The notes beneath the pieces are model-generated. The model worked only from the letters and a program-made list of their open reading frames with translations. It ran no database searches and was not told where the DNA came from. The position numbers and the translations under genes were made by a program. 64,000 nucleotides of DNA from Lenzites betulinus (Eukaryota > Basidiomycota > Agaricomycetes > Polyporales > Polyporaceae), in NCBI GenBank assembly GCA_022264855.1, contig JABYQU010000007.1:186001-250000 (forward strand), given 5' to 3'. Positions 1-64,000 of this stretch are shown here, piece by piece (within the stretch, counting starts at the first letter, position 1; every line of letters starts with the position of its first letter).

Positions 1-3000
1 GCGTGTATTCGCAAGTACAGGAGTGATTGTTGGTGGCCGCGACTCGTAGGCGGCGCGGGAGGCGGTGGTCATGAGGGGAGGTGTTGCTACGAGCTCCAAG
101 AGTTGCTTCACGCCAAGGATAGCTGCGATATCTGTAATACGGGCGAAGGGAATGCGTCGTACGGAACGCGATACGTGTTTTGGCATGGGCATTGCGGTGT
201 CCCAGAGCTGGACCATCTCGTCAAGGTCTGACCCGGTAGTCGACGCACCAGCGGCTCTCATGAGCCCATCCCAAGACGTTGCGCATGCATATCTAGATGA
301 GCCAGTGATCTCCTGGATCGCGGAGATAGTAGCCATAACATCATGGCGCAGCTCGTCCGAACGCTGATTGCAACCCCCTAAACATATGATCTATGAGCAT
401 GTGTCTCGACTTCACAGATCAAGCCGCCCTACACAAGCAGAGATTCTTGAAGCTAAGTCCGCAGAGGTAGTAAGTATTCCTAGTACTGTAACGTGGATTC
501 TTGTGAAGACGTACATCCTAGCGACCAATATATTCCTGGTTATGTTGGCTCCCGGTTTGGATAGATCCAAATTCTCGACGAGGATGAGCCATTCTGCCAG
601 TGTGTCACATTAGTAAGAGGATGCAAGTAGTCATCATCTTGGATGCGATAAACAACATACCTGTATCGTATCCTGAGTATACCTGTTGAACGAGGTCCCT
701 CAGATGCCATGTGTATTGAGCAGCTAGGTCAGTCGACTTGGCTCTGAGCACAGGGAAAGATGGGAGGGTGCGGGCAATCCAGCTCTTTGGCAAAGTCAGG
801 CCGTGGAGCGTTCCGAGCGATCGCAGTGCCCGTGCTATGATCAATGAGCTGCACAGGTGATCCATGAAGTCACAGAGGACAACGACGTCGATGGGCAGAC
901 GGCTAGCCAGGATATGGCTAGATGGCTTCAATATTAGTACTGCTGTGCTGACGGATGACGAAAAACTTACTTCAGGAGGAGCACACCCCGGTCCAACGAT
1001 TCTGGGACTTGTCCTTGCATTGTGAGCAGGAGGTCTTGCACGACGTAGGTTTTGGATCTCCACACTGGCAATTGTGGGGATCGGGGCCCAGGGAAAGCGC
1101 ATGGTATGAGGTGCAAACGATTGAACGCCGCGTGATAATCCCATAGTACGGCGAGGCGTGTCGCTCTGAACAGACTGTTGAGGAAAATATGGAGACTTTC
1201 TCTTCCTCCCGGGCTCAGATTGTTCAAGAAGTCCTGGATCCATACGGTTACCACAGACCGGCCTTCCATTAGTTCAGGAATAGCGTCAGGTGAGAGCACG
1301 TGCACGGAACCCAGCGTGAAATGTGGGGGATAGAGTGCTTCATACAAACGCCTAAGCCACACCCTAAGACAGCGGCAAATACCTTGGTCAGTACAATGAA
1401 TGACGAGTACTTGATTTTGACATACCTCTGTTGGAAAAAGAGCTCACGCGAGGGTACTTCGGCTGCATACAAAGTATGGTAGATCAAGATCTGCAGTAGG
1501 TGGATTCGTACCAGCAGATTGTACGTCGCAGACGAATCTTCTTGGGGATCGACATGATATTGAGGGCATTGCTGGCGGAAGCAAGATCTGGAAGCAGCGA
1601 AAAGGAAACACGGGCGAATCGTGAGCAACCGATGACAAGCCTCGTTGTGGTGTAGGACTCGTTTGAGGAGGTGCTCCCTGAGGATGCGCTTGATACGTTG
1701 CTCGAGATCCCGGCGTAGTATGACAAGGCCGAGCCATCCATTCCTCGCCCGATCAGTCCGTATGTGCTTGACACCTAAGCCCAGGCAGCTCCCATCATGA
1801 ACTAGATAGTGATCTTCATCGTAGACGGTGAAAGTGAACAACCTTCGGAGCACAGGGAGGGAGCACGGATGGGGATGGCACACGAACCGCTGCAGTAGGC
1901 GGGCATAGTGCAAGAATGTCTTGAAGTGGGAAGCGATCTCGACGAAAGACAGAGAGCCTAGATTGGTAGGCGTCGAGAAGTTGTTGTCCAGGATAACGAA
2001 TGTCGCCGCCTCATGCTCTGGGTGCAATAACGTGTGACGGAATCGACGGAGGGTGTCCATATCATCCCGATGAATCGCATCAAACATGTCCATCTGTCTT
2101 GCGGTGATAAGAATCTGGCAACGTTATCACAACAGTTGCGCACCTCCCGACATTCCATGCTGTCACTGGCGAGAAGCCCTTGGAAGTTTCCCACTAGCTG
2201 TAGAAGCTCATCTGGCGGAGGGCGGCAGTTTGATGATCTTGCAATGGTGTCAAATGGTGGGGCTGATTCTTTGACGAACGCGAAGGTGGCCCGGGACCAC
2301 AAGCCGTCCAATACTACCTGTGCTGCCCACGAAGCCGATGTTGGATTGAGCGAGTCCAGCAACAACAGCCGGACAGCTTCGTAGATATTGCCATCTAACA
2401 GCTGACTTCTTGCGGCCTCTGAGAATCTGCCTTGTTGTTCAAGCAAAGCTGCGCGAGGCGTGTTGAGGCCGTAATCCGCCATATACTCCAGAGCTTCGTT
2501 CTCGGATGAGAACAATGTGCATGCCTTCCTGCAACACCCTGTCATCACTGACGGCAATAGCACTTCCATACATGTACTTACTCGACCTCGTTCTTCCTCA
2601 GATACTGTAGCTTGGAGACAGATATTATGTTTTCTGCAACGGACGTGGCCACCTCGTCACGATGTTGTTGAACGACATCGATAGCTTCGTCAAACATGCC
2701 GGCCATGCGATAGTAGGTGGCTGCGTCTTGGAAGCGGTCCGCAGCATGGAATGCTCGCGCAGCCTCCTTGTTGTTGCCTGCAAACGCGTAGTGTTGGGCA
2801 GCGATACGGTGATAACTATGCTTCTCTTCTGCATGCTCGGCCTCTTTTGCACATTGCTCGAATGCCTCAGCGACCGTAAGAAGCGCTTGGATATTGTTGG
2901 TGGTGGAGTGCAGTGACGTGCTGAAATCCCGTATGATGGACTCGGATGCCGCTGGAACAAGGTCGCGTAAGTGGTACGCACGCGCAACCCTCTGCTCCTT

Positions 3001-4096
3001 CCACATCTTAGCCCGTTCGAATGCCAGGGTGGCCTCCCCGTACTGCTTTTTGTCGAAAAGACTCTGGGCTACCTCTGCCCACTCCTCCCTGCTGGACGAT
3101 ATGGCTAAGCGTGGCATAACAGTTCCTGGGGTATGGCTCTTGATCACGCCGGCATGGTCCCAGAAGATCTGGCACAGAATGAGAAACGGTAATGCTCCGA
3201 AACAAATGTGCACTTACTCGCATAGGAACTCCCCGTTGCGAGTGATCTATAATCCAGAGGTTCATCCGTGCTCGCGTGACGGCAACGTACAAGAACTTCA
3301 ACTTTTCATATAGAAGGGGGACATTATTTGCCTAACATTATCCAGTCCGTGTTTGTGTGTACTCACCTCTCGACATATGCCGCTGTGGCGAGCATGCTCA
3401 AAGGCGGGGGTCGCATGGCCCGGGATGCCGTCCAACACAATGCGCCACCGCTGCGAGTCCTCCGAGGAGTCTTCGAATGGATCATAGAGCAAGACCTACA
3501 CCAAAGAGTCAGTAGTTATGTTTGTAGAAGTTCTGATAGCACACGTACATCATCAAATTCAAGCCCCTTACTCTCGGCAATGGTTCTAAGGGCCCGAGGT
3601 CTTATGGAACCACACTTAACAATTATAGCGATGAAAGTACGCACAGGACAATTCCAACTTGACCAACTTGGGAGCGCAGCTTCTGCTTTGCTGTAGAGTC
3701 CCGGACTAGGATGCCTATACGCGAGGATATGATCTTAAGCATGCAGATGGCAGCAGACAACGTAAATAGTAAAACGTACATTGATGAGCTCCAAATTCAA
3801 CTGTGTTCCCGCTGTGTAGATAGTGTTATGTCTGAGTAATGTTGTTATAAGGCGCCGCAGAAAGGACAGACTTACGACTCATCTGAAAGAAATGTTTCGA
3901 AGTTTGCTGAGGCGTCATCCCAAAAGAAGGTGGGTTTTGGCCCAGCTGTCATTCCCTGCTCTGGGGGTAGCACGTCGACGGAGTTGGGCCATAAGCGGGT
4001 GATCAACTTGACTATGGCTGCGGCACAATCTACGATTCCCGCATGGGAACGATAGTTAGCCGTTAGGTGATACATTCTCGGCCCATGGCGAGGCGA
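1..4096 (-). CDS. TRANK1-like UvrD/Rep helicase, 3' half, cut by the window edge
   Basis: Continuation of the gene that starts at 28288. It resumes after a CAG acceptor at 4097-4099 in the correct phase: the upstream exon ends FLYEH and this one begins SPRHGP, leading into the conserved LTANYRSHAGIVDC motif. Further exons: 4096-3876, 3811-3780, 3714-3645, 3585-3549, 3495-3367, 3301-3218, 3168-2582, 2528-2144, and 2093 onward. Helicase C motifs are visible: ESKGLEFDDVLLYDPFEDS and LKFLYVAVTRARMNLWIID. After these comes an alpha-helical region of TPR-like repeats (about 3170-2140, rich in Ala/Glu/Tyr, for example AAQHYAFAGNNKEAARAFHAA). Exons left of about 1960 stay open in overlapping frames but I did not phase them. 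The C-terminus lies outside the window. The gene looks intact despite the insertion, so it is called a CDS and not a pseudogene. Confidence 0.85.
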
Positions 4097-4115
4097 CTGA
4101 GCGGTAACTTTGCGA

Positions 4116-4124
4116 GTTGTATAC
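4116..4124. repeat. Target site duplication, left copy (GTTGTATAC)
   Basis: Nine bases identical and in the same orientation as 24492-24500, immediately outside the left TIR. They lie in the host intron, 19 bp from the 3' splice acceptor of the TRANK1-like gene (CAG at 4099-4097 on the minus strand). Confidence 0.88.
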
Positions 4125-4299
4125 ATCAGTTGTTGCAACGTTCTAGGTGTATTAAATAGCGGGAGTTGCAACTTCCGCGGTTTAAGGCCAAATAAGCGCC
4201 GTTGGGCACTGCCACCGACGCGCGAGATGCACGCGCCTATCTGCACTTGCAGCCAGCGGCTATTGTAGTTGCAGCCACGAAAAAAATAGCATTAACGGG

Positions 4300-4359
4300 A
4301 ATTGAACGTCGAACGTGTGCAAAACGTAGTATTAGTGAAACGCGCGAGCCACTACGCTA
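4300..4359 (-). other. tRNA-like block with Pol III A and B box-like motifs, left TIR
   Basis: On the minus strand, TAGCGTAGTGG (4359-4349) matches the tRNA A box pattern and GACGTTCAATTCC (about 4310-4299) resembles a B box. Their spacing of about 40-45 bases is like that in a tRNA gene. No clean cloverleaf forms, so this is not called a tRNA. Confidence 0.4.
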
Positions 4360-4625
4360 CAGAGCTGTACACAATACTGAACTGTTAATGGAATACATCA
4401 AGATACTCCTCACTACGGCTACTTACGCCCCATCATACCCCGCAGACCCATGATCGACTTCACCCCGCGTGCCTGCCCCTCCGATCGAGTATACTGTGTG
4501 CCTGTGGGTCGACGTCCGATCGCGTACAACGAGTCAGTTCCAAACCCGCCGCACCGCACAAAACACGCATATTATTTACCCATACTTGCATTCCGAGTAC
4601 AGTAAACTACTTCATCCCGCCGTAA

Positions 4626-5144
4626 TCAAAAGTCGTTCACGTCATCGAACGTTGCGCTCGCCCACCCAAACGCGCGCGCGAGGCGCGTCTTCACGCTGTA
4701 CGAACGCGTCAATGTAATAGACCGTTAGCGTCAATGTAATAGACCGTTAGCATGTGATGAAGACCTACTAATTTTGACGCGATCGCTCCATCTTGTGCTT
4801 ATGATCCTGCAATAAACGTGTTAGCAACAGTAGCAGCGAGGGAACGGTCGCTTACCATGTGCAACACGAAAGTTCCTCCACCCCAGCGCGCGGGGACCTT
4901 GTACCTAAATTCTACTCCTGCGCGGCTGATCTCGAATCCTAGCTCTACCATGGCCTACGGACATGTTAGTGAACGTACCCACGGAAAGGCCGCCATACTC
5001 ACCTGATTGAAGTCCTTCCAGTCAAAAGCGCACCGCGCGTTCTTGTTCGATTTGAAAACCGACTGGAGCACCTACTAACCTGTCAGTACTATACGCCCTC
5101 ATCCCGTTCTCGCTGACCTTTTGCGAATCTCCAGTGAGCGGCAT
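4626..5144 (-). CDS. TIR-embedded 100-aa protein, left copy
   Basis: Five exons, all GT-AG: 5144-5118, 5071-5003, 4954-4856, 4806-4769, 4695-4626 (stop TGA). The phases close to exactly 101 codons. The product has no family I recognise. It contains FDWKDFNQ, an RYKVPARWGGG stretch, and ends FDDVNDF; it is rich in Arg/Lys and aromatic residues, with no membrane segment. It points outward toward the element end. The same gene is found in the right TIR with identical exon lengths, and the two proteins differ at 6 of 100 residues. The last intron is 73 nt here against 51 nt in the right copy because of a 22-bp duplication. A role in end recognition or element control is possible but is only inference from location. 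Confidence 0.75.
4706..4749 (+). repeat. 22-bp tandem duplication in the left TIR
   Basis: Two perfect copies of a 22-bp unit (4706-4727 and 4728-4749) beginning GCGTCAATGTAATAG. They lie in the last intron of the left TIR gene and only one unit-like copy exists at the matching place in the right TIR. The duplication therefore arose after the two TIRs last became identical. Confidence 0.9.
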
Positions 5145-5289
5145 GGAGCAGTCGGTAGTCGCGGATGGGATGCGGCGTCGCGGTTCGAGCGAGTGGCCGA
5201 GAGGCGGGGGCGCGGCGCGAGGCAGAGGGGTAAGGGCTTCGAGTGAGCGGCGTCGTCGAGTGACAGGCGTCCAGAGAACGGCGCGTTCG

Positions 5290-6430
5290 CGGTTCGAGCG
5301 AGGGTCCGAGAGGTGCGAGCGGAGAGCGGTACGGCCGCGGGAGAGGCTGCGAGGGCGGCGCGAGAGAGCGCGGTACGGCGCGCTGTCAACGTAGGGCGCG
5401 AGCGCTCCGTCGAACGGGTCGTACCGCCTAGATTGAGCGAGGGCGGCGAGTGCGGCGGGAGAGATGGCGAGTGCGGCGGGAGAGATAGCGAGGGCGGCGG
5501 GAGAGGCTGCGAGGGCGGCGCGAGAGGCAGCGAGGGCGGCGCTGTGTCGACGTAGGGCGCGAGCGCTGCGTCGCACGGGTCGCGTGGCCTTGAGTTGGGC
5601 GAGGGCGGCGAGGGCGGCGGGAGAGATGGCGAGGGCGGCGGGAGAGATGGCGAGGGCGGCGGGAGAGATGGCGAGGGCGGCGGGAGAGGCTGCGAGGGCG
5701 GCGCGAGAGAGGGCGAGGCGAGGGCGGCGCGAGGCAGCGAGGCGAGGGCGGCGCGAGAGGCAGCGAGGACGGCGCGAGAGAGCGCGAGGCCAGGGCGGCG
5801 CGAGAGAGCGCGAGAGAGCGCGAGGGCGGCGGGAGAGGCTGCGAGGGCGGCGGGAGAGAGCGCGAGGGCGGCGGGAGAGGCTGCGAGGGCGGCGCGAGAG
5901 AGCGCGAGGCGAGGGCGGCGGGAGAGGCTGCGAGGGCGGCGGGAGAGAGCGCGAGGGCGGCGGGAGAGGCTGCGAGGGCGGCGCGAGAGAGCGCGAGGCG
6001 AGGGCGGCGCGAGGCAGCGAGGCGAGGGCGGCGCGAGAGAGCGCGAGGGCGGCGCGAGAGGCAGCGAGGACGGCGCGAGAGAGCGCGAGGCCAGGGCGGC
6101 GCGAGAGAGCGCGAGAGAGCGCGAGGGCGGCGGGAGAGGCTGCGAGGGCGGCGGGAGAGAGCGCGAGGGCGGCGGGAGAGGCTGCGAGGACGGCGCGAGA
6201 GAGCGCGAGGCCAGGGCGGCGCGAGAGAGCGCGAGAGAGCGCGAGGGCGGCGGGAGAGGCTGCGAGGGCGGCGGGAGAGAGCGCGAGGGCGGCGGGAGAG
6301 GCTGCGAGGGCGGCGCGAGAGAGCGCGAGGCGAGGGCGGCGCGAGGCAGCGAGGCGAGGGCGGCGCGAGAGAGCGCGAGGGCGGCGCGAGAGGCAGCGAG
6401 GACGGCGCGAGAGAGCGCGGCACGGCGTCG
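5290..6430. repeat. GC-rich subterminal minisatellite inside the left TIR
   Basis: Dense tandem array built from units such as GAGGGCGGCGGGAGAGGCT and GAGGGCGGCGCGAGAGAGCG, alternating in blocks of roughly 18-27 bp, with longer blocks of about 110-180 bp repeated as well (for example 5755-5930, 6045-6190 and 6185-6310). It leaves long open frames on both strands (up to about 400 codons of Arg/Ala/Glu/Gly or Ser/Arg/Pro repeats). I take these as artefacts of a repeat whose unit length is a multiple of three. Confidence 0.85.
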
Positions 6431-6779
6431 GACAGCGGGGTACAGCGAACTGGGCGTCGAACGGGTCCGCGTGGGCGGCGCGACACAGCGCGGTACGGCG
6501 TCGACAGAGAGCGCGGCTTCAGGTAGCGCGAGAACGCGCCAAGGAACAGCTACGCGTGCGCTACATTGAGCTAGAGGCGCGAGCGTGGGGCGAGAAAGTC
6601 CGATACGGCGTCGTCGGAGACGAATACAGCGGGGAGTCGAGTTTGTGCCAGATCGCGGCGAAGAAGTTTTGTCTAAGGACTATCAAGAAGTGCGCGCGTT
6701 AATAAATGAGGCCTCACAAGCCGTTCACGCCCGAACGCGTCCCCCAATCATTGAATACATCGTGCTTTACAGAGATTAG

Positions 6780-8746
6780 CTACTTCCGTGCACGCTTTCT
6801 CGGATTCCTCTCCGGTGTCTCAGTCATAGGCAGAGCGAGGCCCTCGATCTCCAGACCGACGTGACGGAGGTCGGCCGCACCCGGGGGGCGCACGAGTATC
6901 GTGTGGGTCGATTGGTCGATGTGAAATGAGGAAGCAGTACGCCGCGGGCGCCACTGCGACGTCTTCGGGTCCCACATATCCACGATTTCGAGCGGGGCGA
7001 TGAGGTCCCATAGCCCGCTGTTGCGGATGTAGACGTTGCGCGTAGAGGGTAAGCGTTCTTTAACGCAGTGAGCGCGTACGAGGTTCTGTAAGTCTGTGTC
7101 AGTCTCACTGCGGTAGTAGGCGGCTGGATCAATCGCGCTTACCGGCCTCCAGACAACAAAAGTCACTGCGTCAACTGTGCGCTGACGCTGCGAGATCTTC
7201 TTCTCGTGCAGCACCGCCTCACCCCCTGCCCCAGCTTGTCGTTCCAGCGGCTCAGCTAGTATCGCCAGTGCATTGAGGACCTTTCCTAGTGACGGGCACC
7301 GAAACGCGGAGGGATGTCGCACGATGAGGGCCAGGTCGTCCGCCTTGACCTGGATCCCGCGCGTTCTGGAATGTCCGTCGAGCCAACCCATATCGTCCGG
7401 GTGCCATACATCTATTTTCCCATTTATCCCGGAGAACATCGGGTAGTCGTCGAGTAGACACATGGAGCTGCATCGCACTCGCACTCGAATGAAGGAGGGC
7501 AAAATGCCGTTCTGCAAGCGGTGGTCAGCGGAGTGCACGAAGTATTTCTCCTATTGCTTACCATCGCCCAATAAACGATGGTTACGAATCGCTGTCCAAC
7601 CAAAGTAAGCGGAATTCCCGTGAGTTGGCAAATGCGCATGTACCATGTTGAGATCCTGCCAATTGTGTTCGTCTTCCTCCTGGTAACGTATCGCTAGCTA
7701 AGATGCTTACTATCAGCCTGTAAGTCAAGCCTTGCAAAGGCAGATACATACTATGTAAGGATCGATCCGATGTAACACCTGTGAACTGGTCAGCATTGGA
7801 AGGGCACATTTCGTACGAGTCCTCACTTCGTGTGAGTGCTCCTCAGGCACACCATGTATATCCTCAAGCTCCATGGACGCCAGTGTGAAGTGCTGCTCGT
7901 ACTCGTCGTCGGAATATCCCTGGTCAAGCGCATCGTTGCCGTCAAGCGTTTCGGTCGCACTACGGCCCCCCTCGTCGTCCGAGAGCTCAATAACTTCATC
8001 TTCCAAAGCCGCAGCTGCGTTCGAAGGTCCCGCTCGTGCGTTTGACGATCGCGTCCTGGTGTTTAAGGTACCCGCTCGTGCATTGGTACCACTGCCTCGA
8101 TTGGCTACATTCTGTGCACGAGGCGGTGAGCGACGGACCCCCGACCATACTAATGGTATCACTTACCGCGAAAGGCATTTCGTTCAGGTGTAACGCTTGT
8201 TCTTCAAGCGTTCCTTCCTCTAAAGCCAATCGCATAGCCATAGCGGCATCGTTTGCGTCCAGCTGTATGCCACATATCAGGCCGGTGCCTGCGCGCTGAG
8301 CCAAACGTACTCACCTGGGATCCACCCGCTCTTCTCATGCCAGCATCCGGACGTCTTGCCTTGCCCGCCGCGATGTCGCTCGCTCGTATCGTTTCTATCT
8401 CCAGCAGTAGCTCGTCGCTGGGCCCGTCCTGCATCGGGATTACAAAGTGATTGTTGGTACACTATCAGAATGTCAGCCGGTCAGTCGCTCGCTGCTTGAA
8501 ACGCCCACTCACGATGTAACCGGTAGCCCCCGCGAAACCCTGCTTGTACAGTGTGCCTCTGGGTCTCATTTCCAAACCGCATACTTTACATATCACATTC
8601 GTCGGGGATGCGGACGCCGGGGTTTTTTGGCAAGCCTCTTTGAGTTCTGTGCTGTAGTCGAGCCGCTTGCTATCGCTCCGCTGTCTAATACCTGGATGTC
8701 GGTAGAGGCGTAGTTTGGGATCGTGGATGTCGATGCGCTCTGACAT
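6780..8746 (-). CDS. KDZ-element cargo gene A: 566-aa unknown protein, CxxC motif and repeated W-module
   Basis: Six exons with closing phases: 8746-8513, 8461-8315, 8262-8167, 8111-7752, 7693-7562, 7511-6780; 567 codons with stop TAG. Start chosen as the ATG opening a dense coding stretch. Not a family I recognise. Exon 1 holds CKVCGLEMRPRG, a CxxC pair. The middle is acidic (VIELSDDEGG) and resembles a SUMO-interaction or NLS-flanking linker. The last exon carries two copies of a roughly 70-aa module with an I-V/D-x-W-D/H core (KIDVWHPDDMGW and IVDMWDPKTSQW). Each is preceded by a strand-like VTIVYW or VTFVVW. It ends in a basic tail RNPRKRARK, a likely nuclear signal. The same module pair occurs in cargo gene B 211 bp upstream, so the two are probably distant paralogues. 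Confidence 0.7.
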
Positions 8747-8957
8747 GGCGGCAGGTGCGAAGGCGTCAGGCAAATTTTTGGCAGCACGGAATACCCTGTA
8801 ACAGGCCGTCTCGGGATGTCCCGTCCTTTGTGTGCTTGCTTTCGCGCTACATCCATGGATTTCAAGGCCCAAGTACACGGCCTAGACCCTCGGGCCCAGC
8901 CGCACTGGGTTTGCGTTTGGCTTTACAATGTGCTACGGACACTTGTTTAATAACGGT

Positions 8958-11041
8958 TTACGGCGATGGTGCGTCGATGGGGTCGGAGGCAGGAACCTCA
9001 ATGGGGTCGGATGCCGTGTCCCCCATCGTCAGATCGTAGTACTCCCTGGACTGAGTGCGTACTAAGAATACTCGCAACGAGGCTGCGGCCGCCTCTCGCG
9101 CAGCGTACCGCGCCGCGCGCGCTGCCGCGCGGCGGGCTGCACGGTTCGCTACATTAGCAGCTTGCTCGCCATACTCCTCCTCCGCCACTGCAGTCGCGTC
9201 GTCGGAGTCGTAGTCCATCTCACTGATGGACTCTTCCCCCTGGCCAACGATAGGGCCATCGTCGGCCTCCATATTCGCTCCAACTCCATCAACCACCACG
9301 TCCGCTTCACCTGGCTCAGGTGGCCCTGCCTGGGTATCATCGGCTACCACTACGTCGTGATGCACGACGAGGGCCTCGCTGACCAAGTCGAGATCGTGCG
9401 TTGCGCCAGGTTCACCCTCCTCGCTGGCACCCGTCGGGACACTGTTCTCAATATCAGTTGGGCCCTGGGTGCGAGGTCGCTTGTCGTCGCGAAGGGATGG
9501 CACCCCGTCGCTCTCATCTTCCTCTCTCGCGCGCTTTGGCGTCATGGCGTCATGATCGACGTTCTTCGCCTGCCACAGGATACACGTCAGTGTGGACAGA
9601 TGAGGGAAGCGATCGGCTTACGTTGCGGTTCGTTTCGTCCGACTTGCTCGCTTCCCCATCCCCGGTGACTGCGCTAGGTCCTGGCAGGTTGATTTCGCGA
9701 ACGCTGCGCAACTCTCCTGCTTCCTCCTCGCTCCTCGCGGCTATGTCCTCGCTCTGCTCGGCGTCATCTACGAGCTCGCCCACCGTGTCGAGGGAATTGA
9801 CATTGTCGGCGTCGCCAAGCGGAGCGCATGGAGTTTTCTCCTGCAGCCGCTGCTCTCCCAGCTCCGGCGATGTATAGGTCCCCGCGACGCTTTCGGCCTC
9901 TCTAGTCACGGCGTTCAGGGCTGGCAGCTCACTAGCATCTAGGTCGTCGCTTGCGGCTGCAGTAGTTGACCCGAATTTTCCTTCCTCGTCGCCCTCGGAG
10001 ACGGCCACCATCGAGCGGTGCAAAGAGCTGTCCAACCCGCGGTAAATTTCGCCGAAGTCGATAGGGTCGTTGGTACAAGTGGTTGTGGCGGAAGGATGCG
10101 CGTCATCGGCGAGAACAGAGGGAATGGCGTCCGGTAGGCTTGCAACTTCTTCGGAGGGGCGAGGGGCCAAAGCGACGCTGGATTCGGAGGGTTCAGGCAT
10201 GCGCGCAAGACGGGCATCCGGGTTCGGCAGAGCGTCCGCGGGCTCGGATCTACGTTCGCAGTTCGACAGAACGTTGGGCGAGGTGTTGTCTTCGATGGCG
10301 GCGAGCTCCTCTCCAAGTCCTTGGGTCAGGCCAACCTCGAGCTTCTTGACCAATAAAGTGCGTCCGTTCTCCGACAGGGGCAAGTAGGATGCGGCATTGA
10401 CGAAACCCCACTCACATGCGCTGGAGTCCCAAAGGTTGACCGCACCCACGTCGTCGAAGTGAGTTCGCCAGGCCCGAACAGCGCGGGAGTCGACAGCGTT
10501 GTTCAGCTCGCAATCATCGGCGAACTTAGCGAGACAGATGCTCCGGCTAGATGGCATCTTGATTTCGAAAGCCGTGCCTCTAGCTTGCTCCTAGACCAGG
10601 GGTTAGATGCGATTACATGACCAGACGCTCACTTACTGAGTACCAGAACACGACTCGGATTCTCTCCCTGTCTTGTCCGCTGATATGGAGATACTCGGTG
10701 GTCGCAGTGGTGTCTCCAAATCCGACCGTCAGGCTTTTGTAGAGGTCTACGAGGTGCACGCCGAAGTTCTTGCAACGACGAACCCCGAGGGGTCGGATGA
10801 GGAAGACTCGGGGTGGGCCTCCGACGTCCACCTGGCCCTCACGGAATGTCACCATGCGCCACCGCGCTTCCCGCACCTCCCAGACGTCCAGCAGATCGAA
10901 AGGCATTCCCTGTAGCGTCTCCACTAGCCACTCGATGTTCCATAGATAGATGCTGCCCGCACAATGCTCCTCGCCGACTGTGCGCGTGACGGGAACTTCG
11001 TCTTCCTGATGCAGATCAGTACTGGCACCAACCGTGGTCAT
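8958..11041 (-). CDS. KDZ-element cargo gene B: 661-aa unknown protein sharing the W-module of gene A
   Basis: Three exons: 11041-10637, 10590-9622, 9569-8958; 662 codons with stop TAA. The N-terminal third has two W-modules (LLDVWEVREARW near 10890 and AVNLWDSSACEW near 10440), separated by a strand IRVVFWYS, the same arrangement as in cargo gene A. The central 200 residues are acidic and Ser/Pro/Ala-rich, probably disordered. Near the start of exon 3 is a basic cluster TPKRAREED, followed by an Ala/Arg helix (RAARRAAARAARYAAREAAA) that could be a coiled coil or nucleic-acid contact. No enzyme motif is seen. An upstream non-coding exon is possible. Function unknown; nuclear location inferred from basic clusters. 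Confidence 0.7.
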
Positions 11042-11378
11042 ACATGCGACGTACTTTGTGCCAGACCGTTATTTGCGTAGACATTTCTCCACTGAGCAAA
11101 GGATAGACGAGATTAAGGGGGGGCGGGGGGGCGCGGGGATGGACCTGCCTGAATGACTGGACTTGGTGAAGGGTGGCGCGACCCCGGAGCTGCGAACTTT
11201 GCCGCGCAGAGCCCGTGTACACCGCAAAAACTTTCTGTGCCAAGCTTTGCCGATTTATGCGGATGAGCGGCCGATACCAAATTTCCCCCACATGGCTCTA
11301 TGGAATGGCTCTATTCTACGCCCATCGCTATTCCAGAGCCCTCTGACACCCCATTTTTCCCTCGCCATGCAGGTCACT

Positions 11379-13511
11379 CTAACCCTGGCGACGTGATCGC
11401 TTGCTTCGCTGTACTTCCGAAGACGTCTGCGCCGCGTTCACATCTGCGCTCCCCTCCGCGTCCTCGCTCCTCTGATGTTTCTTCGACGACTGAGCCAAGA
11501 GAGCCTGTTTATCTGCTAAGGTCATGATTCTGCTTCATGGTTAGTTGTAGCCCGGGGAAGTCGTGATTGCGCTCACTCTCGGTTTTGATTTTTCCAATTC
11601 GGCTCAACATCGCGACGCGGCCGGCCTTGCGCTACTGTGTTCGGTTCCTGAGACCGGATGGGGACACCAGAGGTGCCCCTCACCGCAGACGCACGAGAAC
11701 GCGCCTTTTTGGTGTGAGCATGCACAAGCGGTTCTGCGGAGTTATCCTCTGCGTGCACTGAGCGTTATGGGGGTTACGCTGTAACAATTCACTTACCAGG
11801 GAGAGAGCCGGTGACGTCTGATCGCCCTTCCTCCCGCGGCGGAGCGGTGAGAGCGCTTTGCGTGCCCACCGCAGCGTTGTTGTTTGAGCTCGTGACGAAC
11901 TGCTGCTCGTCGGGTACCACGGGGGGGACACCCTGCCCCTCAACGGGTGCATCAGTGCGAGACCTATGCATGTGGATGTGGTCGTACGCACCTCTGCTGA
12001 TGCCTCGTCTTCATCCTCGCTGCCTGCATCCTCGACAGTTGAGAGTTCTGGGGACGTGTGCATACCGCGCAAGCTGGGATCCAGATTGTCGTCATGCACG
12101 CTGTGGGGCCGAGGTCCTGGCGTCGCACGTGCTGTCGAAGGCGTCGAAGGCACCGGTCGGTTGCGGCGGGTTTTGCGCCGAGGCGTGGCCGGTAACTGGC
12201 TTGACGAGGGCGCATTCGCCGCGGAGGACGAAGTCCTAGCCATGCTTGGATTTCCTGGCGGCCCACTGGCCGCGCTCGAGGTACGTTGCCCCGCTCGGAA
12301 ACCTAATGATAGTTAGGCCACGCGCAACGAAGTGGGACTTGTTGCTCACGCAGAAGCAATTCATCGACCCTCTTCGTGAACTCGTCTAGCTCCCCGTTCT
12401 CCGGCGCTGTGTCGCTGTTCAGATAAGTACGGGTGGAGTAAGTTGGGCCTACCTGGTGTACACAGTTCGCCCCAGAGAGTGAAAATCATCATCAGCTCTT
12501 CTTCGGTAACCTTGACACTCTTGCACAACCACTGGAGTAGCGAGTCGTCGTGGCGATTCGTGCCCATTTGTGACCTGAGTTGGCGTCATCAAAAAAGCCC
12601 AAGGTCCCTGGGACCTCACTTACATGTAAACATCGCGTTCACCATCCTCGTTCACTCCGGCAAAACAAAAGAAACCACCCCACCCAGTGTTTTGCGCGAT
12701 CATCTGCAAGACCTTGTCCACGGTGGCACCTACAGTAGAGAAACCGCTGCGGCATATCAGGTAACGTGCGCGTCATCGCGCGAAAGGCGTACGCACCAGG
12801 TCGTACCCTCCGCGCCACCGCTCTCCCGACTGGCCTCTGCTCGCTCTTTGTTGCGTTGCGTGGCGGCCTCCATGAATGCTAGGCGTTCGGCATCGCCTAG
12901 ATTGGCCCAAGCTACATGACACAAGTGCCTCCACTCGCCAATGCTCAGCGTGCCTCGCTCGGGTGCCGTTGCATCTCCCTGGAAAACATCGAGCCCGCAC
13001 ACCTCGCGTTCTTTGCGTTTGTGTAATAATTCCTCCGGCACGATACCAACGGCTACGTCGTTGGTTTGTGACTTCTTGCTTCGCTTGGTCTTCACTGTCA
13101 CTTGCTGACCCAGCCACTTGCCAATGGACTGTCATCATATGAGTGAGAACTCATATAATGAGCGAAACATCGCTCACTAACCCGTTTCAAACCGCCCATT
13201 CTCTGCTCAAACTCGGCCTCTGTTTCTGCTGCCCACCTCACCAGGTCGTGTTCTCGATTCGCATCCTTCCGGGTCTTTTTATATCGCTCAGCGAACTCCT
13301 CGGCAGTCTCACCCCGTCGCGGATTCGGGAACCTCGCATGATATGCGTCACATAAGTGATTTGCAACATCGCTGTAGTTGTGCTTGCCCTTAGCCCCGAC
13401 TTTCTTCTTGCCTCGGGCCACGAGGATCTGCACTTCCGGATCTTCGTATTGGTGCACGAGCCATGCGAGCTCTTCCTCGGTCCAGGCGGCGGTCTGGCGC
13501 GAGACATACAT
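11379..13511 (-). CDS. KDZ-element cargo gene C: 572-aa protein with an N-terminal SANT/Myb-like region
   Basis: Nine exons, all phased: 13511-13182, 13104-12797, 12746-12624, 12574-12453, 12406-12350, 12302-11992, 11932-11797, 11757-11577, 11529-11379; 573 codons. The N-terminus (WTEEELAWLVHQYEDPEVQ and a following helix-rich part to about residue 95) looks like a Myb/SANT-type or BRCT-linked Myb fold; this is resemblance only. Residues about 110-330 contain conserved-looking Trp/Gly-rich segments (TGWGGFFCFAG). The C-terminal 240 residues are low complexity with basic clusters (PRRKTRRNR, RSKRSRRQG). The stretch 12303-12349 could be read through to a stop. The GTGAGC...CTAACTATCATTAG intron there is near-perfect and joins what would otherwise look like two genes 59 bp apart. 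A DNA-binding role for the element is inference. Confidence 0.68.
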
Positions 13512-13695
13512 GACGGTAGCAGCTGGGACGAGACTTACCGTATCGCGACGACACCTCCGTGGATCCCCCAGTCGGCAATAGCCGCAATACTTAGCGATCA
13601 CTTCTGTCCCTTTTCGTCAGCGCACACGTTAGCCAAGGATAATACACAGACGCCGCTCACCACTACGTATACATTGCATTTGATAGAGCACATAT

Positions 13696-16140
13696 CTACA
13701 TTACTGGGAAAGGCATAGGTACGACTGGGAGACGCTGATAAACGCGTACAAAGGTCTTCACATAGAACGACAGCGCAGCTCGCCTTACTTCATCGTAGTC
13801 CGCCATGGCTTCGATTTTCTCTACGTCGCTGATGAGACCGACCGGACATTCGGGCCATCGTGTCATGATTCCAACAAACCGCTGAATGAAGATGCGCGTT
13901 CCCGTCGAGTGGCCGGGGTCTTCGGCGGGAGCACGATCGGCCGGGGGCGCGACATGATCTGCGGGAAGAATACTAAGCAATGACCGCCCGCCCCAAACCT
14001 CCGCCACTTCCCGCTCCCTCTCCCAGCGATGGATTTCTTGCCACTGCGGGCGATGGACGAGCAGAGTGTCCAAAGCCATAAGTTCGCTGCGGAAGTTGAT
14101 TTCGTGGCTTTCCCAAAGAACCCACGGTCGGATGTCTGCTGTGGCAAGCTCCCGCGCGGTGAACTTCTGCTGGCGAAACGAAACCGACAGGTCCTCCCGA
14201 TAGGACGGTAGCAGGGCGACCCTTCCAAACAGCCGACAGATCGCATTCCACTCATCCCGACGCCGCTTGTTCCTGCGGGCATCGGAGCTCTCGCCCGCGG
14301 ACGCAGGGACCTCTTTGCCATTGTAATCACCCCACAACGCCGCCCGCCACTCCGCGATAGTCAGCGGCTGACTGGACATCATGGGGTCGAACAGGCGGGC
14401 ACGACAGAAACGGCGGATTCGCAGATGGTTATGGAGGTATCTGAGAATTTTGTCGTCCTTGCGCGCGGCGGCAGCATCCACGGCGTTCTCAGGAATAGGA
14501 GCCTGAGACGAGACCGTGTCCAGCAGGAAGGGGGGGGGGAAAAAATACAGAGCCCCAACTTCCGATCGAGGGACTGGCGAGACGTCGCGCAGCGCGTGGC
14601 GCCAATCGGGATGAAGCGAATAGAAGGGCGAGGGCTGGAAGGATTTCGCGGGTTGGACGGCGCTCGGAGGGGAGGCGACCGGGTTCGAACCCTGATGCGC
14701 AGGAGATGTGCTGGAGGTCGACGCGGCGCCCACCACCGAGTCAGGACCATTAGCACGCCTGGGTCTTTTCTTGGGGGGTGGAGGTGCGGCCTTGGCTGCG
14801 CGCATACCAAGGTGCTTCGCCTGAATATGTCCGTGATTGTCCCTTTGCCGTTTCATCTCCAAGCTGCTCCTCTCGAACTCGTAAACCGCAGGGCTGTCCA
14901 CGGACTCCAAGGGCGGCATATGCGTCCCGCTCACCATCTTAGAGACCGACATGGCCATACTGCGCAACCAATTGCCGGTGAGATTCGCCAATCCTGCAGT
15001 TCCCGCGGCTTGGTGATATATCGCGGGCTGACTTCGTTGCCCTGACATGTCAACAGGAAGGCTGCGAACTTGCACAATCCGCCATATGTTCGTCTGGCGG
15101 GTCAGAGGTTGGAGGAACCAGGTAGGCAAGCCGATGCGGTGCAAGGTTTGGGCAGCGGTGGCGTCGCGGACGAAGGCCCCCAGGACGGGAAGAATATCGC
15201 GTTCATAGGACAGGCGCGAGGACAAGCGCGACACCACCGTATGCAGGTAAGTGATCAGCCCGGCGAGCTCCAACGAGACGCGTTGGATGTGTGCAGCGAC
15301 CGCGACCGCGATGCCAGGAGGGGAGGCGAGCTTGTCCATGCGCTCCACGCACTGCTGCAGTATCATGACGAGCACATGGCCGTGGTCGGCGTAGTCCTTT
15401 GGAAGGTTCATGCTCCTATCACCTTGGTCGGCATCCAACTTGAATGTACGCACTACCGCATTGGCTTCTAAACGCAACCGGTCACGTATGTCCGACTTGA
15501 TGAACCCGAGGCCGCTGACTCCGGTCAAGCGGTCTGGCTCCCACGCAGATTCGGGGGAGAGGCGCTCCCACAGGACCGTACCAGACAACGGGGAGGGCTC
15601 GCGCGGAATGCACGCGACGTGCATCATGTCGGGGACGAGCATTTGAGGCCATCGTGAGTACTCCCTGAGGCCCCAACGGCCATCTTCGAATGTTTCGATG
15701 ACCTCGCGTTCCACGGGATAATCAGGAACGTAGTCCATGTTGGGCGAAGTTATCACCATGGTGGCGAACCCTCCTTGCGCAGCGACTCGACCCTCAAAGG
15801 GAGGACACACCTCCGGTGCTGCGATGAAAGTGAGAGTCATTCCGGTGTCGTAAAGGTATATATACTGACCTGTCCCCCACCGGTTGACCTGGAAGACAGG
15901 AGGCTGCAGAGGAACTTCAGGCTCTGATCGCTGGGCGGCGACTGGTGAGAGCACAGGTGAAAGAACAGAGGCCGACGACGACGACGAAGGAGCAGGGGGG
16001 GCATGTTCAGACGGACGTGTGGGGAGGCTGGAAGTGGTTTAGTATGAATTGTATTCTGTAGTACAAGAGAGCTGACCTCGCGATTGGGCGCCGCGGGGGA
16101 TCCAAATGAGTGCGGGACCAGGAAGAAGGCCCTGATCTGA
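13696..16140 (-). CDS. KDZ-element cargo gene E: large unknown protein (at least 770 aa), N-terminus unresolved
   Basis: A single open frame of more than 750 codons from 15954 down to the stop TAG at 13696-13698, plus coding upstream to about 16040 and a probable 5' exon 16135-16080 (donor GTCAGC, acceptor CTTCCAG). I could not find a convincing initiator ATG. The first in-frame ATG inside the long exon is too far in, so the start probably lies in another 5' exon. The N-terminal 300 residues look folded (IYLYDTGMTLTFIAAPE, WPQMLVPDMMHVACIPRE). The middle is Pro/Ser-rich with a basic run PPPPKKRPRRANG, a likely nuclear signal. The C-terminus has NKRRRDEWNAICRLFG followed by helix-rich sequence. 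I recognise no catalytic motif. It lies head-to-head with the transposase gene across a 1.6-kb gap. Confidence 0.7.
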
Positions 16141-17772
16141 TAGTGAAAGATGAACAGTCAGTGGTCGATGGTCATAGATACACGCGGTACGCACATCGCG
16201 GAGGGCGCATCGTCACGAGACCCGGTCAAGCGGCGGGAATGTTCTGAAGTGTCCCTACCAAATTTATATCAGTCGCCCATATACATTGATGCAGGTGAAG
16301 TGCCGGACATGGCTGGGGTCGGCCGACCCACGCGGGTGGACAGACTAGAGAGAGGCACATCATCGGATTCGATGGAATCGCTGTAGACATGGGTGAGCAG
16401 CGCGATGTTAACGTCTAAGCAATAATCTTTACCGGCTGGAAGACCTGGGAGATGACACTTCGCGGTCACCGCGTGCGTCTCGTAGCGAGTTACCCCTGCC
16501 ACGATTACGAGGGGTGCTGCGCGATCCGGAAGCGCGACGTGATTGAGAGTGCCGGGGCATAACCTACCAGCACAGGTAAGTGTGTGGGGCGACAAATAGG
16601 GTGGCCGCGTGTGGTACCAGTGTGGGAGGGTCAGTGTGCAGGGGCCTAGGTTCCGGAGAAAGTCTTGAGATGCCAGAGGGAGGAAGTCTTCAAGCCGGGT
16701 GCAGCGAGGATATTCCGTCGCTGACCGATGGGCTGTACCAGAACGCGTCAGGCCAGGACTATGCCGTGGACCTTTGACGCGACGGCGATAGAGGGGACGC
16801 TGCAAAAGACTTATACACTATAGTGAGGGGGTATATCAATGTAGTGGCACGTTCACATACCTCAAATGGGGGACGGGACAAAGTGAAGACAAAGATTGAA
16901 AGCCAGAGAGCAGGGAAAAGAGCAGTAAGGGACGTGGCGACGCGCAGGAGAAATAGCGCTCAACAAACAGAGTGAGGAGTCACGTGCGCAGGCTGATCCA
17001 GTGACTTGCTCGGGCGCTCCCCCGCATTTCATCATTAAACGGGTTGGTTCACCACGCTCGTGCTACGTAACATCATCTTGGGCCACGCCATGCGCGGTGA
17101 CTCGGTTCGGACATCCATACCCTGGTACGTGCATGCGAGACCGGTATCTATGCGAACGCACGGTCACTAACCTCGGGCGCAAGAGCCCCGTGCACCCCTG
17201 GCCAGCTATTCTTCAAGGCTAGCATCAAGACAACCATGCTTCAAGAGCACCGGGACTCTAACTCTTACCCCGACGGACCCATGGAATGGTAACACTCCTG
17301 CCATAGGCTGAGTGCTACCCTCTTCCCCGGATGCGTTCAGCTGGCATGGCCACCTGAAAACCGCTTCGGAATATCAACAATACGTGCCCAACGCGGCTTG
17401 AACGCAAGTGACCGGGAAGACGGGAGGGAGGACAACTAGGGAGAGGAGGCACGAGCATTCTGGTATGTCCACAGGGCAACTTCGGGAGGGACAAGATAAT
17501 CTAACTTTCGGTGTGCTAACACACTAGCAGCGATTAGCGTTGCGTATAGACCAACTCGGCACAAACCACATCACTCGTATCGGTAGGGAGGTATTTCGAA
17601 AAGCAGGAGGGTATATTCTCATAGCAAGCCAGTCAGAATAAAGTGCTACTCTTGTACATAAGAAATCTCATGCAGGACGTTGTGGCAAAACAGCCCATTA
17701 CTTAGCGCTCGCACTCTTTCTTTTCACCGCATTGCTGTTACACTCAAAGCTCATTGAATATTCTTGCCGGCG
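16141..17772. other. Divergent intergenic region inside the element
   Basis: Between cargo gene E (-) and the transposase (+). Both genes must be promoted from here. I see only short open frames without the codon texture of the neighbouring genes, so nothing further is annotated. A missing first exon of gene E may lie at its left end. Confidence 0.5.
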
Positions 17773-20700
17773 ATGGTTAAAGGGCGGAAGCGGAAAAGCG
17801 GGCTCGCTGGGGTGAGATATTCGACGTCAGATCTATTCCCCAACAAAAAATTGCGATTTGGACCATGCACGCCGTTTGCCCCTGTCGCGGAGTCGCACAA
17901 CATGACGGAACGGCCTGTAGGGTGTGAGGATCAGGTGGACCTGGATCCGGAGCCATTGGGGGGCGATGGGCCAAGGGGCGGGAGGGGCGAGCCAGCGAGG
18001 ATGACGGAGGAGCCGATGGTAAGTGCTCTTCTTCTTCCTGGCACTACGTCGCTCAGCTCAGCGATTGCTCCAGGGACGCACGCTCATCGACAATCGTACC
18101 ACACCTCAAGCCCCAACATCAGGTACCGAGCCTCGTTTGGCGTCGACCTCCAAACCACGCTGGCTGGCAGCGACAATCGAGGCGCTCTCCGCACATGCAG
18201 ACTCAGGAGTAAATGGGGGGTCTCGATGGAACCCAAAGAGGTGGCGCCTGAAGTGGTTGGGCAGCGCCGGCAGTACATCTGCGGTCACTTTGGAAGACAT
18301 GAATACCATCGCGACGAGCGAGGTGTCACTCCACTCGCGTGGGATGGAGACCAGTACAGTCGCAGGGGGAGCGTCCAACACCTCGATAGGGGACCACCCA
18401 GAGGAACGGTCAGAAGGCACAAGATCACATGAGGACGATATTGGTGGCTGGCATGTGTGGGAGACGGAGGACGGCGACGTACGACGTCCTCCACAGGTGC
18501 CGCGGGGGCAGGCGCACATGGTAAGTGGGGCGAGGAGAAGGCAAGCATTGCGCTGATGCAGAACACTCTTAGCCATCCGTCAAAATGGCGCAATTTCGTG
18601 AGCACTACGAGTCTTCCGCCCAACTCTTCATGGACCGGCGTGAGGCCCCCCCTACTCAGCTCGCGGAATGTGCGAAGTGCGGCGGAAGAATAAGGGACAA
18701 TCCTCAAGGTCGGCACACGCTATATCGGTGCATAGATTGCCACCAAGTGGGAGAACGATGTGTGGATTGCATCATCGCGTCTCATGAAGAGCGACCGTTC
18801 GACCGAATCAGGATGTGGAATGAGGACCTGGGTTTCTGGGAGAAGACGAACATCGCGGAGCTGGGCTTCGTCTGGTCACTTGGTCATGGGGGAACTGCTT
18901 GTCCGCGCAACCATTCGCCATCCCGGGCGATGGTTTTTTTACACGAGCACGGCATCATGGACTTGAAGGTCAAGTTTTGCGCGTGTCTGAACGCCGACTC
19001 GGATGCCGCCCAGCTCATTGAACACGGTTGTTGGCCCGCGACGTGGCACACACCACACACCGCTTTTTCACTGACGGCGATGGCGACATTCCATGGCTTA
19101 GAGCTCCAGGCCACAGTGAACGTGCACGACTATGTCAAGCTCTTGTGCCGCATGACAGATGGTATCGCACCCGACAACGTGAAGGTTCGTCATGAAGGAC
19201 ATGCACATAGTGAACCAGCTAAAATGATTTTAGGACCGCTATCGCGAATTCAACTCGAGTATGCGCGAATATCGTCAAGTGCGCGCGCGGAGAAGAGGTG
19301 GTGTGGAGATGCATGCGACGCCGAAATCGGGTGAACTCGCAGTGTTATGCCCAGCGTGCCCCCAGCCCGGTATCAACATGCGACCTGGCTGGCGGGAAAG
19401 GAAACATCCGTACAGGTGCGACATCGACGATTAGCTAACGTGCTCTGACTAACGGTGAAAAGATATATCGACGCCCTGACGTACTCCATCGACGGCAACT
19501 TTCATCTCGGGTCGAAAGCCAAAGAGACAGACGAGGCCGACGTTGCTTTGAGCGAAGGCGCAGGCTATTTCGTCAACTCCAAGGACTTCAAGACATATCT
19601 CGAGAAAGCGCCGGAACCACCCGCAGAGGTGAGCACGCAAACCAGAGTCCGTGACGAGGCTAAACTGATCGCATGTCGTCGGCAGCCGACGACATGCAAC
19701 CAGTTCGGAGCTATGGGCACCGGTAAATATAAAGGCAAGATCTCGGGTGTGATAGCGATAACCTGCCGGCACATGTTCCTCCTCCCCGGAGGGATCGTGG
19801 ACTTGCAGTTGGGTGAAAAGTGAGTGATGCGATTGATCGTAATGTTGAGAGATAACTAACAGAGGTGGTGACGGTAGACACCGCTTTGTTGACTTCGCAC
19901 TGGTTTCTGCGATGCAGCGGTACCTGTCACTGCGCCTGCTGGTGGGCACCTACGACATACACTGTCAATACATACGTCACTTACGGAAGCGCCTACGAGA
20001 ACAATTCGGCGAAGTCATTGAAGAACTCGACTCCATACAGTCGTCAGAGCTGCCGGCCATCGTCGCAGGTGTAGGTAAGTACCACCTAGCGATGCACAAG
20101 GGGGAATGTCGACATCGGCACTCTCTCCATTACCTCCCGGGTTCGTGCATGACCGACGGCGAGATGCTGGAACGTATATGGGCGGTGATGAACACGGTCG
20201 CCCGACGCACGAAAGAGATGTCTGCCGGACATCGGCAAGACGTCTTGAACGACCACTATTCAGACCAAAACGTGAGACGGGTGCACAGCATGGGTAAGCG
20301 GGTAGTGATGAACCGCGTACTGTTCACGTATTCATCGTCATAGTACCGGAACTGGTGGAGAAACTCCGGGTAGCAGACGAAATGGCCCACGTGTCCACCG
20401 AATATATACAGTGCGTGGAGAAGACGATCAACCCACACGATTTGGCGACTTGGCGGGAGGCAGAGGAAGAATGGAAGGAAAAAGTCGTCGATATCACGCA
20501 ACATAACGGTCTACCAAACCCGTACGAGCCCCCACAGGATGCAAGTGAGTCCATCTACGATTAGCCCGACGGCTGCAATACTGAATGAATGATTCTCCAG
20601 CTCTCACGTCGCAGGCCATACTGGCGCAGCTCCAACAAGAGCGTCTTGCGGAAGGACAAAGCGGCCCAACGGCTGACGTGAATGTAGTACATACGGTGAT

Positions 20701-21948
20701 GGAATTACGGGATGAGAGGTACGGGTTGCGGATGGCATAATCTGGCACGCGCTGATATATTGACAGCGAAAGGTTGCGCGCACAAGTGATCGCACATAAC
20801 GGTTCGGAAACGGAGCGATCTCGACTGGCGCTCCGACTTGAAAACTATCGCGAACGGGCCGCTGCCTGCCGAGAGAAGTACATGTCAACCATACAAGTGG
20901 CGGTGGACAGTGCGATGGCCGAGGTCGTCCCGAAGGAATCAAGTGAGGCCTTCCCAAATCGAGATGATATCGACGACCTAGAGAAAGGCATCCCTGTGCT
21001 TGCGTCCTCCAAGGGCAAGGCCGTCGATGGAAGCTCCCGGACACCACCACGGAGGTCGCGCGTCATAGAGGAAATGCTGACGATCCTGGACGAGGGGACT
21101 TTCCGATTGCCCTCAGATTGCCACAGCGCCGTGCGCGAACACAAGTCTATGGCGCCTTTTACTCGGCTGGAACGCGCTCTGCGAGAGGGCCAGGCCAATG
21201 AGGCGTTGGACGTGCTGCGCCTGCACCTCACTACTCACCTGGCGCTGACTGTTCGGAAACAGGAAGGGGCCGGTGTCATCCACAATACGGCCGCAGATCG
21301 CCGGCTGCAGGAGAAGCGCGACGTGATAGACAAGTGGAAAGAAAAGTATAGGCATCTGCGCCTCCTGCTTCTCGTGCTGGGGATGAGCGACGACGATAAT
21401 ACGTACAGGCGCCTCAACGACGACGACTGCAAGGCATTTACCCTTTTGGTGAGCGAACAGAAGCTGGGTGATAGCTTCAAGAAGCCTACGTGGATATGGG
21501 GCGACTTCGGCTGGGCAGAGAAGCTGGAGCAGGGGGAGATCAGGGAGTTCGTGGGCCACGGTAAAGTGAATAACTGTGGCCTTATGACTGACACTAACGA
21601 GCGCCATAGCGATGCGTGCGCATTGGTTTAGGCACAACGCACTCAGGACGCGTTGGGAAGAAGAGGTGAATGTGCGCTTGGAGGAGATGTGGCGCACGCT
21701 CGCTTTTTTCGAACACATGGAGCGAACGTGGTTGGTGCGAGCTGATGTGATGGCCAGCAAAGGTACTGCACTGGCCGGAGCCTGTGTGTCTGCGAGAAGG
21801 TACGTATGACGGCAATGTCTATGGCCATCACTGATACCTGCACAGACAAGCTCATCGGTGGACACGGCTGAGGCACAGAGCTGAACAAGCGTTCCCGCGA
21901 ACCATTGATCAAGTAAGGGTTATATCATGGTCAACTAAAACTATCTGA
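17773..21948 (+). CDS. KDZ family transposase with CxC2 cysteine cluster, intact (1206 aa)
   Basis: Twelve exons, phases closing to 1207 codons: 17773-18018, 18062-18520, 18573-19184, 19234-19415, 19463-19628, 19686-19819, 19878-20293, 20344-20544, 20601-20718, 20767-21560, 21610-21799, 21846-21948. A disordered N-terminus of about 235 aa is followed by a zinc-binding cluster at about 268-301 (CAKC, CIDC, CVDC), typical of CxC2-type KDZ-associated cysteine clusters, with LGHGGTACP after it. The core then sh ows LCPACPQPGIN, the first acidic motif YSIDGNFHL (Asp about residue 510), RHMFLLPGGIVDL, YDIHCQY, and DGEMLERIWAVMN, as expected for the KDZ catalytic core. The C-terminal third is helical (WEEEVNVRLEEMWRTLAFF). 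It should cut and join the element ends in the nucleus. No disabling mutation is seen. Confidence 0.93.
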
Positions 21949-23094
21949 CGTAGACACAGAGACTGGGCATGCCCGATAAACCAGCAAGGTCCGCCCTGGC
22001 CACGACAGTTCACGCTTCGGAGGAGGTAGTACGGGGCGCAGTAAATGCGCGGACGGTCGTCCAGGCAATCGGTGAGAAGTAGAGTGCTTCGTGCTGGTGT
22101 AGATGAGGGCGCGGGGTTGAGTCGAAGAGACGGATACATCGAATGTGTAGCAATGTACGTCCGATCGGCAAGGACGTATGCTTTGAAGCTCAAAATAAGA
22201 AGGCGAACCGCAAATATTGTACGCATACTGACTGAACTCGTTAGGTATTGACCTGAGGACCTGATCGGTCACGCAGATATGTGTACTAGGGAACAATGAC
22301 CCGCTTTGTTGCGTCAAGCACGCCCTCCCGCACTGGCTAGAGGCCGTGCCCAGCGACCGGTAGGCCCCCACACTCATGCTCTGCCCGATTACCTCGACGT
22401 GGAAGTCCAGGGCTAGGACGCCGAAGGATGTCGTACCGCACTCGCTGGATGCGAAAGGTTGCGGTACCTACCGCTTCGCCTGGGTGCTGTCGATCCTCGG
22501 GCGAGTGGCCGCGCTGACGTCCAAGCCTATGGGCCCAGCCACGGAGAGTCCGCACAAGGACGCGTTGCGTTGGGTGGCTAGGAGAAATTCGTACGTAGAT
22601 TGTACATTATTATGCGTCCGTGCAACGACTTATCACGCGCCGACTGCTTGCTGCCAGAGGGGGCGCAGACGAGTGCGCCCGTGCACGCGCCAATGCGTCC
22701 GCTCGGGGATGCGGGTGGACACGGCACTGACCTCGATTTGCAGCCGCCGTCGCGGGTGTCGCTGCCTGCCGTCTTGGTACCTCCAGCGCAGCGCAGAGAC
22801 GTCTTGGTACGTCGTGCGCGGATGCGGCGACGGTCGCGGTACCTCGGCGGCCGTGCGCGTGCATTGGGCATCCACACGCCCACACTCCACGCAGAACCGC
22901 GTTCGATCGCGCAGTGTGCACGTCTGGCTCGACGCGGCGCGCACTCTCCGTCTCACCGTCTACCACGACGCGGCGAGCGGGAGGTCGGTCTCTGCGCGCC
23001 AGCGCCCGGCTCGACGCGCGCGAGCTCACCGGCACACCGTGTCGCGCGACACCGACCTCCCGCTCGGCGTACTGCTCTATCTCAACGCCGTACC
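21949..23094. other. Non-coding spacer between transposase and right subterminal repeats
   Basis: No gene recognised. The stretch becomes strongly GC-rich from about 22600 and carries imperfect repeats of CGTCTTGGTAC and CGACGCGGCG motifs. Long open frames on both strands here have biased Arg/Pro/Thr composition and are treated as by-products of the GC-rich repeats. Confidence 0.5.
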
Positions 23095-23450
23095 GCTCTC
23101 CGCTCGGCCCTCTCGTACCCTCGGTCGAACCGCGACCGCGCGCGTCACTCGACGCTTATCCCTCGACGACGCCCCCCACTCGACGCCGGTACCGCTCTGC
23201 CTCGCCCCGCGCTCGCCCCTCTCGGCCACTTACTCGAACGGCGACCGCGCCGGCCTCTGCACGCCTCTCACTCGACGTCCGTCCCCTTCTACCTCGCACC
23301 CCGCTCGCCCCTCTCGGCCACTGGCTCGAACCGCCACCGCGCCGGCCTCTCGACGGCTCTCCCTCGACGACGCCCCTCACACCACGCCGGTACCCCTCTG
23401 TCTCGCGCCGCGGCCCCCGCCTCTCGGCCACTCGCTCGAACCGCGACCAC
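23095..23450. repeat. GC-rich subterminal repeat inside the right TIR
   Basis: About four units of roughly 100 bp sharing CCTCTCGGCCACT followed by CTCGAACCGCGACCGCG (near 23110, 23217, 23309 and 23420). The same GGTTCGAGCGAGTGGCCGAGAGG motif occurs on the left at about 5193-5205 and 5290-5312. The two ends therefore share a motif although the arrays differ in length and unit. Confidence 0.7.
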
Positions 23451-23479
23451 CGCAAGCCCTCCGCGACCACCACAAGCTT

Positions 23480-23977
23480 CATGCCGTTGACTGCCGAATC
23501 TCAAAAGGTCAGCTATCACGGCATCAGCGCGTATGGTACTCACTGGTTAGTAGGTGCTCCAGTCGATTTTCAAATCGAGCAAGAACGCGCGGTGCGCATT
23601 CGACTGGAAGGACTTCAATCAGGTGAGTATGGCAGCCTTTCCGTGGGTACGTTCACTAACATGTCCGTAGGCTATGGTGGAGCTGGGATTCGACATCAGC
23701 CGAGCGGGTGTGGAATTCCGTTACAAGGTCCCCGCGCGCTGGGGTGGGGGGACATTCGTTTTGCACATGGTAGGCATCCGTTACCTCGTTGCTACTGTTG
23801 CTAACTCGTTTATTACAGGATCACAAGCATAAAATGCAGCGATCGCGGCAAAATTAGTAAGTGCTGATAAGTTTCTAACGGTTTATTATATTGACGCGCT
23901 TGTACAGCGTGAAGACGCGCCTCGCGCGCGCGTTTGGGTGGGCGAGCGCAACGTTCGACGACGTGAACGACTTTTAA
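23480..23977 (+). CDS. TIR-embedded 100-aa protein, right copy
   Basis: Exons 23480-23506, 23554-23622, 23671-23769, 23819-23856, 23908-23977 (stop TAA): 101 codons with the same exon sizes (27, 69, 99, 38, 70 nt) as the left copy. The first intron has a TACTCAC branch-like motif before TTAGTAG. Compared with the left copy, 6 codons change the amino acid and 22 change silently (plus a TGA/TAA stop difference), which is the pattern of a protein under constraint. The gene points outward, toward the host intron. Function unknown. Confidence 0.75.
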
Positions 23978-24240
23978 GTATAGGGGATCATGTACGGTAC
24001 TGTACTCGCAAGGCTGAGTAAATGATATTGGTGTTGTATGCGGTGCGGCACGCGTCCTAAGTAGTGCTCGTCATACGCGATCGGACGGCCAGCCACAGGA
24101 ACTCGTCGGACGCGATCGGAGGGGCAGGCACGCGGGGTGAAGTCGATCATGGGCCCGCGGGGTAATATGGGGCGTAAGTAGCCGTAGTCAGAAATCAGAA
24201 ATCTCTAAATGTATTCTATTTACACCACAGTATTGTATAC

Positions 24241-24318
24241 AGCTCTATAGCGTAGTGGCTCGCGCGTTTCACTAGTACTACGTTTTGCACACGTTCCGCG
24301 TTCGATTCGCGCTAATGC
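24241..24318 (+). other. tRNA-like block with Pol III A and B box-like motifs, right TIR
   Basis: TAGCGTAGTGG at 24248-24258 (A box-like) and GCGTTCGATTC at about 24298-24308 (B box-like, with a CGCG/CGCG T-stem). A partial 7-bp acceptor stem pairs 5 of 7 positions and the D-stem is GCG/CGC. The anticodon arm does not pair properly, so the block looks like a decayed tRNA or tRNA-derived sequence carried in both TIRs. Confidence 0.45.
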
Positions 24319-24491
24319 TATATTTTTCGTTGGCTGCAACTACAATAGACGCCCACCTCGCTGTGACTGCAACTTCAGACAGGCGCCCGCGTCTCGCGCG
24401 TCAGTGGCTGTGCCCCAAGGCGCCTATTTGGCTTTAAACCCGCGAAGTTGCAACTCCCGCTATTTATTACACCTAGATAGTTGCAATAACC

Positions 24492-24500
24492 GTTGTATAC
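24492..24500. repeat. Target site duplication, right copy (GTTGTATAC)
   Basis: Direct repeat of 4116-4124 immediately outside the right TIR. It includes the palindrome GTATAC, which could be mistaken for part of the inverted repeat. The 9-base same-orientation match is what marks it as a target duplication. Confidence 0.88.
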
Positions 24501-24567
24501 TCTACAACTTTGCCTGGGGCCTGACACAACGATTGAGTGAAGTCCACAGAGAAGCAGAGGAACATAC

Positions 24568-27500
24568 ATGTTCATATAGGAATGCCCTTAGCTCGCTGAA
24601 TTGAAAGGTACTCCCGGCAGAGATGGTTTGTGCCGTGTCACCAGCCCAGAACATGCCTCGGGAATTTTGGCACAGTGCGCTCAGCACTAGGGTGTATAAA
24701 CCGATATTCAACGTCATGTAGACTAGAAAGGAGAACAAGCATACCAAATGTGTCCGCGAGGAGGTTGTCTTGGGCCTCGTCAACGTACCTTGGTCGGGTG
24801 ATTAGCACTGATCCGTTAGGGCGGAGGAACAAGGATATACAGGAAATCTACAGCAAGACCCGGAAGACCATTCTGTCGGAGAGCATGTATGAGTTCACGC
24901 GTTCTGGAGTAGGATTAGCGCACACTCAAAATACGAATGTTTCACATTAACACACCTATCTGCTGCATCGCGCTCCCAACGTTGCCCTTTCTTTGTGCGA
25001 TACAGCAAGAAAAGCGTGTAGATTGCATTGCGTTGGTCAGGATCCATGATCAGAGACCGACAAGTGATATTGCAATATGCCTCCCGGTCGAGATACCCTT
25101 TGTCGGAGTGCAGGGCATTGAGGGAACCCTGTATGACACCTATGGAGCATATATCAAGTGACCTCAATCAGTTTGGCTTGCCAGACCCGTCACGTACCCA
25201 AGAATTCGCTAAAGACAATATTGGGGTCTGTAGAGTATGTGAGTGGTCAAAGGTGCATAGCAATATGATCTTTCGCTTACTGAGTCCTTTCCTGAGGTCT
25301 TGTGGAAAGTGGGACCAGTACATGGCTCGAAAAGCACCATACTGGAGGATACCATCAACGTCGTGCACGACGCTGAGCTTTCGGTCGCCATGTCGAAAGG
25401 CGTCCCGCAGCAAGCGCTGTCTTCTTGTCGGTGTATCCCCTGCGGCAAGTGTAGCGTCGAACTCATTTTCGAGAAGCCGACACAGCTGAAGATGATCGAT
25501 TACATGGCTGAAACCAGATGAAGGACGACACAAGACTCAGAATCTTACATGGTCATAGGTAATGAACATAGGGAAGTGTTCGTCCGTCAGCGCACCGTAC
25601 CGCTGGGGGAGGTCAGATCGCCAGTACAATTCCTCATCAGAGTCGATGAGTCGCGACCGTGTTCGGACAGCCCCCATGTGAGTAGCGATCCTCTTGAGCT
25701 CTGAGGGAATGATATGCGTCGTGGACAGAGAGAGCTGCAGCTTCCTGTAATACTCTTCGACCTTATTCGCCAGGGTGCGTGACTGGGTGACGAAGAGCTG
25801 GCGAGGCTTGCCGGCATCTTCCCCAAGGCCCGTTTGCCATGCACGCTCGATACCAAGCATCTTGTATAGCATAGTGGTCGTTTTCCTGGCGGATTACGTT
25901 TTAGCCCATGTGCATGCCAAGATGTAGCGTTACGAGACTTACCCTGTACCACTTCTGCCTGCATGCCCCGCATGATGTCAATATCTCGTCTTGCCGTGCT
26001 GTGTGAGGATCGGCTTACCGATGACGACACATGAATCAGTATACTCTATTATATCCTTTTCGTGGGGGCTATTACAGGATCAATGTTAGTAATCCCGTCG
26101 TTCGCAAACATGCATTATAATGTAACACTTACGATACATTGAAGACGTGCACAACGTCCAGATCGGCCCAAATGCCTGCCAGACCAATGTCTTATTTCTG
26201 CGGATGGACGAGCCAGGTATTTTGCTCAACTCACACTTCAAAAGCGTCTGTATCAAAATTTAGATGAAGTGAACATATGACGGCTCGGGGCTACCCACGT
26301 ACTTTGGAGAACTTGACATATCCCTCCAAACTATATTGAAGACGCCGTCAACGAGGCCGACTACGAAAATGTGTCTTACGCAAGGAGCACTACGTACACA
26401 AGGGCACGAAGCTTTGAAGAGCATATCAGCCTATGCTGTCAATGATGTCGTAAAGGCGCCCCGCACCTCTGTCGATTGCTCCGTTGTCAGGTCCGAGTCA
26501 TTCGGAAGTTGTGACAATTGTCGTTCTTCTATGTCGTTATTTCTGGCAGGAAATTCGCCAGGTAGCACTACGTTGTCACCCCTTCGATAAGTCGGTCGGT
26601 TTCGGTAGGCGCATCTGAAAACGGAACATAGTCATCATTAGAGCGAAGTTCGAGTCGCCCATAATCAATCAACCACGACAGAATCGCTCTAACCTCTTCT
26701 TGTATTCGGCTCCCTGGCCGGCGAGCGTGTGGCTCAATGCATCCCAAAGACGCGCGTCGAGTTTTGCATGGGTGTAGATGCCGAATATCCGAATCACTGT
26801 TTAATGTGCACAGAATCTATGCGTTAATAAAGCCCTGGTTACGGGGCGACATGCATCACCTTGCCGCTCGACCTGTCATGAGTAAAAATTGACGGAATAA
26901 GCACGGTTTTCCATCGGAACCTTCAGGCTTACATTTGTTTCGAAGTCAGACGCGCAGTGAATCTGGTACTGGAAAAAATGACACCTTTGACATGAGATAT
27001 TAGGATATATTTACATAGCTCTTACCACCAAACGTAGGTCTCTCGACATCTTCGCTTCGAAGACAGGGACGCCGACATTCACTCCCGTAAGCTTCTTATG
27101 GTTGTCGTTGGAGAAATGACCGTTCGAAAGTTCTCTGAAATAAAGGAAGTTAAACAATGCTGTCGCGAAGCCTTGACTCAAAGCAGAACACACCGGATCT
27201 TCTTGACAATGATCTTGAATTTCTTACCATCCTCGTTGCGAGCATTACGAAGGTCGCGTAGGGCGCGAGTCGAAGCGGTAATAGGCCATTCTCCGAAGCC
27301 TTCGATATTCTCCAGGTACAATGAGGCCATCAGCCTTCGATCAGCTGGGCAGGGGAGCGAATCAGTCGCAGGCAAGGTGTCGAAGTCAACGGGGGGCGAT
27401 TGCGTATGTTCTTCGTCATCTACTAGAGGCGGATAGACGCGCTCTTCATTCGGCGGAGTTGGCAAATAGGCATCATGGAAGTATGTTCGATGCGGCTCGC

Positions 27501-28288
27501 TCCGAAACACCTGTAGGTAGAACTACCAAAACATTGAAATTCATATTCTATAAACGAGAGCGAACAGACTTACCTGCAAAATCGCCCGCTGCTCTTGAAG
27601 GATGGCGTCCGTGATATCAGCAGCTTGAGCCGCAGATTCCGGTGGCGTCATCCCCAAGTCCAAAAATGTATTTCTGTTGATAGTGAAAGCGGAGACGGTA
27701 GGAGTCGCAGACCTTCTCTTTGACTGTGCCTTTCGTTTGGCGATGCCTTTGGGGTCAATGGATGAGACTCCTCTTCCTTCGGCACTGTCTGGAAGACGTG
27801 AGACGGCCTCGAGGATCGTTGCAGCGTTTGCTATGGAATGCTGGTGGGCGAGAAGTGTCGGGGGCGCCTCGACGACCCTAGCGTATGGGAGAATGATGGA
27901 GCTCGAGAAACGCGCCAGCAGAAAACTGTGGATAGATGAAAAATACTGCCCGGGCGTGGTGGGAAATGTGTTCATCAGGGCGGTTTTGAAGGTGTAGAAG
28001 AGATCGTCGTTCGCTCCTGAGCATAGTTCGCTGTCAACAAATACACAGCAGTAACTGAGACAACGGCGTACCAGAAAGAACGAAATCGAGGAGAAACGGC
28101 ACATGCTCCATCCCGGCTACTAACTCCTCCATAGGAAATTCCGAGGTTTGCAGATAGTGCTCGAAGTTTGCGAACGCCGCATCGACTTTGAAGTCGTCTT
28201 GCAAAGATGTCTTCGCGAATATCGATGCTACCTTTGCAATCGCCCTGTCATCTGCATTCGGTTTGTTGTTGATGCTCCCTGGAGAGGG
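24568..28288 (-). CDS. TRANK1-like UvrD/Rep helicase, 5' half (exons upstream of the KDZ insertion)
   Basis: N-terminal half of a large superfamily 1 (UvrD/Rep-like) helicase resembling TPR and ankyrin repeat-containing protein 1 (TRANK1). ATG at 28288. Exons I can phase: 28288-28072, 28016-27574, 27522-27194, 27134-27026, 26968-26933, 26872-26860, 26796-26694, 26614 to about 26474, a short unresolved exon near 26420, 26330-26303, 26247-26235, 26175-26133, 26068-26019, 25958-25943, 25885-25549, 25485-25281, 25227-25198, 25139-24956, 24903-24841, 24788-24745, 24686-24568. The Walker A motif GRSGTGKTT is split over two introns. Walker B appears as VDEAQDNLL, followed by the Q-rich motif WAGDTAQTISAG. 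Three exons are only 13, 13 and 16 nt. The last exon ends in FLYEH at a GTATGT donor (24567), and the next 20.5 kb is intron carrying the transposon. Only the exon 8-9 junction is unresolved. No frameshift or stop is seen. Cellular role unknown. Confidence 0.88.
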
Positions 28289-29404
28289 CATGGTGAGGAG
28301 GGAGAAGAATGGGACCACCCACGACGAAGGAGTTCGAGCGAGCACGGATGATAACTAACGGCGCTGTCGATTGTATAGGCACACAAACAGCTCAAAACGA
28401 GACAAGTTCGGACTCCTCGAGGCTTAAAGTTTGCGAACACGTTCATATGTGTGCGGATCATCCCCCGCCTGATTCCCCAGTCGACCTGAAAGTCGCTTAG
28501 TAAAGCGCACTATGATGATCTAACTAAATGCTTTCAAAGCCCCTGTAAGTGACCGTGTTGCGATATTATGCGTGTAGACTAACCTATGGCTTTCCCATGG
28601 CGATATCATTGTGACCGGCCGTTGACCCGGCCGCTACCAATGGTGCTGCGGTAGGTCCAGTGCACGGCCGCGTGTTATGCCAAAGCTATTCTTCTGGTGT
28701 GACGAGTCGGACCTGGAAGTGGGATGGGTGATGCGGCTGCTATGTATTCACTGCGCGCTATCTGTTGCACACATGGGGTCAGTCATTGATGTTAAGCGAC
28801 ACAAGGGATTTGGCCGTGGTGAAGTGCAAGTACTTGGTGGATTTCACGCCGGGAGCGCCCGTAGGTGGGGTAATCGGGCATAAGATCTGAGAAGAATCCC
28901 TCAGTGGGCGCTTCGAAGAGCTTGCCTCGTAGCTCTCGCGTATACTTCAGAATCGCTCTGCGAAACAGCGTTTTTGTGTAATACAGTACTTTACTGTATG
29001 AAGAATGTCCCTAGATACTCGCTCTCTCTTAGTAATTTATGCCTCAAATGTTTGTGCACGGTTTGTCAACTTTCATGGCCTACCTGATACGGGCGCCAAT
29101 GTACATGCCCAACAGCCCGTCCGTGGGTTTACATTAAGAATATACCAATCTATACCATGATCAGTGCTGATGACCGATGATCTTTGGACTTGGTTAGTAC
29201 ATAGTGCCACCGCTCCACAGCTATATTGAGTGTGAGAGCTGCTGTTATGAAGTGGATCACGGCTGTATTGCAGTACTCGATGTCTGTCCACTACGAGTGT
29301 ATTGATACATGCATCATCATTTGAAGATCTAAAGACCCATCGTAACAAGTCATCTCCGCTCCTTCAAGCTTCAAGCCAAGCCTCGTTAGTTTAGAGAAGA
29401 AATA
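28289..29404. other. Intergenic region
   Basis: Lies between the 5' end of the TRANK1-like gene and the 3' end of the carboxypeptidase gene. AT-richer than its neighbours, with no coding stretch or RNA gene that I can support. Confidence 0.5.
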
Positions 29405-32400
29405 TCAAAGCAAGAACACTCCGGCGCCGACCAACACCGACACCGCCGTCTCCAGACCCATCCCGACCCCTCCCCGGGCCCTCAGAGTCGCAGCTCCATT
29501 CGGAGTCTGCGATGCCGCCCCACCCGCTGCAGTCGCACTACCGCTCCCCGAACCCGACGCAGAGGCAGTCGCTGAAGCTCCCGGGGGCGCGACGACGGTC
29601 GCAGTTGCGATGAAGCGGCTCCACGCCGCGATCGTCGCGCTCGGGTACGTGTACGTCGACTGTGTCGTACCCGAGCCGACGTACACGCCGAGCTGCCCGG
29701 GGATCGCTGCAACCGCGAGCGCGCTGTTCTCGCCGCCGACAACGGAGACCGCTGCACTCGAGCTGGTCGAGTTGGAGCCGGGGGCGGACACGACGAGCCC
29801 AGTCGTGTTGCGCCCGAGGATGAAGTCGCGCACCAGGTTGAAGCCCTGGGGAAGAGCGGAGTGTGAGTATGGCGCGGGGGTACGAGCACGCACGAGGGAA
29901 GGAAGGGGCAGGGAGAACTGGTTACTCACGCGGAGGGGGTTGGTGTATGGGATGAGATGGCCCGCGCCTTCAACGAGGACGTATGTCCAGTTGCGCTCTT
30001 GATGCACGATCCCACCGCGCTCGCCGTTGTCGTCGATCCAAGGCGTCGACGGTTGACGAGTGAACCCCTGGATCCCTCCGAAGGTTGTGTTCTAAAGCAT
30101 CTTTGAGCATGTATGCGCATGAGTGTGATCAAGAGGAAACACACCTGGATAACAACTGTGTACACTTTATAAGCACGAGCTACTAGAAGCATATAGAAAC
30201 TCGCTCTTACCTTCCGTACCACGGTGCGCCACGAGCGAGTCATCGTTCCCGGAGTAAAGCACCACCGATATATTGTGCGCGGACGCATTAGTAGCAAGAT
30301 CTGTCAAGAATGCCATTGGCCTGCAATCCCATGTCAGCACGCAGAGTCCGTGCACCGCCATCATTACTGCCTTAGAACGTACTCGACACCTGTGGAAAGA
30401 TCATGTCAGGCTACGCTCTTTGTGCCCGAATAGAACGTAATAATTACTGGGATCATTGCCCTGGCTCGTAGGATCGCCCAAGAACGGGTAGAAGATTGAG
30501 CCCGTCCAGTTCTTGCTCGTCGGCGCGTGCAGCGCCGCGCGAGTCTTCGGGTCTACGCACACGTCCGTCAGCCTCCTCCTTTCTCATCATACGGATACGT
30601 ACTGTTCAGGAAGAACGAGGCGTCCATGTTCGCCTCAGGGTCGAGCGCGTCCTGGATCTGGTACACCTGGCGACATCGCGAGTTTCACGTTAGCTTAGAT
30701 CACCGTACAAGGTATGTGCGTATGGCACTCACATCGAAGCCATTGAGGTTGTCGTGTGCGACATCTGCCAATACAGTCAGCCACCGAGACGCACGAATCA
30801 CCGAGGGGTACTCACTCCACGGCGCGGAAAAGTTCACTGCGTAGTCAATCATTTCGTCGTAAATATCACACCCGTACCACGAGTCTATCGTCCCATTGGC
30901 CCGCCCACTCAGGTCGCGTTTGTGCGCGCCGCCGTCGCGCCGCATGAGATCCGCCCCGCGCGTCGCCTCGCGGAGAACAGATCGCCCGCGCAGGCGGCGC
31001 TGCAGGCGCGTGGCACTGTCACGCGCGGCGTCAGCCTGTCCCGAGACGAACGTCAGTGTGGGGAAGTGCCCGTCCTGGGGATAGGTCAAGTTCAGGTCGT
31101 ATCCACAGAGGTGCTCTCTGGGTGGAGCGATGGATTAGCGCACAAATGGGAGGGAGGAGTCCGGAGAAGGGTGCGTACTGCTCGCGGAAGTACTCAAACA
31201 CGGCCGGGTCGTAGCCAATAAGTTGGGGGTAGGTTTCGATGGTCGTCACCTGCAGAAAAGGAAGCGTTGGATCGCGGACTAGGAGCGAGAGGGGTGAGCG
31301 CGCGGCTTACTGTAGGGAGGAGTTCGAAGACTTGGCCAGACCCAACAGTGCCGTCTCCGATTGCGAACCTCGCAATCTTAACAGGGGGGTTCGTCAAGCC
31401 AAAGTAGGCCTTCATGATGTACGGCTACACGAGTTCATGAGCGGGAGATGGGATAGGCATGGACATCACACTCACGATGTATGTCCCTGCGTAACTCTCA
31501 CCGGTGAGGTAGAGAGGGCGAGTCTTGAGGCTCGGGAACACCTTGACTAGGTTCGACAGGAAGCCCATCTATGTTTCAAGTGTACGTTTAGTGATAGTAC
31601 AGAATAGCTACATCCGGCCAACTCACGAAATCGCTTCCCATCTCATCCTCGTCATGGACTGCAGAGTGTCAGTCAAAGCGCGGATCGCAAAGTGGCACGC
31701 TGTCCACTGACCAAAGCCCGTCGAATCCGACGTCGCAAAACCTACGCCACTATTCCGGGGTATCAGCAATCGGACTCATCGAAAATTGTATCCACTTACA
31801 CAGGCTGGTCAACCCATATGTAGTCCGCAAGCGAATCCCAGCTGAAGTTGTTTTTCTGCGCACTGAAATCCGCATTGATATGAATAGGACCGTTCTATAC
31901 CCCACAAGGGTGCAGCGCCAGCCAGTTTGCGTTAGCCCGGACTATCCCCGGTTCAAAAATCAGCCACGTACCTCGGACGTGAGGCCGATCAGACTGGAGG
32001 ACCCCGGTCTATTCCAAGCAGCAGTCAGCGCTAGGCCCAATTTCACCAAGGGCGCAAAGTGGGACAGACCCGCCATTGAGCCAGATGCCCCAGGGCTCGT
32101 TCGCGCGTTCATTTGCGCCCGCGGTCAGCGAACCGTTCTCCTTCTCGAAGCCCCAGAAGAAGAGCGTATCGTTCGGGTGGCCCGTGCGGCCGACCGGGAT
32201 GTTGCCCGCGAAGTTGCGCGAGAGTTCCCAGGTGACGTTCGGGAGCGCGCCCTTGACCTCGAAGTCTGCAAATAGACGGGGGTGGCGTGAACACCAGGCG
32301 CGTTCTCAGGCGGGGGCGCGTGCGAGATACGTACAGTTTTGCCAGGCTGGACTGAAGTCCCCGGAAGGCTTGCCAGGGTAATCGTGCGGCCAGCTGCTGG

Positions 32401-32479
32401 GGACGTCGCGCGCGGGGTAGGCGGCGTAGGCACCCGCGACGCTGAAAGCGAGGAGGACGGACGCGAGTCGCGACATCAT
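29405..32479 (-). CDS. Secreted serine carboxypeptidase (peptidase family S10)
   Basis: Start ATG at 32479 (a second ATG follows directly), with a signal peptide (SRLASVLLAFSVAGAYA). About 11 exons. Diagnostic pieces in order: FFWGFEKENG and WLNGGPGSSSLIG (oxyanion region, split by an intron near 32070); GESYAGTYI with the catalytic Ser near 31490; VVLYSGNDDSLVAH with the catalytic Asp near 30245; and EGAGHLIPY with the catalytic His near 29960. All three triad residues are present. Between them is a long Arg-rich insert (about 30920-31030), perhaps a processing loop. The C-terminus has a Ser/Ala/Gly-rich linker and a hydrophobic end (VSVLVGAGVFLL), which suggests a GPI anchor. It would remove C-terminal residues from peptides outside the cell, at the wall or in the vacuole. 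Confidence 0.9.
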
Positions 32480-33584
32480 CAAGCACGGGACTTGGTGGGC
32501 TGCGAAGTGAGTGGGCACGCGCGACGCCTGGGTCTCTTATAGTTCCCTACCTTGTGCTTCATGAGGCAATTAACGCGCTCAAAATTAGGTATTCTTGCAT
32601 CCAGACTGATGGACAGGACCCCATCGTGGGTCCGGCCAGACTCTGCTCGAGCGGGACGAGCGGCTGCGAGTGTGATCGTACTTCGAGTACTGGATGCGGC
32701 GGAACCAGAGCAGTGGCGCGTGCATGTGGGGGAGTCTGCGACCACGCGGCGCACATTCTTCGACGGCCAGCCGCCGGAGCGCAGCGGTCAGCAGCGTCCG
32801 CACTTATGCAATCAACGCCTGCGCCCTGTCTGCTGCGGCTAGGATGGAAGACGGACGGTGGGTATTTGTGTACAGCATGGTGGTGGACCTCGGGCAGAAG
32901 TGCGGCCCATATTGCGCCACCGTGATGCTCGGCAGTATTTGTTTGTTTTTTCGTAGCTTCTTCAAGAGGGCGGTGGTATTACTATGTGGGCTTTCGGCGG
33001 TATCATATGGCGATATTGGAAGTTCGGGTACATTAAATTGTAGGACGAGGTGCCCGTGAGACACGGTGAGAGGGCTACAGCCTACAGGCTACCTTTCAAA
33101 CTGTTTGGCCTTCTCCGACTGGGTCAATATCATGAGATAATTATAGAGAACAACGTCAATATACGCATCTGGAGCTGCCCCTTTCCCTCTTTCGCTCGTA
33201 CATTCTGCACTTGATCGCGTTCCTAACTTCCAAGTATCGCTCGTAGAGCAGGCCCTGGGCTGGTTGTATGCGGCGGAAATGGCCCTCCTGGGCTTTTTCC
33301 ACGACTAAGGCCAGTCATTGCAAGCTACAGATGGACGAAAGGACGATTGAGTGGAGAAGGCCCGTGTACAGAGTAGAGGAGCTTCATCAGCGGTCGATGG
33401 GCTCAGGCCAAGTTGCGGCAGGAAGATATGTAGCCACGCGCATAGCACGTGGCCGTGTCGGAACGAGAGCCACGTGATACGACGAAATTTCAGAATTTAG
33501 AAACGATCGAGATTCTTGCCTTGCCTGGTCTACAGCGGACAAGTCTCTTGTACCCACAGCTCGCAACCTACAGCTTTTGCAACC
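32480..33584. other. Divergent intergenic region
   Basis: Separates the starts of the carboxypeptidase (-) and DBP3-like (+) genes, so it holds both promoters. No gene is supported; open frames here lack coding texture. CACGTG-type and GCCACGTG motifs near 33447 and 33470 are noted only as possible bHLH sites. Confidence 0.45.
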
Positions 33585-35908
33585 ATGACTCTAGATGTGC
33601 ATACGCCAGGGCCCAGTGATCACAAACACAAGAAATCGAAGAAGTCGAAGCACGAACATCAAGCTGTACGAGACGATGCTTTAGGTGGATATCTCCTTGC
33701 GGAAGGACTGCCTGCAGATACTGAATCCCTCCTTATAGGTGAAGTGGGGACATCTGACGCCGCGGGGAAGATCAAGAAGAGTAAAAAGAAGAAAGACGCA
33801 AATGCCGCGACGAGTAGTGATGCAAACGGCGCAGCGTCCGGCGCAGAAGTTGTAGATGAGACGATGGCGGTAGACGTAGCAGGTGCGACCAGTCCCTCCC
33901 GGTTGTCTCGTTCACCTGCTCATGTTCATTATCGTGTAGATGTAGATCCCCCGACTGACAAAAAGTCGAAGAAGAAACGGAAACGCGAGACAGGGGAAGG
34001 AGGCGCAGGGGAAGCCGGCCCCTCCGAGTCCAAGAAGGAGAAGAAGAAGCGAAAGCAGGACGTGCAATCCGTTCATGGTGAGACTGAGCAGCAGAAAACT
34101 TTCGAAACTCAGTCCCCCAAGGAGAAGAAGCACAAGAAGGAGATGAAGAGCAAGGACACCGTCTCAGTCGTCGATGAACGTCCCGTGCTCTCTATCAAGT
34201 CGACTGCCGCTCCCTCGACATCCGACGTTCAGTCATTCCTCAAGAAACATGAGGTTACACTGCACATCCCGGATAGTGTCCCTCAATACGTGCCCATCCT
34301 CACATTCGACCAACTCGACGTCCCGGCCGAGCTGCGCGCTGCTTTCGACGGCTTCAAGGAACCCACGCCTATCCAGGCATGCTCGTGGCCACCAGCGCTC
34401 GACGGTAGAGATGTTGTCGGTATTGCCGAGACGGGCAGGTGAGTTGATATCTCGTCGATGCATAGCTGTGGCACTCATCAGCGACTGTAGCGGAAAGACC
34501 CTCGCGTTTGGGTTGCCCGCCCTCGCGCGTATCCTCCAGGCTGTGTCGCAAGACCCCAAAAAGCAGAAAGGCACGACTGTCTCTGTCCTCGTGGTGGCGC
34601 CCACGCGCGAGCTCGCTATCCAAACACACGAGACTCTCGAGGCCCTCGGTGCTCCGTTCGGCATTGCTAGCGTCGCCGTGTTTGGTGGTGTAGACAAGGC
34701 ACCGCAGGTAAGGACACTCAAAAACGCGAACAAGGACGGAAAGACTACAAGGGTCATCGTCGGAACACCAGGCCGTATCCTCGATCTAGTAAACGACGGC
34801 GCATGCGATCTGAGCAAGTACGTGATAACTTGTCACCCCCACAGTCATGACTAACCAATCGTGCAGAGTGTCATATCTCGTGTTGGATGAGGCCGACCGT
34901 ATGCTCGACAGAGGCTTCGAGAACGACATACGAGCTATCATTGGGCATACCATCCAGGGTGCCGGCCGGCAGACCCTCATGTGTATGTGCAACATCTCCA
35001 TAGCCAGAAGTTGGCGTACTCACAGATATTCAGTCAGTGCAACTTGGCCTGACGCAGTTAGGAGGCTGGCGTCGACCTTCCAACGAGACCCCATACGGGT
35101 GACTGTTGGAAGCGACGACTTGACTGCCAACAGCCGAGTAGAACAAGGTAACGCAGTTCGTACATTACACACAGAAACGCGTGGCTCATCCGCCTGGAAT
35201 AGTTGTTGAGGTCTTCGATGAACCTCGGTCAAAAGAGTGAGCACGCAATTGCTTCCTCTCTGAGCGCATGCTCAATGAGCTTGTAGCTCGCGACTTCTTG
35301 ACCGGCTCCGTACCCTTCTGCCCAAGAACAGCAAGGGCAATCCCGAAGATGCGCGTATCCTGATCTTCGCGCTGTACAAGAAGGAAGCGACGCGCGTCGA
35401 GGGCATGCTCAAGAGCAAGGGTTTCTCTGTCATGGGCCTGCATGGCGATATGTCCCAGTCCGCGCGGATGGACGCCCTGCAACGCTTCAAGTCAGGCGTA
35501 GCAACCCTGCTTGTCGCGACGGACGTCGCGGCGCGCGGGCTCGACATTCCGAACGTTGCGGCTGTGATCAACTACACGTTCCCGCTCACCATCGAAGACT
35601 ACATCCACCGAATCGGGCGAACTGGTGAATCTCACGTCTACTATGTTTGGGTCATATGCGCAGAGCTCATACTCTTTCGCCCAGGCCGCGGTGGCAACAC
35701 CGGCAAGTCGATCACGTTCTTCACTGGAGAGAACCACGAGCGCGCACTGGCGGGCGAGCTCGCACGCGTCCTGCGCGAGAGCGGATTCGAGACCGAGGCC
35801 CTTCACAAGTTCCCGATGACGATCAAGAAGAAGGAGCACAGCGCGTATGGCGCATTCTTCCGCGACGACATCCCTGCGCCAAAAGGACCGACCAAAATCA
35901 AGTTCTGA
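33585..35908 (+). CDS. DBP3: DEAD-box ATP-dependent RNA helicase, DBP3-like
   Basis: Seven exons: 33585-34438, 34491-34817, 34867-34982, 35034-35147, 35203-35236, 35287-35624, 35685-35908; 669 codons. A 230-residue Lys-rich N-terminus ([15 protein letters not shown] and similar runs) fits a nucleolar protein. It is followed by all DEAD-box motifs: [10 protein letters not shown] (Q motif), AETGSGKT (I), PTRELA (Ia), VGTPGR (Ib), LDEAD (II), FSATWP (III, SAT), IFALYKKE (IV), [11 protein letters not shown] (V) and HRIGRTGRGG (VI). This order, the length and the Lys-rich tail match DBP3, which unwinds pre-rRNA during 60S ribosome assembly. The 668-aa length is somewhat longer than the yeast enzyme because of the basic N-terminal extension. 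Confidence 0.9.
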
Positions 35909-37084
35909 GCAGATCACGGTACCCATTTCTTGGGCTGCCATGGGCTTGGATCAAGTTGGGGTGATCGTATGTAGTAGTATGAGACATGGATTATGCTATT
36001 TATCGATATCTAGACCACCGTCAATACTCCCCGGTCAACATCCGGCGCAGCCTACATTTAAAGTACTGGTAGGTGACTTTTCCCGGCTATGTATTGTTGG
36101 TAGCCCTTGATTCAGTTGCTTCGCGTTGACCTTGTGTAAGAGATTCAGAAGTGTTGGATACGGTGCATAGAGAGGGTACCTGTCTACGTATGCGTCGACG
36201 TGTGGAGAAACGCGGCGTCCTTTGCAGCGAACGTTCTGTGCAACCGATCATACTCAGGACAAGGGAGCCGAGCGTGCGCTGTCCGAGCGGCGGCCAGCCC
36301 TAGTACGTGCAGTGCGCTCCGGAGGCTCCTCGCTCACGTAGATCGTGTTGTAGAAGTCCGGCGGGCCCGCACGCAGAAAGACGGGCTCAGCGGCGGCGCC
36401 GAGGAGCGCGTCATGCCCAAGTTGCGGGCGGCTGTGCTGTTGAGTCAACTATCGTTCAGCGCTCAGCTCTCGACTGCTACCGTTCCCGCCGGTCAACTGT
36501 ACCACCCCACCAATACTCACAAGGTAGAGCGGCGCACAGGAAAGCACTGCGACGTCGTGCTTCACACCCCTTGATGAATGGTCAGAGCAAACGGCACATT
36601 TGCACCCGTGATTGGAATAGTCTCCTACGTACGCAAATTCAAATGACGGCGGAACCGATGGTATTGCAGCTGTGTCGTCGACGCGTGCGGGACTGAGGAT
36701 GTAAGTAGGTATATAGGCGTGGTATACGTAAATGAGACACAGGACATCGAGAGAAAGATATTCGGAGATAGATATATGGTACTGTGTCGTGGCCAAGTGT
36801 GTGGTGGAGGATGAGGTATTGGCGAGACACGAGAGGAGAGACAAGCAAGAGACCCGAGAACCATGCATATGATATGAGAGCAATTCCGATGGAGGACACA
36901 GTGAGTGGGAGCGGTGAGAGAGTGTGGTGGGTGGATCAGTAGTGGGGAAAGTATGCAAATAAGCGGGAGAACGAACAGAAATGACAACCGTATGCAACGT
37001 ATAATACCATGTAGTACCGCAGTAATGTGCGCCGACCACTATCCTATCCTGTCTTGTTTGTGTCAATCGCGAGAGTCGTTCCGT
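35909..37084. other. Intergenic region between convergent genes
   Basis: Convergent 3' ends of the DBP3-like (+) and coiled-coil (-) genes. A minus-strand segment at about 36260-36440 (reading PQLGHDALLGAAAEPVF and YVSEEPPERT) and another near 36600 (VGDYSNHGCKC) look weakly coding. They could be remnants or exons of a small unannotated gene, but I could not build a full model. Confidence 0.35.
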
Positions 37085-40000
37085 CTATTGCCACCAGCCG
37101 TCATCGCCCAGCGTAGGCGCGGCCGAGACGTTGCTGGGAGTCGGAGATGGAACGCGGAAGTATGGGTTCGCCCGCATCCCCTTCGACATTGTGGGTAGCG
37201 CGCCGGATTGCCGCCAGGGCGCATGGATCGAGTCACGTACGGATGGCTGTGGAGGCGTCGCGACACGCACGTCGTTCGTCGTGCCATTGTACTGCGCTTT
37301 TGGCGTACCCGCGCGACTCTGATTATACACTGTACTCGCGCGCGAGTCTGGCCGGGGCGGCGGATTGTGCATTTTGCCGTTGCCGTTCTGGTAGCGAGCC
37401 ACCGGTTGGAGGACGGTCGCGGACTTCTTGGGCTTCTCAACCTCTGCCTGCAAACGTGCGACCTGGCCTTCCAGAGAAGCAATCTGGTCGCGTAGCTTGT
37501 TTTGCCGATCCTGCATGAGCAGCGGTAAGAAACATGTTGCTGGGGCGAAGCACTGCGACAGGCGCTTACCTTGTCCAGCCGCTCCTCGGCGTCTCTTTCT
37601 TCGAGTTGCAGCTTGACTAGGGAGTAATCGGCGTCCAGCTGCGAGTGGGCTTGTTCGACCTCGTCCAGCTTGGTCTGTGCGACCTCTAGCTGGCCTTCGG
37701 CCTCCTTCGCTCGCCGCTCCCACTCTTCTGCGCGCTGACGAGCTTGGACAAGGCTTTGTCTTGATGTCTGCGCAAGCTTGTCCTGGTTGGCGACCTTGGT
37801 CTCGTAGTCTTTTACACGGCGTTGTAGCGCGGTGTTCTCGCCTTCGAGCACCTTGCTGCGGTCGCGGATGCGTCGGAGTTCTTGTAGCTCTTCGCGGTCC
37901 GCCTGGCTGGTCATGTTGGCGAGAGACTGGATCTGCTCTGTCACTTGGCGCAGCTCGTCCCAGCGGCTCTGCTGCGAGAACAATTCTTCGTTCTGCCTCC
38001 TCTGGACCGCGAGCTCCTCTGCAAGATCCTCCCTCTCCCGAGTAGTGAATGTGTACTTGAGTTCGAGGGCATCCGCCTGTAACCAAAAGTTGGAACCAAG
38101 ATGCGCCGTGATAGCCAATGAGCACGACTTACCTTGGCCTTGAGCTGCTGCTTCTCCAGTACGGCTTCGTGCTTGGCCTTCTCCAGCTCCGAAATGCGCT
38201 CTTGCTGAGTCTGGGCTGTCACGTCTGCAGCCTTCAGCCTCTCCAGGGCTCTTGAAAGCGCCTCTTCGAGCTCGTTGTTCTTCGCCTCCATCGCCGCTGC
38301 CTCTGCTGCCTTGTTCGACACGGAATCCTGGAGCATCTCTACGCGGGTCTTCAGGAGGTCGCGCTCTCCCTCGGCGGCCTTGGCGCGCTCGCCGAGCATA
38401 TCCTTCTCGACGCGGACCTGGCCATGCGCGCCGCGGGCCTTCGCCAACTGCACCTGCAACTCCGAGTTGGTGGCCATCAACCGGCGGAACTCCTCCGAGT
38501 CCTTCTGGGAGGTGTCGCGCGCGGCGAAGTCGGCATGGGCGTTCTGGAGGACCTTCGTCGCCTCGACCATGGCCTCCGGGAGGGCATTGATGTGCTTGAT
38601 GATGTCGTTGCAGAACTCGGAGAACTCTTGGTTTTGCGAGACGAGCTTCTTGTAGTCGTTCGCGACGCTGGACACGGCGGATTCAACGTTACGAAGGTTG
38701 GTGCTCGATTCCGTGTCCTTGTCCGCGCGGTCGACGTGAGCCTTGAACTCGGATTGAGCACTACCGAGGGCCTCCGTTGCCGCCACCATCCGGGTGGGCA
38801 GATCGGAGAGCACCCCTAGGATATCTTCCCGTAGCGCAGAGACGTCAAGCTGCTGAGAGACCACGGGGGCAGCCTGCTTCGTCGCGAGCTCCTCGATCTT
38901 GCGTTGTACCTCAGCAAGAGGAGCGAGGAGGCCGCGGACGTTCTCGACGACACGTTCTGACATAACGTCGACGTTGAGAGCGCGATCGCGAACGGCCAGA
39001 CGAGAATCCAGGCGCTCGACAACCAGGTCCGACACCTGTTCCTTGATCTCGTGGGCATCGAGGGGTCCCACGAGGGACTTGAGTTCAGCAGTAAGACGGC
39101 CCACGACAGCATCCAGGTTAATGTTGGGTTGCAACGATGGCAGGATCGGGACAAGACGGTCTACAATCAGCCCAGCGGTTTCGCGCTTGTCGGACGCAAG
39201 GTCGATGAGCTGCGAGATGTGCGGCTTCACAGCCTGTGCGAGGCGCGTCGTGAGAACGTCGTAATCGACTGGCTCCGCGCGCAGCGCAGCGATGTGAGGC
39301 AAAAGCTTCTGCAGCAGGTCTTGCGCCATAAGGTCGCGGTTCGCCGACGGCGCGCGGGTGGTCTCCATCGACTGTATGCGCGCACCAAGCTGTGCCATCG
39401 CCGTAGCCAGCGCGTTGACCGTGCGATCGCTGAGCTCCTCCACAAGCTGCCGAGTTTCCATGTCGCGCTCCCGCGGTGCCTGGAGCATGCTTGCAATCTC
39501 CCGCTTCAAGCTCATGCGCGTCTCCTCTTGGCTCTGCTCGATGACGGTCTTGAGCATTTCGAAGTCGAGCTCGCCCCGCGCATCCATTTGATTGTCGTCC
39601 ATACCCCGCGCGGTGGAGTCCGTGAGCTGCGACCGGAACAGTGAGATGACCTCCGAGATTCTGGCCTCTGTTGAGGGGTTGAGCGCTTGGCCAGTAGTAG
39701 CATGTTGGAGGTGTTCCAGAGCGTGCTTGATACCCTCAAACTTCTCTTCGAGAAGTCGTTCCAAGCGCAGCTCGTACTGGTGCATCTCTACGCGACGCGC
39801 GAGATTGACGGGCGGGATCGACATATCCGACAATGACTCTTCGTCGTCATCCTGGTGGCGCGGCGGCATAGACGAGCGGCGGGGCCGACGGACGCTGAAG
39901 ACATCGTCGTGCTCGGGTGAGCCATCGCGGAAGCCGGGGTCGGTGAACAACCTTCCACCACGACCGATACGTTGAGAAATCGGCGGGACATTAAGGTCAT

Positions 40001-43000
40001 CGAGAGACTGCCTAGGGCTGTGCTCGTAGATGTCGCGCGAGCTGAGCCGTGATCGCACTGTCCTCCGCGTGCGTTCTTCGGTGTCGTTGTTTACGAGCGC
40101 CTTGAACAAACCTGCGGGGACGGTGTTCGTCGAGACCGGGTGCTTGAAATCAAGCGGGATGGGCGCACGCTTCGGCTTCGACGTCGGGGGGAACGGCAGC
40201 TCCTCCGCACCAATCTGTGGCACTGGCATCGCCATCAAAGGCTTGTTCTCGTCGTTCTCTTCCTCATCGTCGCTGCCTTCGAGCGAGCGTGCAGCACCCC
40301 CCAACCTTGGCCCGTTGAACGACAGCGTGCTCGAGAAGCCCGAGAAAGTGAACGGCTTCGCAGCGGCGTTGAGTCCGATGTCCTTGAGAGTCGGGGGGCT
40401 AGCGGGTGCAGAATGCCGGACATTGCGCACCTCCTCCCCATTCGGCGGGAACTTGAAGGACGACATGGTGTTGTGTCCATCCTCGTCTTCTTGTTCGTCA
40501 TCGCTCGTGATAGAGCCACTGATGCTGCGCCGTTGTCTCTTCTCACGTCCCTGAGACGCGCGTAGTGGTTCGGGCATGACCATGGGAGGTGTAGGTAGAG
40601 GCCTGGGCACTACCACCGGTTGCGGGAACGCCATCTGGGGAGCGGCGGGCGGCGGGCGGAACGTGAATCCTCCAGGCTTGAACTCTTGCGCGGCAGCATT
40701 GAGCGGTTTGCCAAGTGACGGTGCGCGAGTGTGTATCGGAGGAGTTGATGACGCCGGGCTCGAGAAGGCGCCTGCAGCCCAAGAACCTGACTGGCGACTC
40801 GATCCAAACACGAATGGCTTCGCAAAGGGGTTAAGCGAGTCGTTGCGAGGAGTCGCTGACTGCGGCGGTAGAGATGGACGGGGCTGCAGACCCCCGGGCG
40901 TAAGGTACTGCTCCGAGGGGTGTCGTGAGTGTGCAAGGGCCGGGTCGTGTCCAGTCTGTGCAGAGTACTGCGAGCCATTGCGCGAATGCGGGAGCGGCGG
41001 AAGAGGACGGCCGGTACTTTGTTCGGACTGTGGCCGAGGGAAGTAGGGATCGACGAATGAAACATGCTCTTCGTCGCTCGGGTTCGAGACGATGTCGTCG
41101 TCCCTTGCGGCATTCATAGGTGCTGATGCCTGCAAGCCGAGCGATGGTGGGCGGGGGAAATTGGGCAGTCGCCGAGGAATCTCGAGTTCCTGCTTCACCT
41201 GCTTGACTCGGCGCATCATCCGACGGTGGACGCGATCCTGTCGAGCACGCTCTTCGTCCGAAGGATTTGACCACTCGCCAATGCTCTGCACGCACGTCAA
41301 CATCCCGCATACGTGCATACAATCGCAACACACTGACCTCGTCATCCGACGTCTCTGCGCCCGTCCGCAAGTCTTCTGAGCCTGTCCATTCGCCCACGGC
41401 CTCCTGATCCGCGTCTACATCGGTATCCAAGTCCTCCACCTCCGGCTCCCCAGCTGGGCTTCGCACAGGTACGACCTCCAGCTCCGGCATCAGGCCGGCT
41501 TCGTCCGCCAAACCACCAACCGAACGCAGTGACAAAGCCACAGACAACTTCGACACGTGCCGCGAATGAATCCGGCTCTGCGCGACGGTACTCAGGCCGT
41601 CCAGCTCCGCTTCCTGTTCGGCCTCTTCGTCGGTCTCTTCCATCGACAAGTCCGTGTCAACATGGTCGACATGGTCATGATCGACGACGACATCTGGAGG
41701 CTCTTCGTGCGGCCGGGGAACCTCTTCTGGCTCCTCCTCTTCCGGAATTTCCACTCCGAACCCGCGCATAAAGTCGGGGCGGCTTTCGGGTCGCGACAGT
41801 GAGACAGGCGGAGCCAGCGACGCGACGTTGGTCGGGACACGACCCTGGGGAGCATGGATCTTCTCCGAAGGCGCATTATTGGGCGGCGCAGGAGAGAGGC
41901 GAAGAAATACCTGATCAGAGCCAATTGCGGTACTGGGCCCGAAGGTGCCGAATCCTTCAGGCGGGACAAACACCGACTGCTGGTGAGAGGGAGGCTGTGC
42001 CAATGAAAAGCTATGACCGTGTCGATTCTGGAGACGGGGCGGAAGACCGCCCGGGGACGGCGTGAGGGTGGGCGGCTGGGGAGATGTCGATAGTGAATTT
42101 GCTGCAGACGCGTTCTGCGACTGCTGGAGCTTGTTCAGCTTAAAGAACAGAAGCGCTGGATCGGCCGGCGATGAGATCTACGCTTGCGTGTTAGGGTGTG
42201 CGTAGTCGCAGCGCAACGCGTCCAGCTCACCGAGGCAGCACGCGCATGGGGGGCATGTATATTAGGCACCGAGCTGCCGCTTCCGCGCTCCACCCCAAGT
42301 CTCTGCAGCTTCTCCTCTATGATCTTTTGCTTGATCGTCTCCCAAGCAGCCTGGAGAAGGTCAGCTTGCGACCGAGAGGAACCTAGCACTGCTTACCTTG
42401 CCCGGAAGGAAAACATCAACAGTAGGTGGCAGGTGATACCTCCAGGAATCAGGCGGGTACAGCTCCACGGTGCTCAAGTCCGGATGCCTGATCTCGGCCG
42501 CCTCTGGTACCTCCGACAGCGGAAGGGGCGTCCTCGCGAAAGATGCACGCGTCGACGACTCACCGCCCTCCGTGGGAATGGTCTCGTGAGGGAAGTTCAC
42601 AATGACTTTCTTCTGCTTCTGCGGCGGAGGTGCCACGGGTGACGCGGCCACCGGTGGCGGCATTGGGCTCACTTTACGCTGAGGTCCTCCCAGGACCGCC
42701 TTCGGGGGCCCGCCGACGCTCATGCTGGCGGACCGCTTGCTTCGGGGCACAAACGGTGGTGCGAACGGCGCGAGACCCGGGAGCATCTGCGGCGGAAAGC
42801 CATTCTGACCGAGAGGCGTCATGGGCATCCCCGGCATCCCGGGTGGGGGGATGATTCCGGCAGCAGCGAGTTGCATGACGCTTGGATGGCTCCGGTGCAG
42901 CGACGGCCGCCCAGGCGCGCCAGGTGGTGGTGGGAAGAATCCGGCCTGCATGGGGGTTTGGAGGGGGTTCCCCTGCCCACCAAGGGCGAATGGCGGATGC

Positions 43001-43134
43001 ATGCTTTGCTGTATCGATGTGGGCAGCGCCGGGGAGAATAAGGGGGCATTTTCCGCAAAGGACATGGGCTGCTGGGAGTTGAGGTTGGGCGGGATGAACA
43101 GTCGAGATGGCTGCTGGCGATGTTGCGACACCAT
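37085..43134 (-). CDS. Large coiled-coil protein of unknown function (1927 aa)
   Basis: Six exons, all phased: 43134-42397, 42350-42231, 42177-41338, 41285-38133, 38076-37570, 37510-37085; 1928 codons with stop TAG. The N-terminal 250 aa are Pro/Met/Gln-rich and disordered. Next is a short helix (WETIKQKIIEEKLQRLGV), then a long acidic, Ser/Pro-rich region with SNPSDEE-type repeats. From about residue 880 on it is nearly continuous coiled coil (heptad-rich Leu/Glu/Gln, for example LEEALSRALERLKAA and LQRRVKDYETKV). The tail is basic and ends GDDGWWQ. No catalytic domain is seen. Such an architecture suits a scaffold or microtubule/spindle-pole type protein, but that is a guess from composition. 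Similar-looking proteins in other mushrooms are annotated only as hypothetical. Confidence 0.85.
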
Positions 43135-43977
43135 GATGGACGGGCGGGCCTCAGAGCAGATATGACAACGTGAAAGGGGGTCAGCGACCGCCGGCGCTGA
43201 CGACGAAGAGGGCGATACGGGGGACAGCGACAAGGGAGGGGTATATGACGGGCAAGACGGAACTCGTCGGCGTCGAGCTCGGGAAGGTCTCTTTCGCAGA
43301 GCCACGTGGCTCGCTTGTTCTCGTCTTTGATCACAACCTTCGGCACATCCCACCTCCAGGCTGGCGCTCGAACTTTGGACGATAAACGAGGAAAATATGA
43401 GGAGACGGGAGAGGCGAAGGGGGGGGGATGTAGATAGAGAGCTTGAAAAGAGCCTTCAAACCGCAAAATAGCGTGTTAATTCACTATCCAGCTCGATGAA
43501 ATCCCTCGAGCGTACACAAGTACTATATGCGTTCGCTGTGGCGTCCAGTCATACGCAATGTAGTTCTACGGCAACAGCAGCGCAACTTTATCAAGGCATC
43601 CGACGCGAGTTATTCTGTGTCATTAATCACAGTCAAGTAAAGTTTAGGTAGACCTCGTCCGAACTGCTCGCGAGCTCGCTGCCCATGTGCTCGGACTAGA
43701 TGAGCAGCACGGGCAGCGACGGCAGACCTAAGGCTTCGGGCGCTGAGCGCTGAGCAGTGGGAGAAAACCCGTAGACCTGTATAGTGGTGCGAGGGTTGTG
43801 TGGGATGGATGTTATACGGGGGATGTATCTGTGGCTGAATCTGTATCGGTAGGTATGCGTACATTACGGGCGGTTTACACGGGCGCGGGACCTAGACGCT
43901 GCTGAGAGGAGAGCACGGCACACGGGTTGAAGGGGACATCGGACATGGTGCAAAGCGAGGCAATGTGCGGCGGAAAA
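43135..43977. other. Intergenic region
   Basis: Between the start of the coiled-coil gene (-) and the end of the oxysterol-binding protein gene (-). It includes a pyrimidine/purine-rich promoter-like stretch near 43420. No gene is supported. Confidence 0.45.
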
Positions 43978-45884
43978 TTAGTGCGTGTAGGATGGCGGGA
44001 GCGTCGGCCAGATGAACTTCTCTACTACTTCTATCGCTTCTTGCGGGTTTGCGGGCAGTCTGAACGTAGCACGAGCATCAGGTTGCGTCTGCAATGGGTA
44101 GAAGGGAAAACGTACTGGATCAAAGGCTCCCAGCGACCGGCGCGCTCCTGGAAGAAGCGCGGCACGTGCACCTCGCCGCGCTCGTCCATGCGCCGGCGCA
44201 CCTCGCGTTGCGTCTCTTCAACTGCCGTCTTTGCTTCTGTTGCTGCATCCATGTCCTTCGCCACAATCGCGCGTGTCAATCGCGACCACAGCCTGAGCAC
44301 ATCCCAGTTCACATGTGAGTTCGCAATATGGAAAGGGAGGAACTCACCGACGAGACTCGTTCGGCTCCTGTTCTTCCTCTGGTGCAACCCACTTCGGCGC
44401 TATGTTCTGCCCGTCCTTCGTCGCGTCGAACAGCACCCGTCGCTCACCCTATGACACGTTAGCACCGAATCTAGGAAGCCTATCGTGAATACAAACGCAC
44501 CTTTGAGCTCTTGTACTCCATCACTGCACTCCACTTGCCCGATATCTCACCCGTCTCGGTGTTCTTGCGACGTATCCGGCCCTGAATGGCGTTGTACGTG
44601 CCCGAGAAATATCCCTATGCATACGAGCGCACTCAGTATAAGTCCAATTTGTGACGCGAGGATGTTCCACCTTAGTTTTGAACTGAAGGTCGGCAAAGTG
44701 GCCAGTCTGCTCGTTCTTTGCCGTACATGAGTCCCCGAGCTCGAGGAACATCTTGCCCCATAGGATGCCGCGCGCGTACATGTTCGGCATGGAAATCACG
44801 TACTCTGTTTGATGCGCAGCGGCGTCAGCGTCCAGTGTTGAGCGTCCTCCTTCCTGCCTTCCGCCCGCAAGTGGCACCATGAGGAGAAAGGGGAAGGGAG
44901 AAGGGAACGCACCCTTGTCGTCGGGGCGCCCGAGCAAATACACGCGGTTCTCGCCCTCCATCGTCGTCGTTACGCTGTTCCCGAGGAACTTGGACTTTGG
45001 CCGGAGCTCCCCGATCACCGCAACGTTATTCGCGGGACTGACGTAGTAGAACGCAGACACCGGCGGATGATGCGAGACTACAGTCTAGCAGTCAGCACGT
45101 GTGCGCAGGAACGCAGGGCGGACGCACCTTGCTCGGCAATGTAGAACCCCCGCGAGCCATCGGGGTAGTCGTATCTGCAGCGGAAGAACTCGCCGAGGAC
45201 AGGGTTGTATCTGTGCAGCGACAACGAGTCCTTCAGCGACACTGACGCGCGCACGTGGCCAGAGACGCGCAGGGGGAGCGGTGGAGGCGAGGTCAGATTA
45301 GGAGGGTACGCACGGCTTCTTCACGCCCTTGGGCTTGATGTGCCAGCCGGCGAGGTAGTATTGCAGCACGCGGATGAAGCGTTCCTCGGGGTCGTCGCAG
45401 TTCTCCGCGCTATGTCGATTGAGTGAGTACTGCAAGCAAGTGGAGGTAGAAGGAGCGGTATACCCGAAGAGGAGATCAGGATGGGACATGAAGTCGGTGA
45501 TGCGCTCGAGCATGCTTCTGGGCTCCAGCACAAACGTCGGGAAGGTTACTTTGTGCAGATCCATCCCGACTCTGATCGAAAGGAGTGGGGACGGGTCAGA
45601 TGGGTCAGAACACGCGGGAGGCGCACTGAGCGGAGAAGTGGGGCGCAACGACGTACCGAAGCTGGGAGATAAGAGACGCAATGATAGAGCCCTCATTCTC
45701 GTCCCTGCAGTCGTCGATGTCGTCTTCTGGGTCAGCGGGGGAGAAATAGCGCATGAGGGACAGAGGGGGAGACGGACAAGATCGATGTATCGTCAGGCTC
45801 GGTGTCCTCCGGAGCTTTGTCGTCCTCGGAGGTTCCGCGTGGCTTGTACACCTTCTGTGCAGCCTGGTTGAATAGTCCCATCAT
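43978..45884 (-). CDS. Oxysterol-binding protein (ORP/Osh family), apparent frameshift near the C-terminus
   Basis: Starts MMGLFNQAAQKVY at 45884. About eight exons spell the short (lipid-binding-domain only) OSBP form: MDLHKVTFPTFVLEPRSMLE, YNPVLGEFFRCRY, the hallmark EQVSHHPPVSAFYY (split by an intron near 45080), FLGNSVTTTMEG, MYARGILWGK, GYFSGTYNAIQGRIRRK, KWSAVMEYKSSK. Family members bind a sterol or PI4P in a beta-barrel and shuttle lipids between membranes; HHPP is the PI4P contact. The reading frame breaks near 44125: a stop arrives at 44031 in the frame entered. The neighbouring frame continues with VRFPFYPLQTQPDARATF, the expected OSBP ending, to a TAA at 43978-43980. One missing base in the GAGCC-TTTGATCC context would explain this. 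Real mutation or assembly error cannot be told apart here. Confidence 0.87.
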
Positions 45885-46942
45885 GGCTGGATATCGGATC
45901 GCGGCGAGGCAGGAAGCTGCGAGATGCGGGGAGGTGGCGGCGTGTATCAGGCAGGAGGCTGCTTAAGTATGCGATCCTGCTGCGTAATGCAATGCGGGTA
46001 TCCGTGACCAGACGTGCGGCGCTTCTATGAGCAGCAGAAAGAGCAAGCGATTGTGCAGCTATGGTCGCGAGAGTTCAGGCCTGCAGGCGGGGGGAGGAGG
46101 AAAGAAAGAGGGCACTGGGCCGGCAGCAATGCACCCTAATGCACCGCGCGCCACAGCCACCGCGCGCTGCCGGCTGCAAAGACGCATCCGCACACCCCTC
46201 GGCCCGACAGTAAGTATTGAAATCTGAGAGCCTCCCCGACACGGAACACTGGATGTATGCGCAGCGACGCCTTGAGCCTGTTTTATTTCTTCCATTCGTT
46301 GTCAGCAAGTGCACGCATCCTTGAACACAACCTCACGACCAACTGCACGCAGGACGCCGAATGACGTAACGATTGACTGTCAAGCCGTTCGCCGCTTGTC
46401 CGCGTCTGCGGTGAGTCCGCACCCGCGGTCAGCCTGTATGATCAACGTATACGTACGGCACGGCACTTACTACTTCAAATAAAAATTATCAGCTCGGCTC
46501 GTGTTAATACACGTCGACAGCCCTCAAGACCTCGCGTTTGTCCCAATGGAACTGCACAGGTAAAGTTCTGGAATCTGTCAAATGCTGAAGTACCATGTAG
46601 TGACATAGCGAGCGCAACTCTGCCTCACCATCGCATTCTCGATCAGCGCTCAGCCCTTACAAGTGCATCGCACATACTCACTACCACGATGTATACGGAG
46701 TAGTGGTGAGTTTCGCAAATTTCCGTCAGTACTGATCGTGGATATAGCTCAATACGCGCTATGATACCTGCTCATAGTCACCCGCTCAAACATTCGAATA
46801 CAGATAGAAATCCCTCAAGAGACCCGGACACGAAAAACGCATCGAGGGTTTGAAAACCTTTGCCATTTGACTAACTCATCATTCAAATTGAGCTGAATCC
46901 AACCTTGACGGATATGTTAGATTGCACACCCGACGGGGCCGT
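45885..46942. other. Intergenic region
   Basis: Promoter side of the oxysterol-binding protein gene and the 3' side of the HNH gene. Only short, compositionally odd open frames (around 46060-46290). No feature supported. Confidence 0.45.
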
Positions 46943-48035
46943 TTACACGGGGAACCAGAGCCCCGCAAGCTTCTGCGTGGCGTACATGTAGTGCAGCTGG
47001 AGCGTGCACGCAAGCCGTTTCCGGTCGTCATCGTCGTCCGGGCGGTTGATCAGGAACTCGATGCCAGTGTAGCCGGCGTACGCAGGGTCGAGCGCGAACA
47101 CCCTCCACACCCACCACTCCGTCTACATATGCACAAGCATGCACGGTCGTCAGCTCGATATCGCACGGGAGGAGACAAGGAAATGGGAGCACGCACGGGG
47201 TCTTGGACGACAGTAATTGAATAGGCGTCGAAGGCGATGTGCAGGTCCGCACGGAGCAGGACTCCGTTGGACCCGCTCGATATGAATTCCTTCGTCATGT
47301 TCACATCCGCGTGGAAGGCGTACTCCGCCAGTACGTCCCACTGCGTTTCCACAGGTGAGCGGATACCTAACACGTCGACTCGGGGAAACACTTACAATCT
47401 TGAAGTTGGTGGCGGCGGGGCAAATGTGTGCAGCCTGGATGCCGACGCAGTAGGGGGTCCCTGTGATAGAGCACACACGGTACATGTCCCTGATTGTCCT
47501 CGCGAACTAGACAATGGTATGTCATGGTCAGTAGATGCGCGTGTTGGTTTGCTCAAATTACATACGTCCTCATCCCGCTCGACTGGCCCCTCTCTGTCCC
47601 AGTTGAGCTTACGGATTTCTGGCCGTGGGTAGCAGTCAAGACCTATGAGTGATATTATATCATGAGCGGGCTGTCCGACTCTTCGGGGTAAAGGGGTACT
47701 AACCTTTCTTGCGAATGTCAATCACGTAGTCGCCCGCCGGGATCATGTCGTGCGAGGTGGGATACAGAGCCTCCCCGTAGGGCAGTTTCACGACGAGCCA
47801 CGTAACGTCGTTGGGATCGACGACCGGCTGGCCGGCGCCAGACTTGACCACCATCATAGCGTCGACCATCTTGTAGAGGAGATGCTGCGTGACGTGCAGC
47901 TTCGCCCATGTGTCTGCCGGGAAGCGTGGTGAGCGAGCAGTTCCTTGCTACTGGAAAGGCCATGGAAGATGGGGACGTACGGAGAATCTTCGTCGAGCCG
48001 ACGCTGAGGATGATGTCTTGCTCTTCGTCCGCCAT
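46943..48035 (-). CDS. HNH_2 domain protein
   Basis: Start MADEEQDIILSVGSTKI at 48035. Exons 48035-47981, 47913-47704, 47642-47566, then about 47510-47397, 47350-47210 and 47125-46943; stop TAA. The C-terminal half matches the HNH_2-type nuclease fold common in Agaricomycetes: CSITGTPYCVGIQAAHICP (His of the first metal site), then SNGVLLRADLHIAFD (Asn/His of the second half). The N-terminal 140 residues are a conserved-looking extension with no motif I know. Many fungal relatives are of unknown function, so nuclease activity is an inference from the fold. Confidence 0.8.
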
Positions 48036-48691
48036 GGTAAACTTAGAAGTCTGGTTGAATACGATGAAGTGTTTGGAGGGGGTGGTGAGGAGTCTTCGCT
48101 CTGCTCGATGCCTCGCTTTAATACTCCATCCTTGAGGATGCCGTTGGAGATGTAAGGAACCCGATCAACTACTGAACCAAGGCAGCAGTAGCCTATCGAG
48201 CACTTTCAATGCCATAGTGGCGAGAACCAGGTACACACCGGGACGAGACGTCTCCGGGCGTGCTAGTGGCACTTGCTCCTGACCACGCCTGTCCTCTCAC
48301 TTCAAGCGTGACACGCAGAGTACGACATGAACGTCGGCTTTTTCGCCTCCGTTGGGTTGTAACGGAACGGCGTTATTCAAGCAAGGCCAATACGTCTCCC
48401 AGTTCCTTGTTCCTATGGGTCTAGGCCGCTATTGAAGGGGGTGTGCCAGCCGTAGTCGTACGCCGCTTGCTGGTCGAACTGCAGCCGAGCTGGAGGCAGG
48501 CACCAGGGACTTGTTACAGCACCGGCGAGTGCAAAAAGCCTGTGCACAGACAGCGTTACTTCGCAGGTTGGTCCGGGGTAATGATGTTCCTCGTAGGCAG
48601 GAAGGTACGTGCAGGGCTACATTGGGTCTACCTATACAGACATGGTGATACATGAACGAACACGGTTGCACTTCTTCCACACCTTGTCTAT
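48036..48691. other. Intergenic region
   Basis: Between the HNH gene start and the SDO1 3' end. It would contain the HNH gene promoter and the SDO1 3'UTR. No gene seen. Confidence 0.5.
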
Positions 48692-49675
48692 CTAACTCCC
48701 CGCGGTCGCGGCAAAGGTCAGGGTCTCGAGGCGGCCGCGTCCTTTGCATTCCTTCTGCAGCATATCGCCGAGAATGCGGAACTGGCTGGGGTCGATGAGG
48801 AGCACCTTGTGTCGCATGTGGTTAGTACGTGGCTTCTGACAATGGGATGATCTCGACCTACTGCTTGCCATTCATCGGCACCCTGTTCCTCCTTCTCCAC
48901 TGTGTCAGCGCCTTCCAGGACCTTAGCTTTGAGCTTCTCCGCATCTGCGACTGGAAGCGATACGCGGACACGCATCCTAGCGCGCTGAATAGGCAGCTTC
49001 GAGCCGGTTTGCAGAAGCTTGATGCATTCCGATACCTGTGGACGGTGATACACCCGATGAGCCTACCTACTTCGATTGCTCTGCATTCTGGTACGCACTT
49101 GGGACTTCGCGTTCTTCCCAGGACGGACGCTGAACCCAGCCTCTGTCATTGCCTTGTCGATCACACCCACGGGGTACGGCCTCTGGGTGGAGGGATCTAC
49201 ACATTTTTCCGCGACCAGTGTTGCGATCTCACGTCGGACCGATGACAAATCGTGCTCGCGCTCCTTGTCCCCGACTTGCAGTTCCCCCTTCTTGAGGATC
49301 TGGAGGCAGACTGAGCATGAGCATACCAACAACATGCGAGACTCGTATTCCCACCTCTTTGACGATGGTGTTGGTGTCTGAAGTGTTGAAAGCCTTCTGT
49401 AGATCTTGATTCTTCGCGACCTCGCCCTTGGAGACGTTCACGAAGACATTCGCGATCTGGAGGACATCATCGATGTCGGTCTCGACGCCGCTGCGCCATT
49501 CCTGCACTTTGTTCTTGTAGCATGCGATCTCGAAGCGCTTGCCGCCTTTCTTTAGACGGACGATCGAGACGTTCGTGAGCCTGCGGCAGACGGACTGTTA
49601 GACGTTCAGCAGAGCGAGCGGCACAGAGCGACGAGCGGCGCACTTGATCTGGTTCGAGGGCTGGTTGATAGGCAT
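48692..49675 (-). CDS. SDO1: Ribosome maturation protein SDO1 (SBDS family)
   Basis: Start [11 protein letters not shown] at 49675 and stop TAG at 48692, about five exons. The family fingerprint is continuous: [34 protein letters not shown] (FYSH domain), [43 protein letters not shown], then [15 protein letters not shown] and [11 protein letters not shown] at the end. The protein works with the GTPase Efl1 to release Tif6/eIF6 from pre-60S subunits in the cytoplasm. Length of about 250 residues is normal. A 298-bp head-to-head gap to the RVS167-like gene suggests a shared promoter region. Confidence 0.94.
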
Positions 49676-49973
49676 GTTGAGACCGAACTGGAGGATGTGG
49701 TCGTCGTGGTGCACGGCGAGCTTGAAGCTGATCTCGGGGATTAATAGACGATGACGAGAGTTCGGGACCGTGATCAGGGACGACTCAGTTCCCGTTTTGG
49801 ACATACACACAGCCCACCCGCCTGCGATCACTTGGCCGTTCCTCCGCTCCTTCAACGCGGTCCCTATTCCCCTCCTTGTCTCCTACCCCCATCTGGTCTG
49901 TCTGAGCTGCGGCGCGTAGCCTCCCAGCTATCACACAACACAGCACGACGCGAACCGCACAGACGTCGCGAAG
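49676..49973. promoter_or_regulatory. Bidirectional promoter region (SDO1 / BAR-SH3 gene)
   Basis: 298 bp between two divergent start codons, pyrimidine-rich on the + strand near 49860-49890 (CCCCTCCTTGTCTCCTACCCCC). Inferred from position only. Confidence 0.5.
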
Positions 49974-51665
49974 ATGAAGGGCATTCAGAAGGCGTTCGCG
50001 CGGTACGAGTGGCAGCGGCTGGATATAGCCCACACAGGTGCTCACACGGAGACACAGGACACCGCATATGCTGTCTTCCAAGGTCGGAATGACAAAGAGT
50101 GCGTCGTAGCGCATCCCACCACCGCCCAATCTCGCTGATCGTCTGCGCACCCGACCGGCGATCTCCCGGGCACTTGTGTTATTCTTGACAGAGTCTACCG
50201 ATCCCGAATTCGACGATTACTCCCGCCGTTTTGAGTCTATCGAGAAAGCAACCGAGAAACTGCTCAAGGACAGCAAGGCGTACACTGAGGCTGTCACGAA
50301 CCTTTTCACGAATGGCGCCGAGTTCGCTACCCACTTTGCCGTTATCTTCCATCCCTTGGGGAGCGAGTACAGCTTGGACTCCAAGCACCCTGACGCTCAA
50401 CACACCATTGCGAATGTGGACGGATATCAAGCCGCAATAGAGGACCTCAAGGCATCCGTCGTGCCCGAGCTCGAGCTGATCGACAGCCGAATTGTGGGAC
50501 CCATCAAGGAATTCCAAAACATCCTAAAGGCTATCCGGAAGAGTATCACCAAGCGAGAGCATAAGGTAATTCGTATGCTTCTAGCAGGACTAATATCACA
50601 TATTAACGATTAATGTACGGATTAGCTCACGGACTTCGACCGTCATAACAACTCCTTGACCAAACTCCGCGACAAGAGGGAGAAGACCCTAAATGACGAG
50701 AAGAATCTTTTCAAGGTCAGCAATGTACATGATCTTGTTTGACCAAACCTTATATTCGGGAACAGTTGGAGCAAGACTTCGAAATCGCCTCCACAGAGTA
50801 TGATTACATCAATACGGCGATGAAGAACGAACTTCCGCGTTTCCTCGTGCAGGCAACGCAGTTCATCGACCCCCTCTTCCACTCATTCTATTACATGCAG
50901 TAAGCTTACTTGACTTGTACCTGCAACTCATTTACTCACGGGAGCCAGGCTGAATATCTTCTATCTCATGCTGGACAAGCTGAACGGGTTTGCTGAAGGG
51001 AAGTTCGAGGTCACGGTTCCAGCGGCTCAAATCGCCAGCGACTACGAGGCCCAGCGCAGCGATGCACTCGAGCGCATTGAGGCCCTTAATATCACCAAGC
51101 GTCTCATATCTACCGGTATGTTCATGTTTACTGCGCATACTGGCATTTCATAGGCTTACGTTACCTTTGCAGCCCGTATGGTGCAATCGCAGCGCCAAGG
51201 CTCCGGTCTCGTACCACCCTCGTCTCTCGGACGATCCCCTTCGGCCTCTACCACTGGAAGTCGATCGCCAGCCTCGTCCACGTTCTCCAAGAAGCCGGCG
51301 CCCCCTCCGCCATCGGCAGCCGCACCCCCTCCACCGTACTCTCCGCCAGCGCCAAGCGCAAACTTTTCTCTCGCGGCAAAGAAGGCGCCTCCACCACCGC
51401 CGCCACTGAAGCCGAAGCCGAAGCCCGCGGTGCAGTATGTCGTCGCCCTCTACGACTTCAACGCGCAGGCGGACGGAGACCTCGACTTCAAAGCGGGCGA
51501 TCGGATCGAGGTGGTCGAGCGCACGGACAGCGCGGAGGACTGGTGGACTGGCCGGCTGAACGGCCAGACGGGCGTGTTTCCAGGTGCGTCGCGCTTCTGA
51601 CGATAATTTTGACTGACGAGTGGAGGCTGACCTGAACTGCAGGGAACTATGTACAGGATACGTGA
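49974..51665 (+). CDS. RVS167: BAR-SH3 domain protein, RVS167-like
   Basis: Begins [10 protein letters not shown] at 49974, the usual amphipathic N-helix of RVS167-type proteins. About eight exons. BAR domain: [96 protein letters not shown]. It is followed by a Pro-rich linker ([17 protein letters not shown]) and a C-terminal SH3 domain ([43 protein letters not shown]). It should form membrane-bending dimers with RVS161 at endocytic sites and bind Pro-rich actin regulators. Stop TGA at 51663-51665. Confidence 0.93.
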
Positions 51666-52191
51666 ACGGGTGCGCGTTTGGATCTGATACTTGGGCGTGC
51701 GTGCTAGACGACTACCGCTGTACAACGAACGCATAACTGCTGTTGTTTTGATAATGAATGAGGTCGTTCACTCTGGGACTCCATCTCTGACCTTCTCCTA
51801 GTTAACACACCCTGCTCTCGGTGGCTCATCTGGTTTGCGCGATTTACTACGGGCGATAACCCACAGCGTGCACTCGCATAGATCGCTGTGGTATATCCGA
51901 ATCCGACGATGCGGCACGTAGGCACTAACTTGAATGCAGTTGCGGGGTCATATCAACCGCTGAGGGATGCCACAAACCTTCATAGCGCGGTACGGCGATT
52001 CAGTGCTACGCCCAGAATTGTCCAAAGGCGTTCTTTTACAGACGGTTGTACTAGCACTACTTGCAAATAACACGGATAGAAAACATGGTGTCAGGCCATT
52101 TCAATACAAGGCTTTGATACGCTAGCATGATGATATTGTCCTCCGTAGGTGATAGCAAACGTACACATGCACTGCGTGCTCCAGGTGACGG
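51666..52191. other. Intergenic region between convergent genes
   Basis: 3' ends of the RVS167-like (+) and ALG1 (-) genes face each other. No gene or clear structure. Confidence 0.5.
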
Positions 52192-54208
52192 CTACAGATC
52201 CGCCTCGCTCGCGACATCGTGCAGCAACAGCGGCCGCATTGTGTGATTCCAGTTCTCCGCCCACGTCCCCCACTCCCAGTCGTCCGTCCCTGTGCTGGCA
52301 GATGCAAGCGGTGCCGCCCGCTGGAACGACGCGCGCAGAGCAGCCAGGGCAGACGCGGAGGGGAATCCGCGCAACAAGTTCTATGGGAAGTTTAAAGATT
52401 ATCGTGGCTGTGCACCAAGTCGTTGCAGACTAACCTCGATTTGGGCGGCGAGTTGCTCCGCGTTGTGGAACACGAGTCCGTTAACACCGTCTTTTACAAG
52501 CTCGTCCAGACTGAAGTGCATGTTCAGCAGTTGGCCGCTCCGGCACCGATGCGTGCACGTACCATTTGAATCCGAGCGCGCACACCGGCAGACCGCAACC
52601 GAACATATCTACCACTTTCATAGGCAGATCGAGCGCAGACGAGCTGGAATGCAGCGATATGCCAAGATCGGACGATCCTGACGTCTAAATTAGCACCACT
52701 TTGACGACGAGAATACGGAAGGGCCCACCAAGCAGCAGCGGGTAGTCGTCCGCCTCGAGCCACAAGCTGACGCATCGCACGTATTTCCACGCGTCCTTCC
52801 CCGTCTGCAGACCCTCGACCGTGCGCATGTACTTCTGGCGCAGGGGTCCCTTCCCCGTGACAGCCATCAGCACATTGGGCAAGCGCTCCGCCTCAGAGAG
52901 GCCCTCGCATTCGCGTGCACGCTTCTCGTACTGCTTCAGCGTTTCGAGCAGCATGTCAAAGTCTTCGTCGGGCGTCCACGATGTGCTGGTCACCAGGAGC
53001 GCAGTGCGGTCGGGGCGAAGCTCCGGCATCGCGACGTTCTCGGAGAAGGGGCTCAGGTCGTTCAGGTTGTACGAGCGTACGTCAGGCGTCACATTCGAGT
53101 CCGCCCGAGAGGACCCGGATGTGGGAATGTATGTGAATGGTGTCGAATACGGCGGCTTGGCGGTGGGGAGGAAGGATGTCAAAGTTGGACTCGACAGCGC
53201 AGGGAGCAAATGCTGGAAGAGCTCGTGCGACTCCGAGGGAGAGGCGCGGTGGAAGCGGGCTGGGGGGCGGTCATGTAGCACTACTTTGTGTCCTCTGAGA
53301 GCAAGGACGTGAGTATGCAAGTAGAGCGCGTACGAGATATACACACTGGAGGCCCCATTGTTCGGCTAGGGATTCGCGCATGGCGTTGGTGACGAAAAGG
53401 TGTGCGTATGCGGTTCGTCCGAAATAAGACTCAAACCTGTGGGATGTTTCGTCATTAGCTTGATCTCCACAGCTCGGGTCGCGCGAGTTGCCCACGCTTC
53501 CCTCATAACGCCGCACTGATATGACGCAGCCACTCACCATTTCGCAACCTTCACGAATGTGTGCTCTTCACCGAGTTTGAGAGCAAGTATGCTCCAACCC
53601 AGATTGTGCCAGTCGATGATAATTTTGCACCCTCTCAGTCTCGCTACAAGCCATACAATGGCGAGAGTCGGGATGCTAGGTGGGTTCTGTCTTTCGAGCG
53701 AACAAGACCTAAAGCTCAATATTCCGACTCGAGACTCGGAGCCTGGGGCGTACCTGAACAAGAATAAATTCCGGGGGATGTGGTATTCTCATCAGGAGAG
53801 TATAGAGGATATCGACTATTTGGCTGAGAACTTTGAGAGGCCCTGCGATAATGAAAGGGAGTCTGCGCAGGTAGACTGGTGGCTCCCTTAAATACATGAT
53901 CTCTACCCGCGGCATAGATAGAAGAGAGGGTATAGGTTTCGAGCCTGCCAAAAGTGAGTTTAGCTCTGCCCAGCAGCTCGCAGCATAGACTCACCGCCGT
54001 AGCCCACAAGATATGTCTGAAACTTGTTCGTTGCGAAGCTTTCCGTATGGTACATCATCCGTGGGCTCCGACCAATGTCACCCAGGACGAGGATGGCCAC
54101 CGACCGCAAGGTGGGCCTCGGACTTGGCTTGGAGTAGACGCGCCAGACAGCATAGGTGATAGTCAGAACGACCAGTATCTTCAACACTTCGCTCGCCGTG
54201 TGGGACAT
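52192..54208 (-). CDS. ALG1: Chitobiosyldiphosphodolichol beta-mannosyltransferase ALG1
   Basis: Starts [22 protein letters not shown] at 54208, an N-terminal membrane anchor. Multi-exon; ends with stop TAG at 52192. Family features in order: [58 protein letters not shown] (the canonical IDWHN), [55 protein letters not shown], then [20 protein letters not shown] and GCGLPVCA. It adds the first beta-1,4-mannose to GlcNAc2-PP-dolichol on the cytosolic ER face (GT33, essential N-glycosylation step). Confidence 0.94.
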
Positions 54209-54392
54209 CGTGCTGGTTGTGCAGAACGATGAGCAGCGCACGCACGTCACCGTATGTGTTTTCCCGAAACGGTAGCGGTGATGTCACTACGTAGCCAATC
54301 GCAGCCGGCCTGACTAATTCACACGCGTAGAAATATCGTCCTATTAGCCCGCCCGAAGGAAGCGGACTACATCTCTCTCCTCGTCGACCGCC
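54209..54392. promoter_or_regulatory. Bidirectional promoter region (ALG1 / NFU1)
   Basis: 184 bp between divergent starts, containing a CCAAT motif (reading GTAGCCAATCGC on the + strand, about 54292-54303). Function inferred from position and the motif. Confidence 0.5.
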
Positions 54393-55401
54393 ATGTTCTC
54401 TTCATCGACCTTTGCTTCGTCTTCGCTACGCACGCTAGTCCGCACGCCAAGGGAGCATGCAGCGCATGCAGCTTCTCGTCGAGTGCCTAGAGTGCCTGCT
54501 GCATCGAGGCACTTTGCCTCTTCGTCTAGACGGTCCGCAAGCGCAATTCACCATCATGGTCCGATACTATCAATGGCTTCACCCACAAGAATGTCAAGTA
54601 TTCCATCTGCTGTGCGACGTATAGACCAAGGTATGTAGAAGGGGTCATTTGTGGGTTTTGCTTCTGCTCACGAAGAACAGCCCGAACTATGTTCATTCAG
54701 ACAGAGACCACTCCGAATGATGACTCCCTGAAATTCATCCCCGGAGTCACTGTCATGGGAGATGGCACTGCCGAGTTTCTGGACACCAGGTCCGCGCTCA
54801 AGTCACCCCTCGCTATCCGTCTCATGGGCATCGACGGCGTCACCGGCGTCTTCTACGGTCCCGACTTCGTCACCGTGTCCAAGGACTCCGAAACCGCGTG
54901 GTCAGTAATCAAGCCGGAGGTATACGCAATGCTTATGGAACACTTCTCCTCCGGAGAGGCGCTCTTTCGTTCCGAAGAGGACCGAGAGTCCGCGGGTCCA
55001 CAAGACACGCGCATCCTAGACACCGACTCGGAGACAGTGGCTATGATCAAGGAGCTCTTGGAGACCCGTGTGCGGCCGGCGATCATGGAGGACGGAGGTG
55101 ATATCGAGTACCGGGCTTTCACGGACGACGGGATTGTGCAGCTCAAGCTAAAGGGAAGTTGCCGAGGGTGCTCGTCCAGCACGGTCACACTGAAGAGCGG
55201 CATCGAGCGGATGATGATGCACTATATTCCTGAGGTTAAAGGCGTAGAAGAGGTATGTCCATCCGCGGTATTTAAAACAGTGAGCCTGACCAAGTTCCCC
55301 AGGTCCTTGATCAGGAAGACGAGATTGCCCTGAACGAGTTCCAAAAGCTCGAGGCGAAGCTTGCGAAAGAGCATGGCCATGAGAAGAAGGACTCGAGGTA
55401 A
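54393..55401 (+). CDS. NFU1: Mitochondrial NFU1 iron-sulfur scaffold protein
   Basis: Three exons starting at 54393, stop TAA at 55399-55401. The first exon is a Ser/Arg/Ala-rich mitochondrial presequence. The N-terminal Nfu domain reads FIQTETTPNDDSLKFIPG, GVTGVFYGPDFVTVSK. The C-terminal NifU domain has RPAIMEDGGDIEYRAF and the cluster-binding CRGCSSSTVTLKSGIERMM (CxxC). The protein dimerises to hold a [4Fe-4S] cluster and passes it to lipoate synthase and respiratory enzymes. Confidence 0.94.
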
Positions 55402-55746
55402 TCCATCGGCCTCGGCGACACATCCTTCCGTTCCGCGCTAACACACATTGCTCTCCGGCATCCAGTGTAGCGCAGTACATGTCCGTGTAGACATACCTGT
55501 ACATTCCATCTAATTTGCTCACGCTAGCCTATTCACATCTCTCACGTCTAACACCATGTGAGAATTGCCAACGTGTTGCTGTGTGCACTGAGCGTCCGAG
55601 TGTATGCGCAGGCAGCGTCTGCCGGCGCCTGCCGGATTATATCTACTCTCCATCATGTCCCGTCCACAAAGTGTCCTCCTCTTCCGCATCGCTCACGGTC
55701 CACGCTCTCTCGTGCCCCCTTGATCATCACCTGAAATCGAGACAAA
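55402..55746. other. Intergenic region
   Basis: Short spacer between NFU1 and HEM3, both on +, so it holds the HEM3 promoter. Nothing else seen. Confidence 0.5.
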
Positions 55747-56912
55747 ATGTCCGCCGAACCCGCCGCGCCCCCGCGCAAGTTCACGTTGGCCTCGCGAACC
55801 TCGCAGCTCGCGCAGAAGCAGACGACCATCGTACGCGACGCGCTCGCAGCGCTGCATCCCACACTCGAATTCGACACGTCCTTCATGACCACCGGTGGGG
55901 ACCACAATCAGTCGCAGGCGCTATACCTTCTCGGGGGGAAAGCGCTCTGGACGAAGGAGCTCGAAGTCGCGCTGCAGGAGGGCGCGGTCGACATGCTCGT
56001 GCATAGCTTCAAGGACGTGCCGACGACGCTGCCCGAGGGATGCGAGATCGCCGGAGTACTAGAGCGGGAGGACCCGGTGGATTGCTTGGTCGTGAAGCAG
56101 GGGGAGAGCTGGAAGAGTCTCGAAGACCTCCCGGACGGGAGCGTGGTCGGGACGAGCAGCGTGCGGAGGGTCGCGCAGCTGAAGCGCAAGTTCCCGAAGC
56201 TGCTGTTCAAGGACGTGGTGTGTAGTTTTATCTACACGATGCGCTCTCAGATGGTAACGATGACTGTATGGTCGCGCGTGTAGCGAGGAAACTTGTGAGT
56301 CCACAAATGTCTGTGTATGGTACATCGGCTAACGATCTGCACAGGAACACTCGTCTAGCGAAGCTAGATGCTCCCGACAGCCCCTTCGCTGCGATTATCC
56401 TCGCGAAAGCGGGCATGGTCCGAATCGGACTGGGCGGACGCTGCACCTCTGACGTCGGCCCACCTACGCTCCTGCACGCGGTCTCCCAAGGCGCGCTCGC
56501 GATCGAAATCCGCTCGGACGACGAGGCCGCGCGCGCGTTGTGTCGGTCAATCACGCACTGGCAAACGGAATGGCGGTGTCGCGCGGAGCGTTCGCTGTTG
56601 CGCGTGCTCGAGGGCGGGTGCAGCGTGCCCGTTGGCGTGCACACGACGCTCATCGAGACCCAGGGCGAGGGCGAGCCCCACAAGGCTCGGTTGGACATCG
56701 TAGGATGCGTGACCTCTCTCGAGGGCGAGACACATGTCGAGCACTCGATCGAGGCTGAGGTGCACTCCGGGGAGGAAGCAGAGGCGATTGGCGCGAAGCT
56801 TGCGACGGTGCTCATCGAGACTGGGGCGCGGGCGATCCTGGACGACATCAACACCGACAGGGACAAGAAGATCCTGCAAGCCAAGGAGAACAACGAAAGG
56901 GTAGACGCATGA
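55747..56912 (+). CDS. HEM3: Porphobilinogen deaminase (hydroxymethylbilane synthase) HEM3
   Basis: Three exons: 55747-56217, 56284-56294 and 56345-56912; 350 codons. The middle exon is only 11 nt (CGAGGAAACTT) and restores the invariant DVRGNLNTRL. Motifs: LASRTSQLAQKQT, KALWTKELEVAL, VHSFKDVPT, VGTSSVRRVAQLKR, then ALAIEIRSDD, and the dipyrromethane cofactor Cys in VLEGGCSVPVGVHT. It joins four porphobilinogens into hydroxymethylbilane in the cytosol, the third enzyme of haem synthesis. Length of 349 aa matches fungal HEM3. Confidence 0.95.
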
Positions 56913-57325
56913 TTGAGGGGGTTTTATTCGGGAGGATCGCAGAGTATATATTCTTTGCATGTTGTACAACGAATACAGTGCACGAGCTACTCCAAGAGAT
57001 GCAAATTTGTACCACACTTAATCTCGTCGCGAGGTGGTCGAAGCATCTGGCACCAACCGACAGACAGACCAAGCAAGGAGGTTCTTCTGCGTCCCCGCGA
57101 GCGCCTGCAGTTCCCATGCGATGAATATCTAGGAAGCAAGTGACTCTATGGCGGAGACGACGTATTAGACATTGTAAGGAGAATGGTAAGATCGGCCTCG
57201 ACTATATATACTCCCACATGTTGACGTTTGTTTGGCTGGAAATGGCGTGGGCGTCTAATCACTCGGTGCGCGCAAGAGTGTGCATCACTGTGCTTGTACT
57301 ACACTTGTCGCCTCTGTTCTCTCCA
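56913..57325. other. Intergenic region
   Basis: Promoter region of the PRP16 gene with the HEM3 3' end. A TATATATAC stretch near 57201 lies about 120 bp before the PRP16 start. Confidence 0.5.
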
Positions 57326-62099
<4,774 letters not shown>

Positions 62100-63570
62100 C
62101 GGTTGTGTATCTACACCTTCAGCACGAGTGGACTTATTATTACACGATGCTCATTTGTTTGTAAGATATTCGCGCAGGGAACATGTGGATTTGACAACAC
62201 CGAGTGCGTTGGCGGAACATGACCAGCAAGACCGATGGACATGTCCGAGCTTGTTGAAAATCTTGATACATGCGATATCTCGCACAGTCGCATGTCATGA
62301 TCAAATATCTGTCAAGCGGTCCGAGGTCCTATTCTTGCGAATGGTCGGCCGCAAATGAAATTGCGTCCGTAATCAACTCTAGACTAATGTAAGTCCAGCA
62401 CTTGGGCCTTCCCGTCCATGGTTTGTCCTCAGGGTGGATCTTATGAGTCATCCGGGTCCATGCCGTAGAAGCCCTCGGAGATGGCTGGAAATTCAGCTAT
62501 ATGGGGTTGGAAGGAAAAATGCCTCGCAGGATCCTGAACGAAGCATGTATCGATGTCAAGATGGACGCTCGCCGCGAGTACCGCTCGGGTAACGCTGCAA
62601 ATGAAGGTCAGTGCTTCCATCTTGAGGGAAATCCGCGCTGGAGGTCCTTTTGCGGTTGGCTCTGGAGCCGCCAAGAGAAGGACGAGGCATTTCTGCACGC
62701 AACGCGTATACTGCATAAGATGTGGCTAGCCCTCCTCATTGCACTCGACGGAAGCCTATCTGGAGGCTTCGAAGGCCGCGCGATGGCAATGATAACAAAG
62801 GGGTGATCCCCCTGCCTATTCTCTCTGCAGATAGACGCAATGCCGCGGATCCTAGCGGGTCGCCGTGTCATTCGAGTGGAGATGTCCTGGGAGCAGTCTG
62901 TAAATAATCCCATGGTGTTCTGCAATTGCCTTACCGTGTCGTCTTCTAGCTTCAGCGACTATATGGGAAGCCGTGGTTTCAGCCACCGTGTCGTAAGTGG
63001 TTCGTGCATGTGCGCGATTTTATCAGTGGTAGAAACGCACAGAAGTCATGGGTTTGCGCTTCATGTGCGGTTGGGTCGCGCGTTGCCGCACTCACGCCGC
63101 GACGCTAGGTAGTGTGACCGTGTGTGACAGGTACCCTCATAGTCGCCATCAGGCGCTGCGAGCTCCGGTGGACGGACTCTCCTCCTTTCGCCTCCTCTTA
63201 TACCTCTCACACCAACCACCATCTCCCCCCGCCCCCGCCATCTCTTTTTCTTGTCTCTCTGCCTGCGAGCTGCGACCTTGTATGAACCCTGCCCAGACGC
63301 AGCATCATTTCAACAGGCGCCGGTAATATCTTATCCAGATCTTGACACGGTTCCACTGCCGCGGAGCCAGACAACGTGGACTCCATCGTCGATATACGCC
63401 GGAAGTTATCGTGAGTATCCTGATGTCATACATGCACCTCTTCAAGCCACTCAAATGCCCAATGCAAGCCAGCACGCCCGGATAAACCAATTCTCCTAGC
63501 TATAGCCGGATTAACGCAGGCGTTGTATAGGAGCCGAATAATCTTCTTGCCAGATTGAGATTTGCTTTCG
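62100..63570. other. Intergenic region with a weak minus-strand coding signal
   Basis: Between PRP16 and the copper-fist gene. On the minus strand, 62716-62441 reads to a stop with a plausible protein end (ARHFSFQPHIAEFPAISEGF, then YGMDPDDS). I could not connect it to upstream exons. A CT-rich promoter-like tract lies at 63180-63260, ahead of the copper-fist gene. Confidence 0.35.
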
Positions 63571-64000
63571 ATGGTACGTACGGAACCCACGGTGCTACGC
63601 ATGGCGATGCTGACATCCCACATGAAGGTCTTCGTCAACGACAAGAAGTTCGCCTGGTTCGTCGGAGCGCTCGCTTTATATTCCACTGTTTGACGGCTTG
63701 CTAATTCTTCCCGGAATTTTAGCGAGTCTTGCATAAAGGGCCACCGCTCGTCCAACTGCCAACACACGGAGAGACCTCTCTTCGAGATCAAGAAGAAGGG
63801 CCGTCCAGTCTCGCAGTGCGAGCGATGTCGCGAGCTCCGCAAGACGAAGCGCATGCACTCGAAGTGCACCTGCAGTAGCATGCTATCAGTTACCGAGGCC
63901 GGTCCGTCTTCGCAGACGGCTACGGCAATGGTTGGCGCTGAGGAAGGAGCGGCCCCGAAGCCACTGGCACGAGGTGTGTGTTTCCAGTTGTGTAGCCCTG
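63571..64000 (+). CDS. Copper-fist transcription factor, 5' part (cut by the window edge)
   Basis: In-frame ATGs at 63571, 63601, 63607 and 63622. The last (MKVFVNDKKFAC) matches where copper-fist proteins usually begin, so the true start is uncertain. Exon 1 ends at about 63656 (donor GTTCGT) and exon 2 starts at about 63722 after TTTTAG. The joined product shows the complete copper-fist Zn/DNA-binding domain: KKFACESCIKGHRSSNCQH, then the RGFFxDK-like/AT-hook equivalent KKKGRPVSQC, and the CERCRELRKTKRMHSKCTC cysteine set. Such factors (ACE1/MAC1/GRISEA type) sense copper in the nucleus and control metallothionein or uptake genes. A further donor near 63977 continues beyond the window. Confidence 0.9.

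Follow-up and report, generated by a model that had tools for sequence, protein, structure and literature searches.

The window, a 64-kb stretch of the Lenzites betulinus genome, very probably carries a structurally complete and, to judge from its sequence, probably autonomous CxC2-KDZ DNA transposon inserted in a UvrD-like helicase gene, within an intron of 71 nt. This confidence concerns the element and its borders; the function of the tRNA-like units in its terminal inverted repeats (TIRs) falls outside it and is weighed below. Features of the KDZ superfamily found here are a KDZ catalytic domain, an N-terminal CxC cluster and a flanking duplication of 7–8 bp.

Borders and insertion site

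The element occupies positions 4114–24505 (+ strand; 20,392 bp) and ends in GAGTTGTATAC and GTATACTCTAC, and the same ends are seen in family copies at unrelated sites. Directly outside lie the two copies of an 8-bp target duplication, AACTTTGC, at 4106–4113 and 24506–24513 (both +), which can alternatively be read as 7 bp after a one-base shift. The first-pass annotation had reported a long inverted-repeat element near these coordinates. Such an element is present, with its ends placed incorrectly at the time: GTTGTATAC had been taken for a 9-bp target duplication, with the element beginning after it. A direct repeat of GTTGTATAC does stand at both junctions, but the same is seen at 26 of the remaining 32 loci of the family with two ends (27/33 with the window counted), and the site-specific duplications lie outside it. 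Thus, GTTGTATAC is part of the element ends, and a 9-bp GTTGTATAC duplication is ruled out to the point of near certainty.

Perfect 7-bp duplications flank 29 of the 33 two-ended loci, the window locus having 8 bp, and a matching duplication is absent at three. As a control, flanks were paired incorrectly, and none of 1056 such mismatched pairs gave a 7-bp match. A genome-wide count gives 74 occurrences of the terminal pattern versus 0 for the reversed control.

The left TIR (4114–5322, +) and the right TIR (23301–24505, −) are 82.7% identical over 1232 aligned columns. With a length of ∼1.2 kb they agree well with the long TIRs of ∼1.1 kb noted before. The 17% difference between them was rejected as an insertion clock because L060, a mini-element of 396 bp, shows this left/right asymmetry as well. 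An array of ∼21-nt GC-rich repeats (5412–6430, +) adjoins the left TIR on its inner side.

In its present state the host intron extends over 4097–24567 (− strand), with the acceptor side at 4097–4113 and the donor side at 24514–24567. When the element and one duplication are excised in silico, an intron of 71 nt is left, and not of 95 nt as previously proposed. The insertion does lie in a GT–AG intron with the reading phase preserved. Calling the host gene TRANK1-like, as was done earlier, is weakly supported: the gene has the NYRSHAG helicase motif, and the Pfam UvrD_C match of 19.1 bits falls below the cut-off of 25.6. About 20 kb to the left of the window there is a paralogue, not an allele of the locus, which has coding sequence to either side and lacks the element.

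Transposase, companion genes and probable mobility

The CxC2-KDZ transposase gene (17773–22082, +) yields a model of ∼1233 aa with 10 listed introns of 47–58 nt and two more near the 3′ end, where the last acceptor (21954) was picked among candidates. This model is uninterrupted and has no stop codons. In the deposited model of the same protein (P0100), the KDZ domain PF18758 is matched with 154.3 bits over profile positions 3–217 of 217, and the N-terminal cysteine cluster CxC2 (PF18803) with 91.5 bits. An alignment of 28 sequences, P0100 included, has 34 invariant columns, and a Trametes pubescens homologue of 1153 aa spans 95% of the 1233-aa model. The KDZ transposase noted earlier is confirmed, and it lies on the + strand.

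Open genes inside the element had also been described correctly. Companion gene A has a main open frame of 780 aa (13696–16038, −); the deposited model, C2E23DRAFT_901143, is 866 aa long with upstream exons to ∼16817. Pfam searches at E 0.1 gave no match for companion A sequence P0001, and one sub-threshold match was seen for P0002; NCBIfam gave no match, nor did a profile search of solved structures at E 1. The open frame of companion gene B (12760–13131, −) can be aligned over 97 aa, at 33% identity, with one half of the Trametes cubensis protein P0078; this half is HMG-box-like, and the protein joins it to a homologue of companion A. The open frames of cargo region C (9550–11068, −) have no Pfam match at E 0.01, and cargo region D (6780–7550, −; an open frame of 256 aa) has no homologue at E 0.001. 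Regions C and D show a weak local match to each other (23% over 60 aa, E 3e-4), which comes from a one-sequence comparison and is not relied on. TET/JBP cargo was rejected, as six-frame Pfam scans of 6601–21599 gave no such match at E 0.01.

Among the 33 closest transposases, 14, the window's own included, have a companion A homologue on their contig, where contigs equal in species and length are counted as one. The same genome has a second locus (C46) at which the companion gene lies divergent beside a transposase.

Short relatives of the element come in a series of 2.7 kb, ∼856 bp, 396 bp and 95 bp, and 28 complete copies of 840–870 bp were found among 34 loci examined in the genome. Judged by sequence, the mini-elements and MITEs have the same ends as the 20.4-kb element. 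L060 is 99.5% identical to its left end (199 bp) and 95.9% to its right end (194 bp). The 95-bp mini-element, flanked by a 7-bp duplication, is 96.4% identical to the right end over 83 bp and retains only an 11-bp tip of the left end. Among four clusters of MITEs, the closest pairs differ by 0–0.12% in three and by 1.9% in the fourth.

From copies at different sites, each with its own duplication, we infer that the family is mobile. The transposase would bind the element's termini along with the TTGCAR motifs that recur subterminally, excise the element and reinsert it with a 7–8-bp stagger, and it may move the short relatives in trans. The suggestion of recent movement made in the first-pass annotation is plausible at the level of the family in view of L060, the 95-bp element and the near-identical MITE pairs.

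It is quite possible, however, that the element is intact by sequence yet silent, and that another KDZ copy, now lost or diverged, mobilized the MITEs and mini-elements. The MITE ends are mostly 77–82% identical to the left end of the window element and mostly 81–93% to its right end, and protein and TIR searches of the genome, on which the single-copy statement is based, found no second full-length copy (the DNA search did not return the self-match of the 16-kb core). Moreover, the locus C65 has a related element end and a companion A relative, while the 20 kb inspected there gave no match resembling a transposase. On the other hand, it is the window element's own ends that L060 and the 95-bp element match at 95.9–99.5% and 96.4%, and the transposase model is open throughout.

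tRNA-like units in the inverted repeats

Each TIR contains a degenerate unit that looks derived from a tRNA gene, with an A box and a B box at tRNA-like spacing followed by a T-run. The left unit (4280–4359, −) faces the left end and has its A box at 4349–4359, its B box at 4299–4307 and an A7 (T7 on the − strand) at 4280–4286; the right unit (24241–24327, +) faces the right end, with the A box at 24248–24258, the B box at 24300–24308 and a T5 at 24323–24327. When the A box/B box consensus was applied to the 64-kb window, these were the only two pairs, one per TIR, against 0.12 expected. A true tRNA gene was rejected: the RF00005 match of the right unit (24241–24320) scores 20.2 bits and that of the C65 unit 16.1 bits, both below the gathering score of 29, and ARAGORN calls no tRNA gene in the window. 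The left unit was scanned against RF00005 as part of the whole window, and one MITE unit scanned alone gave no match at E ≤ 10. Compared with 20 host tRNA genes the window units score no better than shuffles; the best match of the MITE units is host tRNA-Val.

It is slightly more probable than not that the units merely descend, as passive relics, from a tRNA that was inserted into or captured by the TIR long ago, and that only the youth of the copies has preserved them. The sub-threshold RF00005 scores, the lack of a match for the scanned MITE unit and the recent common ancestry of the copies fit this explanation, and the outer flank, which also served as the anchor for finding the units, is conserved about like the boxes (0.55% versus 0.31% deviation). 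It is less easily reconciled with the fixed box positions deviating in 2 of 650 cells across 65 copies, versus 211 of 4160 cells in the rest of the unit, or with the boxes being kept between the window and MITE lineages despite sequence between them that differs and contains indels. We consider it doubtful, although conceivable, that the KDZ lineage captured a tRNA into its TIRs and kept it as mirrored, outward TFIIIC/pol III sites, acting as boundaries or promoters for the protection or regulation of a large transposon with cargo, and that the MITEs inherited and spread these sites. The main reading of the element includes, with much less certainty than the transposition steps, that the unit in each TIR may bind TFIIIC or pol III and may either mark the element edges as chromatin boundaries or make short outward RNAs.

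Known systems offer partial parallels. tRNA-derived SINEs have internal A and B boxes of tRNA origin, whereas in Lenzites it is a DNA transposon that has the unit, in each of its two TIRs, mirrored and facing outward. In the inverted-repeat boundary elements of fission yeast, B boxes recruit TFIIIC, and both these boundaries and the Lenzites TIRs have B boxes in inverted repeats bracketing a domain. The fission yeast boundary is fixed in the host, while the Lenzites repeats are the ends of a mobile element, and their B boxes are putative TFIIIC sites. In the open-licence literature, as represented by titles and abstract openings, PMC2374699 among them, we found no description of tRNA-like units in the TIRs of DNA transposons.

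Comparison with other KDZ elements and significance

KDZ1, KDZ2 and KDZ3 of Cryptococcus neoformans are reported (PMC12810828) to combine likewise TIRs with a KDZ transposase that has an N-terminal cysteine cluster, and their target duplications (8 bp; 4–8 bp) are short, like those seen here. They are ∼9–11 kb long with TIRs of 139–241 bp and a CxC1 cluster, whereas the Lenzites element has 20.4 kb, TIRs of ∼1.2 kb, a CxC2 cluster and a conserved companion gene. According to another study (PMC12730594), Kyakuja elements of Agaricomycetes have a KDZ transposase and 7-bp duplications, like the Lenzites relatives, the window element having 8 bp. Two Laccaria families of Kyakuja are reported to lack TIRs and to have CA..TG termini together with a TET/JBP gene; in contrast, the Lenzites element has G..C termini (GAGTT../..TCTAC), ∼1.2-kb TIRs and no TET/JBP match in 6601–21599. 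Zisupton and Dileera, in the same study, share the KDZ transposase and have 8-bp duplications as at the window insertion, with TIRs reported for Zisupton; the Lenzites relatives differ from them in their 7-bp duplications.

Defining the group calls for complete KDZ elements whose borders have been checked, and the Lenzites element supplies exact termini, the length of the duplication, a companion gene that is conserved and several short relatives. The latter point to the end sequences required for movement: if the 95-bp element was mobile in this form, and did not arise by internal loss after insertion, an 11-bp left tip and ∼83 bp of the right end would suffice. If the tRNA-like units work, the inverted repeats of this DNA transposon would hold mobile sites of insulator or pol III type, of which dozens would have been spread across one fungal genome.

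Borders of the element and the interrupted intron

Searching the assembly (37.4 Mb, 108 contigs; the window is C76:186001–250000) with the left end of the element found many short relatives, which were then fetched with their flanks. At loci with two ends, the termini read inward are GAGTT-GTATAC at one end and GTAGA-GTATAC at the other. The sole exception is L043: both of its ends read GAGTT, suggesting that copies have recombined. A genome-wide count of the terminal pattern gave 74 occurrences, 73 of them exact and one carrying a single mismatch, and none for the reversed control; the pattern ends at C47:43 and C68:26007 lie outside the fetched set. A perfect 7-bp duplication lies directly outside the ends in 29 of the 33 two-ended loci, the window being counted among the 33 and three loci with a single recognised end (L040, L044, L061) being omitted. 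No matching duplication was seen at L037, L043 and L045 (3/33), and none of 1056 flank pairs taken across different loci gave a 7-bp match. The duplication of the window element is 8 bp, AACTTTGC; a one-base shift would also give a 7-bp match. The first-pass annotation had taken the direct repeat GTTGTATAC as a 9-bp target duplication. This is refuted, as GTTGTATAC is present at both junctions in 27 of the 33 loci and the duplications lie outside the ends. On this count the element spans 4114–24505 (20,392 bp), with ends common to the family copies.

With these borders, once the element and a single copy of the duplication are taken out, a GT-AG intron of 71 nt remains, rather than the 95 nt given earlier; the phase between FLYEH and SPRHGP...NYRSHAG is kept, as had been claimed. 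The only domain match in the host gene (scanned at 2–4105 and 24514–29999) was a sub-threshold UvrD_C. A paralogue at C76:160–167 kb (L063, C76:160001–170000), some 20 kb to the left of the window, is colinear with the host gene on both sides of the insertion point. Between its FLYR and NYRSHAG lies a stretch compatible with a short intron; GTGAGT..CATAG looks best and gives 63 nt, but nine splice pairs keep the frame. As the paralogue is a different locus, it supports an empty site but falls short of proof.

Relatives and signs of mobility

Among the 34 fetched loci (L027–L060) are 28 complete copies of 840–870 bp (MITEs). They fall in four clusters with mean divergences of 2.7–4.5%, and the closest pairs within the clusters differ by 0.12, 1.9, 0 and 0.12%. 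The flanks differ from locus to locus where inspected. Protein searches of the genome and searches with the terminal inverted repeat (TIR) found one full-length copy only. A DNA search with the 16-kb core missed its own locus and is unusable for copy number.

A 396-bp mini-element (L060) is 99.5% identical to the left end of the window element (199 bp) and 95.9% identical to the right end (194 bp). As it matches each end separately, the two ends have kept distinct histories, and we therefore rejected the 82.7% identity between left and right TIR as an age clock. A 95-bp mini-element (L071, C76:735000–736200) with a 7-bp duplication keeps the right end over 83 bp (96.4%) and the left end only as an 11-bp tip; it may have moved in this form or have lost its middle part once inserted. 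The first 180 bp of each end contain four copies of the motif TTGCAR, where 0.11 would be expected per strand, and these subterminal repeats are candidate binding sites.

A related element at C65:746001–756000 (L062) has one long TIR, 86–89% like the right TIR of the window, and a relative of companion gene A, with no transposase-like match within the 20 kb examined. Separately, three copies about 11–12 kb apart (C50:156412, 167548 and 179191) are 79% like window 22458–22689, which is interior to the right TIR.

Transposase and companion genes

In the transposase model, the 11 listed exons are free of stops and the 10 introns measure 47–58 nt; its 3′ end closes at 22082 using one of several candidate acceptors. 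The deposited model (P0100, 952 aa) covers 77% of our 1233-aa model, and coverage is 95% for a 1153-aa protein of T. pubescens. The deposited model contains the whole of both the KDZ domain (154.3 bits, profile 3–217 of 217) and the CxC2 domain (91.5 bits). An alignment of 28 sequences, P0100 included, picked from 56 found, has 34 invariant columns. Counted exon by exon, there are 77 KDZ domain matches genome-wide; several have equal scores on different contigs (e.g., C1, C63, C64), which may point to copying or duplication in the recent past.

Companion gene A, on the strand opposite to the transposase, is an open frame of 780 aa. Of 8000 scored candidates, 99 were homologues; species names are given for 57 of these, all from genera that we take to be polypores. 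When these 57 were compared with the best 33 of the 56 transposase sequences, 14 of the 33 shared a contig with companion A, the own pair counted, where sharing is inferred from species name and longest-contig size, and some of these contigs are longer than 2 Mb. Sharing is concentrated near the window's transposase (11 of the 14 are among its nearest 14). Within the genome, a relative at C46 is divergent from a KDZ gene, the same arrangement as in the window; others lie at C76:430 kb and, near the related TIR, at C65. The companion A homologue of Trametes cubensis is a fusion with an HMG-box-like protein (21.6 bits, slightly under the cut-off of 22.4), to which the frame adjoining companion A in the window is 33% identical over 97 aa. 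Six-frame Pfam scans of 6601–21599 gave no TET/JBP match. A GC-rich array of ~21-nt repeats lies at 5412–6430, immediately interior to the left TIR, and other GC-rich repeats lie on the right side at 23094–23448.

Cryptococcus KDZ1–3 are reported to be ~9–11 kb with TIRs of 139–241 bp and duplications of 4–8 bp (PMC12810828). Kyakuja is reported to make 7-bp duplications, with CA..TG termini and no TIRs in two Laccaria families, and Zisupton and Dileera to make 8-bp duplications (PMC12730594). The window element fits the KDZ superfamily; the tests made do not assign it to a subgroup.

tRNA-like units in the inverted repeats

Each TIR contains an A box (consensus TRGYNNARNNG), a B box (GTTCRANYC) and a T-run, pointing outward. 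These are the only two box pairs in the 64-kb window, compared with a mean of 0.12 in 100 Markov-generated windows, or 0.01 when a T4 run is required. All 28 complete MITEs carry a box pair at each end. Across 65 unit copies, deviations affect 2 of 650 cells at the ten fixed box positions, 42 of 650 at the degenerate ones and 211 of 4160 in the rest of the unit. As the copies are related by descent and not independent, the Fisher value for this contrast should not be taken as a true probability. The outer flank, also the anchor for finding the units, is nearly as conserved as the boxes (9/1625).

With the tRNA family model RF00005, the right unit matched over its full length at 20.2 bits (E 0.049, 201 bases searched), and the C65 unit scored 16.1 bits (E 0.69, again for 201 bases). 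Neither reaches the threshold of 29. No tRNA was found in the whole window by RF00005 at E ≤ 1 or by ARAGORN, in six loci (five of them MITE copies) at E ≤ 5, or in a single MITE unit scanned alone at E ≤ 10. We also compared units with 20 host tRNAs, taken from the 65 matches listed, using 300 shuffles per unit. The best partner of MITE units L034 and L047 was the same tRNA-Val, equalled by 0/300 and 3/300 shuffles, and that of the C65 unit was another tRNA-Val (3/300). The right and left units of the window were no better than shuffles (53/300 and 106/300 equal), and their best partners were other tRNAs.

In the open-licence literature (titles and abstract starts) we found no description of tRNA-like units in DNA-transposon TIRs; Drosophila DINE-1 elements are reported to lack pol III signals (PMC2374699). 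Any function of the units is inferred. The TIR units of this family are likely to be of tRNA origin, with the strongest case in the MITEs.
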